Source: Clostridium sp. Marseille-P3244 (GTDB lineage Bacteria; Bacillota; Clostridia; Lachnospirales; Lachnospiraceae). Taken from it: a stretch of 64,000 bases of DNA. The position numbers and the translations under genes are program-made. This document shows, piece by piece, positions 1 to 64,000 of the stretch (the stretch's first letter is position 1; each line of letters opens with the position of its first letter). The DNA is taken from contig NZ_LT635548.1 of assembly GCF_900120155.1 (NCBI RefSeq), positions 222,602 to 286,601 of the forward strand. The letters are read 5' to 3'. Below the pieces are notes generated by a model. The model saw only the letters and a program-made list of their open reading frames with translations, did no database searches and was not told the origin of the DNA.

Positions 1-2
1 CT

Positions 3-326
3 TTTAAGAACAGGTGCTTCCAGATCCTGGACAATGGCTTTCCTATCATCAATGCACGGCGTGAGATCACCGTACTGATCAGTCCGCGTTTTGGAATACG
101 TGTAAAATACAACGGGCAGGTTTATGATACGATCCGTTATCTTAAGCCCCAAAACAAGAATGCAAACATGAAAGTCCCTAAAAAAGTAAAGACCATTGTG
201 GAACCACATCTGCAGCTGCGTCATAGCAGCAAGGAATGGAAAGCCATTTGGTGGATGGAGGACTATAATCTGTCCCTAAAATTTTTATACGAACTGTTTT
301 TTGAGAAACAACAGTCTGCTTCGTAA
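3..326 (+). CDS. Transposase, C-terminal fragment (5' end outside window)
   Basis: An open frame enters from the left edge and ends at TAA 324-326, giving about 108 residues. It reads like the C-terminal part of a DDE-type insertion-sequence transposase: a basic segment (GIRVKYNGQVYDTIRYLKP) followed by a Lys-rich stretch and an aromatic-rich tail (EWKAIWWMEDYNLSLKF). The family is not certain; an ISNCY-like or IS1202-like element is my best guess. Immediately downstream are a perfect hairpin and short direct repeats, as expected at an IS end. The plus orientation opposes the neighbouring genes. Whether the element is complete cannot be judged here. Confidence 0.5.
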   Translation, partial: FKNRCFQILDNGFPIINARREITVLISPRFGIRVKYNGQVYDTIRYLKPQNKNANMKVPKKVKTIVEPHLQLRHSSKEWKAIWWMEDYNLSLKFLYELFFEKQQSAS

Positions 327-347
327 AAGGGCAAATGCCCTTTTACG
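322..347. repeat. Perfect 11-bp hairpin overlapping the transposase stop
   Basis: Arms 322-332 and 337-347 are exact reverse complements around a 4-nt loop, and the left arm contains the transposase stop codon. No T-run follows on the plus strand, so it is better seen as part of the IS end structure than as a strong intrinsic terminator. Confidence 0.6.
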
Positions 348-393
348 AAAGTGACATTATCTCAAGTGAAACTTAATATAAAAAAGTGACATT
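348..393. repeat. Short direct repeats at probable IS right end
   Basis: The 11-mer AAAGTGACATT occurs at 348-358 and again at 383-393. Repeated short motifs just inside an IS end are often transposase binding sites. The terminal inverted repeat probably lies about 383-415, but the left end is outside the window, so the boundary is inferred. Confidence 0.35.
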
Positions 394-433
394 TTCAAAA
401 GTTATTGACACTCTAACTTTTCAGGAAAAACGA

Positions 434-470
434 ACTCAGGACAATCTCTGACAATAAGATCGTCCTGAGT
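434..470 (-). terminator. Terminator of the surface-protein gene
   Basis: Nine-base arms 434-442 and 462-470 are exact inverted repeats separated by 19 nt. Read leftwards, the hairpin is followed by a T-rich stretch (TCGTTTTT). It lies about 40 nt after the stop of the minus-strand gene ending at 508. Confidence 0.55.
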
Positions 471-507
471 CCCATCCTGATAATTTATTTTTAAAAAACC
501 GTTATTC

Positions 508-3498
508 TTACCTGTTTTTCTTCTTTAGAGCATTTCCAAAAGCCAGTATCACTGCCCCGCTCATTCCCAGAATCAAGAGGATCATGTATATATCCTGACC
601 GTGATCCCCTGTATCAACTGCCCTGGATCCGTCATCCGCAGTATTGCCTGTCCCGTCTGTCTTATCCTCTGTGGGGGGATCTGTCGGCTCCGTCTCGTCC
701 AGTAATTCCAGTTCACTGATGGCCTGTTCAATATCTCTGGCCATCTGATCCACCTCTTCCTGGTGGGTATAGTCCAACCCTTCCACTACCGCGTCACGGG
801 CGGCCTGCAGTTTCGCCACGCTCTCCGCAGTATACAGGCTCAGATCCGCCGGTATCTTCTCCAGGGCCGCATTTACAGCGCTGTAATCGGCATATCCGCT
901 TGCAATGACAAGTTCTTCTTCATTGACTTCCTCCGGCACATAGACGATGATCCGGGTTCCGTATGCGGTAACCAGCATCCGGCTGTCATCCGGCAGCGTG
1001 ATCAGCACCAGCTCGTCCGCCAGTTCCTCTCCCACAGTTAATTCCACCGGTTTCAAAAGCTGTCCGGCCGCATTGCGCGGGGCGGGAACAATACTGTCCG
1101 GCGCGTCAGAAATAATATTTCCGCCGTTGATCTGTACATAATTCGTATCGCTTTCTCCGCTCTCATCGTCGTCTCCATTACCGATAATATGATACCCGAG
1201 ATGCGAGGAATCGATAATGATCAGGCCGTCGTTGATCGTGATCCGGCCGCCAGCGCTGTCGTCTCCGCCGCCGATCGCCGCCCCGTCAATACTGCTGGCC
1301 GTGATCGTTCCTCCATTGATGACAACTGAATCAATGGCTCCATTATCGGCGCCTCCGATCCCTGAGCCGTCGTCCTCCATACACCGGCCCGTCACAATGC
1401 CGCCATTGATCTCTACAGTACCGCCCACGCCGTCATCGCCGCATCCGATCCCGGCTCCATCTTCCTGAAGACACAGTCCGGTCACAGTGCCGCCATTGAC
1501 AATGATCGTACCTGCACCGCCCTCATAACCACCGCCGATCCCGGCTCCGTCGGAAGTGCTCAAAGCAGTAATATCGCCGCCGTCGATCAGGATTGTCCCC
1601 GCCGTTTCTCCTATATCGCCGCCGATGCCGGCAGCGTCGTAGCCACCCTGCACCGTAAGGCTTCCTGCGCTTTCCAGGATATGTAAAGAAGCGCCTTCAC
1701 TTACCCGGAGCCCGGCAACACTATATCCGTGATAAATAAACTCATTGTCTGCTTCCAGACGCAGAGAAACAGAAGCGCCTGACCAGATATCCATTGGAGG
1801 AACATCGTTCCAATACCAGCCTGATTCATCCTCCTCTTCTTCATATGAAGTAATCGACACTGCGCACAGTTCCAATACATGATCTCCGCTTTCCACGATC
1901 ACATTGTAATCTTCTGTCGTGCCTGTGAGCCAGTAATCTCCGGTATATGGGATTTCTTCCCCATCTGCGCTCCGACGGTATCCGGTCTCCGTAATATAGA
2001 TATCGCCGTCTGCCACATTCAGTGCCCCGGGCTGTGCTTCCTGCGGCACAAGTCCTGCTAACGCTTCCTCGATGGCTGCGGTCTGAGCGTCCACTTCCGG
2101 CTGCCCGTTCTTAGGCAGACGCCAGTTTGTCGCCCGGATCTGCTCCAGAAGCCGCTGCACACTCTCTTTTGTATAGTTCTGCAGATCAGAGGGTACTCTT
2201 TCGATGACCTCGTTTAATCCGCTGTAATCCGCCCCGTTAATGGAAAAGAGGAATTCTCCTGTCCTGACATAACTCAAATCAGTCTGTGTAAAAACAGGCT
2301 CGCTCTGCCCCGGCAGATATACTGTGAACGCGCACTCCTCATCATACTCGCCTTTCTGCCATGCAAATTCATAAAATATGTCACTGTCATACGTAAGCCA
2401 TATTGTCTGAGAATGGACATCCTCCTCGTTAATCCCAATCGTCTGCCACAGCTCCCCGTCGCGGTAGACCTGGATCCCGGCGCCGTTCCAGCTGTCTCCG
2501 AAATCCTCTTCCATCTCTATGGTTATGGCAGCCTGCGCCTCATCTTTTACCTCCCCGCATACCTGACACGTATATCTGTACGTCTCCATACCTTCTTCCG
2601 GCACATCAGGCAGCAATGTTCCTTCATCCCACTGATGCTCCTCCTGCTCCGTATACCCGCAGTTACCGACGCAATATCTTTCATGGTACTGCCTGTCCCG
2701 TGACTCCCATTCCGACATCGTATGAGGCGTTATCTCATCAGACATATAATCACAGTAAGCGCAGCTTTGGGTATGCCCTTCCGCTGTATAAGAAAAATCC
2801 GTCATAACATGCGCAAAAACACCTCTGCTTCCACCGCAGACATCGCACGATATCTGGTGCGCAGTGTCATCCAGCGATTCCCACGTCCAGGTATGAGCAC
2901 TGGCTGTCCCCCGTGAAAGACGGAGGGGCTGAGTTCTGTCTTCCAGTGTATCTCCTCCTACAACATCGTCACTGTCGTTTATGATCTGTGCCGATATTGC
3001 TTCCGCGATCGATCTTATCGGTCCTTCATGGCTGCTCAATTCCAGGCTGCTGGCAGGTGACAGGCTGATATTGACTGCCCCTGAATCTCCGTTTGCCTGT
3101 ATTCCCGGATGATTGTAACCGGTAACACTGTTCACGCCCTCCGCCGTCAGATTCAGCGTGACCGCAGTTCCTACATCCAGAGCGCTCTGATACAGGCCGG
3201 AATCCATTGTCAGATCTTTCAGGATCACATCATAAGTGACCTCCCCTTCTGCCGCGCCTTCAAAATAGACTTCATCGCTTCCGCTTCCTGTCAGGATGTA
3301 GCTGCCCGTATGTGGGATTTTATTCTGACTGCCTATCGTGTAGCCGTCCGGGTATATCCTCACTGTGCCCTGACTTACATCGATAAGCGCCACGGTATCT
3401 CCTTCAGCAGCCTTTGCGGGCAAAGGCTGCTGAACCGCGCACAGGCAGAACAGCATCAAAAAGCTCAAAAACTGACATATCCTCTTTCTTTTTGGCAT
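508..3498 (-). CDS. Large secreted, sortase-anchored repeat protein with carbohydrate-binding-like domains
   Basis: A 996-residue surface protein. I start at the ATG ending at 3498 (MPKRKRICQF) because it has a GGGGGA ribosome site 7 nt upstream and begins a clear signal peptide ending near AKA; the reading frame is open 24 codons further but without a signal. The N-terminal region resembles DUF4353-type carbohydrate-binding domains. The next ~110 residues carry four or more CxxC pairs. A second similar domain is followed by Gly-rich repeats of about 28 residues (GAGIGGG..GGTITING type), typical of beta-helical surface proteins. A FIVAR-like helical segment (YTAESVAKLQAARDAV) precedes an Asp/Thr-rich spacer. 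The end is a sorting signal: VDTGD, a hydrophobic stretch and KKKNR. Likely cell-wall adhesin or glycan binder; ligand unknown. Confidence 0.75.
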   Translation of the reverse strand: MPKRKRICQFLSFLMLFCLCAVQQPLPAKAAEGDTVALIDVSQGTVRIYPDGYTIGSQNKIPHTGSYILTGSGSDEVYFEGAAEGEVTYDVILKDLTMDSGLYQSALDVGTAVTLNLTAEGVNSVTGYNHPGIQANGDSGAVNISLSPASSLELSSHEGPIRSIAEAISAQIINDSDDVVGGDTLEDRTQPLRLSRGTASAHTWTWESLDDTAHQISCDVCGGSRGVFAHVMTDFSYTAEGHTQSCAYCDYMSDEITPHTMSEWESRDRQYHERYCVGNCGYTEQEEHQWDEGTLLPDVPEEGMETYRYTCQVCGEVKDEAQAAITIEMEEDFGDSWNGAGIQVYRDGELWQTIGINEEDVHSQTIWLTYDSDIFYEFAWQKGEYDEECAFTVYLPGQSEPVFTQTDLSYVRTGEFLFSINGADYSGLNEVIERVPSDLQNYTKESVQRLLEQIRATNWRLPKNGQPEVDAQTAAIEEALAGLVPQEAQPGALNVADGDIYITETGYRRSADGEEIPYTGDYWLTGTTEDYNVIVESGDHVLELCAVSITSYEEEEDESGWYWNDVPPMDIWSGASVSLRLEADNEFIYHGYSVAGLRVSEGASLHILESAGSLTVQGGYDAAGIGGDIGETAGTILIDGGDITALSTSDGAGIGGGYEGGAGTIIVNGGTVTGLCLQEDGAGIGCGDDGVGGTVEINGGIVTGRCMEDDGSGIGGADNGAIDSVVINGGTITASSIDGAAIGGGDDSAGGRITINDGLIIIDSSHLGYHIIGNGDDDESGESDTNYVQINGGNIISDAPDSIVPAPRNAAGQLLKPVELTVGEELADELVLITLPDDSRMLVTAYGTRIIVYVPEEVNEEELVIASGYADYSAVNAALEKIPADLSLYTAESVAKLQAARDAVVEGLDYTHQEEVDQMARDIEQAISELELLDETEPTDPPTEDKTDGTGNTADDGSRAVDTGDHGQDIYMILLILGMSGAVILAFGNALKKKNR

Positions 3499-3583
3499 GA
3501 TCAAATCCCCCAGATCTTTTTTGTTTATTATAACAAAATTATCTCCGCTTGGCCACAAAAATATATACAAATTATAAAACTCA

Positions 3584-3615
3584 AAAACAGGAGTCCTCCA
3601 GGGGACTCCTGTTTT
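3584..3615 (-). terminator. Terminator downstream of nifJ
   Basis: Thirteen-base arms 3584-3596 and 3603-3615 are perfect inverted repeats with a 6-nt loop. Reading leftwards the stem ends in a T-tract. It lies about 50 nt after the nifJ stop and just upstream of the surface-protein gene. Confidence 0.8.
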
Positions 3616-3662
3616 AAACTGTAATCTTTATGCTTTGAATTTCAGATATCCGGTCAGATTTC

Positions 3663-6600
3663 TTACTCTGCCTTATCTTCAGCATATACGTCTACCATCT
3701 TTTTCAGGTAATCGTATCTTTCCATAGCTTCCTTCTCATTCTGAGCAAACAGCTTCGCTGCCTTTTCCGGATTGGATCTCTTCAGGGCATTGTAACGTAC
3801 CTCACCGTCAAGGAATGCCTGATAATCCTCTTCCTTCGGAGCCTTGCTGTCAAGGAAGAACTTGTTGCCCTCTGCAGCCGGATTATAACGGAAGTTGTTC
3901 CAATATCCGCACTCTACTGCCAGCTGCTCCTCGGTCTGAGCCTTGCTCATACCTTTCTTGATACCATGGTTGATACACGGAGCGTAAGCGATGATCAGTG
4001 ACGGTCCCGGATAAGCCTCAGCCTCTGTGATCGCTTTGACTGTCTGGTTAAAGTCAGCGCCCATAGCGATCTGTGCCACATATACATATCCGTATGTCAT
4101 AGCCATTCCCGCCAGGTCCTTCTTCTTCGTCTCTTTACCGCCTGCCGCAAACTGTGCGGTAGCACCTGTCTTTGTAGCCTTTGAGGACTGTCCGCCTGTA
4201 TTGGAGTAGACTTCTGTATCGAATACCATAATGTTGATGTCCTTGCCGCTTGCGAGAACGTGGTCAACACCGCCGTATCCAATGTCGTAAGCCCATCCGT
4301 CTCCACCGAATACCCACTGGGATTTCTTGGAAAGGAAGTCTTTGTGTTTCAGAAGTTCTGTCTTCTCCATACGGTCGCATCCGCACTTCTCAAGAGCGGC
4401 CACCAGCTTGTCTGTCGCTGTTCCGTTTGTAGCGCCGCACGCGAATGTATCAAGGTACTCCTGAGCGGCAGCCTTTACATCAACGTCCTGTGCATCCTCA
4501 GCCAGTTTCTCAACATAGCCTTTCATTCTCTCACGGATCGTATTCTGCGCCAGCAGCATACCGTAACCAAACTCTGCGTTATCTTCGAACAGGGAATTGC
4601 TCCATGCCGGTCCTTTGCCTTCCGGTGTTACTGTGTAAGGTGTAGACGGTGAAGAGTTACCCCAGATAGAGGAACATCCTGTTGCGTTGGCAATATACAT
4701 CCTGTCACCAAACAGCTGAGTGATCAGTTTTGCGTATGGTGTCTCACCACAGCCCGCACATGCGCCTGAGAACTCAAGCAGCGGCTGTTTGAACTGGCTT
4801 CCCTTTACAGTCGTCTCTTTGAATTTTGTGACAACTTCCGGTTTTACCGGAATCTCTCTTCCATAATTGAAGAAGTCCTGCTTGCCGGCATTTGCTTCCA
4901 TATTCTCCATAACGAGAGCCTTCTCGCCCTTCTTGCCCGGGCAGACATTCGCACATGAACCACAGCCTGTACAATCGTAAGCAGATACCGTGATGGAGAA
5001 TTTCATTCCCGGCATACCGATCATATCGATTGCTTCCATTCCTTCCGGTGCTTTCGCAAGCTCTTCCTCTGTCAGAGCTACCGGACGGATAACCGCATGC
5101 GGACATACATACGCGCAGCGGTTACACTGGATACAGTTCTCCGGTTTCCATACCGGGATATCTACCGCGATGCCGCGCTTCTCATATGCAGAGGAACCGG
5201 ACGGTGTAGAGCCGTCTACATAATCATTGAACGCAGATACCGGAAGTGTATTTCCTTCCTGAGCATTTACCTTGGCCTGGATATTCTTAACGAAATCGAC
5301 AACGTCTTTTCTTCCGTTCTCGTCTACATGAGGAGTTGTAAGTCCTTCGTCTGCAGCGCTCTTCCAGCTTTCCGGAACCGTTACTTCCACAACCTGTTTC
5401 GCGCCTGCGTCGATAGCGTCATAGTTCATCTGAACGATCTTGTCGCCCTTTCTTCCGTAAGTAGCCTTCGCAGCAGCCTTCATCAGATCGATCGCCTCGT
5501 TCTCCGGAATGATGGCAGCAAGTTTGAAGAATGCAGACTGGAGTACGGTATTGATACGTCCGCCAAGTCCGATCTCCTTACCGATCTTGATACCGTCAAT
5601 GGTGTAGAACTTGATGTTGTGGTTGGCGATATATGCTTTCACCTGTCCCGGCAGGTGCTTCTCAAGACCTTCCATGTCCCATGGACAGTTCAGAAGGAAT
5701 GTTCCGCCGTCCACAAGTTCCTGTACCATATTGTATTTGTCAATGTAGGACGGATTGTGGCATGCCACGAAATTCGCCTGATGGATCAGATATGTTGATT
5801 TAATCGGTGATTTACCAAAGCGCAGATGGGACATTGTGACACCGCCTGACTTCTTGGAATCATAATCAAAGTATGCCTGAGCGTACATATCTGTATTGTC
5901 GCCGATGATCTTGATGGAGTTCTTGTTGGCTCCGACTGTACCGTCGGCCCCCAGACCCCAGAACTTACAGTTGATCGTTCCTTCCGGAGTGGTGATCAGC
6001 GGCTCGTCCGCTTTCAGGGACAGATTTGTAACGTCGTCTACGATACCGATCGTAAATTTCTGTTTCTCATCATTGTGGAATACAGCAACGATCTGCGCAG
6101 GTGTCGTATCCTTGGACCCAAGTCCGTAACGTCCTGTGTAGACCGGAACCGCATCGAATTTTGTTCCCTTGAGAGCTGCCACAACATCAAGATACAGCGG
6201 CTCGCCAAGAGCTCCCGGCTCTTTCGTCCTGTCAAGGACAGAGATCCTCTTCACTGTATCCGGGATGGCATCGATCAGAGCCTGCGCGCAGAACGGTCTG
6301 TACAGACGTACTTTCACAACGCCGACTTTCTCGCCTGCCTTGAGCATATGGTCAATCGTCTCTTCAATCGTGTCACAGACAGATCCCATGGCAACGATCA
6401 CATGCTCTGCATCCTCAGCTCCATAGTAGTTAAACAGCTTGTAATCTGTACCGATCTTGGCATTTACCTTGTCCATATAATTCTGAACAATACCCGGAAG
6501 AGCATCATAATACGGATTACATGCCTCTCTTGCCTGGAAGAAGATATCCGGATTCTGAGCAGAACCTCTCTGGCACGGATGGTTCGGGTTCAGAGCATGA

Positions 6601-7214
6601 GCGCGGAACGCGTCGATTGCATCCATATTTACAAGATCTTTTAAATCATCGTAATCCCATGTCTCGATCTTCTGGATCTCGTGGGATGTACGGAATCCGT
6701 CAAAGAAATTGATGAAAGGAAGTTTTCCTTCCAGTGCGGCGCAATGTGCGACCGGTGTCAGGTCCATGACTTCCTGGACGCTGGACTCACAGAGCATAGC
6801 AGCACCAGTCTGACGGCAGGCATAAACATCAGAGTGATCACCAAAGATAGAAAGAGCGTGGCTTGCAAGTGCACGCGCGGATACGTTGAATACGCCCGGC
6901 AGCTGCTCTCCTGCCACTTTATATAAGTTCGGGATCATGAGAAGAAGTCCCTGGGAAGCCGTAAATGTAGTTGTCAGAGCTCCTGCTGACAGAGAGCCGT
7001 GTACAGCACCCGCAGCGCCGGCCTCGGACTGCATCTCCACTACATGTACCGTCTGCCCGAAGATATTCTCTCTTCCTTCTGTTGCCCATTCGTCAACATG
7101 CTCCGGCATAACAGATGACGGTGTGATCGGATAGATTGCTGCTACTTCTGTGTATGCATAGGAGACGTGAGCAGCGGCCTGATTACCGTCCATGGTCTTC
7201 ATTTTTCTTGCCAT
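3663..7214 (-). CDS. nifJ: Pyruvate:ferredoxin (flavodoxin) oxidoreductase
   Basis: A full-length single-chain PFOR of 1183 residues. It oxidises pyruvate with CoA to acetyl-CoA and CO2, reducing ferredoxin; it is the central cytoplasmic step of anaerobic fermentation. The order is as expected: N-terminal pyrimidine-binding TPP domain, domain II, the gamma-type EKR region, two 4Fe-4S sites (CIQCNRCAYVCP near residue 692 and CTGCGSCANVCP near 747), a further cluster Cys region (CAGCGETPYAK near 815), and the C-terminal TPP pyrophosphate domain (GDGWAYDIGYGG near 971). The ATG at 7214 follows AAGGAGGAACAACAA. Monocistronic, with its own promoter and terminator. Confidence 0.97.
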   Translation of the reverse strand: MARKMKTMDGNQAAAHVSYAYTEVAAIYPITPSSVMPEHVDEWATEGRENIFGQTVHVVEMQSEAGAAGAVHGSLSAGALTTTFTASQGLLLMIPNLYKVAGEQLPGVFNVSARALASHALSIFGDHSDVYACRQTGAAMLCESSVQEVMDLTPVAHCAALEGKLPFINFFDGFRTSHEIQKIETWDYDDLKDLVNMDAIDAFRAHALNPNHPCQRGSAQNPDIFFQAREACNPYYDALPGIVQNYMDKVNAKIGTDYKLFNYYGAEDAEHVIVAMGSVCDTIEETIDHMLKAGEKVGVVKVRLYRPFCAQALIDAIPDTVKRISVLDRTKEPGALGEPLYLDVVAALKGTKFDAVPVYTGRYGLGSKDTTPAQIVAVFHNDEKQKFTIGIVDDVTNLSLKADEPLITTPEGTINCKFWGLGADGTVGANKNSIKIIGDNTDMYAQAYFDYDSKKSGGVTMSHLRFGKSPIKSTYLIHQANFVACHNPSYIDKYNMVQELVDGGTFLLNCPWDMEGLEKHLPGQVKAYIANHNIKFYTIDGIKIGKEIGLGGRINTVLQSAFFKLAAIIPENEAIDLMKAAAKATYGRKGDKIVQMNYDAIDAGAKQVVEVTVPESWKSAADEGLTTPHVDENGRKDVVDFVKNIQAKVNAQEGNTLPVSAFNDYVDGSTPSGSSAYEKRGIAVDIPVWKPENCIQCNRCAYVCPHAVIRPVALTEEELAKAPEGMEAIDMIGMPGMKFSITVSAYDCTGCGSCANVCPGKKGEKALVMENMEANAGKQDFFNYGREIPVKPEVVTKFKETTVKGSQFKQPLLEFSGACAGCGETPYAKLITQLFGDRMYIANATGCSSIWGNSSPSTPYTVTPEGKGPAWSNSLFEDNAEFGYGMLLAQNTIRERMKGYVEKLAEDAQDVDVKAAAQEYLDTFACGATNGTATDKLVAALEKCGCDRMEKTELLKHKDFLSKKSQWVFGGDGWAYDIGYGGVDHVLASGKDINIMVFDTEVYSNTGGQSSKATKTGATAQFAAGGKETKKKDLAGMAMTYGYVYVAQIAMGADFNQTVKAITEAEAYPGPSLIIAYAPCINHGIKKGMSKAQTEEQLAVECGYWNNFRYNPAAEGNKFFLDSKAPKEEDYQAFLDGEVRYNALKRSNPEKAAKLFAQNEKEAMERYDYLKKMVDVYAEDKAE

Positions 7215-7360
7215 TTGTTGTTCCTCCTTGAAATTTTACATTGAAAAAATAATGTGTGCGGGCAAAGGGCCAGACACCGCGCACACGTATCCGGCAGATG
7301 CCGCAAAGAATCAGATGCTCTGTCAGAACACTGCCAGGCACCCAATCCACATGTAGTTTC

Positions 7361-7389
7361 ATTATATCGCCAAAAATCGCAAAAGTCCA
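7361..7389 (-). promoter_or_regulatory. Probable sigma-A promoter of nifJ
   Basis: On the minus strand TGGACT (7384-7389) and TATAAT (7361-7366) are 17 bp apart, leaving a leader of about 140 nt before the nifJ ATG. The -10 is perfect and the -35 matches 4 of 6. I see no known riboswitch in the leader. Confidence 0.6.
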
Positions 7390-7420
7390 TAGAGCGTAGT
7401 CGGTTTTTTTGTATATTTTG

Positions 7421-7644
7421 GGGTACAGTTCCCTCGTCCGTCAGAGTCGGGATGAGTTATGCTTGCATAAGACTCAGACCGGCTCTGACCGGACGAAGGG
7501 AGCGCCTGGGCATGAGCAAAGCCGCGGCGCAGCCGCAGTAAGCACGCAGGTGCGTCTTTGCGAATGGCGCGGGGAACTGTACCCTGTTTCCCTCTTCCCA
7601 GAGTCGGGATGAGTTATGCTTGCATAAAACTCAGACCGGCTCTG
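7421..7644. repeat. Nested palindromic repeat cluster upstream of nifJ
   Basis: A 46-bp unit occurs at 7442-7487 and 7599-7644 with one mismatch, and each copy is an imperfect hairpin (CAGAG at one end, CTCTG at the other). GGGTACAGTTCCC at 7421-7433 is mirrored by GGGAACTGTACCC at 7571-7583. Between them, 7512-7570 matches the reverse complement of 9870-9927 at roughly 85%, so this is a dispersed family. The second 46-bp copy contains the last codons and stop of the lgt-like gene. No coding gene is apparent in 7390-7630. Confidence 0.75.
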
Positions 7645-8407
7645 GACGTTTCTTCCGGGAACTCCCGACAAGATAGATTGCTGTCCCGATCATGATGGCA
7701 ATACTGATCCACTGGGAAGTGTACAGTCCCAGCAGGATCCCCCGCTCACTGTCGTCATACCGGAAAAACTCAAGAATAAAACGGACGGCAGCATAGAGGA
7801 ACAGGTAAACTTCAATACTTTTTACCTTCCGGCTTTTCTTCCTGCAGATCCAGATCGTCAGCCCGACAGCAATGATCATTTCGGCCGCCGCTTCCACGGC
7901 CTGTACCGGAAAAAGAGGTGTATCCAGAGGAGCGAACGGAGACTCCGTATATACCACTGCCCCCGGCCCGTCATAAGGAATCCCGTAGCAGCACCCCACA
8001 AAAGCACAGCCGATCCTTCCAAATGCATGGGCCAGCGGTATTGCCGGGATCGCTGTCCTGACATAGTCCGCCACCGGGATATTCAGGATCTTCCCGGCCA
8101 GAAAAGCCCCCAGAAATCCGCCGGCCAGACCGCCGTAAAATACGAACCCACCGTTCATCAGTCCGTTCAGATAGGCGGGTTCTGTAATCCGGGTAAGGTC
8201 GATTTGATTCCAGGATACGGCAAGATACAGGAGCTTGGCTCCGATAATGCCTCCTAGGCCGGCAAAACAGGCAAGTTCTATAAATTCATCAAATTTCATA
8301 TGTTTCATTCGTGTCAGAAAATAACCGAGAATGGCCCCTGCTGCCACTCCGATCACAATGAACATCCCATACCAGGGGATTATTCGAGATCCGATCTGTA
8401 TTCCCAT
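7631..8407 (-). CDS. Lgt-family membrane protein (prolipoprotein diacylglyceryl transferase paralogue)
   Basis: A 258-residue polytopic membrane protein of the Lgt superfamily: several hydrophobic helices, a Gly-rich FVFYGGLAGGFLGAF segment and a GRIGCAFVGCCYGIPY motif in the place of the GRWGNFFNREAFG motif of true Lgt. Authentic Lgt transfers diacylglyceryl from phosphatidylglycerol to the lipobox cysteine. The CC-containing variant forms a separate subgroup whose activity is less certain. The ATG at 8407 follows AAGGTGG. The more canonical paralogue is encoded just upstream at 8875-9828. The final codons and stop lie inside a dispersed hairpin repeat. Confidence 0.75.
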   Translation of the reverse strand: MGIQIGSRIIPWYGMFIVIGVAAGAILGYFLTRMKHMKFDEFIELACFAGLGGIIGAKLLYLAVSWNQIDLTRITEPAYLNGLMNGGFVFYGGLAGGFLGAFLAGKILNIPVADYVRTAIPAIPLAHAFGRIGCAFVGCCYGIPYDGPGAVVYTESPFAPLDTPLFPVQAVEAAAEMIIAVGLTIWICRKKSRKVKSIEVYLFLYAAVRFILEFFRYDDSERGILLGLYTSQWISIAIMIGTAIYLVGSSRKKRPEPV

Positions 8408-8455
8408 AAATCCACCTTTTTCAAATTTATCAAGTAAAACATTAGTTTATAAAGA

Positions 8456-8479
8456 AAAAGGGATGCTCGCATCCCTTTT
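8456..8479 (-). terminator. Terminator between DUF4190 gene and lgt-like gene
   Basis: Ten-base arms AAAAGGGATG (8456-8465) and CATCCCTTTT (8470-8479) flank a 4-nt loop, with T-runs on both sides. Read leftwards it lies about 40 nt after the DUF4190 stop; it may act in both directions. Confidence 0.75.
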
Positions 8480-8520
8480 TTAGCCCTTAAATATGGTTTT
8501 TACATACTATTTCATTATGT

Positions 8521-8781
8521 CTAGGCAAAAGCTGACATGCACCCCAGGCATCCGACACATCCGATACAGGCAATATAGAATAGAAGACTGAGCACCACTC
8601 CTATAATAGAACAGATAAAACCTGCCTTTGCCATACCTGCCTGCTCCGGAACTTTCTTTCCCTCCACACCAAGCACAATACCGATGATGCCAAGTATGAG
8701 ACCAAGCCAGCCAAAGCTTCCGGTGCCAAACACACTGATCACGATTGAAATAATTCCAAGTACAAGTGACGCAACTCCCAT
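8521..8781 (-). CDS. DUF4190-type small membrane protein
   Basis: An 86-residue protein with two hydrophobic hairpins, the first starting GVASLVLGIISIV and the second following a short polar loop (EGKKVPEQAGMAKAGF). This is the layout of DUF4190/DUF4064-type membrane proteins, whose function is unknown. The C-terminus is Cys-rich (IACIGCVGCLGCM), which is unusual. The ATG at 8781 has GGAGGAG a few bases upstream. It sits alone between lgt and the lgt-like gene and ends at a strong terminator. Confidence 0.7.
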   Translation of the reverse strand: MGVASLVLGIISIVISVFGTGSFGWLGLILGIIGIVLGVEGKKVPEQAGMAKAGFICSIIGVVLSLLFYIACIGCVGCLGCMSAFA

Positions 8782-8874
8782 TGCTTTCTCCTCCGTATAA
8801 ATATTGATGACTGCCGCCTGGTTCCAGACAGCAAGTACGTGAACATTATATCCAATATACCAGAAACAATCAAG

Positions 8875-9828
8875 TTATTTAAACTTAAATATCCTGTCCT
8901 TCTTCCTGGGCGGCTTCTTCCCCTCGATCTTGTCGGGCATAGGCTCATATATCTTTCCGCTCTTTAACATCGGCATCCTCCTGTGATGTTTCCTCAGATA
9001 CAGAAGAGCCGCACCCGCAACGATAACGATGCATCCTGCAAGAAGCTGAGAAACCGGGATAGCGGTTCCCGGTATCAGGAGCTGATCTGTCCGAAGTCCC
9101 TCAATCCATACTCTGCCGAGAGCATAGCCAAAAATGTAAAGTAAAAATACTTCACCCTCATACTTCTTATGCTTCCGGTACAGGACCAGAAGGATAAGCA
9201 ACACCGCGCACCATACCGATTCATACAGAAAAGTCGGATGCACCTGGATATAGCTGATCCCGCCGATCTGCTCCATGTGTTCCCGCATCAGTTCTGTTAC
9301 ATCCCCGGAGCGCACCGCATCCAAAGGAAGCCTCATGGCAAATAGGCCGTTCGTATATTCTCCGAACGCCTCCCGATTGAAAAAATTCCCCCAGCGGCCC
9401 AGCATCTGTCCATTGAGAATTGCCAGAGCCACGGTATCAAATATCTGAAATGCCGACAGCCGTTTTACCCTGGCCAGGATAAACACTGCGATTACCGCTC
9501 CAATTACGCCGCCGTAGATCGCAAGTCCGCCTTCTCTGAGATTGAGAATACTCAACAAATCATCTTTATATGTCTGCCAGTCAAATATTACATAATATAG
9601 TCTGGCGCCCACGATTCCGGCAATCACGCCGATAATCCCCATATCAAGATAATCTTCCGGATCCTGTCTTGTGCGCCTGGCTTCTGCCATTGCGATCAGA
9701 AAACCGATCAGTATGGCGCAGCCGATAATGATCCCGTAATACGCAATCTCAAATCCAAAAACACTGACTGTCTTTCCCACATGATCCAAATGGATTCCCA
9801 GGTTGGGAAAACTGATGTCATAATGCAT
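8875..9828 (-). CDS. lgt: Prolipoprotein diacylglyceryl transferase
   Basis: The canonical Lgt, which attaches diacylglycerol from phosphatidylglycerol to the lipobox Cys of prelipoproteins in the membrane. Seen: a polytopic protein with the signature GRWGNFFNREAFG, a preceding YGGVIGAVIAVF helix, the conserved HPTFLYES segment and a late GYALGRVWIEGLRTD motif. I start at the ATG ending at 9828 (MHYDISFPNLGI), where family members begin; the frame is open 18 codons further, into a dispersed repeat. GAGGAG lies 12 nt upstream. The Lys-rich tail (KKPPRKKDRIFKFK) is cytoplasmic. BMP-family lipoprotein 35725-36732 would be a substrate. Confidence 0.93.
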   Translation of the reverse strand: MHYDISFPNLGIHLDHVGKTVSVFGFEIAYYGIIIGCAILIGFLIAMAEARRTRQDPEDYLDMGIIGVIAGIVGARLYYVIFDWQTYKDDLLSILNLREGGLAIYGGVIGAVIAVFILARVKRLSAFQIFDTVALAILNGQMLGRWGNFFNREAFGEYTNGLFAMRLPLDAVRSGDVTELMREHMEQIGGISYIQVHPTFLYESVWCAVLLILLVLYRKHKKYEGEVFLLYIFGYALGRVWIEGLRTDQLLIPGTAIPVSQLLAGCIVIVAGAALLYLRKHHRRMPMLKSGKIYEPMPDKIEGKKPPRKKDRIFKFK

Positions 9829-9869
9829 ATCTTTTATAAACTCCTCACTGATTTTTCCCCAGCTCAGCT

Positions 9870-10005
9870 GCGCCATTCGCAAAACCGCACTCCGTGCTTA
9901 CTGCGGCTTCGCCGCTGTTTTGCTCATATTCTGGCGCTCACCCCATGAATCTGCCTGTTCGCCGGACCGTGCGAGCACGCTCCCTGCTCACATGCAGATT
10001 CATGG
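9870..10005. repeat. Dispersed palindromic repeat between ychF and lgt
   Basis: Positions 9870-9927 are an inverted copy (about 85% identical) of 7512-7570. Beside it is a hairpin with 12-bp perfect arms at 9943-9954 and 9994-10005 (CCATGAATCTGC and its complement) around GC-rich sequence. The element stops 12 nt before the ychF stop codon. Confidence 0.7.
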
Positions 10006-10016
10006 CTGAACTGGTG

Positions 10017-11114
10017 CTATACATTAAACCGGAACAACATAATATCGCCGTCCTGGACGACGTAGTCTTTTCCTTCCAGACGGATCAACCCTTTTTCTTT
10101 TGCTGCCGTATGGGAACCGCATGCGATCAAATCGTCATAACTTACTACCTCGGCACGGATGAATCCCCGCTCAAAATCTGTATGGATCTTTCCTGCCGCC
10201 TGAGGCGCTTTTGTTCCTTTTTTGATGGTCCATGCGCGGACTTCCGGCTCCCCGGCTGTCAGATAACTGATCAGTCCAAGGAGATGATAACTCGCCCGGA
10301 TCAGTTTTTCAAGGCCGGATTCTTCCAGGCCCAGATCGTCCAGGAACATTTTCCTTTCATCCTCGTCCAGCTGAGAGATCTCCTCCTCGATCTCCGCGCA
10401 TACTACAAAGACCTCGCAGTCCTCCTGCTGCGCATACTGGCGCACAGCCTGCACTCCCGCATTGGAGGCTCCGTCATCTGCCAGATCATCTTCCGACACA
10501 TTTGCGGCAAAAATTACCGGCTTTGCTGTCAGCAGATTATACCCTGCAAGCCAGGCCTGCTCATCCTCGTCATCCGTCACAAAGCTTTTTGCCATCTTGC
10601 TGTCTTCCAGATGCGCTTTCACCCGGTTCAGAAGATCCAGCTCCTTGGCTGCCGTTTTATCATTACGGGAAAGTTTCACTGTCTTTGCAATCCTTCTCTC
10701 CAGGATCTCCAGGTCAGAAAAGATCAGCTCCAGATTGATCGTCTCAATGTCCCGCATGGGATCGATACTTCCATCCACATGCACGATATTGCTGTTCTCA
10801 AAACATCTGACCACATGCACGATAGCATCCACCTCACGAATATTGGCAAGGAACTGGTTTCCCAGTCCCTCTCCCTTGGAAGCGCCCTTGACAAGGCCCG
10901 CAATATCCACGAACTCAATCGTCGCCGGGATGATCTTCTTCGTATGATACATCTCCCCCAGAACGTTCAGCCTGTTGTCCGGCACTGCGACCACGCCCAC
11001 ATTAGGGTCGATGGTACAGAACGGATAATTGGCCGATTCTGCTCCCGCCTTTGTCAGGGAATTGAACAATGTGCTCTTTCCTACATTTGGTAAACCTACG
11101 ATTCCTAATTTCAT
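10017..11114 (-). CDS. ychF: Redox-responsive ribosome-binding ATPase/GTPase YchF
   Basis: A 365-residue YchF/OLA1 protein of normal length. It is an Obg-family P-loop NTPase that prefers ATP and binds ribosomes. Seen: G1 motif GLPNVGKSTLFN at the N-terminus, a G3-region DIAGLVKGASKGEGLGNQFL, a helical coiled-coil insertion after residue ~125, and a C-terminal TGS domain ending DGDIMLFRFNV. The ATG at 11114 has AAGGAG upstream. It follows thiN by about 40 nt, so it may be the last gene of the murE-thiN run or have its own promoter. Confidence 0.96.
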   Translation of the reverse strand: MKLGIVGLPNVGKSTLFNSLTKAGAESANYPFCTIDPNVGVVAVPDNRLNVLGEMYHTKKIIPATIEFVDIAGLVKGASKGEGLGNQFLANIREVDAIVHVVRCFENSNIVHVDGSIDPMRDIETINLELIFSDLEILERRIAKTVKLSRNDKTAAKELDLLNRVKAHLEDSKMAKSFVTDDEDEQAWLAGYNLLTAKPVIFAANVSEDDLADDGASNAGVQAVRQYAQQEDCEVFVVCAEIEEEISQLDEDERKMFLDDLGLEESGLEKLIRASYHLLGLISYLTAGEPEVRAWTIKKGTKAPQAAGKIHTDFERGFIRAEVVSYDDLIACGSHTAAKEKGLIRLEGKDYVVQDGDIMLFRFNV

Positions 11115-11151
11115 TTATCTGTATTCTCCTTTTCAAGAATCCTGCTGTACA

Positions 11152-11805
11152 CTAATCCCGAGTCTCCATCAGAATGACTTTCCCATAGGCCAGCGAGATT
11201 GTCACTTCATCCTCATCGAATTCATTACTGACGCAGAGACTGTCAGTGGGTCTGAGGAAATGATTCTTCAGAGGATATTTCGCTCCGGATATACTCAGGT
11301 CATCCACCGGCAGTTCCAGCGGAAACAGCGAAAAATATGGCCCGAAAGCCTCCTCTTTCCTGAGTACGGTGGTTTTGTTTATCAGACGGATCCGGTTATA
11401 TCGATCCAGGATCCACGCATCTGCTCCCGCCTCCAAAGCAATCTGAAGACACTGGACATTCGCCCACAGATGATCGATCCGGCTCCCGGTTCCGCCCAGG
11501 ATCCATATTTTCTTTCGATTCAGTCTCAGGCACAGCCTTAGGGCAATCTCCGTGTCTGACGCATCTTTCACCGGATTAAATTCCCGGATGGGTACATTTA
11601 GTTTCTCCCGGTAGTAATTTACCAGTTCATGAGGAACACTGTCAAAATCTCCGACGATATAATCCGGCTTGATCCCATGGTCATAAAGGAATACAAGACC
11701 TCTGTCTACTCCAATAATGAATTCGGTCTCTTCACTTTCCAAAATGGGGAGCACAAAATCTGATTCCAGTATTCCGCCGCTTACAATAACAGTCCGCTTA
11801 TTCAT
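11152..11805 (-). CDS. thiN: Thiamine pyrophosphokinase
   Basis: A 217-residue enzyme that converts thiamine and ATP to thiamine diphosphate, the cofactor of PFOR at 3663-7214. Motifs: GVDRG near residue 33, GDFDS near 51, KDASDTE near 79, and GGTGSRIDH near 104, which form the nucleotide and thiamine sites; the C-terminal beta-sandwich domain is complete. The start overlaps the rpe stop by 8 nt, indicating translational coupling. The rsgA-rpe-thiN order is conserved in Firmicutes. Confidence 0.95.
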   Translation of the reverse strand: MNKRTVIVSGGILESDFVLPILESEETEFIIGVDRGLVFLYDHGIKPDYIVGDFDSVPHELVNYYREKLNVPIREFNPVKDASDTEIALRLCLRLNRKKIWILGGTGSRIDHLWANVQCLQIALEAGADAWILDRYNRIRLINKTTVLRKEEAFGPYFSLFPLELPVDDLSISGAKYPLKNHFLRPTDSLCVSNEFDEDEVTISLAYGKVILMETRD

Positions 11806-12460
11806 ATTTCTTTAATATCTCCATAAATCCTTCTACATTTTTTCTGATATCTCCGCCATAGACCCCTGAACCGGACACGATAACGTTCGCTCCCGCCTCC
11901 AGCACCTGAGCCACATTAGACTGATAGATGCCTCCGTCTACCTCGATATCCCGCTCAAGATTTCTCTCTTCCAGCATTTCCCGGATCTTCCGGATCTTTT
12001 CCAGTGACTCCGGCATGAATTTCTGTCCTCCAAATCCCGGCTCCACGCTCATAACAAGAAACATATCTGCCTGATCCAGATAAGGAATCAGTTCTTCCGC
12101 CGAAGTTGCCGGCTTGACAGAAATTCCGGCCTTTACATTACAGTTATGGATCTCGTCGATGGTCTTCTTAAGATCTGTACAGGCCTCCAGGTGTACCGTG
12201 ATAATATCTGCCCCACAGGCGGCAAATTCTTTTATATAGCGTATCGGCTCTTTGATCATGAGATGCACATCCAGGAGCTGTCCTGTAGCGTCTTTCACCG
12301 ACGAAAGCACAGGCATTCCGAAAGATATGCTTGGTACGAAATCTCCGTCCATCACATCAAAATGAATGTACTTTGCTCCTGCCTCTTCTGTCCGTCTAAG
12401 CTGCTCACCCAGTATTTTGAAATCAGCAGCCAGCATGGATGGTGCCAGAATGTTCTCCAT
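11798..12460 (-). CDS. rpe: Ribulose-phosphate 3-epimerase
   Basis: A 220-residue TIM-barrel enzyme that interconverts ribulose-5-phosphate and xylulose-5-phosphate in the pentose phosphate pathway. Seen: SMLAADF at the N-terminus, HFDVMDGDFVPSISFG with the metal-binding His and Asp, the second metal His in DVHLMI, MSVEPGFGGQKF and DGGIY with the phosphate-binding loop near the end. The ATG at 12460 is preceded by AGGAAGAGG. Four nt separate it from rsgA. Confidence 0.97.
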   Translation of the reverse strand: MENILAPSMLAADFKILGEQLRRTEEAGAKYIHFDVMDGDFVPSISFGMPVLSSVKDATGQLLDVHLMIKEPIRYIKEFAACGADIITVHLEACTDLKKTIDEIHNCNVKAGISVKPATSAEELIPYLDQADMFLVMSVEPGFGGQKFMPESLEKIRKIREMLEERNLERDIEVDGGIYQSNVAQVLEAGANVIVSGSGVYGGDIRKNVEGFMEILKKYE

Positions 12461-12463
12461 AAT

Positions 12464-13342
12464 TCAATACCTCTTCCTTTCCTGTAATTCCCGGTACATC
12501 CCGATATAGTCCTCGTACCTCATCCTGTGTATCTTCCCCTCCTCTACAGCCTGCCTCACCGCGCACCCCGGTTCATGTACATGGCTGCAGCCGTTGAACC
12601 GGCAATGTCCCTCATACATCCCGAACTCCGGGAAACAGTATTTCAGATCCTCTTTTTCAATCTCACTTACATAAAGAGAACTGAAGCCGGGCGTATCCAT
12701 AATATACGAACCTTCTTCCAAAACGATCAGCTCGGAATGTCTGGTCGTGTGCTTTCCTCTTTCAATTTTATGGCTGATGCTGCCCGTCTCCATCGTGACC
12801 CCGGACTGGAGCAGATTGATCAGTGATGATTTCCCCACGCCTGACGGTCCCGCGATGGCCGTCGTCCTGCCGCCAAGCAGACTCTTGAGTTCCTTTATGT
12901 TATTTTCTTTCTTTGCGCTGGTAAAAACCAAAGGATATCCGCATTTCCCGTAGATTTCTTGCAGCCCCGCGATATCCGGATCTTCTGCGATATCTGTCTT
13001 GTTAAAACAGAGCACAGCAGGGATATCCTTGCTCTCCATCATCACAAGAAACCGGTCCAGAAGATTGAAATGGGGCTTGGGTTTCGTCACTGCAAATACC
13101 ACCAGAGCCTGATCAATATTGGCCACGGCCGGGCGCACCAGTTCGTTCTTTCTGGGAAGGATCTTAGTGATGTTTCCTTCCATATCCTTTTCATCCAGTA
13201 TCTCTATCTCTACATTGTCTCCCACAAGGGGTTTGATTCCGTCTTTTCGGAAGATTCCTTTTGCCTTACACTCATAAATACCGGATTCTACCACGTGAAC
13301 GTAGTAGAATCCGGCAATTCCTTTTATAATTTTACCCTGCAT
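12464..13342 (-). CDS. rsgA: Small ribosomal subunit biogenesis GTPase RsgA
   Basis: A 292-residue circularly permuted GTPase that assists late 30S maturation. Domain order: OB fold (residues ~1-65), then G4 (NKTDIAED), G1 (GPSGVGKSSLINLL) and G3 (DTPGFSSL), then a zinc-binding segment (CRFNGCSHVHEPGCAV). The start MQGKIIKGIAGFYYV is typical of the family, but the ribosome site before it is poor. It lies 43 nt after prkC, so coupling to prkC is likely. Confidence 0.96.
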   Translation of the reverse strand: MQGKIIKGIAGFYYVHVVESGIYECKAKGIFRKDGIKPLVGDNVEIEILDEKDMEGNITKILPRKNELVRPAVANIDQALVVFAVTKPKPHFNLLDRFLVMMESKDIPAVLCFNKTDIAEDPDIAGLQEIYGKCGYPLVFTSAKKENNIKELKSLLGGRTTAIAGPSGVGKSSLINLLQSGVTMETGSISHKIERGKHTTRHSELIVLEEGSYIMDTPGFSSLYVSEIEKEDLKYCFPEFGMYEGHCRFNGCSHVHEPGCAVRQAVEEGKIHRMRYEDYIGMYRELQERKRY

Positions 13343-13385
13343 AGTAATTTGACAGTCCTATTTGTCTCCCCAGCAACTTCTACGC

Positions 13386-15428
13386 CTACTCGCCTTCAGT
13401 CCCGCTTCCTGAATCCGGATCCTGGCTTTGTGCAGGCCCTGAACTCACCCAATAATATACTTGGCTACCTGTCTCCAGCTTAACTCCTGGCTCTGGGCTA
13501 GTGCTACAGACCGTACCAGCTGGAAGACTGCTTTCTGCCGTTCCGGCATACACTGGCTCAAAACCATATTCTCTAAGCCTTGTCTCCGCAGTTTCGGGAT
13601 ATTCTCTTAGCACATCGGGAACCTCCACCGTCTGTGTTCTGGGCCCAAGGCTTACGACATAGGATACTGTCCCGCCTTTTTCCAGCTTCGAACCCGACTC
13701 CGGGCTCTGGGAGATCACATATCCCGCCTCAACGCTGTCGCTGTAATCCTCACTGGCACTGCCCACAAGCCCTGCCGCGCTTAACTCGGCCTCTGCCTCA
13801 GAAGCGCTCTTATTATAAAGATTCGGAACCGTTACTTCCTCTTTTCCAAGACTGACGACGATGGTCACGCTGGTGCCTTCATCTACTTCCGTGCCCGCCG
13901 TCGGATCCGAAGAGATTACATTTCCTTCTGCTATGGTATCGCTGTACTGCGGTTCTCCTTTTGTAACCTTAAGGTTGGCGTCCTGAAGAATTTTCTCTGC
14001 GTCTGCCTCGCTTCGGTCCACCACATTGGGAACAGTAGTCTTCTCTGCCGCCTCACCGCTGCTGATCACTACGGTGACAGTAGAATTTTTTGCCACCCTT
14101 TCTCCCACGCCGGGATCCTGGCTTTTGATCTCACCTTTCGCGTACTCATTGGAAGGTTCTTCTTCTGCTGCTTCTTTGATCCCCAGATTAGATTTTTTCA
14201 GCTCGGCTTTTGCCTCCTCAAAAGTCATTCCCCGTACATCCGGAACTTTTACCGTTTCCTCATTACTCTCAGACAAGCCCGGCCCGCTGAAAAATCCTGC
14301 CGCGTTCGCCACAAGAAACAGTACCAGCAGCGCAATGACCACCCCGGCCACGATCATAAGAATACGCATGATCCTTTTTGTATCGGGATTTACATTGTTC
14401 TTCTTACCCCTCCTGCGGTCCTGCTGCGCTCTGCGGCGGTCATAAGCCCGCCGGTCATCTTCGTCATAATCATCATCGTCATCATCATAGTCATCATCAT
14501 CGTTTCTGTAACTGCGCCTCTGCACCCGCTCCAACTCTTCTTCAGACATAACCATTGTCCTGTCTGTATCGCCGGAAGCCGCTCCCAGAACGACAAAATT
14601 TCCCTCCGGATCTACCAGTGAATGCTTCAGATCTGTCAGAAGTGACGCACAGTCATGGTATCTGAGCCCGGGATTTTTCTGGGTACATTTCATGATTATG
14701 CACTCAAGACTGTATGGAATATCCGGCACTTCTTCCGCGGGGGACGTGATCTCCTCCTGCAGATGCTTCAGCGCCACTGTCACCGTAGAATCTCCGTCAA
14801 AAGGCACATGCCCTGTGATCATCTCGTACATGGTAATACCGACAGAATAAATGTCGCTCTTTTCATCTACGATGCCGCCGCGGGCCTGTTCCGGAGATGT
14901 ATAATGGACAGATCCCATCACACTGGTGCTGATCGTCTGGGTAGACGTGGTGGCACGGGCGATACCGAAATCTGTCACCTTCACTTTTCCATCTTTTGAG
15001 ATAATGATATTCTGAGGTTTGATATCCCTGTGTATGATATGCTGGTTATGAGCTGCCTGGATTCCTGTCACCATCTGGATCGAGATGCTGATGGTCTCCT
15101 TCGCTGAAAGTCTTCCTTTCTTCTCGATATAATCCTTCAGCGTGATTCCTTCCACCAGTTCCATGACCATATAATAAAGGCCCCGGTCCTGTCCCACATC
15201 ATAGACATTTACCACATTGGGATGCATCAGGCCTGCTGCCGCCTGCGCTTCACTCAAAAATTTCTTGATAAACACCTCGTCTGTGCGGTAATCACTTTTC
15301 AGCACTTTGATCGCCACATACCGGTTCAGCTTGTGATCCTTGCCTTTATAGACATCTGCCATTCCGCCGGACCCGATACGTCCCAGTATCTCATACCGTT
15401 TTCCTAATACAACTCCTTCTTTGATCAT
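13386..15428 (-). CDS. prkC: PASTA-domain Ser/Thr protein kinase
   Basis: A 680-residue membrane kinase that senses muropeptides or lipid II and phosphorylates cytoplasmic proteins controlling growth, division and spore germination. The kinase domain (~1-270) has GRIGSGGMADVYKG, catalytic HRDIKPQN near residue 128 and DFG near 146. A juxtamembrane region is extremely Asp-rich, then Arg/Lys-rich. One membrane helix lies at ~350-378. Four PASTA repeats follow outside the cell (starting VKVPDVRG, TTVPNVVD, VTVPNLYN, VEVPDVLR). The ATGA overlap with prpC couples the kinase to its phosphatase. Confidence 0.96.
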   Translation of the reverse strand: MIKEGVVLGKRYEILGRIGSGGMADVYKGKDHKLNRYVAIKVLKSDYRTDEVFIKKFLSEAQAAAGLMHPNVVNVYDVGQDRGLYYMVMELVEGITLKDYIEKKGRLSAKETISISIQMVTGIQAAHNQHIIHRDIKPQNIIISKDGKVKVTDFGIARATTSTQTISTSVMGSVHYTSPEQARGGIVDEKSDIYSVGITMYEMITGHVPFDGDSTVTVALKHLQEEITSPAEEVPDIPYSLECIIMKCTQKNPGLRYHDCASLLTDLKHSLVDPEGNFVVLGAASGDTDRTMVMSEEELERVQRRSYRNDDDDYDDDDDDYDEDDRRAYDRRRAQQDRRRGKKNNVNPDTKRIMRILMIVAGVVIALLVLFLVANAAGFFSGPGLSESNEETVKVPDVRGMTFEEAKAELKKSNLGIKEAAEEEPSNEYAKGEIKSQDPGVGERVAKNSTVTVVISSGEAAEKTTVPNVVDRSEADAEKILQDANLKVTKGEPQYSDTIAEGNVISSDPTAGTEVDEGTSVTIVVSLGKEEVTVPNLYNKSASEAEAELSAAGLVGSASEDYSDSVEAGYVISQSPESGSKLEKGGTVSYVVSLGPRTQTVEVPDVLREYPETAETRLREYGFEPVYAGTAESSLPAGTVCSTSPEPGVKLETGSQVYYWVSSGPAQSQDPDSGSGTEGE

Positions 15429-16168
15429 AATACACTCACCTCGTCTGCGAACGGTTCTATGAGGACAATCCCTATGTTGTCCGTACCGCCGTTTTCTTTT
15501 GCGGCGTCTATCAGTGTCTGGCCTGCCTCCACGATGTCTCTTCCTCCCTGTACAATATGGAAGATCTCCTCATCCTCCACCATATTGCTCAGACCGTCTG
15601 TACACATCAAAATGATGTCTCCCCGTTTCAGACGGTGTTCGTAAAAGTCCACATCCACATCTGCTTTCGCGCCGATTGCTCTTGTGATGATGTTCTTATC
15701 CGGATGATGTTTGGCCTCTTCCGGCCGGATGCCGCCCAGCCGCACCATCTCTTCCACCAGCGAATGGTCCTTTGTAAGCTGCTGTATGCCCTGGTTGATC
15801 AGATAAAGCCGGCTGTCTCCTACATTAGCAAAATACATCATCTGATTCATGATGGTGGCTGCCACGACAGTGGTTCCCATCCCTTTGAGATGTTCATCCT
15901 TTCCGGCTTCCCGGATGATCTCCTGGTTTGCCGTCTTGATGGCCGCCACAAGACATCGCTCCACATCTTCGCCCTCGCTCATCTTAAGTTCTCTTTTCAG
16001 CACTTCCACCGTATATTTGGAAGCGTAATCCCCGGCCTGATGTCCGCCCATTCCGTCTGCCACTACAAAGAGATTCTGAAGGATTCCCAGAGGCCTGTCT
16101 GTGGTGTAGACATAATCCTGGTTCACTTGCCGCACCATTCCTACATCTGTAATTGAAAATGTCTTCAT
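15425..16168 (-). CDS. prpC: PP2C-type Ser/Thr protein phosphatase
   Basis: A 247-residue PPM/PP2C phosphatase that reverses PrkC phosphorylation. Metal-binding motifs are present: ADGMGGH near residue 38, GTTVV, VGDSRLYL, MCTDGLSNM and GGTDNIGIVL. I start at the ATG ending at 16168 (MKTFSITDVGMVRQ), which has AGGAG 7 nt upstream and matches the family; the longer frame reads into the end of rlmN. Its stop overlaps the prkC start in an ATGA. Confidence 0.96.
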   Translation of the reverse strand: MKTFSITDVGMVRQVNQDYVYTTDRPLGILQNLFVVADGMGGHQAGDYASKYTVEVLKRELKMSEGEDVERCLVAAIKTANQEIIREAGKDEHLKGMGTTVVAATIMNQMMYFANVGDSRLYLINQGIQQLTKDHSLVEEMVRLGGIRPEEAKHHPDKNIITRAIGAKADVDVDFYEHRLKRGDIILMCTDGLSNMVEDEEIFHIVQGGRDIVEAGQTLIDAAKENGGTDNIGIVLIEPFADEVSVL

Positions 16169-16178
16169 ATCCGTCTCC

Positions 16179-17231
16179 TTATATCCTGCCGGTTCTTGTA
16201 TCTTCTTCTGCATAGCGGCGTCTGAGCTGACCGCAGGCTCCGTCGATATCAGAGCCCATTTCCCTTCTTATAGTAACATTTATTCCACTTTTTTCAAGTT
16301 TATTTTTGAAATTCAGGGCGTTTTTCCTGCCCGGCCGGATAAAATCACGCTCTTTCACCGGATTGACCGGTATCAGGTTAAGATGACAGTTCCTTGACTT
16401 CAGAATGGAAGCCAGCTCCCTGGCATCCTCATCCGTATCATTGATGCCATGTACCAGACTGTACTCAAATGTCACCCGCCGGCCGGTTTTCCGAAAATAC
16501 ATATCACAGGCTGACAGTACCTCTGAAAGGTCATATTTATTGGCCACAGGCATAAGCTTCCTGCGTTTTTCCTGTGTAGCTCCGTGAAGAGACAGCGCCA
16601 GCGTGATCTGCAGTTCCTCGTCCGCCAGCCGGAGCATTTCGGGCACAATGCCGCAGGTGGACACCGTCACATTCCTCTGGCTGATGTTCAGTCCATGTTC
16701 ATCCGTAAGAATATGGATAAATTGTATAAAGTTGTCATAATTATCCAGAGGTTCCCCGGTTCCCATGACTACCACATTGTGCACCCGCTCCCCGGTGATC
16801 TTCTGGATCTGATAGACCTGCCCCAGCATTTCCGATGGCGACAGATTCCGCTTCAGGCCGCCGATCCCCGAAGCACAGAACACACATCCCATCCTGCATC
16901 CGGCCTGGGAGGAAATGCAGACAGAATTCCCGTGCTTATATCGCATAAGCACGCTTTCTACCATATTGCCGTCATACAGACGGAAAAGAAACTTATTCGT
17001 ACCGTCCAGCCTGGATACCTGACGTTCTGCCATCGTAACCGGAAGAATCTCATATTCTTCTCCCAGTCGCTTTCTCAGATCCATGGAAAGATTGGTCATC
17101 TCTTCAAAACTGTCCGCAAGCTTCACATGAAGCCACTCGTAGATCTGCCTTGCGCGGAACGCCTTTTCTCCCAGATGTTCCAGTTCTGTCTTAAGTTCCT
17201 CATATCGGTATGCTCTGATATCTTTTCCCAT
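16179..17231 (-). CDS. rlmN: Dual-specificity 23S rRNA/tRNA adenine-C2 methyltransferase RlmN
   Basis: A radical-SAM enzyme that methylates C2 of A2503 in 23S rRNA and A37 in some tRNAs. The radical SAM motif is CRMGCVFC. The two mechanistic cysteines are present: TVSTCGIVP and the C-terminal GACGQLRR. I place the start at MGKDIRAYRYEELK (350 residues), where family members begin. An alternative GTG at 17271-17273 overlaps the rsmB stop (GTGA) and would add 14 residues; neither has a strong ribosome site. Confidence 0.95.
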   Translation of the reverse strand: MGKDIRAYRYEELKTELEHLGEKAFRARQIYEWLHVKLADSFEEMTNLSMDLRKRLGEEYEILPVTMAERQVSRLDGTNKFLFRLYDGNMVESVLMRYKHGNSVCISSQAGCRMGCVFCASGIGGLKRNLSPSEMLGQVYQIQKITGERVHNVVVMGTGEPLDNYDNFIQFIHILTDEHGLNISQRNVTVSTCGIVPEMLRLADEELQITLALSLHGATQEKRRKLMPVANKYDLSEVLSACDMYFRKTGRRVTFEYSLVHGINDTDEDARELASILKSRNCHLNLIPVNPVKERDFIRPGRKNALNFKNKLEKSGINVTIRREMGSDIDGACGQLRRRYAEEDTRTGRI

Positions 17232-17269
17232 ATCCGCTGTCTCTGCCTTTCCTGTTCCGGATACCCCCG

Positions 17270-18718
17270 TCACCCGGGGGCTTCGTTCTGCCCGGCATTC
17301 TTCTTGCCGTTTCTGATCAATCTTGCTATGAAAAATCCATCACTTTTATGTATACCCGGAAGCAGCTGGATACAGCCTTTCTCGGTTACACTTTCCTGGA
17401 GTTCTGCGCACAGTCTGCCGGTAATATCGTCCAGAGTAAACTCTGGAAATGTTTCCAGAAACCAGTGTACATTGTCCATGTTTTCAGCAGGATTAATCGT
17501 GCATGTACTGTAGATAAGTACTCCTCCGGGCTTTACGTAATCCTTTACACATCCCAGGATCTTGCGCTGAAGCCGGACCAGGCTTTCGATCCCTTCCGGC
17601 GTGACTCTGTATCTTAAATCCGCTTTCCTTCCCAGTACGCCCAGACCGGAACAGGGCAGATCCGCAATCACTACATCCGCCGTCCCTGCCGACGCACTGT
17701 CAGGCACAGTTGCATCCCGGCACACTGCGGAGATATTCGGAAGACCAATGCGTCCGATATTTTCCCGGATCAGTTCCACCTTATATTCCGTCAGATCCCG
17801 GGCCTCCACGTGACCCTGCCCGTCTCTGTTTAAACATTCCAGGGCATTCCCGGTCTCGTCCGGCGTTACGGCCTTCTTCTCTGCCATAAAAATTTTTTCA
17901 GCCATATGGAGGGCCTTGCCCCCGGGAGCGGCGCACACATCAATGACCAGATCTCCCGCCCGGGGATCTGCTACTTCCCCCACCAGCATGGAGCTGACAT
18001 CCTGGACCGTGAACATGCCCTGCCGGAAACTCTCCAGGCTTTCCAGATGGTCATAACCCTCTATATCAAATGCGCCGGAGAGATAGGGATGCTCCCGCGC
18101 CTCTACTCCTTCCTGCTCCAGCCGGTTTTTCAATTCTTCCGAAGTGCCGTGATTCAGGCAGCACCGGATCGTAACCGGCTTTCCCCGCTGGAATTCAGAC
18201 AGCATCCTCTCGATCGTCTCTTTGTCATATGTCTGCTGCCACAGTTTAAGGATCCACTCCGGACAGGAATACTTTATCGACAAAGCCCGGATCTCCTCCT
18301 GTGGATATATGATGTCACCCAGACCTCTGGCAATATTCCGCAGCACTCCGTTCACATAACCTTTCAGTCCCGAGAACCCTCTCTTTCCGGCCAGTTTCAC
18401 CGCCTCACTGCACACTGCCCGGTCAGGAACGCTGTCCATATATTTTAACTGATATACCGAGCTGCGGAGAAGATTCCGGATCAGAGGCTTCATTTTCTTT
18501 ACCCTAACCTTCGAGAACTGGTCCAGGATATAGTCAATCTCGATCAGATGCTCCAGCGTCCCTTCTGTCACCCTGGTGATAAAGGCCCGCTCTCTCTTGT
18601 CAAGATACTGGTATTTAGACAGGACATCCCGGAGGATAACGTGGCTGTACTGACCATTCTCCGTGACTTCCATCAGGATTTCAAGTACGATCTCCCGGAT
18701 GTTAACCGATTCAGTCAT
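17270..18718 (-). CDS. rsmB: 16S rRNA (cytosine-967-C5)-methyltransferase RsmB
   Basis: A 482-residue enzyme that makes m5C967 of 16S rRNA. It has an N-terminal NusB-like RNA-binding domain (~1-150), then the methyltransferase with SAM motif VCAAPGGKALHM near residue 258 and the two catalytic-site cysteines in ADLPCSGLG and STCTINPAEN. About 30 residues of low-conservation sequence (AEKKAVTPDETGNALECLN) are inserted after the SAM motif, making it longer than the usual ~440-450. GGAGGAAGAAGGA precedes the ATG, inside the end of the upstream peptidase gene (8-nt overlap). Confidence 0.94.
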   Translation of the reverse strand: MTESVNIREIVLEILMEVTENGQYSHVILRDVLSKYQYLDKRERAFITRVTEGTLEHLIEIDYILDQFSKVRVKKMKPLIRNLLRSSVYQLKYMDSVPDRAVCSEAVKLAGKRGFSGLKGYVNGVLRNIARGLGDIIYPQEEIRALSIKYSCPEWILKLWQQTYDKETIERMLSEFQRGKPVTIRCCLNHGTSEELKNRLEQEGVEAREHPYLSGAFDIEGYDHLESLESFRQGMFTVQDVSSMLVGEVADPRAGDLVIDVCAAPGGKALHMAEKIFMAEKKAVTPDETGNALECLNRDGQGHVEARDLTEYKVELIRENIGRIGLPNISAVCRDATVPDSASAGTADVVIADLPCSGLGVLGRKADLRYRVTPEGIESLVRLQRKILGCVKDYVKPGGVLIYSTCTINPAENMDNVHWFLETFPEFTLDDITGRLCAELQESVTEKGCIQLLPGIHKSDGFFIARLIRNGKKNAGQNEAPG

Positions 18719-19412
18719 TCCTTCTTCTTCCTCCTATGATAATAAGACGCAGAAGCTGCAGGATCATTGCTGCCGCACTGGCCACATAAGTCAGGGCCGC
18801 TGCGCTCAGCACTTTCTTCACAGAACCCACCTCATCCGGATAGAGCATACCGGAGGTCTCCAGCACCTTTACTGCCCTTCCGGAAGCATTAAATTCCACC
18901 GGCAGCGTTACCAGCTGAAACAACACAGCCGCTGAGAAAAGCAGGATCCCGAGATTGATCAGAAAAATGGCGGTTCTTCCATTCATGAACAGCCCGATCA
19001 GGATCAGAGGCCATGCGGCCATGGAACCGATATTGGCCACTGGGACCAGCGCGCCCCGGATAGCCAGAGGAACGTACCCGGTCGCGTGCTGTACCGCGTG
19101 TCCGCACTCATGAGCCGCCACACCGATAGCCGCCACGGATGTGGAATTATATACGGTATCCGAAAGTCCCAGCGTCTTCTTTCCAGGATTATAATGATCT
19201 GTCAGATTCCCCGGGATATGGATAACCTGTACATCATAAATCCCGTTCCGGCTCAGGATCTGTTCTGCCGCCTCTTTTCCAGTCATCCCCGAGTGGCTGG
19301 CCACCCTGGAATATCTGGCAAATGTCCGGTTCACCCTGCCGGAAGCCGCGATGCAGATCACGGCTCCGATCAGCACAAGAAGATACGTCCAGTCATAATA
19401 ATAAAACAGCAT
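18711..19412 (-). CDS. YugP-like membrane zinc metallopeptidase
   Basis: A 233-residue membrane protein: an N-terminal helix, a cytoplasmic or external catalytic segment with AAHECGHAVQHATGY, and two or three C-terminal helices. HECGH fits the HExxH zinc motif of the DUF/peptidase family that includes B. subtilis YugP. Substrate unknown. In Clostridia it commonly sits in this fmt-rsmB neighbourhood. ATG at 19412 with AGGAGG 8 nt upstream; 44 nt after fmt. Confidence 0.88.
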   Translation of the reverse strand: MLFYYYDWTYLLVLIGAVICIAASGRVNRTFARYSRVASHSGMTGKEAAEQILSRNGIYDVQVIHIPGNLTDHYNPGKKTLGLSDTVYNSTSVAAIGVAAHECGHAVQHATGYVPLAIRGALVPVANIGSMAAWPLILIGLFMNGRTAIFLINLGILLFSAAVLFQLVTLPVEFNASGRAVKVLETSGMLYPDEVGSVKKVLSAAALTYVASAAAMILQLLRLIIIGGRRRND

Positions 19413-19456
19413 TCTGTCAACCTCCTGTTATTTTGATCCTGCTGCCTGCAGGACCA

Positions 19457-20395
19457 TCATTCCTCCGTCAACAATGTTCCAGGCTCAACGGAATATCCCC
19501 TCAGGAAAGCGCCGGTGTCCATCCGTTTCTTTCCCGGGATCTGCACTTCATACACCCGGAGGATCCCGTCACCGGTCTGTACACAGAGGTCATTTTTCCC
19601 GACCCGGCATATGGTCCCCGGCGGCATCTCTCCCACGCCGCTTTTCTCTGCCTTCGCCCTCCAGATCTTCATCACCTTTCCATTCCAGTGCGTATAGGCA
19701 CTGGGCCAGGGATTCAGTCCCCTGATCAGACGCCCGATCCTCTCTGCCGGCCAGGTCCAGTCGATGTTCCCCATCTCCTTTGTCAGCATCTTTGCATATG
19801 GGGTCGGACTCTCTCCCTGCTTTTCAAAAACCGCAGTGCCGTCCTCCACTGCCTTTAACGTCTCCACACACAGCTCTGCCCCTGCTGCGGCCAGCTTGTC
19901 GTGGAGGCTCTCCCCGGTCTCGTCTTCAGACACAGACACTTCCTTTTTCAGGATCATGTCCCCTGTATCCAGACCTTCATCCATCTGCATGGTAGTCACT
20001 CCGGTCACTGTCTCCCCCTCGATGATAGCCCACTGGATGGGGGCCGCTCCCCGGTATTTCGGAAGCAGGGACGCATGAACATTGATGCAGCCATAGGGAG
20101 TCATCTCCAGAATCTCCTTCGGAAGGATCTGGCCGAAAGCAATAACCACGATCACATCCGCCCCGTACTTTTTCAGTTCTTCCACGCACTGAGGATCCCG
20201 GATCCTTTTCGGCTGAAAGACCGGGATACCATGGCTCAACGCCGTCTCCTTCACCGGAGGAAACTGCATTTCTTTTCCTCTTCCCCGGGGCTTATCCGGC
20301 TGGGTAACCGCCAGACACACATCGTGTCCCGCATGGATCAGCGCCTCCAGTGTCCCCACGGAAAATTCAGGGGTTCCCATAAATATAACTCTCAT
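19457..20395 (-). CDS. fmt: Methionyl-tRNA formyltransferase
   Basis: A 312-residue enzyme that formylates initiator Met-tRNA with 10-formyl-tetrahydrofolate. N-terminal Rossmann domain starts MRVIFMGTPEFSV; the catalytic region has INVHASLLPKYRGAAPIQWAI with the conserved Asn, His and SLLPKYRG motif, and Asp in DEGLDTGD. The C-terminal OB-like domain binds tRNA. GGAGG precedes the start and lies inside the end of def, with which it acts in N-terminal formyl-Met metabolism. Confidence 0.97.
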   Translation of the reverse strand: MRVIFMGTPEFSVGTLEALIHAGHDVCLAVTQPDKPRGRGKEMQFPPVKETALSHGIPVFQPKRIRDPQCVEELKKYGADVIVVIAFGQILPKEILEMTPYGCINVHASLLPKYRGAAPIQWAIIEGETVTGVTTMQMDEGLDTGDMILKKEVSVSEDETGESLHDKLAAAGAELCVETLKAVEDGTAVFEKQGESPTPYAKMLTKEMGNIDWTWPAERIGRLIRGLNPWPSAYTHWNGKVMKIWRAKAEKSGVGEMPPGTICRVGKNDLCVQTGDGILRVYEVQIPGKKRMDTGAFLRGYSVEPGTLLTEE

Positions 20396-20400
20396 ATGTT

Positions 20401-20889
20401 TTATTCCTCCGTCTCTTCAGATGCGCTTTCCTCTCCCACGTCGTGAAGGCCGTCCTCCACTTTATCTACATATAATCTCCCATATAGATGATCCACCTCA
20501 TGACAGATGGCCCGTGCCAGCAGTTCCTCTCCCTCCAGCTCAAAGGGTTCCATCTCCTGATTCAGAGCCCGCACCTTCACATGGTTTGGACGGGTCACGA
20601 TCCCCCATTTTCCCGGTACGCTTAAACATCCCTCTTCTCCGGTCTGTTCTCCGGAAGTCTCCATGATCTCTGGATTGATCAGGACGACAGGGCCATCACC
20701 CACATCGATGACCACGATCTTTTTCAGTACCCCTACCTGCGGAGCCGCAAGGCCCACTCCGTTTTTTTCATACATCGTCTCAAGCATATCCCCGATCAGG
20801 ATTTTCGTCCGAAGGGTCATCTTCGTCACTTCCTTGCTCTGTTTTGCCAGTATGTCGTCTCCGATCTCTCTTACCTGTCTGATCGCCAT
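20401..20889 (-). CDS. def: Peptide deformylase
   Basis: A 162-residue metalloenzyme that removes the formyl group from nascent proteins. All three motifs are present: GVGLAAPQVG, EEGCLSVPG with the metal Cys, and HEVDHLYG with the two metal His and catalytic Glu. The C-terminal tail is acidic (EESASEETEE), which is longer than in many homologues. AAGGAGG precedes the ATG. Followed 5 nt later by fmt. Confidence 0.97.
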   Translation of the reverse strand: MAIRQVREIGDDILAKQSKEVTKMTLRTKILIGDMLETMYEKNGVGLAAPQVGVLKKIVVIDVGDGPVVLINPEIMETSGEQTGEEGCLSVPGKWGIVTRPNHVKVRALNQEMEPFELEGEELLARAICHEVDHLYGRLYVDKVEDGLHDVGEESASEETEE

Positions 20890-20949
20890 AATTGCCTCCT
20901 TCTTTCCTGTATCTGTTTCTATCTGTATGTTGTATTGTATTTGTTACTT

Positions 20950-23169
20950 TTACATGGGGTTAAAATCAAACTGGATCCTCATGTTATTAAATCCCGGATT
21001 TATTTCAATATACTGCTCCAGGCGGTCTTTTATCCCCACAAGCGCCGCGTATTCTTCTGCCTTGATGTAGATCACTCTCCGGTAGACATCCTTAATCTTT
21101 TCAATACCGGGAGACGCCGGACCGATCACCGAAACTTTGGAAGAACCTGCCGCGCGCTGACTGTAGTCTCTCAGATACCGGCATCCCGTTTCCAGCAGCG
21201 TTTCATCTTCACAGGAGACAAACACCGCCAGAAGATTTTCCGCCGGTGGATAGCCCATCAGTGTTCTGTATCGGATCTCTTCCTCATAAAAAGCTTCGTA
21301 ATCCTGGTTTGCCGCGGTTCTCACGGCATAGTGATCCGGACTGTAAGTCTGGATCACCACTTCACCCGGCCGTTCTCCCCTTCCCGCCCGGCCGGCAGCC
21401 TGTGTCAGGAGCTGAAATGTCCGTTCTCCGCATCGGTAATCCGCCGTGTACAAAGACATGTCCGCAGCCAGGATCCCCACTAGAGTAACATTAGGGAAAT
21501 CATGTCCCTTCACGATCATCTGCGTTCCTACCAGCACATCGGCCTCTTCATTGGCAAAAGCGGAGAGGATCCTTTCATGAGAGTCCTTCCGGCGCGTGGT
21601 GTCCATGTCCATGCGCAGCACTCTGGCCCCGGGGAACATCTGTCTGACAATCTCCTCGATCTGCTGAGTCCCTGCCCTAAACTCTCCGATATGCCGGGAT
21701 CCGCACTCCGGACACTCTGTCACTCTGGGGCGGACATAACCACAGTAATGACACCTCATCTTTCCGTCTCTGTGCAAAGAGAGAGAAACATCGCAATGTG
21801 GACATTTCACCACATGTCCACATTCCCGGCAGGAGACAAATCCAGAATATCCTCTCCGGTTTAAAAAGAGCATGATCTGCTCTTTCTTTTCCAGCCGGTC
21901 CTCCATCAGCTCCTTCAGCTTTCCGCTCAAAATAGACCGGTTTCCTCTCTTTAATTCTTCCCGCAGATCTATGGTATATACATCCGCCAGACTTTGCATC
22001 CGAGAACGGTTCTTCATCTCCAGAAGGACATATTCCCCTTTCTCTGCCCGGTACATCGCTTCCATGGAAGGAGTAGCGCTGCCCAGCACCACACTGGCCC
22101 CCTCAGTCTGAGCCCTCCTGACCGCGGTCTCCCGGGCATGATATCTGGGAACCTGTTCACTTTTGTAAGTCGGTTCATGCTCCTCGTCGATGACAATAAG
22201 CCCGAGATCGGGAAACGGGGTAAACAGCGCTGAGCGGGGGCCGATCATCACATCCACTTCCCCCGCCTTCGCGCGCATCATCTGATCATACCGCTCTCCG
22301 GCGCCAAGACGCGAATTCATGATAGAGACCCGGTCACCGAACCGGCGGTAAAACCGCATCACAGTCTGATAGGTAAGCGCGATTTCCGGTATCAGTACGA
22401 TCGCCTGCTTTCCCATCTCCACTACAGTCCGTATCATCTCCATATAGACTTCTGTCTTCCCGCTGCCGGTCACACCATGGATCAAATAGGTCCTCCTCTG
22501 TCCGCCTGTATAGTCTTCCTTAAAACGTTGGATCACCCGGTTCTGCTCTTCTGTATAGACAATGTCCTCTTTTGGTTCTCCGGTCTGCCTTACGGGATTA
22601 CGGAAAACCTGCTCTGACTCCACTTCCAGTACTCTCTGTTCTTCCAGTGCCCGGATCACAGAAGAAGTAATGTTCAGTTTTTTTGTCACCAATTCATACT
22701 CAAGGACCGGATCGTCCAGCAGCGCCGCCATCAGTCTTGCTCTGGCCTTCTGATTTTTCTCCTGATAGTAATGAAGCTGACGCTCTCCTGTCTCCTTGTC
22801 CAGAAGGAGCCGGAGCTTTTTTCTGATCTTTACGTTTTCCTTTTTCTTAATAGGAAGAACCGTTTTCAGAGCCTGGATCATGGTCCCGCCATAATTCTTC
22901 TTCATCCATGCCGCAAGATAGATCAGCTTTGCCTCGATCTCCACACCGTTCTGGGAAATCGCGGAAATGTCCTTTATTTTGGAAAGATCGTAATCACATG
23001 TTTCCGAGATTCCCGTCACATATCCCTTGATCTCGCGGTTCCCTTTCCCAAAGGGCACCAGCACCTCCATGCCGGGTTCCAGCTTTCCTTCCATGTTCTC
23101 CGGAATGTGGTACTGAAAGATCTTATCCAGTTTTTCATGTTGTATGTCTATGATAACATCCGCAAACAC
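20950..23169 (-). CDS. priA: Primosomal protein N' (replication restart helicase PriA)
   Basis: A 739-residue 3'-5' DNA helicase that recognises stalled forks and reloads the replisome. Seen: N-terminal DNA-binding domain, Walker A GVTGSGKTEVYM, DEEH box (VIDEEHEPTYKSE), a zinc-binding insertion with eight cysteines (CRECGHVVKCPHC to CPECGS) and the C-terminal QAAGRAGRG helicase motif. The start codon is GTG with AAGGG upstream, 4 nt after murE. Confidence 0.97.
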   Translation of the reverse strand: MFADVIIDIQHEKLDKIFQYHIPENMEGKLEPGMEVLVPFGKGNREIKGYVTGISETCDYDLSKIKDISAISQNGVEIEAKLIYLAAWMKKNYGGTMIQALKTVLPIKKKENVKIRKKLRLLLDKETGERQLHYYQEKNQKARARLMAALLDDPVLEYELVTKKLNITSSVIRALEEQRVLEVESEQVFRNPVRQTGEPKEDIVYTEEQNRVIQRFKEDYTGGQRRTYLIHGVTGSGKTEVYMEMIRTVVEMGKQAIVLIPEIALTYQTVMRFYRRFGDRVSIMNSRLGAGERYDQMMRAKAGEVDVMIGPRSALFTPFPDLGLIVIDEEHEPTYKSEQVPRYHARETAVRRAQTEGASVVLGSATPSMEAMYRAEKGEYVLLEMKNRSRMQSLADVYTIDLREELKRGNRSILSGKLKELMEDRLEKKEQIMLFLNRRGYSGFVSCRECGHVVKCPHCDVSLSLHRDGKMRCHYCGYVRPRVTECPECGSRHIGEFRAGTQQIEEIVRQMFPGARVLRMDMDTTRRKDSHERILSAFANEEADVLVGTQMIVKGHDFPNVTLVGILAADMSLYTADYRCGERTFQLLTQAAGRAGRGERPGEVVIQTYSPDHYAVRTAANQDYEAFYEEEIRYRTLMGYPPAENLLAVFVSCEDETLLETGCRYLRDYSQRAAGSSKVSVIGPASPGIEKIKDVYRRVIYIKAEEYAALVGIKDRLEQYIEINPGFNNMRIQFDFNPM

Positions 23170-23173
23170 ACGA

Positions 23174-24643
23174 TCATTTCCCTTCTGCCAGCTCTTCTAC
23201 GACTTCCCGGATCAGGACCCTTTCGTCCATGGGATGCTTCACTCCCCGGATCTCCTGATAATCTTCGTGTCCCTTACCTGCCAGCACGATCACATCTCCC
23301 GGCTGGCCGTGTTCAATGGCGTACCGTATTGCTTCTTTTCTGTCACAGATCTCCACATATTTCCCGGCTGTTCTGCCAATTCCGGTCTTGATATCATCGA
23401 TAATTGCCTGGGGCTCCTCAAACCTCGGATTATCAGATGTAATAATGGTCAGATCTGCCAGTCTTCCGGAAACTTCTCCCATCTCATACCGCCTGTCTCT
23501 GGAACGGTTGCCGCCGCAGCCAAAGAGACAGACCAGCCGCTTGGGATGATATTCTCTCAATGTAGTCAGCAGGCTTTCCAGACTCATCGCATTGTGGGCG
23601 TAATCGATCATCAACGTAAACTCATCCGACACTTTCACCATCTCGATACGGCCTTTAACCTTTGCCTTTTTCAGAGCCTCCCGGATCTTTTCTTCCTGCA
23701 CCCCGAAATGTCGGCATACCGCGATGGCTGTCAGAGAATTGTACACGCTGAATTTGCCCGGTATATCAATCTCCACATCAAAATCCATAAGTCCGGCCAC
23801 ATGGTATGCCACTCCCAGATATCCGGGCCTGGATACCAGCTCCACGTCCTCTGCGCGCAGGTCGGCCTTCTCGGAAAATCCAAAAGTTTCCACCCGGCAT
23901 GTGGCATCCCGGAAAATATCCTGAAAGTACTTGTCGTCTACATTGCCGATGCCAACTGCGCACTGCCGGAACAGCATCGCCTTGCATCTCTTATAATCCT
24001 CAAAATCCTTGTGTTCGTTAGGACCGATATGGTCTCTCCCCAAATTTGTAAAAATGCCGATCTCAAAAGGAATCCCGGCTGTCCGGTGGAGCATCAGCCC
24101 CTGGGAGGACACTTCCATCACCACACTGTCACAGCCCTCCTCCACCATCTGCGCAAAATACTGGTGGATGGTAAAAGATTCCGGAGTCGTGTTGGCGGCC
24201 GGGATCCTCCGGTCTCCGATGATCGCCTCAATCGTCCCGATCAGCCCCACTTTATGCCCTACGCCTTCCAGAATCGACCGGATCATATAGGTTGTAGTGG
24301 TTTTCCCTTTTGTTCCCGTGATTCCGATGATCTTCAACTTTTCCGCAGGATAACCAAAATACGCGGCAGACATAAGCGCAAGCGCGTATCTTGTATCATC
24401 CACCCGGATGACCGTCAGGCCCGCCGGAGACTCTGTCTCCTTTTCCACGACTACTGCCGCGGCACCTTTTTCCGCCACGTCTGCTACAAACCGGTGCCCG
24501 TCGGAGACTGCGCCGCTGATGCAGACAAAAGCAGAACCTTTCTCTGCTTTCCTGGAATCATTCGCCAGCGCAGTCACCTCAATGTCATCACTGCCCTGTA
24601 TCACTTTATAATCCAGACGTTCTAAGAGTTTCTTTAATCTCAT
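23174..24643 (-). CDS. murE: UDP-MurNAc-tripeptide synthetase, meso-diaminopimelate type
   Basis: A 489-residue Mur ligase adding the third amino acid to UDP-MurNAc-dipeptide in peptidoglycan synthesis. ATP motif GTKGKTTTTYM; the substrate motif is DNPR (SDNPRFEEP), diagnostic of meso-DAP rather than Lys. The LL-DAP aminotransferase gene at the right edge fits that. I start at MRLKKLLERLDY (24643), with GGGAGGAATCGTC upstream; the frame is open 37 codons further but without a ribosome site. It heads the long leftward run to thiN. Confidence 0.95.
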   Translation of the reverse strand: MRLKKLLERLDYKVIQGSDDIEVTALANDSRKAEKGSAFVCISGAVSDGHRFVADVAEKGAAAVVVEKETESPAGLTVIRVDDTRYALALMSAAYFGYPAEKLKIIGITGTKGKTTTTYMIRSILEGVGHKVGLIGTIEAIIGDRRIPAANTTPESFTIHQYFAQMVEEGCDSVVMEVSSQGLMLHRTAGIPFEIGIFTNLGRDHIGPNEHKDFEDYKRCKAMLFRQCAVGIGNVDDKYFQDIFRDATCRVETFGFSEKADLRAEDVELVSRPGYLGVAYHVAGLMDFDVEIDIPGKFSVYNSLTAIAVCRHFGVQEEKIREALKKAKVKGRIEMVKVSDEFTLMIDYAHNAMSLESLLTTLREYHPKRLVCLFGCGGNRSRDRRYEMGEVSGRLADLTIITSDNPRFEEPQAIIDDIKTGIGRTAGKYVEICDRKEAIRYAIEHGQPGDVIVLAGKGHEDYQEIRGVKHPMDERVLIREVVEELAEGK

Positions 24644-24865
24644 GACGATTCCTCCCATGATCCTGCCGTTTTCAAACCCATCTTTTTCTGTAAAAACAAT
24701 TCTTGTAAAAACAAAATTCTTCCCATACTTGATTATATGTAGTATAACGCTCATACCAGAAGATATTTTGCCTCAGTTTACCATATGTTTCTGACTATAT
24801 ACTTCTATAGGATAGCACAATCTACAGTATGTTGCAAAGTCTGGAAAACATGTCTGTGGTATTTC

Positions 24866-24894
24866 TGGACAAAACAGGTTTCATGCTATATAAT
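24866..24894 (+). promoter_or_regulatory. Sigma-A promoter of the AGCS symporter gene
   Basis: TGGACA at 24866-24871 and TATAAT at 24889-24894 are 17 bp apart, about 55 nt before the start codon. The murE promoter must lie in the same 300-nt gap on the other strand, but no convincing pair was found. Confidence 0.65.
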
Positions 24895-24949
24895 GATAAA
24901 CCGACTGTATACCCGGAAACCGATATGAGAAGAAAGTGAGGGAAACAAA

Positions 24950-26353
24950 TTGTTTGCAGATTTTATAAATTCACTGAGTGACCTGCTCTACAGTTATGTA
25001 CTGATCATCCTGCTGCTCGGAACAGGAATTTATTTCTCCGTTCGCACACATTTTGTTCAGTTCCGGATGTTTGCCGAATCCATCCGTGTTGTCGCGCAGC
25101 CCGGAGATGACAAGAACGGGCTGTCCTCTTTTCAGGCCCTGATGGTCTCCACTGCCTCCAGAGTGGGAACCGGAAATATTGCCGGCATTTCCACTGCTAT
25201 CTGTCTGGGGGGTGCCGGAGCAGTATTCTGGATGTGGCTGACCGCCCTCCTCGGCAGTGCCTCTGCTTTCATTGAAAGTACCCTTGCCCAGATCTATAAA
25301 CATCGGGCAGAAGACGGCAGTTCCTACGGCGGTCCTGCCTATTATATACAGGCTGCCCTGAAAAAACGCTGGATCGGCGTGATCTTTGCCGTGCTTCTCA
25401 TTCTGACCTACATGGGCGGTTTCAATCTGGTGGCATCCTTTAATATCGCGGATTCGTTCCGCGCATATGACTTTTTTGATCCAAAAGTAACCCCTGTTAT
25501 CATCGGGATTCTTCTTGCGCTGATCTTCGCGGTAAGTATCTTCGGTGGCAGCAGACAGATTTCCAAGATTACCGGAGTTCTCGTTCCTGTGATGGGCATC
25601 TTCTACCTGACTGTGTCTCTGTTCATCGTTGTTACTCACTATCATGCCATCCCTCAGATGTTTTCTGATATTTTCAGCAATGCTTTCGATTTTCAGGCAA
25701 TCTTCGGAGGTTTTGCCGGTTCCTGTGTCATGCACGGTATCAAACGCGGCCTCTTCTCCAATGAAGCCGGTGTAGGCTCCGCTCCCAATGCCGCCGCAAG
25801 CGCAGCCGTATCCCATCCTGTAAAACAGGGGCTAGTGCAGATGCTGTCCGTTTTTATCGACACCATCCTCATCTGTTCTGCTACCGCCTTTATGCTCCTA
25901 TGTTCCGGAGTGGCACCCGCGCCTGAGCTTGCGGGTATGTCCTGGGTACAGGCGGCTGCTTCCGGTTCCCTTGGCAGATTCGGTACTTTATTTATCACGG
26001 TAGCTCTCTGCCTGTTTGCATTCACCACTTTGATCGGAAATTTTTACTATGCGGAAATGGGGCTGAAATTTCTCTGCGGAAGACAGCTGAAAAAATCTCT
26101 GCTCAATGGATTCCGTCTTGCCGCGGCACTGATCGTACTGGTCGGATCCACAATGGAATTCAGTCTTGTATGGAGCACCGCTGATGTTCTCATGGGTATG
26201 ATGGCGCTGCTGAACCTTCCTGTTATCATCATCCTCGGAGGTCCTGCCCTGCGCGCCATGAAAGATTACATGAAACAGAAAAAAGCCGGAAAAGATCCCG
26301 TCTTTAAGGCAGAAAATATCCAGCTGAAAGATAAAACAGACTTTTGGAGATAA
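24950..26353 (+). CDS. Alanine/glycine:cation symporter (AGCS family)
   Basis: A 467-residue, roughly 11-helix Na+/H+-coupled amino-acid carrier. Family features: ALMVSTASRVGTGNIAGI near residue 70, GGPAYYIQ near 132 and SNEAGVGSAPNAAASA near 280. It imports alanine, glycine or a related small amino acid. The start is TTG at 24950, preceded by GTGAGGG. One of the few plus-strand genes, with its own promoter. It is followed directly by a long palindromic element. Confidence 0.92.
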   Translation: MFADFINSLSDLLYSYVLIILLLGTGIYFSVRTHFVQFRMFAESIRVVAQPGDDKNGLSSFQALMVSTASRVGTGNIAGISTAICLGGAGAVFWMWLTALLGSASAFIESTLAQIYKHRAEDGSSYGGPAYYIQAALKKRWIGVIFAVLLILTYMGGFNLVASFNIADSFRAYDFFDPKVTPVIIGILLALIFAVSIFGGSRQISKITGVLVPVMGIFYLTVSLFIVVTHYHAIPQMFSDIFSNAFDFQAIFGGFAGSCVMHGIKRGLFSNEAGVGSAPNAAASAAVSHPVKQGLVQMLSVFIDTILICSATAFMLLCSGVAPAPELAGMSWVQAAASGSLGRFGTLFITVALCLFAFTTLIGNFYYAEMGLKFLCGRQLKKSLLNGFRLAAALIVLVGSTMEFSLVWSTADVLMGMMALLNLPVIIILGGPALRAMKDYMKQKKAGKDPVFKAENIQLKDKTDFWR

Positions 26354-26363
26354 ATCTGAGTTT

Positions 26364-26545
26364 GTTGAGGGTGGATGTGGCCGCCGGGAGACGGAAGAGG
26401 ATATCCATCTCGGGCACGCTTTCGCTCGGGGCTGCAACGCAGCGGCACATAAGGGCGCAAAGAACGCGCCCCAAATGCCGGCGTTGCTGCACGGCCCTCG
26501 ATGGACATCTCTTCCTTCCCCGGCCTCCTATCCTCTCCCCTCAAC
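26364..26545. repeat. Long imperfect palindrome after the symporter gene
   Basis: Starting 11 nt after the symporter stop, GTTGAGGG is mirrored at 26537-26545, and about 48 nt on each side align as inverted repeats (shared blocks include GGAAGAG, TCCAT and GCCG). The centre is GC-rich with CTTTCGCTCGGG. Short ORFs here on both strands are products of the symmetry, not genes. Confidence 0.65.
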
Positions 26546-26715
26546 AATCTCGCAATTTATAAAGTAATTATGAAAGCGGAACGTTATCGACTATATCGTT
26601 TGCCTTCAAGAAAGCCAGAAATATACGCCAGAGATCCGTGGATGTTTCTTTCTCCAATGGAGTCCCCTTCTCGTATTCCTTTCTAATCGCGAGATTGACG
26701 GGGAATGAATCATGA

Positions 26716-26847
26716 CGCCGGAAAGGACAGATAAACTGTAGAGCAGGAAAAGAATAGTGTTCGGAAGCACCTTTCTGCGGCGGCAGAATACGTTTTTCCG
26801 ATACCGGCTTTTTTCTATTCCCTAAGGTTTATCTATCCTTCCCGGCG
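26716..26847. repeat. MITE-like element with 21-bp inverted ends
   Basis: The 21-nt ends 26716-26736 and 26827-26847 are inverted repeats with 18 matches, and a weaker match (TGAATCA/TGATTCA) extends outward. The 132-bp interior is itself partly self-complementary and has no ORF. It fits a small non-autonomous element or an mRNA 3' structure. It ends about 30 nt before the stop of the minus-strand gene at 26881. Confidence 0.5.
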
Positions 26848-26880
26848 GCTTCTGAATCACTCCGACAAACTCAAATTTGT

Positions 26881-27558
26881 CTATTTGGCCGGCATAAACC
26901 GGAGAATTTCTCCTGCTACATTGGAAATAGGCATTGTCTGGAGCCACACGCGCCCTGGTCCGGTGATCACCGTATTAAACAGCCCCTCGCCGCCAAACAC
27001 CATGTTCTTAAGCCCCGGAACTTTCTGGATCTCCATACTGCATGATCCGTCCATAGCCGCCAGATATCCGGTATCGACAACAATCTGCTGCCCGGGCTGG
27101 AGATTATATTCTACCACATATCCGTCAAACTCAAGAAACGCTGTTCCCTGCCCCGACAGTCTCTGCATGATAAAGCCTTCACCGCCGAAAAATCCTGTTC
27201 CTAATTTTTTCTGAAAGAATACGGACAGTTCCACGCTGGCCTCCGCTGCCAGGAATCCTGATTTCTGTACAATTACTTCATTGCCGGGTTTTACTTCCCA
27301 CATACGGATCTGACCTGGAAAACTGGATGCAAAAGCAATCATTCCATTGCCATTCACAGCAGTATATCTGTTCTGAAAAATGGATTCGCCCGCAAACATC
27401 CTGCCAAGAGCTTTTCCCACTCCTCCGTTGGACGTGGTCTCCATTTTCATATTCGGTGACATCCAGCTCATAGAACCTTTTTCAGTGATCATTGTCTCAC
27501 CGTTTTCCAGGTAGCAGATCACTACCGGAAGCACATCTCCTTTGATCTCGTATTTCAT
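26881..27558 (-). CDS. TIGR00266/AIM24 family protein
   Basis: A 225-residue beta-rich protein of the AIM24/TIGR00266 family, function unknown in bacteria. Seen: Gly-rich repeating strands such as GTGFFGGEGFIMQRLSGQGTAFLEFDG and MVFGGEGLFNTVITGPGRVWLQTMP, the usual family ending. I start at MKYEIKGDVLP (27558), which has GGGAG upstream; the open frame runs 82 codons further through sequence that does not resemble the family and contains a promoter. It sits downstream of a two-component system but has its own promoter. Confidence 0.88.
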   Translation of the reverse strand: MKYEIKGDVLPVVICYLENGETMITEKGSMSWMSPNMKMETTSNGGVGKALGRMFAGESIFQNRYTAVNGNGMIAFASSFPGQIRMWEVKPGNEVIVQKSGFLAAEASVELSVFFQKKLGTGFFGGEGFIMQRLSGQGTAFLEFDGYVVEYNLQPGQQIVVDTGYLAAMDGSCSMEIQKVPGLKNMVFGGEGLFNTVITGPGRVWLQTMPISNVAGEILRFMPAK

Positions 27559-27607
27559 ATTCTTTTTCTCCCTTTCTTTACAGTCCGCAGTTACTCTTAC
27601 CAATATC

Positions 27608-27636
27608 ATTATAATAGGAAAAGAAGAATAAAACAA
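27608..27636 (-). promoter_or_regulatory. Probable promoter of the AIM24-like gene
   Basis: On the minus strand TTGTTT (27631-27636) and TATAAT (27608-27613) are 17 bp apart, about 50 nt before the MKYEIK start. This also argues against the longer reading frame. Confidence 0.5.
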
Positions 27637-27676
27637 TAACTGTATGATGCGTCCGGCACGTATTTCTTTCACGCGG

Positions 27677-29854
27677 TCAGGACAATATTTCTGTACCGGA
27701 TTCGCCCCCCCCTGCCGGAATTTCGAGCTTCGGAAGCATAATATCCGCTTTAAACAGATCCGCTTCTGTAGAAATCTTAAGGGTCCCATGCTGCAGTTCC
27801 ACAAAACTTTTGGCGATAGCCAGGCCCAGCCCGGAACCTTCTGTATTTCTTGAAGAGTCGCCTCTTACAAACCGGTCTGTGATCTCGTCTGTGTTGAAGT
27901 CCAGTTCTGTAGCCGATACATTTTTCATGGAGATATGCACAGAACTTTCCTTTTCTGTCACCTCGATATAGACCCGGGTGTGCGGCAGCGCATATTTTGT
28001 AATGTTGACGATCAGATTCTCAAAAATGCGGTACGTCTTCTGGCTGTCAAGATACATCACCAGCTTATGCTCCGGAAGCCTCCATTTAAACTCCAGGTTC
28101 ATCTCCTTGATCTTGCTGTCATTTTCAAGTTCCACTTGCTTGAGAAGATCAATGATATCTACTTTCATAAAATGCATGACTACACTTTTGCTGGCCGCTT
28201 TGCTGATCTCAAACAGATCCTCGATCAGCACTTTCAGTCTCAGGGACTTTCTTTCCAGCACCTGGATATATTCTTTTCGCTTTTCTTCATCCTTTTCATT
28301 TTTTAAAAGGTCGGTATATGTGATAATCGCAGTCAGAGGTGTACGCAGATCATGAGATACATTCGTGACCAGCTCTGTTTTCATCCTCTCATTTTTCACT
28401 TCTTCCTCTACAGCCTTTTTAAAACCTTTCTGGATCTTTTTCAACTCGTCCTGTATTGGATTGAACAGTCCGATGTCACCATCAATAGGTACATCCAGAT
28501 GTCCTTCGGCAAGCTGGTTTGTAGATTTTAAAAGCAGTTTATATTTTTCCTGAATATCTGTCATATACTTCCTAAGGAAGAAAAACAGCAGGACTGAATA
28601 TATGATCAGAGCAAATGTCCCATACCACCAGAACAGACATACAATAAACAAAATAATAAAATTGATCACTACGACCTTCAAGATGGTCCTGTTGGTCTTA
28701 TCCTGAAAATCAAGGTGCTGGAGGGCATCATACTGTCTGGCGAAAAAGTCTCTGATCTTTCTGATGATCCCCCCGGCTCTTTCTTTCATTTTGACGTCAT
28801 CTTCATCACCTCTGTTTCTGATCCGCCGTATCATTCTCACGGTCAGTGTACGTTCTTTCCAGTACGCCCCCTTCATCCGTACCATTACCCTCATGGAAGT
28901 AACCGCCCAGAATAAAATTCCAAAGAAAATAAACCAAACGGCAAAATTGATCAGTGTTATCCCTGTCTCCAAAATGTACCCCGAACTCTGCAGAAACGTT
29001 CCGTTGATGGTCATATATGCCATCTCCGCGGGGATTATGATGACTTCTGTGGCGAAGAGGCACAACAGCACGATCACCGGGATTTCAAAAGGTACCTGGA
29101 ACATTTTCATTTCGCTGATGTCCAGACGCTTTACACATGGCAATAAAAGCGCTGCCACTACAATAATCAAGCACAATACTTTCAGGGTATCCGCAAAGGC
29201 CGGAGAATACGCCAGATCATATACTCCTATATCGTCCGACGAAAATGCGCTGCAATAGGATATGAGATTGTCCTCAGTCATACCATATACTATGCTGACA
29301 TCACTGATGGTCGCGATACTCGCAATTCCATAATCCTCCTGTGAATTCGCAAATTCATTCAAGTATTGTACTTCCAGATTATATGCTTCCTGAGGAGACA
29401 TCTCTGTCCCGTCCACCTGTATGCCTGAAAGTTCCCCGCTCTGTGAAAACCAATATGTCACGCGAAATGCGTAATCTTCTGTATCCTCGGCCTGCAGCCG
29501 GTCTGATACCGTGTTACTTGTATCATCCAGAACGGATTCCCCTTCACTGTTAAATACTCCGTAATCCAGATATTTTTTTGTCAGGTCAAACCGACGCTGA
29601 CCGTATTCTTCCAGCACTTCCGACGGGTCTGTTTCTTTCGCATATTCATTGTACAGAATATAATTTCCTTCATTCAGGTCATATCCCATTCCCCAGAGGG
29701 CATCTGTATTCCACGTCGCCTCTGCTTCCTCAGTGTTCAGATAGGAAGCCATGGAACCATACTGCCCCATCATGATCACAGAGCAGAGAGCCAGGATTAA
29801 AACAGCTGTGATAATACCGATTTTATGGCTGCTTTTCGATCTTGTATCCAACAC
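27677..29854 (-). CDS. Multi-pass membrane sensor histidine kinase
   Basis: A 725-residue kinase. One N-terminal membrane helix (~12-32), an extracellular domain of about 190 residues with acidic, aromatic sequence, then a cluster of hydrophobic segments (~235-330 and ~395-425), a HAMP-like linker, the dimerisation/phosphorylation box VSHDLRTPLTAII and an ATPase domain with GSGLGLAIAKSF. The G2 box and the N box (NLIVNITKYALPHTR) are recognisable. The start is GTG, overlapping the response-regulator stop by 32 nt. Signal unknown; the extracellular domain matches nothing I can name. Confidence 0.9.
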   Translation of the reverse strand: MLDTRSKSSHKIGIITAVLILALCSVIMMGQYGSMASYLNTEEAEATWNTDALWGMGYDLNEGNYILYNEYAKETDPSEVLEEYGQRRFDLTKKYLDYGVFNSEGESVLDDTSNTVSDRLQAEDTEDYAFRVTYWFSQSGELSGIQVDGTEMSPQEAYNLEVQYLNEFANSQEDYGIASIATISDVSIVYGMTEDNLISYCSAFSSDDIGVYDLAYSPAFADTLKVLCLIIVVAALLLPCVKRLDISEMKMFQVPFEIPVIVLLCLFATEVIIIPAEMAYMTINGTFLQSSGYILETGITLINFAVWFIFFGILFWAVTSMRVMVRMKGAYWKERTLTVRMIRRIRNRGDEDDVKMKERAGGIIRKIRDFFARQYDALQHLDFQDKTNRTILKVVVINFIILFIVCLFWWYGTFALIIYSVLLFFFLRKYMTDIQEKYKLLLKSTNQLAEGHLDVPIDGDIGLFNPIQDELKKIQKGFKKAVEEEVKNERMKTELVTNVSHDLRTPLTAIITYTDLLKNEKDEEKRKEYIQVLERKSLRLKVLIEDLFEISKAASKSVVMHFMKVDIIDLLKQVELENDSKIKEMNLEFKWRLPEHKLVMYLDSQKTYRIFENLIVNITKYALPHTRVYIEVTEKESSVHISMKNVSATELDFNTDEITDRFVRGDSSRNTEGSGLGLAIAKSFVELQHGTLKISTEADLFKADIMLPKLEIPAGGGESGTEILS

Positions 29855-30521
29855 CCCACACCACCTTTAAATATTTTGGATTTTTGGGATCAATCTCAAT
29901 CTTTTCCCTTATGTTCCGTACATGTACCATGATCGTATCCGTATTAATCGCTTTCTCCTGCCAGACCCGTTCATAGATTTCCTCCGCTGAGAATACTCTT
30001 CCGGGATTTTTAGCCAAAAGCAGCAGGATCTTATATTCGATGGGGGTCAGTTTTACCAGATTACCATCCATAGATACTTCTACCGAGTCTTCATTGATTT
30101 CCAGACCACCGATCACATGCACATTTTCCTTTGGAGCAAGCTTCTCCAGAAATTTCCTGTACCGCCTTAGCTGGGAATTAACCCTTGCCATCAGCTCCAT
30201 TGGAGTAAACGGCTTTGTCACGTAGTCATCCGCACCGATATTCAATCCTGTGATCTTATCTACTTCTTCGGATTTCGCGGATAACATAATCACCGGAAAA
30301 TCATATTTTTCCCGCAACTTCATCGTCATACGGATGCCGTCCATCCGGGGCATCATGATATCTATGATCGCAAGATGGATCTCCTCCTTCTCCAGCACCT
30401 CCAGTCCTTCAATGCCGTCCGCAGCCTGAAATACTTTGTATCCCTGACTCTGGAGATAGATCTGGACCCCCTCCCGGATCTCCTTGTCATCCTCAACAAC
30501 TAAAATATGATTTACTTCCAT
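29823..30521 (-). CDS. OmpR/PhoB-family response regulator
   Basis: A 232-residue regulator: receiver domain (~1-120) with the acidic pair EDD, phosphorylation Asp in IDIMMPRMDG, and Lys in DYVTKPFTPMEL; then a winged-helix DNA-binding domain ending KYLKVVWGVGYKIE. AAGGAG precedes the ATG. It is cotranscribed with, and overlaps, the downstream kinase. The target genes are not evident; the adjacent AIM24-like gene is a candidate. Confidence 0.95.
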   Translation of the reverse strand: MEVNHILVVEDDKEIREGVQIYLQSQGYKVFQAADGIEGLEVLEKEEIHLAIIDIMMPRMDGIRMTMKLREKYDFPVIMLSAKSEEVDKITGLNIGADDYVTKPFTPMELMARVNSQLRRYRKFLEKLAPKENVHVIGGLEINEDSVEVSMDGNLVKLTPIEYKILLLLAKNPGRVFSAEEIYERVWQEKAINTDTIMVHVRNIREKIEIDPKNPKYLKVVWGVGYKIEKQP

Positions 30522-30565
30522 AATGACTCCTTATTATCTGATTATTCTGATAAATTCAGCTCATC

Positions 30566-30620
30566 GGGGCCGTGTACCTTTTAAAAGGGGTCAGGCCCCT
30601 TTTAAAAGGTACACGGCCCC
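30566..30620 (-). repeat. 25-bp perfect hairpin containing the stop codon of the acyltransferase gene
   Basis: Arms 30566-30590 and 30596-30620 are exact inverted repeats; the 5-nt loop contains the TGA (30591-30593) of the minus-strand gene, so its last ten codons form one arm. The core AAAAGGGG-TCAGG resembles the core of the 70-bp palindrome at 61144-61213. It probably acts as a transcript 3' end and separates this operon from the response regulator gene. Confidence 0.8.
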
Positions 30621-31223
30621 CTTCGCAAATTCTGCATCCACCGGCAGTTCCGGCACTGCGTTTTTCTTTACTACGCCATAATCTTTCACCGCCACAGTAA
30701 CTGTGGTAAATGGCAGCGGTATTACATATTTATCCCACCGTCGTTTCAGACGCAGGCAAGAGGAATAGGAAAGTGAGATCCCTACAAACTCTTCCTGTGC
30801 ATGCTCTGACAGATAAAATGCCAGTTTCTTCGGCTCATGTCTGGGGCCAAGCGGCCCGTCCAGCGCCACAGCTATTGAATGGGTCTTCTCATACGAATCC
30901 TGAACGATTTTTTTCAGTGCGGTAAATGCCTTGAATCCGTCCGGGACTCTAAGGGCATTTCCGCCGCTTTTTTGCACCATGTTCTCAATATAATTTCCTC
31001 TTGTATCGGCTGTCACAATGACATCCACCGGAGTAGTCTTGGCGGACAGTTTATCCAGCACAATATTCATGAAAAAACTGTCTTCATGCCAGAATCCAAA
31101 GATCTGACTGTCGCCATAATGATTCTCCTCATACCATTGTATCTTGACTGTCCGTTCGATAAAATCAAGATATTTAGTGAACAGCCATTGCAGAGTGTTC
31201 TCTGCGAGTTTCTTCATCTTCAT
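30591..31223 (-). CDS. DUF374-type lysophospholipid acyltransferase
   Basis: A 210-residue member of the DUF374 branch of the LPLAT acyltransferases, which move acyl chains to lipid or glycolipid acceptors at the membrane. Seen: FWHEDSFFMNIVL, ADTRGNYIENMVQKSGGNALRVPDG and the hallmark ALDGPLGPRHEPKKLAF. GGAGGGGAG precedes the ATG, inside the end of the glycosyltransferase gene (50-nt overlap). With that gene and DedA it suggests glycolipid or membrane-lipid assembly. The C-terminal residues VYLLKGA are encoded by a palindromic repeat. Confidence 0.83.
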   Translation of the reverse strand: MKMKKLAENTLQWLFTKYLDFIERTVKIQWYEENHYGDSQIFGFWHEDSFFMNIVLDKLSAKTTPVDVIVTADTRGNYIENMVQKSGGNALRVPDGFKAFTALKKIVQDSYEKTHSIAVALDGPLGPRHEPKKLAFYLSEHAQEEFVGISLSYSSCLRLKRRWDKYVIPLPFTTVTVAVKDYGVVKKNAVPELPVDAEFAKGAVYLLKGA

Positions 31224-32460
31224 AAGTCTCCCCTCCGGAAGTTTTTAGCGCACTATACTGATTGTAGAGCATCTCTTCGTATATGGCAAGCGTGGAAGAT
31301 CGATAATTTGCTGCGGTCCGAAATGCCGCTTTTTGCATCTTTTTATAATTTTCTTCCCGGAGTGCTTCTATCACACGATCTGACCATTCTTCTTCCTCTT
31401 CAGCTGTCAGAAATCCGTTGATCCCATCCTCCACGATATCGTCCACTCCCACCGCCTGGACCGCTACCACAGGACATCCTGCTGCCATTGCCTCTGCCAG
31501 CACAATCCCCTGTGTCTCTGACTTCGACGCAAACAGAAACAAATCCGCAGAATAGAGGTAATCCTTCACACTCTCATTGGGAATGCTGCCCACAAAAGTG
31601 ATCATATCCTGAACTCCCAGAATGGAAGCTCTTGTCTTAAGTTCGGATTTCTGACTTCCGTCTCCAAGGATCAGAACATGAAAATCATCTCCCATTTTCC
31701 TTCTGATCTCCGCGATTCCTCTGATCAGAAAGCCATAATTTTTTTCCTTTTCCAGCCGGGATACAGTGACCAGCAGGTTCTTTTTGCCCCTGCCGTATTT
31801 TTGCCGTATTTTCTCTGACTTTTCCACATCTTTCCGGAAAAAAGTCTCATCCAGTCCGGTAGGAAGCACTTCCGTCGGAGTTTTCACTCCATATTCCCGG
31901 ATGACCTTCTTCATCCCCTCTGACGGAGCCAGTACAAGATCGCATTTTCCTGCAAACCATCCCATATAAAACGGGATGAGTTGTTTCCGGATCATCTCTA
32001 CAGCTTTTTTCTTTATCCAGAGGCTTTCATTTTTCACCCGAAAAACAGAAAGATAATGAAGGTAATCCTCATATCTTGTGTGGTATGTATATACAACCGG
32101 AATCCTGTATTTTTTCCCAAGCCATAATCCCCATGGCCCGACAAACATTGGATGATGCACATGGATGCAGTCAAAATGCTCCCGCGCAAATATGTCTATA
32201 ATTGCTTTCGGATAGACTGCCGGATACACCATTCCGTTATCCATCTTTTTCTTCTGGGAGCAGTAACGTACTACCCGCTCCGGGGCCCGTCTGTCCTCTT
32301 CCAGTAACTTTTCCCTCTCTTCCATACTCTCTCCATACATTGGAGCAAAAACTGTGACCTGATTTCCGAGGCGGATCAGCTCCTGCGCCTGACGTTCTAC
32401 TGAAATCGGTACTCCGCCCACAAACGGTCTGTAATTATTGGTCAACATTGCGATCTTCAT
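31174..32460 (-). CDS. GT4-family glycosyltransferase (diacylglycerol glycosyltransferase-like)
   Basis: A 428-residue GT-B enzyme. N-terminal Gly-rich loop (TNNYRPFVGGVPISVERQAQEL), DCIHVHHPMFVGPWGL, HTRYEDYLHYL, then the nucleotide-sugar domain with LPTGLDETFF, VSRLEKEKNYGFL and the ExxxGIVLAEAMAAGCPVVA motif. The pattern is closest to enzymes that glucosylate or mannosylate diacylglycerol or phosphatidylinositol. I start at MKIAMLTNNYRP (32460), with GGGGG 9 nt upstream, rather than three codons earlier. Neighbours DedA and LPLAT support a lipid role. Confidence 0.88.
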   Translation of the reverse strand: MKIAMLTNNYRPFVGGVPISVERQAQELIRLGNQVTVFAPMYGESMEEREKLLEEDRRAPERVVRYCSQKKKMDNGMVYPAVYPKAIIDIFAREHFDCIHVHHPMFVGPWGLWLGKKYRIPVVYTYHTRYEDYLHYLSVFRVKNESLWIKKKAVEMIRKQLIPFYMGWFAGKCDLVLAPSEGMKKVIREYGVKTPTEVLPTGLDETFFRKDVEKSEKIRQKYGRGKKNLLVTVSRLEKEKNYGFLIRGIAEIRRKMGDDFHVLILGDGSQKSELKTRASILGVQDMITFVGSIPNESVKDYLYSADLFLFASKSETQGIVLAEAMAAGCPVVAVQAVGVDDIVEDGINGFLTAEEEEEWSDRVIEALREENYKKMQKAAFRTAANYRSSTLAIYEEMLYNQYSALKTSGGETYEDEETRREHSAMAVH

Positions 32461-32514
32461 CAAACTCATCCCCCTTCACTGTAATTTTCATAAATTATTT
32501 CTCCCTTGCATGTC

Positions 32515-33024
32515 CTAAGATAAAAGTCGAATCGCCGCGTCCCCGAAGAAATATCCTGCTCCGACAAATGCCAGATTCCAGAGGAATATTCCACAGATCG
32601 AACTGATCGTATATTTCGCAAAATCCATCTTTACCATTCCCGCCGGAATAGAGATGATCGTACGTACCATGGGAAGCAGCTTGCTGATAAACACACCGAC
32701 TGACCCCTTTCTCCTTAGAAACTCCATTTTTTCCTCAATGACCGGACGGTGTTTTGGAAATTTTCTGAAATAAACTTCCAGAAGTTTTCCCCCTCCAAAT
32801 CTGCCCAACAGATATAGAGCCCAGCTTCCGGTCAGTCCTGCCGCTACAGTCAGCAGCATGACTACCGGAAAACTGATTTCACCCTGAGCCGCCCACAGCC
32901 CCGCCAGAGGCATGATCACTCCTGCCGGAAATCCGGGGAGATTGAGATATTCCAATAGTACGATCAGATAGATGAAAAAAGCGCCATATTGTAAAAAATA
33001 ATTGGTAAGATCCTGGATAGTCAA
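32515..33024 (-). CDS. DedA-family membrane protein
   Basis: A ~169-residue DedA/SNARE-associated (VTT) protein; members translocate phospholipids or polyprenyl phosphates across the membrane. Seen: LEYLNLPGFPAGVIMPLAG, GSWALYLLGRFGGGKLLE and KLLPMVRTIISIPAGMVKM with the conserved Gly and Arg residues. I choose the TTG at 33022-33024: it has AGGGGG 9 nt upstream and gives the family's usual N-terminus. The ATG at 33064-33066 is in frame but has no ribosome site and lies in the loop of a hairpin. Confidence 0.87.
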   Translation of the reverse strand: MTIQDLTNYFLQYGAFFIYLIVLLEYLNLPGFPAGVIMPLAGLWAAQGEISFPVVMLLTVAAGLTGSWALYLLGRFGGGKLLEVYFRKFPKHRPVIEEKMEFLRRKGSVGVFISKLLPMVRTIISIPAGMVKMDFAKYTISSICGIFLWNLAFVGAGYFFGDAAIRLLS

Positions 33025-33030
33025 AAAATA

Positions 33031-33081
33031 CAGCCCCCTTTCAACTGTATACAGGATATCCTGCAAATCTTAAGGGGGCTG
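33031..33081 (-). terminator. Terminator of the sugar-acid operon overlapping the dedA ribosome site
   Basis: Ten-base arms 33031-33040 and 33072-33081 (CAGCCCCCTT and complement) are exact inverted repeats with a ~31-nt loop. Read leftwards the stem is followed by TATTTTTTG. It lies about 50 nt past the kinase stop. The distal arm carries AGGGGG, the only good ribosome site for dedA, so the same structure could sequester it. Confidence 0.65.
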
Positions 33082-33132
33082 ATATAAGATTCTAAAGAAA
33101 TGTTAAAGATTTTTATTCTGGAAAGACAGAAA

Positions 33133-34137
33133 TTAAAGGAGCCCTGCCTGCTTGGCTACAAGCATCGCACCGGCCGCGCTTAAAGGCACAGCATTTTTCT
33201 CTGGTATATACTGCGTAACTTCCGCACACTTTACCTCTCTGGAAAAAATCTCATACAGGGCCTGCCGGAGCGGATTTTTCCCCGCTATTATAATCCTGGC
33301 CTTCTTCTGGCCTGAAATCGCACTGCTGTTCAACATCCGGATATCACTTTCAAGAATAGCCCCAAGGATATAGCTTGCTATCCGGTCCGGTGTCTGTTCC
33401 AGCAGGATCTCCATGATCCTTCCGCAGAAGCAGGCACGCCCAATCCCCACATCCCGTGCCGTCTTATAGCCCAGCAATGCCATATCACTGTCATAATTTT
33501 CTTCCTCGGCGAAGTGAGAATCCACTGTTTTTGCAATGCTTGTCTCTTTCGTAATGGCCTCCAGCAGTTCCCCGGCAATGGATGTAGCCGAGCCTTGAAT
33601 CTTTCCCTGTTCATCGACAGATATATATTTCGTATGGCTTCCCGGCAACACCAGCAGTTTCTGTCCCTCTTCTGGGAAACGTTGGAGCAGCGCCAGGCTC
33701 TCTACCTCTTCGCCCCGCATCATATCTGCCTGTTCTACGCCGGATAGATTGGATACACTCCCCTGGTTTCTGATCCCTGGAATAAACCAGACCGGCAGTG
33801 GACATATCTCCGGCATGCAATGTTTCTCCATGTGTAGGGACAGTTCTCGGACCCCGGCAGGCGCTTCCACATGGGGGATCTCCACCAGTCCCAGTTCTGA
33901 CGTAATCATTCCTGCGGCCAGAATACTTCCGACGTCATCCCAGCAGATTCCTTCCATATGCAGGATCTGTTCCATGCATTGCCGTAGTCCCGCCTTTAAT
34001 TTCCTGTTAGTCCCGTCAACGGCTGTATTTCTTACTCCTACTGCCGTCTGTGCCAATCGTACCGGTTCTGTTTTGTTCTTCCAGAGGAGTACTCTCGTAT
34101 TTGTAGTTCCTGTGTCTATCGTAAGAATATACTTCAT
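33133..34137 (-). CDS. dgoK: 2-dehydro-3-deoxygalactonokinase
   Basis: A 334-residue sugar-acid kinase phosphorylating 2-keto-3-deoxy-galactonate (or a close analogue) to the 6-phosphate. Seen: phosphate loop LTIDTGTTNTRVLLW at the N-terminus, AAGMITSELGL, LPGSHTKYISVDEQGKIQG near residue 145 and the late ILGAILESDIR region. I start at MKYILTIDTG (34137), with AGGAGG 6 nt upstream. It is the last gene of the operon; its product feeds the aldolase encoded immediately upstream. Confidence 0.9.
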   Translation of the reverse strand: MKYILTIDTGTTNTRVLLWKNKTEPVRLAQTAVGVRNTAVDGTNRKLKAGLRQCMEQILHMEGICWDDVGSILAAGMITSELGLVEIPHVEAPAGVRELSLHMEKHCMPEICPLPVWFIPGIRNQGSVSNLSGVEQADMMRGEEVESLALLQRFPEEGQKLLVLPGSHTKYISVDEQGKIQGSATSIAGELLEAITKETSIAKTVDSHFAEEENYDSDMALLGYKTARDVGIGRACFCGRIMEILLEQTPDRIASYILGAILESDIRMLNSSAISGQKKARIIIAGKNPLRQALYEIFSREVKCAEVTQYIPEKNAVPLSAAGAMLVAKQAGLL

Positions 34138-34162
34138 GCCGGACCTCCTGCCGCTTTTCCCG

Positions 34163-34837
34163 CTATTTCTGGTATGCGCGGATCCTTTCAACATACTTTC
34201 CGGCCAGCTCTGCCATCCTGTCATAATCCCCGCCGCAGATCATGTCTTTTCTCACCAGATTGCCTCCAATGCCAAACATGGAAATCCCTGCGTCACAGAA
34301 CCGGCTAATATTATCCAGATCCACCCCTCCCACTGCTGCCAGAGGGATATAGGGGAATGGACCTCTCAGAGCTTTTATATAAGAAACTCCCAGTACGTCT
34401 GCCGGGAAGATCTTAATAACGTCTGCTCCCCATTCATATGCATTTTCAATCTCTGTCGGGCTCATCGCGCCTGCCATAACAAACAGTCCAAGCTCTTTTC
34501 CACAGCGGATGACATCCTGCTTTGCAGAAGGCGTTATAATAAAACTACTTCCCGCATCATACGCAGCCTGTACCTGTTCTGGTGACAGAACCGTTCCGGC
34601 TCCACAGAGTACGTTTTCTCTGCTGAAATTGGTGAGCACCGTCTTTATTTTTTCTGTCGTGTATTCCGGTGTCTTTGTTTGATCAAACGGAATCTCGACT
34701 AATGTGATTCCCCCCTTTTTCAGTGCGTCTACAGTTGCAGGAAGCCGCTCTTGATCTACTCCTCTCAGAATAGCGATTAGTTTCTCATTGAAAAAACGTT
34801 TTTTATATGCTTTATTTTCCAAACAGCCATTCATCAT
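34163..34837 (-). CDS. KDPG/KDPGal aldolase
   Basis: A 224-residue class I aldolase cleaving 2-keto-3-deoxy-6-phospho-gluconate or -galactonate to pyruvate and glyceraldehyde-3-phosphate. Seen: LIAILRG, the Glu in LVEIPFD, GAGTVLSPEQV, FIITPSAKQDVI carrying the Schiff-base region, and MAGAMSPTEIENAYEWGADVIKIFPADVLG with the catalytic Lys (IKIFP). GPFPYIPLAAVGGVDLDN is the phosphate-binding end. Pairing with DgoK favours the galacto-configured substrate. The start overlaps the SDR stop by 26 nt. Confidence 0.93.
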   Translation of the reverse strand: MMNGCLENKAYKKRFFNEKLIAILRGVDQERLPATVDALKKGGITLVEIPFDQTKTPEYTTEKIKTVLTNFSRENVLCGAGTVLSPEQVQAAYDAGSSFIITPSAKQDVIRCGKELGLFVMAGAMSPTEIENAYEWGADVIKIFPADVLGVSYIKALRGPFPYIPLAAVGGVDLDNISRFCDAGISMFGIGGNLVRKDMICGGDYDRMAELAGKYVERIRAYQK

Positions 34838-35705
34838 ATCTTCTGATTCCTTCTTCCAGAGTTATCTGGGGTTTATAGCCAAAATCTTCCCAGGCCCTGC
34901 TGTTGTCCATCCTCCCAATATTATCATATCCCAGTCCGCCGCTCCCTATCTCCATCCTGGCCTGTGGAAACAGTTCCTGGACAATCTTTACAACATTCCG
35001 GTATGGAGTGAACATACCCCCACCCATATTGTAAACTTTATACCTCAGTTTCTCTGCACCCACAGCCTGTGTCATGCCGCGGACTACGTCATCAATGTAT
35101 ACATAATCCAGATACTGGTCTGCTCCGGAGTCCCATCTCACTGCTGTATTCTCATGGACTGCCTTAAGCAGCATCGCAATCGGACACTCACGGACACGTC
35201 CCGGTCCATATACGAACCCAATACGAAGGATCCCACACTCGATTCCGTAATTTTTTACAACTTCCTCGGCAGCGATCTTGGACGAATCATAAGCACATTC
35301 CGACTGCAGCGGCATGTCCTCAGTAATCGGATCTGAGATGTTATTGCCATATACCCCGGCTGCACTGGCAAAAAGATATCTTTTTACTCCGGTGATCCTT
35401 GCTGCTTCTATGGAATTGATCACACCTGCCAGGTTGATCTGGAACATTTTGTACGGGTCATCCGCCGCCATCTTCGGATGGGACAAAGCCGCGTTGTGTA
35501 CCACAACTTCCACCTGGTGATCCAGCATTGCCTGGACCATACGGCTGATTTCATATAATTCCCCTATGTACGGGAAAAAATGTTGGTTTTTAATGTCCGG
35601 AATATTTCGGGAATATCCGACTACATCATAGCCTTCATCCAAAAGTTTCTTCACCAAAGCATGCCCGATCAGTCCGCTGCATCCGATCACCATAACTGTT
35701 TTCAA
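34812..35705 (-). CDS. Extended SDR: NAD-dependent epimerase/dehydratase family protein
   Basis: A 297-residue extended short-chain dehydrogenase. Nucleotide motif GCSGLIGHAL, NAALSHP, Ser in FASAAGVYG and catalytic YDSSK; the C-terminal half has VYGPGRVREC and DYVYIDDVVRGM as in sugar epimerases and uronate/sugar dehydrogenases. In this operon it could oxidise or epimerise the sugar before dehydration to the 2-keto-3-deoxy acid; the substrate cannot be told from sequence. TTG start at 35705 with GGGGG 8 nt upstream; an ATG four codons later is possible. Confidence 0.85.
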   Translation of the reverse strand: MKTVMVIGCSGLIGHALVKKLLDEGYDVVGYSRNIPDIKNQHFFPYIGELYEISRMVQAMLDHQVEVVVHNAALSHPKMAADDPYKMFQINLAGVINSIEAARITGVKRYLFASAAGVYGNNISDPITEDMPLQSECAYDSSKIAAEEVVKNYGIECGILRIGFVYGPGRVRECPIAMLLKAVHENTAVRWDSGADQYLDYVYIDDVVRGMTQAVGAEKLRYKVYNMGGGMFTPYRNVVKIVQELFPQARMEIGSGGLGYDNIGRMDNSRAWEDFGYKPQITLEEGIRRYDEWLFGK

Positions 35706-35724
35706 GACAACTGCCCCCTTCCTG

Positions 35725-36732
35725 CTATTTTAAAGTTGATGACGGCTCGATCTCTCCGTTCAGTACTTGTTCCGTAGCTTCCGCCACCGCATCCTGTACA
35801 TCCTGCGGAACATCGATATAGTCTGTAGCCATTTTCAGGGTTGTCCCTTCTGCAACACTCCTATAGATTACGCGACCCTCAAAATTCCCCTCTGCATATT
35901 CCTTCATCGCCTCATATACCCACTCATCGTATGGTGTCACAAAAGAGCCAATCACCTGTCCGGGGAGATCCCCGTTCTGATCCACGTCGATACCGATCAC
36001 ATAATGTCCTTCACCCAGTTCTTTCGCGCTCTCAAAAACGCCCTTTCCAGATTCTGCGGCCGCCTGGAAAATGATATCGCATCCCTCATTGTACAGAAGA
36101 TCCGCCATCTGCTTTCCCTTGGTAGGATCCGAGAAATCGCCGACGAACATTACTTCCACTTCACAGTCCGGATTGGAAGCGGCAACACCGTCCACAAAAC
36201 CGCCGCCTACTCTGCCAAGCTGATCGTTGTCCACACCGCCGAGGAACGCTACCTTGTTCGTTTTTGTCATCAGTCCCGCATACACTCCTGTAATATAGGT
36301 TCCGTACTGTTCCTCGTTCCATGTGCTGATTACATTGTCACCGTCTGCCTCGCCAAGCGCGATCATAAATTTTGTATCCGGATAGTCAGGCGCCACTCTT
36401 CCGACTGCTTCCTGCAGTTCCGGCATATTGGCGATAATGAGTCCGTATCCCTCCTCGCAGAGAGCCCGGAAATTTTCTTCATATTCTCCGGCTTTCGCCT
36501 CTACAACAGTCGTCTCTTCAAAGCCAAACTCCTCTACAGCTTTTTCAAAACCCGCGTAGCACAGATCAATCGTAGGGTCTCCAAGTGGCTGCACCGTCAC
36601 AAATGCAGCGCTCATTGTGATATCTCCTCCTTCAGCTTCCCCGCTGCTCTGTTCCTTGTCTCCACCGGAGCATCCTGCCGCAAGAACCAGCATAACCATA
36701 CAAAGAAGTACTGCCAACAATCTCTTTTTCAT
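35725..36732 (-). CDS. BMP-family ABC transporter substrate-binding lipoprotein
   Basis: A 335-residue lipoprotein with signal peptide MKKRLLAVLLCMVMLVLAAGC (split before Cys21 by signal peptidase II) and a BMP/PnrA-like periplasmic-binding fold: GFEETTVVEAK, ICDIIFQAAAESGKGVFE and VIGIDVDQNGDLPGQVIGSF. Family members bind nucleosides and some sugars or vitamins. It is the binding protein for the two permeases and ATPase encoded upstream. AGGAGG precedes the ATG. Confidence 0.92.
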   Translation of the reverse strand: MKKRLLAVLLCMVMLVLAAGCSGGDKEQSSGEAEGGDITMSAAFVTVQPLGDPTIDLCYAGFEKAVEEFGFEETTVVEAKAGEYEENFRALCEEGYGLIIANMPELQEAVGRVAPDYPDTKFMIALGEADGDNVISTWNEEQYGTYITGVYAGLMTKTNKVAFLGGVDNDQLGRVGGGFVDGVAASNPDCEVEVMFVGDFSDPTKGKQMADLLYNEGCDIIFQAAAESGKGVFESAKELGEGHYVIGIDVDQNGDLPGQVIGSFVTPYDEWVYEAMKEYAEGNFEGRVIYRSVAEGTTLKMATDYIDVPQDVQDAVAEATEQVLNGEIEPSSTLK

Positions 36733-36773
36733 ACATATTCCTCCTAATTGTTCTCATGAATTTAAATAACGGA

Positions 36774-37700
36774 TTACTGAACTGCTTTCTTTACTGCTCT
36801 TTTGATCTTCTGCTTCTTTTTTTCCAACATGAGCTGAATAATCGTCAGCGCGATCACGCAGATGTATGGGATCATCAGGATCAAATAGGATGAGTACTCA
36901 TAAAGCTGCAGATAATTCGACAGCATTTCCGCCGTTCCGAACAGCATCGTCACCAGAAGCACCCGCAGGGCATTTCCCCGGGCAAACATGACCGCCACCA
37001 GCGCGATGAATCCTCTGCCTGCCGTCATGCCTTCCGTGAACATAGACAGATATCCAATGGACAACTGAGCACCTGCCAGTCCGCATAGGACTCCTGTGAT
37101 GACCAAAGTCAGAAGGCGGATCCTGTAGACACTGATTCCCACCGTCGCGGCAGCCTGCGGATTTTCTCCGCTGGATATGATCTGCAATCCCAGCTGCGTC
37201 TTTTTCAGAATAAAATATGCCAGGAATACACTGATATACGCAAAGCATACCAGAATATTCAGATCTGTCATAAAGCCGCCCAAAATCGGAATATCCTTCA
37301 GCACCGGCACGGAAAACTCAGGGATCTTTACGATCCGTTCCGATACCAGTGACCCGGAGACATCGAAGATCGTCCTGAGCAGAAAGATTGACAATCCGTC
37401 TAAAAGCACATTCATCGTAAAGCCGACCACCAGCTCAGCCCCGCCGAATTTGATCGTTATCAGAGCAAAGAAAAGCGATGCTGCCAGTCCGGCTCCCACA
37501 CCGGCCAGTATGCCTGTGATCCAGTTTTCTGTAAAATAGCATCCGGCAACTGCCGCGAAAGCAGAAATCAGCATTGTTCCTTCCAGGGAAATATTGGTCA
37601 CTCCTGCCCTGTCACACAGCAAAGAACCGATCGCGCACAGCAGAATCGGCGCAGATACTGCCAGTACGGTAATGATAAGATTATTCAGCATCTGGTTCAT
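36774..37700 (-). CDS. BMP-type ABC transporter permease (NupQ/YufQ-like)
   Basis: A 308-residue inner-membrane permease of the BPD_transp_2 family with about eight helices. Typical motifs GVTNISLEGTMLISAF and MTAGRGFIALVAVMFARGNALRV are present. It pairs with the 37681-38790 permease as a heterodimer. The start overlaps the upstream gene by 20 nt. AGGAGG is very close to the first ATG, so the ATG three codons in may be used. Confidence 0.93.
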   Translation of the reverse strand: MNQMLNNLIITVLAVSAPILLCAIGSLLCDRAGVTNISLEGTMLISAFAAVAGCYFTENWITGILAGVGAGLAASLFFALITIKFGGAELVVGFTMNVLLDGLSIFLLRTIFDVSGSLVSERIVKIPEFSVPVLKDIPILGGFMTDLNILVCFAYISVFLAYFILKKTQLGLQIISSGENPQAAATVGISVYRIRLLTLVITGVLCGLAGAQLSIGYLSMFTEGMTAGRGFIALVAVMFARGNALRVLLVTMLFGTAEMLSNYLQLYEYSSYLILMIPYICVIALTIIQLMLEKKKQKIKRAVKKAVQ

Positions 37701-38790
37701 CTCCTCCTTTCTTTCTTATTTTATAGAAAGCCCTTTTCGCTGTTTCTGTCAGCCTGTCCAGTCCGATATAGGCGGACAGATATCTCGCCGATACGAAACA
37801 GATGATAAAAGCTTTGATTACTTCCGCAAGGGCTCTTGGCACCTCGGCGCTTCTCTCTACTACCAGGGAACCCGCTTTCATCGCCCCCATAAACAGCGCT
37901 CCGAGGAAAAGTCCGAATGGTTCATTCCCTCCCAGAAGGGACGCCAGAATTCCTTCAATCCCGAAATCCGGTGAAAATCCTGATTCATAACGCCAGGTAA
38001 CGCCCATTACCTCCGCGGCCCCGCACAGTCCGGCTATCGCCCCGCTCAGCAGCATCGCGCGCCACCGGATCTGATCGACCTGGATCCCGCCATAATGAGA
38101 AAATTCACTGTTCAATCCTGTCATTGATACCCGAAATCCGGCTTTCGTATACTTTAACGCAAAATGCGCGAGGATGATCAGCGCTACCGCGATCACAAAT
38201 CCATATGTCACTGTGTACGGCGGTATGATTTTCTCCAGTCTGGCATTTTCACTGATCAGTTCTGTCGCCATAGTCTGTCCGTAGGTATCCTCCGGCAGAA
38301 AAAATGTCTGCGTCAAATAATCGCACAGATACATGGCGATATAATTCATCATCATTGCCGGAATGGCCTCATTTCCTCCCAGACGTACCCGGATCAGTGC
38401 CGGGATTACTGCCCACAGACATCCGGAGATCATGGCTGCCCCAAAACAGACCAAGATGTGCAGAAACATGGGCAGTCCCTCAAAATAGATACCGGCCAGC
38501 GCCGCCGCAAAAGCTCCCATATACAGCTGTCCGTCTACTCCAAAATTAAACATCCCGCCCCGGAAGGCTACCGTTGCCGCCAGTCCCGCAAACAGCAGAG
38601 GCGTTGTCCAGCGAAGGGTGGACGCAATAGCGGACGGGCTGCCAAAGGCACCGCTTATCATATAGCCATAAACTATAATAGGATTATTCCCGGTAAAAGC
38701 AATAAAAATTGATCCGACAATCAGACCCAGTATAATCGCCAGGATCGCTGAACTGATCTTGATCGGCTGCTGTCTGAAATCAAAATTCAC
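37681..38790 (-). CDS. BMP-type ABC transporter permease (NupP/YufP-like)
   Basis: A 369-residue permease of the same family: MNFDFRQQPIKISSAILAIILGLIVG start, FRGGMFNFGVDGQLYMGAFAAALAG, RVRLGGNEAIPAMMMNYIA and a C-terminal GIEGILASLLGGNEPFGL. GTG start with GGAGG 9 nt upstream, overlapping the ATPase stop as GTGA. A C-terminal Lys/Arg-rich tail is cytoplasmic. Confidence 0.93.
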   Translation of the reverse strand: MNFDFRQQPIKISSAILAIILGLIVGSIFIAFTGNNPIIVYGYMISGAFGSPSAIASTLRWTTPLLFAGLAATVAFRGGMFNFGVDGQLYMGAFAAALAGIYFEGLPMFLHILVCFGAAMISGCLWAVIPALIRVRLGGNEAIPAMMMNYIAMYLCDYLTQTFFLPEDTYGQTMATELISENARLEKIIPPYTVTYGFVIAVALIILAHFALKYTKAGFRVSMTGLNSEFSHYGGIQVDQIRWRAMLLSGAIAGLCGAAEVMGVTWRYESGFSPDFGIEGILASLLGGNEPFGLFLGALFMGAMKAGSLVVERSAEVPRALAEVIKAFIICFVSARYLSAYIGLDRLTETAKRAFYKIRKKGGDEPDAE

Positions 38791-40316
38791 GAAGCGTCAC
38801 CTCCTTTGATTCCGGCCATCAGAAGCCCGATATCTTCCTCGCTGCTCTCATTTGTCGTAGTCTCGCCGATAATCCTCCCGTTATACATCACCAGGATCCG
38901 GTCACTTAACGACATGATCTCAGACAGTTCATACGATACCAGCAGGATAGCTACGCCTTTTTCTCTCTGTTCCAGTAGTTTTTCATGGATAAAAGTTGTT
39001 GCGCCTATATCCACGCCCCGAGTCGGCTGAGCAGCGATCAGCACAGTCGGTTCTGCCAGCATTTCCCGTGCCACTATTGTTTTTTGGAGATTTCCTCCTG
39101 AAAGGGAATAGGCCGGATCTTCTATCTTTCCATATTTGATCCCATACATTTTATAGGCTTCCTCCGCTTTTACCTTTTGGCTTCGCCAGTTGATAAGCGG
39201 TGAGCCGCCCCTCTGATTGATAAAGTTTCCCATACTGTAGTTCTGCAGCAGGGATGCTTCCAGCGCCGCTCCTCTTGACTGCCGGTCTTCCGGGATATGC
39301 ATCAGACCTTGTAAACGCCTCTTTGCCACACCATCCTGTGCGCGAAATTCTTTCCCGCCTATAATAACAGTGCCGTCATACTCATTTTCAAATCCTGTGA
39401 TCACATCGATCAGATCTGTCTGCCCATTTCCCTGGACACCTGCAACTCCCACTATCTCCCCGGCCCGCACCTCAAAAGATACTTGATCCAGAGTCTGCAC
39501 GCCAAATTTGTCATATCTGGTCAGATCCGTCACTTTTAACCTGACTTCTCCTGGCCGGTGTTCTTCCTTTGTGACTTCCATATTCATCTTTTTCCCTACC
39601 ATCATCCGGGCGATCTCCTCTTCCGAGGTCTCGCTGGTCTTCAGATGTCCGGTTACTTTCCCGTTCCTTAAGATCGTAATATCATCTGTCACAGAGGTCA
39701 GTTCCGCCAGCTTATGTGTGATCAGAACGATACTCTTTCCCTTTTCCTTTAATTCCTTGAGCGTAATAAAAAGCTGTCTGATCTCCTGGGGGGTCAGGAT
39801 CGCTGTCGGCTCATCCAGGATCAGAATATCTGCCCCAAGGTAAAGAGCCTTCAAAATTTCCACTCTCTGACAGATTCCTACCGGAAGGTCTTCCACAACG
39901 GCCAGCGGATCTACTTTCAGATTGTAGAGCTCTGACATTTCCCGGATTTTTTTGATGGCCCTGTCCCGGTCGATTACACCCAGTCCTTTTTTAGGCGGAT
40001 TCCCCAGTATGATATTCTGCGCCACAGTCAGTGACGGAACCAGGGTGAAATGCTGGTGTACCATACCGATCCCGTGCTGGATCGCTGTTTTTGGAGAAGT
40101 CAGCCTGACCTCCTTTCCGTTGATCCTGATGCTTCCCTCATCCGGGCTGTACATCCCGTACAGGATCTTCATCAGCGTTGTCTTCCCGGCCCCGTTTTCC
40201 CCAATCAGGCCGTGGATACAATAATCCTTGCAGACAAAATCCACTTTGTCATTTGCTGTGACAGCGCCAAAACGCTTTGTGATCCCTGTCATTTCCACAC
40301 GGTTTCCCATGATCAT
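38787..40316 (-). CDS. BMP-type ABC transporter ATP-binding protein (two ABC domains)
   Basis: A 509-residue ATPase with two ABC modules. The first has a complete Walker A (GENGAGKTT) and Walker B (LILDEPTAILTP); its signature region LPVGICQRVEILKAL is degenerate, as is usual in this family. The second has a degenerate Walker A (VQGNGQTDLI) and a good signature (LSGGNLQKTIVARE). This asymmetry is normal for nucleoside and monosaccharide importers. ATGA overlap with the regulator gene upstream. Confidence 0.94.
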   Translation of the reverse strand: MIMGNRVEMTGITKRFGAVTANDKVDFVCKDYCIHGLIGENGAGKTTLMKILYGMYSPDEGSIRINGKEVRLTSPKTAIQHGIGMVHQHFTLVPSLTVAQNIILGNPPKKGLGVIDRDRAIKKIREMSELYNLKVDPLAVVEDLPVGICQRVEILKALYLGADILILDEPTAILTPQEIRQLFITLKELKEKGKSIVLITHKLAELTSVTDDITILRNGKVTGHLKTSETSEEEIARMMVGKKMNMEVTKEEHRPGEVRLKVTDLTRYDKFGVQTLDQVSFEVRAGEIVGVAGVQGNGQTDLIDVITGFENEYDGTVIIGGKEFRAQDGVAKRRLQGLMHIPEDRQSRGAALEASLLQNYSMGNFINQRGGSPLINWRSQKVKAEEAYKMYGIKYGKIEDPAYSLSGGNLQKTIVAREMLAEPTVLIAAQPTRGVDIGATTFIHEKLLEQREKGVAILLVSYELSEIMSLSDRILVMYNGRIIGETTTNESSEEDIGLLMAGIKGGDAS

Positions 40317-41101
40317 CCGTTCCTTTCTTCCTCTTCATCGGAAAACTGTATTCCTCTCAGTGCGTCATCCCGCAGTTTTTCAAGATGCCGTTTCATGTGT
40401 CGGGCGGCTTTGTCCGGGTCTCTCTCCTCCATGGATCGCAGAATCCGCCAATGATCCTGTGCATTTTCATAATTGTGATATTTTGGCTGTACATCAAAGC
40501 TGTTTTCTATATTCCACTGTTCATCCAGCAAAATGTCCATGATCGTCATCACAAACCGGTTATCTGCCACTGCGGCGATTTCTTTATGGAACTGTGCATT
40601 CAGCCTTGTGACAAGAGAAAGGTCTTCCGGATGCGCATCTACTTCTGTCAGGATCCTCTTCATCCGCCCGACAGCCTCCTCTGTCAGGTTCAGCACGGCC
40701 CTGCGCACGGAATCAGTCTCCAGCAGGATCCTTACGGTAATGATATCCTCCAGTTGTTTTGAAGAATCGATCTTCACTGAATTCATCAGTCTGTTGTTCA
40801 GATAAAACCGGCGGATCTCGTTCTGATTTTTCCGGACATACTCCCTGCCCTTTTCCGTGATCATCCGTCCTTCATTGTTTTCAAGACTTGTATACCCGTC
40901 TCCATCGGAAGCTTTCAGAGCCCTTCCTACTGTGGCCAGACTGGTTTTCAGACCCTGCTCTTTCAGCTTGTTTGTCAGAACCCAGCTTCCCATAGACGTG
41001 TCTGACTCAGCCAGATACTCCAGGATCAGAAACCGCATGATCTCTGAATTTGATCTGAAAAACCCACTTTTTCTGATCTGCTGATAATTCATATCCTGCA
41101 T
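40313..41101 (-). CDS. FCD-domain transcriptional regulator with atypical winged-helix
   Basis: A 262-residue regulator encoded inside the operon it probably controls. Residues ~100-245 form an FCD ligand domain as in FadR-type GntR regulators, with the metal-binding pattern (NAQFHKEIA, QDHWRIL, KAARHMKRHLE). The N-terminal ~85 residues are not a standard GntR helix-turn-helix: FLILEYLAESDTSMGSWVL, LKTSLATVGRALK and ITEKGREYV look like the winged helix of NrpR/RNase R-type domains. AGGAG precedes the ATG. Ligand inferred to be a sugar acid. Confidence 0.83.
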   Translation of the reverse strand: MQDMNYQQIRKSGFFRSNSEIMRFLILEYLAESDTSMGSWVLTNKLKEQGLKTSLATVGRALKASDGDGYTSLENNEGRMITEKGREYVRKNQNEIRRFYLNNRLMNSVKIDSSKQLEDIITVRILLETDSVRRAVLNLTEEAVGRMKRILTEVDAHPEDLSLVTRLNAQFHKEIAAVADNRFVMTIMDILLDEQWNIENSFDVQPKYHNYENAQDHWRILRSMEERDPDKAARHMKRHLEKLRDDALRGIQFSDEEEERNG

Positions 41102-41110
41102 ACTGGTCTC

Positions 41111-42484
41111 CTATAATGATTCTTCAGAAATTTCCCTAGGGTTGATAAATCTGCCGTATCCTTTCTCTGCCAGAATACGTCCGCTGTCATAGACGATTTT
41201 TCCTCTGACGATCGTTTTGTCTACCGCGCCTTTGATCTTCCATCCGTCATAGGGGCTCCATTTCTGTTTATAATATAATTTTCCGCCGTCAACGATCCAT
41301 TCTCTTCCCATGTCCACAATTGCAAAATCTGCATCTGCCCCGATCCGCAGGCATCCCTTTCTCGGATATATTCCAAATTTTTTGGCTGCGTTTGTCGACA
41401 GAAGCTTTGCTGTCTCGGCCGCAGAAAATCCGTGTCTGTTCATACATGCATCCAAAGTCAGCGGAGCCAGCGTCGCAACGCCCGGCATGCCGTTTTCACA
41501 TGCCCAGATATCTTCTTTTGCCGCCAGTTTTTCCTCGTACAGATAATCGGTATGATCCGATGTGATCATAGTGATCGTCCCGTTTCTTAAGTATTCCCAC
41601 ATTGCTTCTGTATTTTCCGGTCTGCGCAGGGGAGGCGTACACTTCGCGAACCCGGCACGCTCTTCCAGCAGCCTGCAGTCCGCCGCGATATAATGTGGGC
41701 AGGTTTCCGCGCTGATATCCACACCTCTCTGCTGTGCTTTTCTGATCTGTTCAGCTCCTCCGGCAATAGTCATGTGTACGATGTGCATATGACCGCCGGT
41801 CTGTTCCGTAAAAAAGATCACCCGGTTGATAGCTTCCAACTCCACGATCTCGTCCCGGCTCTCCATGTGTGCCAGAGGATCCCGGCGCCCCTGCGCCTTC
41901 ATCCTCTTTTCTCCTGTATCCGCCATCTCCGCATTCTCCGCATGTACAGCCAGAAGAAAGCCTTTTTTTCTGGACAGACGGAGGGCGTCATAGAGCACAG
42001 AGTCGGGAATGTGGGGATAATCTTCATTGCAGTATGAGATGAAACCTTTAAACGCTACTGCTCCCATTGCATACATCTTTTCCAGTTCCTTGAGATTGTC
42101 CGGGACAAGCGCTCCCCAAAGAGCAAAATCCACGCAGGATTTTTCGCCTGCCGTCCTTTTTTTCAACGCAAAAGAAGCCTCGTCTTTTACAGGCGGAATA
42201 CTCAAAGGGTGCTCTATGATCGTGGTGATCCCTCCTGCTGCCGCTGCTCTGGACGCATAATACCAGTCGTCCCGGATCCCTCGTCCCGGATCCCAGCAGT
42301 GTACATGAGGGTCAATAAATCCCGGGAATATATATTTCCCCTCCGCGTCAACAGTCTGCCGCGCTTCTCCGATCTCTCCTTCCTGTCCGATACAGACGAT
42401 CCTTCCGTCCCGAATCCCGACCTCACCGCATACAACACCGTTTTCCAGCACCAGTATGCCGTTCCTGATTGCTAAATCAAGCAA
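41111..42484 (-). CDS. Allantoinase/dihydropyrimidinase-like cyclic-amide hydrolase
   Basis: A 457-residue metal-dependent amidohydrolase. Metal-site residues: HxH in DPHVHCWDP (His60, His62), a carboxylatable Lys in AFKGFISY, His in AVHAENAEM, His in HIVHMT, Asp in TSDHTDY. The overall pattern is closest to allantoinase and dihydroorotase. No purine or pyrimidine genes lie nearby; its operon partners are a sugar-acid kinase, aldolase and a nucleoside-type importer, so the substrate is probably an unusual cyclic amide, imide or lactone. TTG start with AGAAGGTG upstream. First gene of the operon. Confidence 0.85.
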   Translation of the reverse strand: MLDLAIRNGILVLENGVVCGEVGIRDGRIVCIGQEGEIGEARQTVDAEGKYIFPGFIDPHVHCWDPGRGIRDDWYYASRAAAAGGITTIIEHPLSIPPVKDEASFALKKRTAGEKSCVDFALWGALVPDNLKELEKMYAMGAVAFKGFISYCNEDYPHIPDSVLYDALRLSRKKGFLLAVHAENAEMADTGEKRMKAQGRRDPLAHMESRDEIVELEAINRVIFFTEQTGGHMHIVHMTIAGGAEQIRKAQQRGVDISAETCPHYIAADCRLLEERAGFAKCTPPLRRPENTEAMWEYLRNGTITMITSDHTDYLYEEKLAAKEDIWACENGMPGVATLAPLTLDACMNRHGFSAAETAKLLSTNAAKKFGIYPRKGCLRIGADADFAIVDMGREWIVDGGKLYYKQKWSPYDGWKIKGAVDKTIVRGKIVYDSGRILAEKGYGRFINPREISEESL

Positions 42485-42541
42485 ACTTTCACCTTCTTTC
42501 TCTTCTCTGAGCGCCTCTTTCCTGACTGCTCATCTATGATG

Positions 42542-42570
42542 AGTATAAAGCTTCTGTTTTTCGCCTTCAA
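42542..42570 (-). promoter_or_regulatory. Promoter of the amidohydrolase/BMP/dgoK operon
   Basis: On the minus strand TTGAAG (42565-42570) and TATACT (42542-42547) are 17 bp apart, about 55 nt before the TTG start codon. Confidence 0.6.
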
Positions 42571-42660
42571 TTTACTCATTTTCTTTTTGTAACTATTTCT
42601 AATTTTGAATAGGTATGTTTGTGCATTTTCCTGTTTTGATGTTTTTATCTGTTTTTTCGT

Positions 42661-42710
42661 TTGACAATTACATTTTTTCGAGATTATTATATTTTTGTCA
42701 AAAAATTGTC
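42661..42710 (+). promoter_or_regulatory. Divergent promoter of the Asp-box gene with possible operator
   Basis: TTGACA (42661-42666) and TATTAT (42685-42690) are 18 bp apart. GACAATT at 42663-42669 is mirrored by AATTGTC at 42704-42710, so a dimeric regulator could span the promoter. The whole divergent region 42485-42746 is AT-rich and otherwise featureless. Confidence 0.55.
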
Positions 42711-42746
42711 GGAAAATTATATCGTTTTTGAAATGGAGGTATAGAA

Positions 42747-43889
42747 ATGGACTATCTTGATCCTGCCATGACCCCTGCTATCTTAAAATTCAATCCAGAG
42801 GAAAATGAATTTCAAGATTCGGTGCGCCGCTGGCAGGCTGCGCCTTCTGTTGAGGCACTGGACAACGGTTCTGTCTTTGTCATATTTTACGGGGGAGCTG
42901 AGCCGGAGGTACCTGGCAATTACATAAAAGTCATTATAAGCACTGACCGGGGGCTGACCTTCTCGGGAGATTCTATTGTGATCAAGCATCCGGATCCAGC
43001 CATCCGCCTCTATGATCCGAACATATGGCTGGACCCGGAAGGACGCCTCTGGCTGTTCTGGAATCAGGGCCGGGGTTTCAATGACGGACGGGCAGGCGTA
43101 TGGGCTTCCGTATGTCAGCATCCGCAGGTTCCTTTCCGGGAACTCACCTTTTCAGAGCCCCGCCGGATCGCCAACGGAGTCATGATCAATAAACCGCTCG
43201 TGTTGTCCAGCGGAGAATGGCTCCTGCCATGCGCGATCTGGATCAGCGAACCCCCGACTGAGGACCATGGGCTCCAGGACGAATATTATCCTAATGTCTA
43301 TATTTCCTCTGACCGCGGGAAAACTTTCCATCTCCTGGGGCATGCCGATATGCCCAACCGGAGTTTTGATGAACATATGCTGTATGAAAAAAAGGACGGC
43401 ACCATCTGGATGCTCAGCCGGACTTTTGACGGAATTGGGGAAAGCTTTTCCAAAGATAAAGGAAGGACATGGTCTGCCGGACGGAAATGTCATATTGACG
43501 GCCCCTGCTCCCGGTTCTTTATCCGGCGCCTTTCCTCCGGAAATCTGCTCATGGTCAATCATTATCAGTTTGAGGAGCGCATTGATCTGGAAGAAATCAG
43601 AAAACAGGGACCGGTAAAATCCTGGCGCGGCAGGACAAATCTGACTGCCATGATAAGCCGGGATGAGGGACAGACCTGGGCGGGTACACTGCTCCTGGAT
43701 CCCAGGAACGACGCAGCATATCCCGATGCCACCGAACGCGGCGGATTTATCTATATCACATATGACTGGGAAAGAGTAACAGAAAGAGAGATACTGCTGT
43801 CAAGAATCACTGAAAAAGAAATCCTGGACGGAGTGATCTCCAGCCCGGATTCCTTTCTGGCCCACACCATAAATAAGGCATACGGATGA
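42747..43889 (+). CDS. Cytoplasmic sialidase-fold protein with four Asp-boxes
   Basis: A 380-residue beta-propeller protein of the BNR/sialidase superfamily. Four Asp-boxes are visible (STDRGLTF, SSDRGKTF, SKDKGRTW, SRDEGQTW). There is no signal peptide, so it acts inside the cell, unlike secreted sialidases, and the Arg-Ile-Pro motif of true sialidases is not seen. Similar intracellular propellers are found beside sugar-acid genes. By context it may cleave a glycoside or uronide brought in by the BMP importer. GGAGG is 7 nt before the ATG. Transcribed divergently from the operon. Confidence 0.85.
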   Translation: MDYLDPAMTPAILKFNPEENEFQDSVRRWQAAPSVEALDNGSVFVIFYGGAEPEVPGNYIKVIISTDRGLTFSGDSIVIKHPDPAIRLYDPNIWLDPEGRLWLFWNQGRGFNDGRAGVWASVCQHPQVPFRELTFSEPRRIANGVMINKPLVLSSGEWLLPCAIWISEPPTEDHGLQDEYYPNVYISSDRGKTFHLLGHADMPNRSFDEHMLYEKKDGTIWMLSRTFDGIGESFSKDKGRTWSAGRKCHIDGPCSRFFIRRLSSGNLLMVNHYQFEERIDLEEIRKQGPVKSWRGRTNLTAMISRDEGQTWAGTLLLDPRNDAAYPDATERGGFIYITYDWERVTEREILLSRITEKEILDGVISSPDSFLAHTINKAYG

Positions 43890-44040
43890 TATACAGCATG
43901 GCTTTGATGCTATCGAAGAAGCCGGAAAGAACACTCTCCACACGGTCACGACACAGAACCGGCTCCTGATCCGTATCATTGACAATGGGGGTAGGAATGT
44001 CCGTCATCTTGTTTTCTGCCCACACTCAACCCCCCGCATT

Positions 44041-45054
44041 TTAGGAAAACCATTTTCCGGCTTTCGTCTTTCTCAACAGCCAGATGCAGACAAACGACAC
44101 TGCCCCTATACTGATCACCAAGGCCGGCACCGCGATCCAGGCGGACAGATCCCATGGCTCCACAAATTTTTTGTAATTATCGAGAAACAGAATATGGATC
44201 AGATAGATCCCAAAGGAACAGCCGCAGAACAGATCGATCCATTTTTGCGCCCGCTCTCCGGGAACAAAATTCGCTTCTTTCAGTCTGAGCATCAGCAGGA
44301 AGAATGCAGCGGCGGCTATTACGATAAACGGCGTTTCATATGTCAGGGCTCCCTCATAATGGCTGCCCTGGCTGACTGTCACTGCAAGTGTGATTCCAAA
44401 AGCCGCGGCCAGACCGCACACGCATATGATCCCGGCCGCTTTCTGGCCAAGACGGATATGTCTTCTGTATTTATAGATATAATAGCCTACAAACACATAG
44501 TAGGCATAGGCGCGGTCGCCGATCAGCGGAAGATCATAGTAAGCCTCCTGGTCCATAAGCCTCAGGATATAGTTTAAAAGAACAGCAGCAGACGCCACGG
44601 CAAGAAACGCCTTTTCCAGCTTCATACTCATTCCTCTGCACATCACCTGAAAGAACGGCAGCACCAGATAGATCGGGATCATTGCGTACAGATACCACAG
44701 ATGTTCCTCTGTCGGTTTGTCCAGAATGGCTGCCAGGTCACAGGGCGTCCCCATGTAAAATGTATTCCAGAAATAATAGACCGCACTCCATACGATCAGC
44801 ACTACAAGGAATCGCAGAAGGCGGCGTCCATGCTTGGCCAGAGGTTCATCCCTTCCCACAAGCAGCGCGCCGGTGATCATAAAAAAGCAGGGTACACTGA
44901 CTCTGGCGGCCGTATCCAGCGCCAGCGAAAAGAGATACTCTCCGCCGCTTATCTTTCCATATGCCCTGCAGAAATAATTGGTCACATGGATCACGATAAC
45001 CAGGACAAAGGATATCAGCCGGATCAGTTCCAGATTATAATTTTTTCTTTTCAT
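44041..45054 (-). CDS. Acyltransferase-3 family membrane protein
   Basis: A 337-residue polytopic protein with about ten helices of the acyltransferase-3 (OafA/WecH-like) family, which acetylate or acylate surface glycans. Seen: RLISFVLVIVIHVTNYF with the conserved His near residue 24, RVSVPCFFMITGALL, and HLWYLYAMIPIYLVLPFF. I start at MKRKNYNLELIRL (45054), with AGGG upstream; the gene overlaps the end of dinB by 20 nt. Target glycan unknown. Confidence 0.87.
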   Translation of the reverse strand: MKRKNYNLELIRLISFVLVIVIHVTNYFCRAYGKISGGEYLFSLALDTAARVSVPCFFMITGALLVGRDEPLAKHGRRLLRFLVVLIVWSAVYYFWNTFYMGTPCDLAAILDKPTEEHLWYLYAMIPIYLVLPFFQVMCRGMSMKLEKAFLAVASAAVLLNYILRLMDQEAYYDLPLIGDRAYAYYVFVGYYIYKYRRHIRLGQKAAGIICVCGLAAAFGITLAVTVSQGSHYEGALTYETPFIVIAAAAFFLLMLRLKEANFVPGERAQKWIDLFCGCSFGIYLIHILFLDNYKKFVEPWDLSAWIAVPALVISIGAVSFVCIWLLRKTKAGKWFS

Positions 45055-46282
45055 CGTGTTTCCCTGCATTTTGCTTTCCCGCGTTTCTTTTCATCAGACT
45101 TGCCTTCACTACCGCTCCCTGCCCGAACCTGGCGTTCAATTCATCCATTGCCTTTTTCACGCGTCTGTGCTTCTCATCCATCTCTTTCGGCGGTTCTATA
45201 TCGAAAATAGACATCTGCTCGGGAGCCGCTTCATCGGTCAGTTTGGACGTCCGGATCCCAAGAAGCCGGACCGGCTCCCCGCTCCACACTTCCAGGAACA
45301 GCGCGCAAGCAGTCTCGCTGAGGACCGCCGGATCATTGGACGGCCGGTCCAGCTGTATCTGATGGGAGATCGTCCGAAAATCATAATACTTGATCTCCGC
45401 GCTCACCATGCCGGCTTTTTTTCCTGCCTTTTTCAGGCGGTTTCCCACACTGTCTGCCAGTTCCTCAAAAACCGGACGGACTTCTTTCATATCTGATATA
45501 TCTTCTTTCAACGTCGTAGAATTACCGATCCCCTTGGCTTCCTCCGGCTCCGCCTGGACTACTTCCGCCCCTCTTCCATTGGCGAACTCCCACAGCATCC
45601 TGCCGTGGCTTTTCAGATGCAGCGCGATCAGATCCGGATCTGTCCCGGCCAGGTCGCCGATCGTATTGATCTCAAGCTTTTTGAACGTTTCCACACTGGA
45701 CCGGCCCGCCATATAGAGATCTCCGATCGGCAGCGGCCACATTTTTTCCCGGATCTCCTCAGGGAACAGTGTGTGGATCCGGTCCGGCTTTTCAAAATCC
45801 GAAGCCATCTTCGCCAGCAGCTTATTCGTTGAAATACCGATATTGACAGTAAACCCGAAACGCTCCTTAATGCCGTCTTTGATCTCCACTGCTCCGTCTA
45901 CAGGAGAATGATAGCGGCCCATGATAGGCGTAAAATTCATATAGCACTCGTCCACGCTGACCTGCTCGATCTCTTTCGTAAATGTCCGAAGATACTCCAT
46001 GAGCTGTCTGCTCTTTTCCCGGTACATCTTGTGGTCCGGGGGATACATGGCAAGATTCGGGCACTTACGAAAGGCATTCGCAACAGGTTCCCCTGTGCGG
46101 ATGCCATATCGTTTTGCCGGAGAGGATTTGGCCAGCACCACGCCGTGGCGGGACTTCTGGTCCCCGCCGATGATGGCCGGTATCTCGCGCAGATCCACTC
46201 TGGCTCCTTTTTTCAGTTGTTCTACTGCTGTCCAGCTTAAATAAGCCGAATTTACATCAATATGAAAAATAATGGGTGTCAT
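45035..46282 (-). CDS. dinB: Y-family DNA polymerase IV
   Basis: A 415-residue translesion polymerase. Catalytic residues: Asp in FHIDVNSAYLSW and the SVDECYMNF motif; HhH motifs follow, then the little-finger domain. A likely beta-clamp-binding peptide (EQMSIFD) lies near residue 365. It lacks the adjacent UV-damage genes seen in umuC-type operons. The start ATG follows the ClpB gene by about 60 nt. Confidence 0.94.
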   Translation of the reverse strand: MTPIIFHIDVNSAYLSWTAVEQLKKGARVDLREIPAIIGGDQKSRHGVVLAKSSPAKRYGIRTGEPVANAFRKCPNLAMYPPDHKMYREKSRQLMEYLRTFTKEIEQVSVDECYMNFTPIMGRYHSPVDGAVEIKDGIKERFGFTVNIGISTNKLLAKMASDFEKPDRIHTLFPEEIREKMWPLPIGDLYMAGRSSVETFKKLEINTIGDLAGTDPDLIALHLKSHGRMLWEFANGRGAEVVQAEPEEAKGIGNSTTLKEDISDMKEVRPVFEELADSVGNRLKKAGKKAGMVSAEIKYYDFRTISHQIQLDRPSNDPAVLSETACALFLEVWSGEPVRLLGIRTSKLTDEAAPEQMSIFDIEPPKEMDEKHRRVKKAMDELNARFGQGAVVKASLMKRNAGKQNAGKHDEKKKL

Positions 46283-46340
46283 CTGACGATCGCCCCTTCC
46301 GCCGTACTCCCCAGCTGAGGAAAATACAGGAATTCCCGGA

Positions 46341-48944
<2,604 letters not shown>

Positions 48945-48991
48945 GGCATTTTCCTCCTTGCTGACCACGCATAATCTCGTGTTCTATTAGT

Positions 48992-49034
48992 AATATAGCA
49001 AGAGTTATTAGCCATGTCAAGGTTTGAGTGCTAA
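48992..49034 (-). promoter_or_regulatory. clpB promoter overlapped by a CIRCE-like HrcA operator
   Basis: Minus strand: TTGACA (49015-49020), 17-bp spacer, TATATT (48992-48997). Overlapping the -35 is an inverted repeat with 9-nt spacer at 49008-49034: one half is a perfect CIRCE half (TTAGCACTC read leftwards), the other matches 6 of 9. HrcA binding would block RNA polymerase and be relieved by heat or misfolded protein. Confidence 0.75.
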
Positions 49035-49070
49035 TTTGTTTTACCGCATGGAATCACATATCTTTTACGT

Positions 49071-50504
49071 TCATTGCAATAACTCTTCCAGCACTTTTCT
49101 CACCGCTGCCGGGTCTGCCTTGCCCTTCAGCGCTCTCATGGTCTGACCCATCAGAGCCCCAAAGGCTTTTTCTTTTCCGGCTTTATAGTCATCCACAGCC
49201 TGAGGATTATCGGAGATCACTTTCTCCGCAGCCGCTCTGAGGGCATCTTCATCATTCACTGTCTTTAAGGAATGTTCCTCTACGTACTGCACCGGATCTA
49301 CATCTTCAGCAAAGATTTTTTCAAACACTTTCTTCCCGACGGAACTGCTGATGCTGCCCTGGTCGATCAGTTCGATCAGCCCCGCCAGATGGGCAGGCGA
49401 CAGTTTCAGATCCTCCGCCTGTGTCCCGCTCTCTTTCATAAGCCGGAACAATTCGCCCATGATCCAGTTTGCCGTCTGTTTGGGTCTGCCGCAGATCTTC
49501 ACGGTCTCTTCAAACAGGTCTGCCAGTTTCTTTGATTCTGTAATGATCTCCGCGTCATACCGGGGGATCTCATATTCTCTCTGATATCTCTCTATTTTTT
49601 CCGGTCGCATCTCCGGCTGACGGGATCTGACTTCCTCGATCCAGCTGTCGCTGATGACCACCGGGATCAGATCCGGATCCGGGAAATACCGGTAATCTTT
49701 GGCATCCTCCTTGGATCTCATGGCGTAGGACTGTTCCTTGTTCTCATCCCACCGCCGGGTCTCCTGGGTGACGGCCTTTCCCTCCTCCAGCAGTTCGATC
49801 TGCCGCTCTCTCTCCCCCTCGATGGCGTGGGTGATCGCCTTGAAGGAGTTCAGATTCTTCATCTCCGTCCTGATTCCCAGGATGTCCGTTCCCGCTTCTC
49901 TGACTGACAGGTTCACATCCGCCCGCATGGATCCTTCCTGCAGTTTGCAGTCCGAAATCCCCAGATACTGCGCGGTCATGCGCAGCTTCTCAAGATACGC
50001 GATGACTTCCTTAGCGGAATGCATATCCGGTTCTGATACGATCTCGATCAGCGGCACCCCGCTCCGGTTGTAATCCACAAGGGACGTGTCGTCCCATTCA
50101 TCGTGGATCAGCTTTCCCGCATCCTCTTCCATATGCATCTCGTGGATGCGCACTCTCTTCGTCCCGCCTGCCGTCTCGATCTCTACATACCCGTTTCTTG
50201 CGATGGGCAGATAAAGCTGGGAGATCTGGTAATTCTGCGGATTGTCCGGATAGAAATAATTCTTCCGGTCAAACCGGCACATGCGCGTGATCTCACAGTT
50301 GGCAGCCAGCCCCATCGCCAGGGCGTATTCCACGACCTGCCGGTTGAGTACCGGAAGGGCCCCCGGCATTCCCGTGCACACCGGGCACGTATGAGCGTTG
50401 GGTTCTCCTCCGAACTCGGTACTGCAGCCACAGAAGATCTTCGTCTTTGTCGCCAGCTCAATATGGACCTCCAGTCCGATAACTGTCTCGTATTGTTTTG
50501 CCAT
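49071..50504 (-). CDS. gatB: Asp-tRNA(Asn)/Glu-tRNA(Gln) amidotransferase subunit B
   Basis: A 477-residue tRNA-binding and kinase subunit of GatCAB, which activates mischarged Asp-tRNA(Asn) or Glu-tRNA(Gln) for amidation. Seen: GLEVHIELAT, the zinc-site CGCSTEFGGEPNAHTCPVCTGMPG, FDRKNYFYPDNPQNYQISQ, and a C-terminal YqeY-like helical tail (GQTMRALKGKADPAAV). GGGGG precedes the ATG, 2 nt after gatA. Confidence 0.97.
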   Translation of the reverse strand: MAKQYETVIGLEVHIELATKTKIFCGCSTEFGGEPNAHTCPVCTGMPGALPVLNRQVVEYALAMGLAANCEITRMCRFDRKNYFYPDNPQNYQISQLYLPIARNGYVEIETAGGTKRVRIHEMHMEEDAGKLIHDEWDDTSLVDYNRSGVPLIEIVSEPDMHSAKEVIAYLEKLRMTAQYLGISDCKLQEGSMRADVNLSVREAGTDILGIRTEMKNLNSFKAITHAIEGERERQIELLEEGKAVTQETRRWDENKEQSYAMRSKEDAKDYRYFPDPDLIPVVISDSWIEEVRSRQPEMRPEKIERYQREYEIPRYDAEIITESKKLADLFEETVKICGRPKQTANWIMGELFRLMKESGTQAEDLKLSPAHLAGLIELIDQGSISSSVGKKVFEKIFAEDVDPVQYVEEHSLKTVNDEDALRAAAEKVISDNPQAVDDYKAGKEKAFGALMGQTMRALKGKADPAAVRKVLEELLQ

Positions 50505-50506
50505 GC

Positions 50507-52051
50507 TTAAAACGCCCCCTTTCCGTCAGAAAAGGCTGTCTGCGCCTCTTTAGGTATCTCTGCCTGTTTTTCAAACATTTTTTCTGTGGCGCATTCAAAG
50601 GTATAGGCTGCTCTGAGCAGTGTCTTTTCTCCGAACACATTTCCGATCAGCTGCATGCCGATCGGCAGGCCTTTGCTGTCTCTTCCCGCCGGCACGCTGA
50701 TTCCGGGAAGTCCCGCAAGATTCACAGAAATCGTATAGATATCCGCCAGGTACATTTTCAGCGGATCGCTCAGGCTCCTCCCCAGTTCCGGCGCCGTAGA
50801 AGGAGCCGCCGGACCCAGGATCAGGTCATAGGATTCAAACGCCCGGTCAAACGCCTGCTTGATCAGGGCCTTTGTTCTGAGTGCTTTCAGGTAATACGCA
50901 TCGTAATAGCCTGAACTCAGAACGAAAGAACCGAGCATGATCCTCCGTTTTACTTCTTCTCCGAATCCCTCGGAACGGGTCTTTTTATACATATTGTGAA
51001 GGCCTTCATAGTCCGCTGCGCGATAGCCGTATTTTACCCCGTCAAACCGGCTCAGGTTCGAGCTGGCCTCCGCGGACGCGATCGTATAGTAAGCCGGGAC
51101 CGCGTATTTTACCAGTCCCAGATCAAATGTCTCCACGACAGCGCCCTGATCTTTCAGCACTTCTGCCGCCTTCATGAGCGCATCCCGTACTTCCGGGTCA
51201 AGCCCTTCTCCCATATAGTCCTGCGGGATTCCGATCCTCATCCCCCTGATATCCTGCGTCAGGCTGTCTGTAAAATGATAGTCGTCTCTTCTTACGGAAG
51301 TGCTGTCCTTTTGGTCATACGATGCCAGCACCTCCAGAAATGCCGCGCAGTCAGACACATCTTTCGTTATGGGACCGATCTGATCCAGGGACGAACCGTA
51401 AGCCACCAGCCCGTATCTGGAAACCGTCCCGTAGGTCGGTTTCAGTCCCACCACGCCGCAGTGGGAACTGGGCTGTCGGATGGAACCACCGGTATCGGAA
51501 CCCAGCGCCCCGAAGCATTCTCCCGCCGCCACTGCCGCGCAGGAGCCCCCGGAAGAACCGCCCGGCACATGTTTTGTATTATGGGGGTTCCTTGTCGGGC
51601 CAAAGTAAGAGGTCTCCGTTGTGCTCCCCATGGCAAATTCATCCATATTTGTCTTTCCAATGATGATCATCCCGGCATCCTGTATGTTCTTCACAGCCTC
51701 TGCTGTATAAGCCGGCCGGAAGCCTTCCAGTATCCTGGATGCGCATGTCGTCGGCATCCCTTCCGTGCAAAGGTTATCCTTCACTGCCGCCGGGACCCCG
51801 GCCAGAGGGCCGGTAAGCTCTCCCGCGCGGATCCGGCTCTGTACCTGTTCCGCCTGTTTATACGCCCGTTCTTCATCGATCATAATATAACTGTGGATCA
51901 CCGGCTCCGCTTCTTTTATGCGGTTGATCACTGCTTCCACCCCATCTTTCACCGTGATCTCGCCGGATTTTATCTTTCTGCTCAGCTCAAGGGCTGTCAG
52001 TTCTAACAATTCCACTGCCGCCACCGCCTTTCCCGGATTCTGTCCGTTCAT
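50507..52051 (-). CDS. gatA: Asp/Glu-tRNA amidotransferase subunit A
   Basis: A 514-residue amidase-signature subunit that releases ammonia from glutamine. The Ser-cisSer-Lys triad is present: Lys in AAVKDNLCTEG, Ser in GSSGGSCAAVAAG, and Ser in GSDTGGSIRQPSS. It channels ammonia to GatB. The ribosome site before the ATG is weak, so coupling to gatC (40 nt upstream) is likely. Confidence 0.97.
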   Translation of the reverse strand: MNGQNPGKAVAAVELLELTALELSRKIKSGEITVKDGVEAVINRIKEAEPVIHSYIMIDEERAYKQAEQVQSRIRAGELTGPLAGVPAAVKDNLCTEGMPTTCASRILEGFRPAYTAEAVKNIQDAGMIIIGKTNMDEFAMGSTTETSYFGPTRNPHNTKHVPGGSSGGSCAAVAAGECFGALGSDTGGSIRQPSSHCGVVGLKPTYGTVSRYGLVAYGSSLDQIGPITKDVSDCAAFLEVLASYDQKDSTSVRRDDYHFTDSLTQDIRGMRIGIPQDYMGEGLDPEVRDALMKAAEVLKDQGAVVETFDLGLVKYAVPAYYTIASAEASSNLSRFDGVKYGYRAADYEGLHNMYKKTRSEGFGEEVKRRIMLGSFVLSSGYYDAYYLKALRTKALIKQAFDRAFESYDLILGPAAPSTAPELGRSLSDPLKMYLADIYTISVNLAGLPGISVPAGRDSKGLPIGMQLIGNVFGEKTLLRAAYTFECATEKMFEKQAEIPKEAQTAFSDGKGAF

Positions 52052-52090
52052 TTGTTTTATTTTTCCGATGCTGCTTTTCTGTTCTTTCCT

Positions 52091-52384
52091 CTATCCGATG
52101 GTCCGGGGCACCTCGAAACAGTCGCCCTTTTTCTGAGGCGCATTAGCAAGCGTTTCTGCTCTTCCGTCTGCGTTTCTCACTTCATCTTCCCGGAACACAT
52201 TGCTGACCGGGAAAATATGTGTCATAGGCTCCACCTGCGAAGTATCCAGTTCATTCAGTATGTCGATATAGTCCAGCATCTTCTCCATATCCGCTTTTGC
52301 AGTTTCTTTCTCCTGCGCTGTCAGTTCCAGCTTAGCCAGGATCCCCACATATTCGATCATTTCATCTGTTATTCTCTCTGCCAT
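52091..52384 (-). CDS. gatC: Asp/Glu-tRNA amidotransferase subunit C
   Basis: A 97-residue GatC that wraps around and stabilises GatA-GatB. Typical features: YVGILAKLELTAQEKE, DMEKMLDYIDILNELDTSQVEPM and FREDEVRN near the C-terminus. AAGGAGG lies before the ATG. It follows aspS by 28 nt. Confidence 0.96.
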   Translation of the reverse strand: MAERITDEMIEYVGILAKLELTAQEKETAKADMEKMLDYIDILNELDTSQVEPMTHIFPVSNVFREDEVRNADGRAETLANAPQKKGDCFEVPRTIG

Positions 52385-52412
52385 AACTGCCCTCCTTACC
52401 TCTGCCTCTCTG

Positions 52413-53744
52413 TCAGGGTTCCAGCCTGCTCATATCTCTTGGGAACAAGGTCGCTTCCCGTACATTGTCTTCTCCCGTCAGCTTCATCGTCAGACGCTCC
52501 AGTCCGATTCCCAGCCCTCCGTGAGGCGGCATCCCGTACTTGAAAGCGCTCAGATACTGTTCCATGCCTTCTTCCGTCATCCCCCGTTTTTCCATTTTTC
52601 CCAGAAGGCTGTGGTAATCGTGGATCCGCTGGCCTCCTGTAGTGATCTCCATGCCCCGGAACAGAAGGTCAAAGCTTAACGTATATGTGGGATCTTCCGG
52701 ATCGTCCATTGCGTAGAAAGGACGCTTTTTTGAAGGATAATGGGTCACAAACACAAAATCCGCATCCCATTTTTCTTTTGCGTAACGGCTGATCAGTGTT
52801 TCCTCTTCCGGTTCCAGATCATAAGGGCTTCTGATCTTCCTTCCATAGGCTTCCGATACTGCCCGCTTGATCTCATCAAATCTTACTGCCGGGATCTCAT
52901 CCGTCTTCGGTAGTTCAATTTCCAGGATCCGAAGTTCTTCGCCGTACTCTCTCTTAAGAAGTTCCATGCTGTACTGGAGATACCCCGTCTCCATTGCCAT
53001 AATGTCTTCAAACCCGTCAATATAGCCCATCTCAAAATCCAGGCTCGTATATTCATTCAGATGACGTTTTGTATTATGCTTCTCTGCCCGGAACACCGGC
53101 GCCGTCTCAAATACACGGTCAAAAACGCCCACCATCATCTGCTTGTAGAACTGAGGACTCTGCTGGAGCACCGCCGGTCTGTGAAAGTAGTCCAGACGGA
53201 ACAAGTTGGCTCCGCCCTCCGCGCTCTTGGCCCCGATCTTTGGAGTATGGATCTCTGTAAAACCTTCCATGTACAGAAAATCACGGAACCCCCGCACAAG
53301 CCCCTCCTGAATCCGAAATCTTGCCCGTTCCCGGATATTCCTGAGAGAAATAGCACGGTAATTCAGTTTGGCCTCCAGGGAAGTGTTCAGTTTCCATTTG
53401 GATACTGCCAGCGGCATAGGCGCTTCAGGCTGGCTCAGTATCCGAATTCCCCGCAATCGGATTTCAATCCCCCGGGGCGCTTTCGCTGACTCCGCAACCG
53501 TGCCTGACACTTCTATGGCAGCACCTTCTTTGATGTCTTTTAAGTCAAATCCTGACATGTCTTTTTCATACACACACTGCAGCAGTCCGCCGCGTTTACG
53601 AAGAATAATGAATGCTATATTCCCCATGTCGCGGATTGTATGCACGGCTCCACTGACTTTGACCTGTTTTCCCCGCACTGTTTCTTCGAGAAGTTCATCA
53701 AGTTCCAAAGTTTCTGCTCTTTTTACTCCTTTTACCAGTTCCAT
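52413..53744 (-). CDS. aspS: Aspartyl-tRNA synthetase, archaeal type, probably non-discriminating
   Basis: A 443-residue class II synthetase. It lacks the GAD insertion of the ~590-residue bacterial AspRS and matches the archaeal/eukaryal type: N-terminal OB domain, motif 2 FRAEKHNTKRHLNEY, late motif 3 GLGIGLERLTMKL and the end PRDMSRLEP. In the anticodon domain His35 and Pro90 occupy positions where non-discriminating enzymes have His and Pro, and discriminating archaeal ones Trp and Lys. It should charge both tRNA(Asp) and tRNA(Asn) with Asp, the latter amidated by the GatCAB encoded downstream. Start MELVKGVKR (53744) has AAAGGAG upstream. A T-box leader controls it. Confidence 0.93.
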   Translation of the reverse strand: MELVKGVKRAETLELDELLEETVRGKQVKVSGAVHTIRDMGNIAFIILRKRGGLLQCVYEKDMSGFDLKDIKEGAAIEVSGTVAESAKAPRGIEIRLRGIRILSQPEAPMPLAVSKWKLNTSLEAKLNYRAISLRNIRERARFRIQEGLVRGFRDFLYMEGFTEIHTPKIGAKSAEGGANLFRLDYFHRPAVLQQSPQFYKQMMVGVFDRVFETAPVFRAEKHNTKRHLNEYTSLDFEMGYIDGFEDIMAMETGYLQYSMELLKREYGEELRILEIELPKTDEIPAVRFDEIKRAVSEAYGRKIRSPYDLEPEEETLISRYAKEKWDADFVFVTHYPSKKRPFYAMDDPEDPTYTLSFDLLFRGMEITTGGQRIHDYHSLLGKMEKRGMTEEGMEQYLSAFKYGMPPHGGLGIGLERLTMKLTGEDNVREATLFPRDMSRLEP

Positions 53745-53781
53745 TTTTCTTTCTCCTTTCAGATCCAGCATCCCGGAACAG

Positions 53782-54190
53782 AAAAAATCCCGGGATACAT
53801 CAGTATCCCGGGACGGAAATTATCAAGATAAAATCCGCGGTACCACCCGCATTGAACCTCGCACCAGGACTCGACCTGCGCTGCCGCTTGCTCTCGTCAA
53901 GTGCACTTTTTAAGGAAGTCCCGTTCGCTAACCTCAAGCTGCGCTTCCGCTTGCTCTCGCTAATCTCACGGAACAACCTCGCACTAGGACTCGACCTGCA
54001 CTGCCGCTTGCTCTCGTCAAGTGCTTTCGGTTCCTCTCTTTGCATGTAACGTATGCTTTTCCGTACCGCCCTACTATTAGTTCAGACAGTCAGCTCCCAA
54101 GTGTTCCCACAGTCTTCTCCGCTGTCCGGCGCTCTCAGTCGGTGACGCCTCCTTCCTGTCAGTTTCTGAAGACCGGAGTCTTGTTCATTG
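53782..54190 (-). promoter_or_regulatory. T-box riboswitch of the aspS-gatCAB operon
   Basis: Read leftwards: Stem I region about 54190-54085, linker with ATAGTAGGG and ACGG/CGTTA (54050-54075), the T-box GCGGGTGGTACCGCGG at 53835-53850, and a terminator with 10-bp arms 53788-53797 and 53804-53813 followed by six T. Uncharged tRNA pairs with the specifier and T-box to form the antiterminator. After GGAG the 3' side of Stem I reads CTGACTGTCTGAAC: GAC (Asp) fits the usual position, but GAA and AAC overlap in GAAC. Confidence 0.88.
53855..54023. repeat. Hairpin repeats inserted inside the T-box leader
   Basis: A 49-nt unit occurs at 53855-53903 and 53975-54023 with two mismatches; a diverged copy lies about 53930-53967. 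Each contains CGAGAGCAAGCGG and can fold on itself. The block separates Stem I and its linker from the antiterminator by about 170 nt, far more than in ordinary T-boxes. Confidence 0.8.
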
Positions 54191-54234
54191 CCTTTTCCAT
54201 TTTAACACTTTAGTCTGTTAAAAATATGTTTCAT

Positions 54235-54263
54235 ATATTATCACCATGATATTCATTTTGCAA
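54235..54263 (-). promoter_or_regulatory. Promoter of the T-box/aspS-gatCAB transcript
   Basis: TTGCAA (54258-54263) and TAATAT (54235-54240) on the minus strand are 17 bp apart. This places the transcript start near 54228, just before Stem I, and gives a leader of about 480 nt. Confidence 0.6.
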
Positions 54264-54360
54264 GAACTTTTTTCACCTTGGATTGTATTTTTTTGAATAC
54301 ACATATCTTTTTTTATATTTTTCTTGTCTGACAATTGGTTTTTTATACTAATATCTTCTG

Positions 54361-55671
54361 TTAATTTTTAACCTGTCCCTGCATTCCCCGAACTGTCTCC
54401 AGAGCCTTATCCAACTGATTATCTGCCTCAGGATCATTCTCATTATATTCATATTCTACTTCTATATCCGGCTCTACACCAGTCCCATTGATGCTCCGCC
54501 CGTTTGGAGTATAGTACTCCGCAATCGTAAGTTTCAGGCAGCTGCCGTCTCCCAGATCAATAATCTGCTGAACGACTCCTTTACCGTAAGTCGTCGTTCC
54601 TACAATCATCCCGGTGCCATAATCCTGCACCGCAGCGCTGAATATTTCCGCGGCGCTGGCGCTGTATTCATTCACAAGTACTGCCAGTGGCTTTGTAAAT
54701 TCATTTTCACCGTCACAGGTAATTTCCTCTGTATTACCGTATTTATCTTTTGTAGATACGATCGTGCCTTCCGGAAGCAGGAGCTTTAACATGTCTGTCA
54801 CCGTGGTCAGATTTCCTCCCGGGTTTCCCCGCAGATCGATCACCAGGCCTTCCATGCCCTGTGCTTCCAGCTCATTCAGCGCAGTCTCGAACTGTTCGTA
54901 AGTGACGTCGTCAAATTCACTGACAGCAATATATCCGGTCTGTTCATCTTTCATCTCATAATAGACCGTCTGGGTTTCGATATCATCACGGGTGGCAGTC
55001 AGCTCCAGTTCTTCCCCCTCTCTGAGCACATGAAGGACTACATCCGTACCTTTCTCTCCCTTTACCCAGGAAGCCACCGTGCTCAGATCTTCGCCCGAAG
55101 TCGTTTTACCGTCTACCTGAGAAATGATATCTCCATCCTTCAACCCTGCCTTTTCCGCCGGTGAATCCTCATATACATTGACAACCACGACTTCGCCGCT
55201 GCCCGCGTTTTTAGACATAAGTGCCCCAATCCCCGAGAATACCCCACTGGTCGATTCTTCCAGAGTTTTTGTCTCTTCTTCGTCATAATACTCTGTATAA
55301 GGGTCGCCCAGCGCAGTGGCATACCCGGAATAAATACCGTCGATCAGAGCGTCCTCATCAATTTCATCCTCATAAAGATAATAGTCTTCGATCAGCCCGT
55401 TGATCTGATCCAGTTTCTCCTCTACATCCGTCTCAGATATCCCGTCCGACGCAAAACTGTTTCCAAATATATGTTCAAAAAGATACGTTCCTCCTTTGAT
55501 ACCTGCGAATGCAAAAAGCGTCGCGGCCACTCCCGCCAGAACACCCGGCCAGAATTTGGGGCCGCTCTTTGGATTCCTTGCGCTTTCCATTAAATTCCTG
55601 CCACTCTTTTCTGCTTCTGTACTTTTGCTCTCTGAATTTTCCGATATTGTCTGTTCTGTTTTCCAGTCCAT
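54361..55671 (-). CDS. S41-family C-terminal processing peptidase (CtpA-like)
   Basis: A 436-residue membrane-anchored serine protease. Short cytoplasmic N-terminus, one membrane helix (VLAGVAATLFAFAGIKGG), a helical region, PDZ domain (~150-235; SPAEKAGLKDGDIISQVDGK) and protease domain with catalytic Ser in NEYSASAAEIFSAA and Lys in GTTTYGKGVVQ. Such proteases trim cell-wall hydrolases or regulators outside the membrane. I start at MDWKTEQT (55671), 8 nt after GAGGAG. It follows the FtsEX-M23 genes, whose products it could process. Confidence 0.93.
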   Translation of the reverse strand: MDWKTEQTISENSESKSTEAEKSGRNLMESARNPKSGPKFWPGVLAGVAATLFAFAGIKGGTYLFEHIFGNSFASDGISETDVEEKLDQINGLIEDYYLYEDEIDEDALIDGIYSGYATALGDPYTEYYDEEETKTLEESTSGVFSGIGALMSKNAGSGEVVVVNVYEDSPAEKAGLKDGDIISQVDGKTTSGEDLSTVASWVKGEKGTDVVLHVLREGEELELTATRDDIETQTVYYEMKDEQTGYIAVSEFDDVTYEQFETALNELEAQGMEGLVIDLRGNPGGNLTTVTDMLKLLLPEGTIVSTKDKYGNTEEITCDGENEFTKPLAVLVNEYSASAAEIFSAAVQDYGTGMIVGTTTYGKGVVQQIIDLGDGSCLKLTIAEYYTPNGRSINGTGVEPDIEVEYEYNENDPEADNQLDKALETVRGMQGQVKN

Positions 55672-55746
55672 AAACATCACTCCTCACGATTTTTTACAAC
55701 CCTGCAAGCGTCTTATTCCCCGGATCATCCTCAAAACTGCAAGAAA

Positions 55747-55776
55747 GACAAAGTGGAACACTTCTTCCACTTTGTC
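55747..55776 (-). terminator. Terminator after the M23 peptidase gene
   Basis: Twelve-base arms 55747-55758 and 55765-55776 are exact inverted repeats with a 6-nt loop. Read leftwards the stem runs into a T-rich tract. It separates the FtsEX operon from the S41 protease gene. Confidence 0.7.
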
Positions 55777-55819
55777 CTCCCTTGTCTTATCCAGCTCTGT
55801 TACTGCAGGCTGGTATATA

Positions 55820-56932
55820 TCACAGATACGTGTCCGGATTCACTGGAACTCCATTCAGTTCTACCTGAAAGTGCAAATGATTTCCAGTTGAATATCCGGT
55901 AGTCCCTACTGCGCCGATCTGCTGTCCTTTCTCCACATACTGACCGGCAGTAACACACAGAGCACTGTGGTGCATATACTTTGTCACGAGTCCGTTCCCA
56001 TGGTCAATAACCACCCAGTTCCCTGCGCTGTAACTCCACCCCGCTATGATCACTGTACCTGCCGCTGCCGCGTAGGTCGGCGTTCCTGCCGGGGCCGCAT
56101 AATCATTCCCGTTATGGGGCGTCGGATCAAAAGAACGGACCTCGCCGAAATAGCTGGACTGATATGTATATCCCGGGCAGGGATGGGTAAAATACCCGTT
56201 CCCGCTGACTACGATCCCGCCGCCCTGTATGTAGCTGGTCCCGCCGCTTTCCTGCTGGACTCTCGCCTCTTCTGCCGCCTTCTGCTGCAGTTCCTCAAGA
56301 AGACTCGCATTTTCATCAATCTGCGACTGGATATCCGCAAGTTCAGCCTCATTGCTGTCGATCAGCGTCTGAACTTCTTCCTGCTGTGTGATCAGTTCAG
56401 TCTGGAGCGTATCCAGTTCCTCATACTCTGACTGGATCTGCTCCTCCTTCTCCTCTACCTCCTGGACAGTCTCCTGATACTTGATCAGTTCATTCCTGTC
56501 ATATTCGGAAATCTGAGAAACATACTCCGCTTTGTTGAGAAAATCGCCCATATTTTTACTTTCCATGAGCACTTCAACAAGCTGATTCCCACCACTCTCA
56601 TACATGTATTTTATGCGGACTTTCATGCTCTCATACTGGTTGTTCGCGTCGATCTTTGCCTGAGCGAGCTCATTCTCGACTTCTTCCACTTCTGCTTTCT
56701 TGTCTTCCAGCTTGGCCTCTGTATCTTTTATGTCCGCCAGAATACTGTCCAGCTGCCCTGCCAAAGTGTCCTGTTCAGCCTCGGCCGCGTTTTTCTGTTC
56801 CTCCAGATCGTCCGCCTTCTGCTGAGCGTCACTGATGTCCTCGCTGGTAGTAGCGCTTACATTACAAGCCAGCCCTAATATCATTGTCAGAGTCAGGAAG
56901 AGCCCCGCCAGTTTTCTCATTCGTCTTTTCAT
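55820..56932 (-). CDS. EnvC-like M23 peptidoglycan endopeptidase with coiled coil
   Basis: A 370-residue secreted protein: signal peptide (MKRRMRKLAGLFLTLTMILG..NVSA), a long coiled coil (~30-225, Glu/Gln-rich) and a C-terminal M23/LytM domain. The zinc ligands are intact: HNGNDYA (His, Asp) and HLHF, with HHSA upstream. So it should be an active hydrolase, unlike E. coli EnvC. The coiled coil is the usual FtsX contact. AGGAGG precedes the ATG, 11 nt after ftsX. Confidence 0.93.
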   Translation of the reverse strand: MKRRMRKLAGLFLTLTMILGLACNVSATTSEDISDAQQKADDLEEQKNAAEAEQDTLAGQLDSILADIKDTEAKLEDKKAEVEEVENELAQAKIDANNQYESMKVRIKYMYESGGNQLVEVLMESKNMGDFLNKAEYVSQISEYDRNELIKYQETVQEVEEKEEQIQSEYEELDTLQTELITQQEEVQTLIDSNEAELADIQSQIDENASLLEELQQKAAEEARVQQESGGTSYIQGGGIVVSGNGYFTHPCPGYTYQSSYFGEVRSFDPTPHNGNDYAAPAGTPTYAAAAGTVIIAGWSYSAGNWVVIDHGNGLVTKYMHHSALCVTAGQYVEKGQQIGAVGTTGYSTGNHLHFQVELNGVPVNPDTYL

Positions 56933-56943
56933 AAAAGCGCCTC

Positions 56944-57894
56944 CTAAACTTTCAGGTGCTTCCGCACGGTAAAGAAACTTCCAAGGAAACCAATTCCGAT
57001 TCCCATGATCAGACCAACCGGGAGAAGTATCTGGTAAACTGTCGTCACCGGCAGGAAATCGATAATATTCTGCAGGATACTGAACTTCTCCATAATGTAC
57101 TGCACAGCCTTGTCGTAAAGGAAAAACAGCAGTACAAGAGGGATCGCCGCGCCAAAAATACCAATAATAAGACCTTCGATCACAAACGGAGACCGGACAA
57201 CAAAATCCTTGGCTCCGATATATTTCATAATCGCGATCTCTTCCTTCCGGACCGTGATACCCATAGTAACCGTATTACTGATCAAGAAAATAGATACTCC
57301 GAACAGAATGATTATGATCGCGATGGACACCACTGCTACCAGTGTATTTACACTCGAAAGTGTATTGGCAACCACATCAGATCTGTTGACCTCACGGACA
57401 CCGTCCAGCCCCTGGGCAAACTCTACAAGATCGCTCTGGGTCTCTGAAAGTGAACGGCTCCGTGACAGCAGGTTTCCGCTGTCTTCCGAAGTCTTCATGT
57501 ATACTTCATAATTATCCGAACTTGCCAGCGGATTATCATTCTTAAACCCTTCTGCCAGCTCCGGATTATCCCCGAAATACTGCTCCTGGAACTCGTCCCA
57601 TGCCTGTTCTGCCGAGACATATCTCACCTCTGAAACATCATCCCGGGATTCGAGTGCCTCTCCGATCGCATCCTTCTGGGCATCTGTGGCGTCCTCATCA
57701 AAAAATACCGTGATCGCGACACCTTCTTCTGCCGTTCGAATGATATACTGGAAATTAACGATTATTGAAAAAAATAGACCAAACAGGAAGATACAAGCAG
57801 ACATCGTCGCAATGGATGCGAGTGAAAACATCTTGTTCCTCCAGATATTCTTGATACCCTGTTTTCCTACGTATCCTAATGTACTAATCCTCAT
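56944..57894 (-). CDS. ftsX: Cell-division ABC transporter permease FtsX
   Basis: A 316-residue four-helix membrane protein with one large extracellular loop (~45-180) between helices 1 and 2 and the FtsX/MacB core after it (EEIAIMKYIGAKDFVVRSPFVIEGL). It transmits FtsE ATP hydrolysis to an external hydrolase. The start overlaps the ftsE stop by 11 nt; the M23 partner gene follows directly. Confidence 0.95.
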   Translation of the reverse strand: MRISTLGYVGKQGIKNIWRNKMFSLASIATMSACIFLFGLFFSIIVNFQYIIRTAEEGVAITVFFDEDATDAQKDAIGEALESRDDVSEVRYVSAEQAWDEFQEQYFGDNPELAEGFKNDNPLASSDNYEVYMKTSEDSGNLLSRSRSLSETQSDLVEFAQGLDGVREVNRSDVVANTLSSVNTLVAVVSIAIIIILFGVSIFLISNTVTMGITVRKEEIAIMKYIGAKDFVVRSPFVIEGLIIGIFGAAIPLVLLFFLYDKAVQYIMEKFSILQNIIDFLPVTTVYQILLPVGLIMGIGIGFLGSFFTVRKHLKV

Positions 57895-58570
57895 CTATAT
57901 ACCCACCTTTTTGTTCATCACTGACGATCACGCCCTGTTTCATGGTAATCACGCGCTCGTTCATCTCGTTCACGATCTCCTGGTTATGCGTCACGACAAG
58001 AACTGTTGTCCCACGCTCGTTTGCCTCCTTCAAGATACTCATGATTTCCCATGAGTTTGTCGGATCCAGATTTCCAGTCGGCTCGTCGCACAACAAAATG
58101 GCAGGCTCATTCACAAGTGCCCTCGCGATCGCGACTCGCTGCTGTTCTCCTCCGGAAAGTTCCCTTGGGAATGACTTATATTTCTGAGCAAGTCCAACTA
58201 AAGAAAGGGCTGCTGGCACTTTCTTTTTGATGATCCTTGTCGGCGTCTCTGTCACGCGCAGGGCAAATGCGATATTCTCATATATATTTCTGTCTTTCAG
58301 AAGACGGAAATCCTGGAATACAACTCCAAGTCCTCTTCTGTACCGCGCAATGTGGCGGTGTCTCATCCGATTCAGATTCTGACCGTTGACTATGATCGTA
58401 CCCTCTGTCGGATTCAGTTCTTTCATGATCAGACGGATCAGTGTTGATTTACCCGAACCGCTGTCCCCGACGATGAACACGAACTCTCCCCGTTCAATCT
58501 TCACGGAGACCCCGTTAAGGGCGGCGTTTCCTTTGGTGTACTCCTTCGTCACGTTCCTTAACTCAATCAT
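57884..58570 (-). CDS. ftsE: Cell-division ABC transporter ATP-binding protein FtsE
   Basis: A 228-residue ATPase: Walker A GDSGSGKSTL, signature LSGGEQQRVAIARAL, Walker B LLCDEPTGNLDP and switch His in VVTHNQEIV. It drives FtsX and thereby the M23 hydrolase during division or sporulation. The 250 nt before it hold a palindromic repeat and no evident gene. Confidence 0.96.
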   Translation of the reverse strand: MIELRNVTKEYTKGNAALNGVSVKIERGEFVFIVGDSGSGKSTLIRLIMKELNPTEGTIIVNGQNLNRMRHRHIARYRRGLGVVFQDFRLLKDRNIYENIAFALRVTETPTRIIKKKVPAALSLVGLAQKYKSFPRELSGGEQQRVAIARALVNEPAILLCDEPTGNLDPTNSWEIMSILKEANERGTTVLVVTHNQEIVNEMNERVITMKQGVIVSDEQKGGYIDED

Positions 58571-58610
58571 ATGTTCCTCCTACTAATTACCTATACTCCT
58601 GCGTATTTTC

Positions 58611-58825
58611 AGATATCTGGTCCTGCACGCTCCCGTTTCCGCTCTTTGCGTGCAAGCACGCGCGGCGATCCCGTCCGCTCACGGCTTTCGCCCTGCACGC
58701 TCGATTTCGGCTATGCCTCCATCTCGCTTGGGCTGAGCGCCCGATATCACGCTCCCGTTTCCGCTCTTTGCGTGCAAGCACGCGCGGCGGTCCCGTCCGC
58801 GTGATGCAGGGCTTGTCAGATATCA
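58611..58825. repeat. Palindromic element between the CdaR-like gene and ftsE
   Basis: Outer arms 58611-58630 and 58799-58824 are imperfect inverted repeats (CAGATATC, CCTGC, GCGT blocks), the right arm containing the stop of the minus-strand gene. Inside, a 53-nt GC-rich unit is directly repeated at 58626-58678 and 58748-58800 with one mismatch; it contains GCGTGCAAGCACGC, itself a small palindrome. Confidence 0.75.
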
Positions 58826-59914
58826 ATATTCCAGCGACTCCATGTACTTCATGTATTTCGTTACCATCAACGCGATCTTGAATGTAATGGCATCCTCAAA
58901 CACACGAAGATCAAGTCCTGTACTTTTCTGAAGCTTATCCAGACGATATACAAGAGTATTTCTGTGAATATAAAGCTGTCTGGACGTTTCTGATACATTG
59001 AGACTGTTCTCAAAGAATTTATTGATAGTCGTCAATGTCTCCTCATCAAAATCGTCCGGAGATTTCCCCTCGAAAATCTCTTTGATAAACATCTTGCACA
59101 GGGGGATCGGAAGCTGGTAGATCAGTCTTCCGATACCGAGAGTGGTAAACGCCACAATATCTTTTTCATCAAAGAAAATCTTCCCTACATCAAGAGCCAT
59201 CTTTGCCTCTTTATATGACTTGGAGACTTCTTTGATGTCATTGACAATGGTGCCGTAGGCAATGCGGATCTGCTCCTCTTCGCTCTCGCTGTGGAGTGTT
59301 TCCAGCATCTCTCCCGCCATCTTCTCCAGCTCTTTGTTTCCGTCCTTCTCCGAGAGTTCCTTGACCACGATGATATTTTTCTCATCTACGGCAGTAATAA
59401 AGTCTTTTGACTTCCCGCCGAGCAGATTCCTCACGTTTTCAAGGGCGGCATTGTCCTTTTCGTGCGATGTTTCAATAATAAAGATAACACGTTTTACTTC
59501 TGTGTCAATATGTAATTTTTTCGCGCGATTATAAATATCCACCAGGAGCAGGTTGTCAAGAAGGAGATTTTTTATAAAATTGTCCTTGTCAAACCGCTCT
59601 TTATAAGCGATCAGAAGACTCTGGATCTGGAACACAGCGATCCTTCCCAGCATGTATGCGTCTTCGCTGTCCCCGTCGGCGAGAAGTACATATTCCAGCC
59701 TCTGTTCATCGAATATTTTAAAGAACTGACAGCCCTGGATCACCTGGCTGTCCGCCGGGGATTCTACAAAAGAAAGTACCGCTTCTGCCCGGTCCTGCTC
59801 ATTCTCAAATGTAGCCGCCAGTTCCTTCCCTTCTGTGTCAAGCACACAGAAATCAACTCTTGAAATTCCCTTTAGCCCTTCGATCGTGTTTTGAAGTATC
59901 TGATTAGAAATCAT
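58823..59914 (-). CDS. CdaR/PucR-type transcriptional regulator
   Basis: A 363-residue regulator. The N-terminal half resembles a sugar-diacid/GAF-like sensing region (MISNQILQNTIEGLKG..); the middle is a GGDEF-like CdaR segment (YGTIVNDIKEVSKSYKEAKMAL) and the C-terminus is the PucR helix-turn-helix (NVSETSRQLYIHRNTLVYRLDKLQKSTGLDL). The effector is unknown. I start at MISNQILQ (59914), with GGAGG 7 nt upstream. No obvious target operon is adjacent. Confidence 0.88.
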   Translation of the reverse strand: MISNQILQNTIEGLKGISRVDFCVLDTEGKELAATFENEQDRAEAVLSFVESPADSQVIQGCQFFKIFDEQRLEYVLLADGDSEDAYMLGRIAVFQIQSLLIAYKERFDKDNFIKNLLLDNLLLVDIYNRAKKLHIDTEVKRVIFIIETSHEKDNAALENVRNLLGGKSKDFITAVDEKNIIVVKELSEKDGNKELEKMAGEMLETLHSESEEEQIRIAYGTIVNDIKEVSKSYKEAKMALDVGKIFFDEKDIVAFTTLGIGRLIYQLPIPLCKMFIKEIFEGKSPDDFDEETLTTINKFFENSLNVSETSRQLYIHRNTLVYRLDKLQKSTGLDLRVFEDAITFKIALMVTKYMKYMESLEY

Positions 59915-60142
59915 GTTTTTTCCTCCACTCCTCCGATTTGTCCCATGTATAATTTTCACAAATTTTGAGCCAAAAAAATCCTCCCATTTGCATACTCAAA
60001 TATTATATTAATGCAAAACAGCAAAAAAAGAAAGAGGAAATACACTTTTTTTATGCATTTCCTCAAATATTTTACAAAAATTTCACATTTTCATGCTTAG
60101 ACATTGTTCACAAATCAAGCCTGGAGGCCCATATCGGGCGTT

Positions 60143-60817
60143 TTACTCTTCTTTCTGCTGCTTTTCTACTCTCCGCCGGAACATCGTTTTTAGGAAGAAA
60201 TGTCGGATTTGGCCAAGAGGCATTCGTTCCTCCTGGCTTTTCTCAAACATAGAGCCACAGCCCAACCAAAGTTTTGCGTTAAGCAGAGTCCTGTTCCTTG
60301 TAATAAACTGTTCCTGATAAGGAGATGACAGAACAGATATTATACAATCTGTCTCCGTTCCATTGATATCGTTGATGATATTTTCTTCCGTGCTCCCGTC
60401 CGGATCCAGCAGGCCCCGGCCTGACAGACGCAGTCCCCGGTTATAGCCGGACGCTGCCGCACCGGCCCGTTCAAGTCTTTCCTCTGTGTCAGCCAGAAGG
60501 AAAATTCTCTTTTTGTTTTTCTGAAAATATTTCATCAACATCCTGAAAAAGGTCCTGTTAGCGGCTTCCTTTATCTGTACTCTGTCGTATACCTCTGCTG
60601 CCTCAAGTATTTCTGCCTCACCCGGAAGTACGATCTTTATCTCTTTTAACAGTTCCTTCCATTTCAGGTCATCTCTTCCGTTCATCAGGACATCCATGGA
60701 CAGGATCTCTATGGTATCCACTGAGCCGTTCTCCATAAACTGCATTGCCTGAAGCATGGCTTCTTTCGCGCTGAGGCAGTCCATTTCGACTCCAAGGATA
60801 TTTATCTTATCTGACAT
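60143..60817 (-). CDS. Divergent WecG/TagA/CpsF-family protein
   Basis: A 224-residue protein aligning with WecG/TagA/CpsF glycosyltransferases, which add ManNAc(A) to lipid-linked GlcNAc in teichoic-acid or enterobacterial antigen synthesis. The N-terminus (ILGVEMDCLSAKEAM) and later ADTEERLERA and LRLSGRGL segments fit, as does WLGCGSMFE. But the near-universal PDG motif carrying the catalytic Asp reads LPGEAEI here, so activity may be lost or changed. No tag or cps genes are adjacent. The basic tail (MFRRRVEKQQKEE) could bind the membrane. Confidence 0.75.
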   Translation of the reverse strand: MSDKINILGVEMDCLSAKEAMLQAMQFMENGSVDTIEILSMDVLMNGRDDLKWKELLKEIKIVLPGEAEILEAAEVYDRVQIKEAANRTFFRMLMKYFQKNKKRIFLLADTEERLERAGAAASGYNRGLRLSGRGLLDPDGSTEENIINDINGTETDCIISVLSSPYQEQFITRNRTLLNAKLWLGCGSMFEKSQEERMPLGQIRHFFLKTMFRRRVEKQQKEE

Positions 60818-60909
60818 ACCTATATCACCTACAGCCTCTGTGTATACTGGTACCTAATCTTATTCCCGGCTGTACAATTTTATCAAATATACTGTTTTTT
60901 GTAAAGATT

Positions 60910-61098
60910 TTACTGTTTCTGTTTTTTCTTTTTCGTCACCAGTCCTCCGATTCTTCCGGTCTCTTTTGAAGTAAGAGATTTCCAGCCCTGGCTCAGTACC
61001 CTGTCAAGAAGTCCCAGTTCTTCCGCGACTTCATATTTTATTTTTTCTTCTGGTTCCAGATGATCCAGGTCGATCGGCCTGTCTTTCTTCTTTGCCAT
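60910..61098 (-). CDS. Small acid-soluble spore protein, alpha/beta type
   Basis: A 62-residue protein with the alpha/beta SASP signature: KIKYEVAEELGLLD..GW..LTSKETGRIGGLVTKKKK, equivalent to the two DNA-binding helices and the GGxxTK turn. These proteins coat spore DNA and are cleaved by Gpr on germination; the EVAEELG segment contains a Gpr-type site. It marks the organism as a spore former. Expected control is by sigma-G; I did not find a convincing promoter. Confidence 0.88.
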   Translation of the reverse strand: MAKKKDRPIDLDHLEPEEKIKYEVAEELGLLDRVLSQGWKSLTSKETGRIGGLVTKKKKQKQ

Positions 61099-61143
61099 AA
61101 TATTCCTTCTTTCTGTTTTTCAGGAGTATGGCCAGAAAGAAGA

Positions 61144-61213
61144 CAGAATATTCACGGAAAAGGGGTCAGGCACCTTTTAAAAGGTGCCTGACCCCTTTTC
61201 CGTGAATATTCTG
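61144..61213. repeat. Perfect 70-bp palindrome
   Basis: Positions 61144-61178 and 61179-61213 are exact reverse complements with no spacer. The inner blocks include AGGGGTCAGGCACC and TTTTAAAA. It lies 6 nt after the PspC-gene stop and 45 nt before the spore-protein gene. It could end transcripts from the PadR operon or form a cruciform. Confidence 0.9.
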
Positions 61214-61219
61214 ATAACT

Positions 61220-61408
61220 CTACTCCGGATTGTCCGGAATAATGATCGCCGCGATGATATATGCCAGTATCCCGCCTCCTGTGCAGCCAAACAGTATAAA
61301 TACCAGACGTATAAGCGTAGGATCTATATTAAAATATTCTCCGATGCCTCCGCATACCCCACAGATCATCTTGCTCTTCCTCGACCGATATAGTCTTTTC
61401 TCATTCAC
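61220..61408 (-). CDS. PspC-domain envelope protein
   Basis: A 62-residue PspC protein: KRLYRSRKSKMICGVCGGIGEYFNIDP followed by one hydrophobic helix (LIRLVFILFGCTGGGILAYIIAAIIIP). PspC proteins take part in membrane-stress responses. It follows DUF4097 by 27 nt and is the last gene of the PadR-DUF1700-DUF4097 run. Confidence 0.92.
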   Translation of the reverse strand: MNEKRLYRSRKSKMICGVCGGIGEYFNIDPTLIRLVFILFGCTGGGILAYIIAAIIIPDNPE

Positions 61409-61435
61409 AGCTAATACCTCCTACTCTCAAAATTT

Positions 61436-62329
61436 TCACTCAAATATGATCTCGATCCTTCCCAGACCACAGTCCGCGCGGATCCCTGTCCCGCTTCCAT
61501 TGTCTATCTCCAGTTTATCGTTCAGCCCGCTGTAGGCCTCTGACCCGATCACAACCTCACCGATACCGCAGGTCACCTCATAATCATAAGTCTCAGGCTC
61601 TCCCGGGACAGTATAGAGTACTTCTCCGATATTGCAGCTAATATCTGCCTCATCATACACTTCTCCTTCCAGTATGATCTGTCCGGCTCCGCAGTCCGCT
61701 TCCAGAATATCTGCATAAAACGATGTAAGGATCCCCTGCCCTGCCCCAACATCGACAGAAATCTCGGAAGCATCCAGCGCGTCCATCTGAATAAATCCCG
61801 CTCCCGCATGGGCGGAAACTTTTTCAAATGAAGCATCCGCAGGAACACTGACACGGATCAATCCGGTATCATTTGTATTCCATTTCCCATGGCTCTCCAT
61901 TTCAACCTTAAGCTTTTCGTCCTCCCGAAAGACCGCCACGTCATCCTGCAGATCCTCTCTCAGTTCGGAAATATCTACAATGATCTTCTCCCCGTCATAA
62001 GCCTGAACACTCAAACCGGCAGCCGCAATATCAAAATCCATCTCTGAGATATCTTCATAGGCGGTCACCGTAGTTCCATTGGGTTCTCCCGGCACATATC
62101 CAGAATCCGGATCTCCATCGTTTGCGATATCTCCCCCATCAGACATCGCTATCGTACTTTCAGAACTCCCAAGGCCAAGCCGGTTCAGCCAGGAACTTAC
62201 AATCCGTTCGTCTTCTCTGCTGCTTAGATCTGTCAGGCCTCCCATTACAATCCCGGCAGCCGTCAGAAAGATCCCCGCCGCGGCCAGCGCGGCGACCACA
62301 ATCCAGAATACCTTCCATTTCCTGCTCAT
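61436..62329 (-). CDS. DUF4097-family membrane-anchored beta-helix protein
   Basis: A 297-residue protein with an N-terminal helix (VFWIVVAALAAAGIFLTAAGIVMG), an acidic linker and a C-terminal DUF4097-type stack of beta strands (GAGFIQMDALDASEISVDVGAGQG, CGIGEVVIGSEAY, IRADCGLGRIEIIFE). The strands face outward by topology. The DUF1700-DUF4097-PspC arrangement is a recurring envelope module of unknown mechanism. Six nt after DUF1700. Confidence 0.85.
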   Translation of the reverse strand: MSRKWKVFWIVVAALAAAGIFLTAAGIVMGGLTDLSSREDERIVSSWLNRLGLGSSESTIAMSDGGDIANDGDPDSGYVPGEPNGTTVTAYEDISEMDFDIAAAGLSVQAYDGEKIIVDISELREDLQDDVAVFREDEKLKVEMESHGKWNTNDTGLIRVSVPADASFEKVSAHAGAGFIQMDALDASEISVDVGAGQGILTSFYADILEADCGAGQIILEGEVYDEADISCNIGEVLYTVPGEPETYDYEVTCGIGEVVIGSEAYSGLNDKLEIDNGSGTGIRADCGLGRIEIIFE

Positions 62330-62335
62330 TCTCTG

Positions 62336-62992
62336 TTACACCGCCTTTCCATAAAACGGACGTCTGCAAAGGTTCACGAAACCTCTGATCATCGCCGGAT
62401 ATACCAGGATGCAGAGCTTTACTGTTCCGACTGTCGCGGCAAGTCCCACCGCAAATAACAGAAGTCCCACTCCTGTAACAATCATTGCCGCCGGAGGGAT
62501 CACAAACAGGGCGATTCCCATTCCTGCTACCGCCACCCCCGCGATCATAATGCATACAGCCGCGATCACAAGTCCTGCAAAAAAGCATACGACTGAGGCA
62601 ACAATACCCAGCACGATACCGGCCGCGCCCAGAGAAACAGGCCACACAGCGATCACGATCAGCACAATAAGAAGCAGTTTCACTTTTCCGCTGGTCCATG
62701 GCCTTGAGTCCTCCTCGCTTTTTTCTTTCTTACAGCCGGAAGTCTTCCCATACTTTTCCATACAATTTTTCTGGTCAAATTCTGATTCATTGAACTCCGT
62801 TCCATAGTAGTCCGATTTGATCGACTCGGCCACCTTTCTGGGGCTTCCCAGTTCCCGGAGTACATCCGCTTCCTTTTCCTCCCCGGCGTCGGCAAAATAA
62901 TCTGCATAATACTGAACCGCCGCGCGCCGCTCTTCCTCCGGCATATCCGCCAGCAGTCTTTCTAGTTCAGCTAAAAATCCAATACGGTTCAT
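62336..62992 (-). CDS. DUF1700 (HAAS-type) membrane protein
   Basis: A 218-residue protein: an N-terminal helical domain (FLAELERLLADMPEEERRAA..YYADYF) that in this family binds the cognate PadR regulator, an acidic linker and four to five membrane helices. It may pass a membrane signal to PadR. ATGA overlap with padR. Confidence 0.9.
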   Translation of the reverse strand: MNRIGFLAELERLLADMPEEERRAAVQYYADYFADAGEEKEADVLRELGSPRKVAESIKSDYYGTEFNESEFDQKNCMEKYGKTSGCKKEKSEEDSRPWTSGKVKLLLIVLIVIAVWPVSLGAAGIVLGIVASVVCFFAGLVIAAVCIMIAGVAVAGMGIALFVIPPAAMIVTGVGLLLFAVGLAATVGTVKLCILVYPAMIRGFVNLCRRPFYGKAV

Positions 62993-63312
62993 GCAGTCAC
63001 ACCTCCCTCAAATATTGCGTTGATCTTATGAGTATATGTCTTCCATTCTGATTTATACAGATTCAGCTGCGCCATCCCCTGGGATGTCACTTTATAGTAT
63101 CTTCTGTTCCTGCCGTCAAACTGTCTGTCATATACTTCCAGACATTCATCTTTCTGAAGCCTGCGCAGGACCGGATACAACGTCGATTCTGACACATCAA
63201 TGACTTTACGCACATCCTGAGTAATGCGGTAGCCGTAGGTTCCCTCATCCTCCCGGGAGACAACAGCAAGCACAATGGCATCCAGAAGTGCCGCGCCCGT
63301 GTTAAATATCAT
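62989..63312 (-). CDS. PadR-family transcriptional regulator
   Basis: A 107-residue winged-helix repressor: LLDAIVLAVVSREDEGTYGYRITQDV, SESTLYPVLRRLQKDECLEVY and GRNRRYYKVTSQGM are the canonical PadR-N segments, with a short C-terminal dimer helix. I start at MIFNTGAALLD (63312), with AAAGGGTG upstream; an 11-codon extension has no ribosome site. It should repress its own operon through the palindrome at 63361-63387. Confidence 0.94.
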   Translation of the reverse strand: MIFNTGAALLDAIVLAVVSREDEGTYGYRITQDVRKVIDVSESTLYPVLRRLQKDECLEVYDRQFDGRNRRYYKVTSQGMAQLNLYKSEWKTYTHKINAIFEGGVTA

Positions 63313-63360
63313 CCAATCACCCTTTCTGCACAATACCGGAAGCACTGTATTGTGCTGTTT

Positions 63361-63394
63361 TCTATATTATATTTTATATAATATAGAGTGTCAA
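63361..63394 (-). promoter_or_regulatory. padR operon promoter with PadR-type operator
   Basis: Consensus TTGACA (63389-63394), 17-bp spacer and TATAAT (63366-63371) on the minus strand. The spacer and -10 are covered by a perfect 12-bp inverted repeat (63361-63372 and 63376-63387, 3-nt centre). A dimeric PadR bound here would block polymerase. Confidence 0.85.
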
Positions 63395-63482
63395 TATAAT
63401 ATTACTTAAGTTATATAAAACTGTTTCTTAAGACTTTCCAAAGATCTGCTCCAAACCCTTTTGTCTGGCTCAAGTTATAAAA

Positions 63483-63507
63483 AGAAGCGCTCTGTCACAG
63501 CGCTTCT
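63483..63507 (-). terminator. Terminator of dapL
   Basis: Nine-base arms 63483-63491 and 63499-63507 (AGAAGCGCT and complement), 7-nt loop, followed leftwards by TTTTTAT. It lies about 75 nt after the dapL stop. Confidence 0.8.
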
Positions 63508-63582
63508 CAGTCAGACGCCTGCCGGCATCTGCAAATATTTTTTAAATCCTGTGTCAACCTTTTTCCTTATGGCGCAACATTC

Positions 63583-64000
63583 TTACACACCTTTCAGCAT
63601 GGCTTCAAACCGCTCCATGGCTTCTTTCGTCTTTTCATGAGTGCCGAATGAAGTCAGTCGAAAATGGTATTTGCCATTCACGCCAAAGCCCGCGCCCGGA
63701 GTTCCGACCACCTGAGCCTTCTCCAGAAGACGGTCAAAAAATTGCCAGGAATCCATTCCGTCCGGGCATTTAAACCAAATATACGGGGAATTCACCCCTC
63801 CGGTAAATGGAATATGATTCCTTCGGAGCGTATCGGCAATCACAGCCGCATTCTCCATATAATACGAAATATTTTCCATGCACTCCTTCATGCCTTTCTC
63901 GGTAAGCACAGAAGCCGCGGCATACTGGATAATGTAAGGTGTCCCATTAAACTTGGTAGACTGTCTTCTGTTCCACATATCATGCAGGCTCATTTCCTCT
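63583..64000 (-). CDS. dapL: LL-diaminopimelate aminotransferase, C-terminal part (5' end outside window)
   Basis: About 139 C-terminal residues of a PLP-dependent aminotransferase; the frame continues past the right edge. It converts tetrahydrodipicolinate directly to LL-diaminopimelate in lysine and peptidoglycan synthesis. The segments WNRRQSTKFNGTPYIIQ, GGVNSPYIWFKCPDGMDSWQFFD and VVGTPGAGFGVNGKYHFRLT match DapL closely, including the Arg that binds the substrate carboxylate. Its product supplies the meso-DAP used by MurE. Confidence 0.92.
   Translation of the reverse strand, partial: EEMSLHDMWNRRQSTKFNGTPYIIQYAAASVLTEKGMKECMENISYYMENAAVIADTLRRNHIPFTGGVNSPYIWFKCPDGMDSWQFFDRLLEKAQVVGTPGAGFGVNGKYHFRLTSFGTHEKTKEAMERFEAMLKGV

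Follow-up and report, generated by a model that had tools for sequence, protein, structure and literature searches.

An Asp-box propeller linked to allantoinase-type enzymes in Firmicutes and Actinobacteria, and a possible pathway for a cyclic ureide joined to a sugar acid

What substrate would draw an allantoinase-like hydrolase, a BMP-type importer, an Asp-box propeller and the closing enzymes of sugar-acid breakdown into one locus? The question is raised by a window of 64,000 nucleotides (the whole stretch of DNA that was analysed) from Clostridium sp. Marseille-P3244, contig NZ_LT635548.1, for which an earlier note had listed these genes and argued for a single functional unit. All of the genes listed there, including the divergent BNR_2 propeller, are present at the positions given (Table 1). 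Nine genes form a leftward operon, 42484 to 33133, whose adjacent open reading frames either overlap or are separated by no more than 41 bp, in the order AllB-like amidohydrolase (AMH), FCD regulator, ABC ATPase, two permeases, BMP binding protein, extended SDR, KDPG-family aldolase and DgoK kinase; the genes named in the note's operon list stand, and the ATPase and both permeases must be added to them. The flanking genes are unrelated to the operon (VTT domain and glycosyltransferase on one side; acyltransferase, DinB-type and Clp ATPase on the other). The note's statement that no dehydratase is present was borne out, in that a domain scan found none among the ten proteins of the operon and propeller.

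Table 1. Features of the operon and the divergent propeller gene, in window coordinates.
Feature	Position	Strand	Evidence
AllB-like amidohydrolase (AMH), first gene of the operon, TTG start	41111..42484	-	TIGR03178 387.2 bits (cut-off 357.85)
FCD/GntR-type regulator	40313..41101	-	PF07729 75.6 bits
ABC importer ATPase, two nucleotide-binding domains	38787..40316	-	PF00005, two stretches
ABC importer permease 1	37681..38790	-	PF02653 133.3 bits
ABC importer permease 2	36774..37700	-	PF02653 113.2 bits
BMP/PnrA-type substrate-binding protein	35725..36732	-	PF02608 190.5 bits
Extended SDR, YDSSK motif	34812..35705	-	PF01370 139.1 bits; alignment
KDPG/KDPGal aldolase, AVGGV	34163..34837	-	PF01081 119 bits; alignment
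DgoK-type 2-keto-3-deoxygalactonate kinase	33133..34224 (likelier start 34137, MKYILTIDTG)	-	PF05035 122.2 bits
Asp-box (BNR_2) propeller, divergent from the operon	42747..43889	+	PF13088 69.5 bits; Asp boxes at residues 65, 187, 235, 304
Divergent intergenic region, candidate operator inside	42485..42746	.	Two-sequence alignment with L006

We examined the distribution of the propeller (BNR) family in a genome set with a single representative for each of 84,980 species, using this family as the sole query. The scan gave 46 pattern matches, 16 of which were removed by a tblastn check, leaving 30 loci (19 in Firmicutes and 11 in Actinobacteria). An allantoinase-type gene lies within about 10 kb of the BNR gene in every one of the 30, and since the loci were found through BNR alone, this indicates that the association of propeller and allantoinase is more than chance and supports the single unit that had been proposed. 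An extended SDR, an FCD regulator, a KDG/KDGal kinase and a KDPG-family aldolase were also found repeatedly near BNR. The actinobacterial unit L030, for example, comprises FCD, BNR, an ECF importer, SDR, a PfkB-type KDG kinase and KDPG aldolase, with PuuE divergent. The family is large: 1,977 proteins match at E <= 0.001, and a single one of them, P0081, represents 668 contigs. The unit is sporadic in the genus, because no strong BNR match occurred in 57 other same-genus genomes (two were weak, E 5e-4 and 6e-6). A search of 398 sampled genomes of the phylum at E <= 1e-60 added a single, partial match. Loci L003-L005 are weak BNR matches from the same-genus search.

The ring opener differs between the two phyla. 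It is AllB-like in all 19 Firmicutes loci and of the unrelated PuuE type in all 11 actinobacterial loci, so that the cyclic-amide hydrolase of the earlier note is supported as a member of the cluster, with a non-homologous allantoinase replacing AMH in Actinobacteria. PuuE lies about 5 kb or less from BNR in 11/11 of the latter and is the only PuuE over cut-off in 10 of the 11 genomes; short, weak AMH-like matches are also present in L026 and L034, far from BNR. In the TIGR03178 comparison, which covers the window AMH, this protein exceeded the curated cut-off, and its top-scoring models are allantoinases. Allantoinase models were matched at E <= 1e-30 by all ten AMH proteins (window plus 9 of the 19 loci), and the same number of aligned sequences (window plus nine loci) share invariant H60, H62, K146, H181, H237 and D310, which we take to be the residues of the binuclear metal site. 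All 11 PuuE proteins passed curated allantoinase cut-offs. We rejected as cluster members two AMH relatives from other Clostridia, L085 and L086, which scored 411 and 404 bits vs 719 for the window and had no BNR, SDR or FCD match at E <= 1e-8; L085, with an M20 gene nearby, looks like an ordinary allantoin/hydantoin unit. We likewise did not accept the PF00449 matches in the window genome as urease, as they are short and fall inside amidohydrolase-like frames, one of them being the window AMH. No TIGR01879 match (AllC-type carbamoylase) and no PF04115 match (ureidoglycolate lyase) was detected in the window genome. A carbamoylase over cut-off is encoded elsewhere in the genome in 9 of 21 BNR genomes.

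The exit through a KDG/KDGal kinase and a KDPG-family aldolase, as the note had proposed, is supported by matched pairs of the two enzymes, which the window, Oscillospiraceae loci and Actinobacteria all provide. In KDPG-family aldolases a Val residue marks the KDPGal type, and by this rule kinase and aldolase types agree in 7/7 complete pairs: Val-type aldolase with DgoK in the window, L025 and L027 (the DgoK genes of the last two being weak tblastn matches, 23%, E about 1e-9 to 1e-8), and Thr-type aldolase with PfkB in L018, L021, L030 and L034. The aldolase lies inside the locus in only 3/19 Firmicutes and 4/11 actinobacterial relatives; a KDPG aldolase is encoded somewhere in the genome in 21/21 BNR genomes (window plus 20 of the 30), compared with 8/14 controls, and that of the window is the only PF01081 match of its genome. 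Thus the expectation that the clusters should not break up held for propeller and ring opener, but only partly for the exit enzymes, which accompany them in a minority of relatives. The window SDR has the YxxxK motif and an Ala in place of Ser that is conserved among related cluster SDRs, the same Ala being visible by eye in P0128, P0129, P0131 and P0134. No SDR match was obtained in four Firmicutes loci of the BMP type (L007, L015, L019 and L023, the last of which ends at a contig end), and an AKR stands in place of the SDR in five other loci.

Four Asp boxes occur in the window propeller and three or four in 16 other BNR sequences. The RIP motif carries the first carboxylate-binding Arg of GH33 sialidases; it is absent over the whole length of all 17 BNR sequences, each of which has a WQxxPS stretch. 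Against solved sialidases the window propeller gave weak profile matches only (best E 2.9e-7, 33 bits), and no signal peptide was seen in it by eye. We consider it unlikely that this protein is a classical sialidase.

A second exchange bears on what the propeller might do. The unit on K. pneumoniae plasmid pKPN-80a resembles Streptomyces units (ECF S 65%, T 57%, SDR 43%, PuuE 69%) and has an M20 carbamoylase and RidA without BNR. Both Shinella records share this arrangement, as does S. medicae T2, which also lacks an SDR of the pKPN-80a kind. Plasmid PuuE relatives number nine records at >= 66.9%, and the four examined, from three genera, all have M20 and RidA without BNR; a Paracoccus relative (63%) has M20 and no annotated RidA. 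Among the 30 BNR loci, RidA was found in none and M20 in one, that M20 being distant (tblastn, E <= 1e-8). In E. coli genomes nothing closely matching this plasmid unit was found. We infer that the propeller stands in for two proteins, carbamoylase and RidA. It would convert the ureido product of ring opening to a 2-oxo acid entering the KDG/KDGal route, making a dehydratase unneeded.

The window importer is complete for the BMP/Nup type, with binding protein, two permeases and double ATPase, and it matched NCBIfam B6-transporter models at scores under their cut-offs. Between loci, importers are of five types (BMP, rbs-type, Liv-type, SSF and ECF), so that the BMP importer, which the note counted among the joined components, is not a defining one. 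An ammonium transporter adjoins BNR in L007. FCD relatives are present in 12/19 Firmicutes and 9/11 actinobacterial BNR loci (the L026 copy lying about 8 kb from BNR). Positions 42598-42629 are common to the intergenic DNA of the window and L006, which has two copies of a similar stretch, and are a candidate operator.

The gene content, the linkage and the two exchanges observed in the examined loci are consistent with a conserved pathway that degrades a cyclic ureide, with a hydantoin- or allantoin-like ring, joined to a hexonic-acid skeleton. We favour this reading tentatively, at somewhat less than even confidence, and infer the substrate, each reaction and their order as follows. The compound would enter through the BMP transporter, the SDR would carry out a redox step, and AMH (PuuE in Actinobacteria) would hydrolyse the cyclic amide, leaving a ureido (N-carbamoyl) acid. 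The propeller would then cut the C-N bond at C2 of a 2-ureido-3-deoxy sugar acid, releasing urea and 2-keto-3-deoxygalactonate (2-keto-3-deoxygluconate in relatives). DgoK would phosphorylate this keto acid, and the aldolase would split the product into pyruvate and glyceraldehyde 3-phosphate. The M20 carbamoylase of proteobacterial relatives, together with RidA for imine hydrolysis, would replace the propeller and arrive at a 2-oxo acid of the same type. Such a ureide fits better than the simple lactone or lactam of the earlier note. Several observations weigh against the pathway: the aldolase is encoded in a minority of loci, some loci yield no SDR match, the window SDR has Ala at the conserved Ser, and 9 of 21 BNR genomes encode a carbamoylase at another site. 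More doubtful is the specific proposal that the propeller is a C-N-cleaving enzyme (ureido-ketosidase or ureide lyase) at the core of natural sugar-fused hydantoin catabolism in Firmicutes and Actinobacteria, Proteobacteria having a variant that uses carbamoylase plus RidA; we know of no such cleavage by an Asp-box propeller fold and of no common natural sugar hydantoin.

The serious rival, which we consider rather unlikely, takes allantoin or a simple hydantoin as substrate: AMH or PuuE would form allantoate, the propeller would release urea as a new kind of allantoicase or of ureidoglycolate-cleaving enzyme, the SDR would oxidize a product, and kinase and aldolase would be an added sugar-acid module. 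The ring openers do resemble ordinary allantoinases, the window AMH and 11 PuuE exceeding curated cut-offs, and the K. pneumoniae PuuE shares 62% identity with one that Pseudanabaena encodes within a urate cluster, which makes allantoin itself a candidate for the ring. M20 belongs to the AllC superfamily, so PuuE, M20 and RidA can be read as allantoin breakdown; the L007 ammonium transporter and the presence of kinase and aldolase in a minority of loci also agree, as does a gene close to BNR, L028:14012-14899, presumably of a family including tartronate semialdehyde reductase. Against this stand two unrelated KDG-type kinases, each paired with the matching aldolase type, the sugar-type importers (rbs, BMP), the window genome's lack of AllC-type carbamoylase and ureidoglycolate lyase, and the absence of any urate-pathway gene among those locus proteins scanned.

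Readings based on sugar oxidation and a lactone, on galactonate or on sialic acid rank lower because there is no RIP motif and no operon dehydratase domain, and because cyclic-amide enzymes are linked. It is improbable that AMH is a lactonase, opening a lactone made from an aldose by the SDR and leaving the aldonate for the propeller to dehydrate to KDGal. This would supply the De Ley-Doudoroff steps without a dehydratase domain in the operon, and extended SDRs include sugar dehydrogenases; however, both exchangeable ring openers come from cyclic-amide families, M20 and RidA in related units point to nitrogen chemistry, and we know of no propeller dehydratase of the Asp-box fold. We give equally little credence to a sialidase-like ketosidase, which would act on a 2-ulosonic acid glycoside after its import while the amidohydrolase attacked an N-acyl group. 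BNR_2 membership would suit it, as would the weak resemblance of the FCD regulator to NanR (65.8 bits against a cut-off of 260). The same holds for plasmids of Pantoea and Roseomonas, where distant homologues of BNR (about 26% identity) have a DapA-family aldolase and an SSF symporter close by; the Pantoea neighbourhood also contains YhcH, whose E. coli relative is described as a Neu5Ac anomerase (PMC8141875). The missing RIP motif counts against it, as do the cyclic-amide families of AllB and PuuE and the lack of a sialic-acid lyase, epimerase or ManNAc kinase domain in the ten proteins. That these are unrelated genes, neighbours by chance, is very improbable indeed: the sporadic occurrence in the genus would allow it, but linkage in 30/30 loci of two phyla contradicts it.

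The proposed ureide pathway overlaps several known systems. Like allantoin catabolism (AllB/PuuE, then AllC), it has a ring opener of either allantoinase type and, in the plasmid units, an M20 amidase; unlike it, the window offers propeller, SDR, KDGal kinase and aldolase in place of AllC-type amidase and ureidoglycolate lyase. With the De Ley-Doudoroff galactonate pathway (DgoK, DgoA) it shares the kinase and a Val-type KDPG-family aldolase, but the operon has no galactonate dehydratase (a check covering the ten proteins) and adds ring hydrolase, propeller and BMP importer. The propeller has the Asp-box repeats and BNR_2 domain of GH33 exo-sialidases and BNR_2 propellers, and differs from the former in the RIP motif, signal peptide and profile matches discussed above. 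DgaE/DgaF-type neighbourhoods contain a deacetylase-type amidohydrolase and a PLP enzyme; an amidohydrolase gene adjoining a KDPG aldolase gene recalls the window, whose operon instead has an allantoinase-type protein and no PLP enzyme. Hydantocidin-type spironucleosides, with a hydantoin on the sugar anomeric carbon, are the kind of compound that the proposed chemistry would open, by structural analogy only; the literature found on them concerns, by title and start of abstract, synthesis or inhibition rather than breakdown. In keeping with the earlier note's view that known galactonate or uronate loci lack such a hydrolase and importer, a search of the open-access literature returned no such pathway.

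The gene set is kept together in distantly related soil and gut bacteria, apparently for the use of a compound joining a sugar acid and a urea-like ring. The AllB-like/PuuE and propeller/M20+RidA exchanges narrow the chemistry enough for a direct test. If the proposal is true, a large family now named sialidase would gain a function, and the results would point to an overlooked nutrient of gut and soil bacteria, imported via five different transporter types.

The nine leftward genes, which overlap or are separated by at most 41 bp, and the propeller gene diverging from them encode the products that the earlier note had named, as confirmed by ORF positions and Pfam/NCBIfam matches. The AllB-like amidohydrolase scored 387.2 bits against the curated NCBIfam AllB allantoinase cut-off of 357.85, and the other products were assigned as an FCD regulator, a double ABC ATPase, two BPD_transp_2 permeases, a BMP binding protein, an extended SDR, a KDPG-family aldolase (the sole PF01081 match in the genome), a DgoK kinase and, for the divergent gene, a BNR_2 propeller. 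The closest genes on either flank are unrelated to the unit. A stretch around TTTTGA..AGG....TTGTGCATT, common to the divergent intergenic regions of the window and of locus L006 (where it occurs twice), is a possible FCD operator.

Positions of features in the window and in related loci
Feature	Locus	Position	Strand
Nine-gene leftward operon	window	33133-42484	-
Extended SDR	window	34812-35705	
AllB-like amidohydrolase	window	41111-42484	-
Shared intergenic stretch	window	42598-42629	
Propeller	window	42747-43889	+
Shared intergenic stretch, two copies	L006	689-803	
Ammonium transporter gene	L007 (Petroclostridium X23)	11435-12832	
FmdA-like and arylformamidase/cyclase-like proteins	L012 (Clostridium asparagiforme)	8045-9696	
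Carbamoyl-phosphate synthase genes	L015	2-2388	
Carbamoyl-phosphate synthase genes	L019	3-2479	
6-phosphogluconate/3-hydroxyisobutyrate dehydrogenase-type protein	L028 (Streptomyces sp. S465)	14012-14899	
Dihydropyrimidinase, second M20 hydrolase, cytosine permease	L061 (pKPN-80a)	11814-15920	

A collection of 84,980 species, scanned by the propeller family alone via two peptide patterns, yielded 30 loci. All carried an allantoinase-type gene, so that the search of other genomes upheld the claim that a cyclic-amide hydrolase belongs to the unit: it is AllB-like in 19/19 Firmicutes loci (counting L006, where the gene is interrupted by a contig end, and L012, where it lies ∼10 kb off and is cut by the edge of the fetched stretch) and PuuE in 11/11 actinobacterial loci. 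The unit is sporadic, since 57 other genomes of the same genus gave no strong propeller match and two weak ones. Among the Firmicutes loci, several of which run off the end of a contig (L006, L009, L011, L023), FCD was present in 12/19 and the extended SDR in 8/19, with an aldo/keto reductase in 5 others (the L018 copy checked by Pfam). The BMP importer was present in the window and 5 of the 19, but 13 others had rbs (5), Liv (5, L018 being counted from one ATPase frame only) or SSF (3) types, one was unknown, and Actinobacteria had ECF; for the rbs, Liv and SSF types, a single binding protein or symporter per group was scanned, the others being placed by sequence clustering or tblastn.

Further enzymes were observed beside this core. 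Liv-type units (L009, L017, L021, L022) have a second amidohydrolase of TRZ/ATZ or formimidoylglutamate-deiminase type next to the AllB-like one, assigned by clustering and, for L021, by Pfam and NCBIfam. Carbamoyl-phosphate synthase genes lie directly downstream of two BMP-type units (by Pfam in L019, by clustering in L015). The formamidase-like (FmdA) and arylformamidase/cyclase-like proteins of C. asparagiforme have the propeller on one side and the SDR on the other, and in Petroclostridium the ammonium transporter gene comes after the propeller. The window SDR and P0128, P0129, P0131 and P0134 have Ala in place of a Ser that is conserved, and probably catalytic, in related cluster SDRs; this may reflect a changed reaction.

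Every one of the 11 actinobacterial propellers has, at most ∼5 kb away, a gene for a PuuE-type allantoinase that scores above the curated cut-off (distances taken after conversion of contig coordinates). No other PuuE passes it in 10/11 of these genomes; the exception, Rhodococcus, has a second. AMH-like tblastn matches there were short, weak and far from the propeller (L026, L034). ECF S and T components and the SDR were found in 11/11 and FCD in 9/11; L030 reads FCD, propeller, ECF S, T, two ATPases, SDR, PfkB-type KDG/KDGal kinase, KDPG aldolase. Because AllB and PuuE have different folds, their exchange is a non-orthologous displacement, which argues that opening of an allantoin-like ring is a step the pathway requires.

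The proposed exit through an aldolase and a DgoK-type kinase is supported by matched pairs, aldolase and kinase types agreeing in 7/7 complete pairs (L022, with its aldolase cut, and L026, with a PfkB match and no aldolase match, were left out). The Val-type aldolase, the KDPGal form by the residue rule, accompanies DgoK in the window and, with DgoK assigned by weak tblastn matches, in the two Cellulosimicrobium loci; the Thr-type accompanies PfkB in L018, L021, L030 and L034. However, the aldolase lies in the locus in only 3/19 Firmicutes (L018, L021 and a cut copy in L022) and 4/11 actinobacterial cases (L025, L027, L030, L034). Since kinase and aldolase genes are local only in this minority, this exit may be dispensable, or its genes may lie outside the locus; a KDPG-family aldolase occurs somewhere in 21/21 propeller genomes searched (20 of the 30 plus the window genome) versus 8/14 controls, in lineages not all independent.

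The window propeller has four Asp boxes, a kind of repeat also present in GH33 sialidases, but the RIP motif is absent from 17/17 aligned propeller sequences and the profile matches solved sialidases weakly (best 33 bits). On plasmids of Pantoea and Roseomonas, remote homologues have DapA-family aldolases and SSF symporters in their neighbourhood, and a YhcH-family protein adjoins the Pantoea one as well; this hints at a role of the wider family in the handling of 2-keto-3-deoxy acids. Another homologue, on a Streptomyces plasmid, has an oligopeptide-type importer and a DapA-family protein nearby.

Relatives of the PuuE gave the most informative comparison. A PuuE 67-69% identical to the actinobacterial one is encoded in nine plasmid records, four from Klebsiella pneumoniae, two from Shinella and three from Sinorhizobium medicae; four of the nine were examined for gene content. 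The Klebsiella unit resembles the actinobacterial one (ECF S 65%, T 57%, SDR 43%, FCD 29%) and also encodes RidA and a hydrolase of the M20 carbamoylase family. In the two Shinella records, M20, PuuE and RidA occur together with the SDR, a classical SDR and an rbs-type importer; S. medicae T2 combines M20, PuuE and RidA with no extended SDR match. An additional relative, in Paracoccus yeei (PuuE 63%), lies with M20, an SDR and an importer of Liv type, and no RidA is annotated there. Annotated beside the PuuE/ECF unit of pKPN-80a are a dihydropyrimidinase, a cytosine permease and another M20 hydrolase. None of these four genera's plasmids was among the 38 records matching the propeller. Conversely, at tblastn E <= 1e-8, RidA was found in 0/30 propeller loci (a very divergent RidA could escape) and an M20 homologue in 1/30 (L031, ∼9 kb from the propeller). 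From this exchange of genes, seen in four plasmid loci that span three genera, we infer that the propeller and M20 plus RidA are alternatives for one stage, from ring-opened carbamoyl compound to 2-oxo acid. Since RidA acts on imines, this suggests that the nitrogen sits on the carbon destined to become the keto group. A carbamoylase over cut-off elsewhere in 9/21 propeller genomes counts against such an exchange.

The leading rival, plain allantoin use, draws on the allantoinase cut-offs passed by the window amidohydrolase and 11 PuuE proteins, on the identity of Klebsiella PuuE to those of typical urate clusters in Pseudanabaena (62%) and Methylobacterium (59%), and on the dehydrogenase-type protein ∼3 kb past the Streptomyces sp. 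S465 propeller, whose family includes tartronate semialdehyde reductase. Against it in the window organism, there is neither a ureidoglycolate lyase nor a match to TIGR01879, a model covering AllC relatives; we regard it as a serious but less likely reading.

The gene set marks a conserved, apparently undescribed pathway with a supported framework; we found no description of one in open-access papers. In the proposed scheme, the AllB-like amidohydrolase (PuuE in Actinobacteria) would open an allantoin-like ring, the propeller would convert the ring-opened carbamoyl compound to a 2-oxo acid, and the resulting 2-keto-3-deoxy acid would leave through the KDG/KDGal kinase and then the KDPG-family aldolase. 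A propeller acting at this stage would account for the formation of a 2-keto-3-deoxy acid by an operon that encodes no dehydratase.
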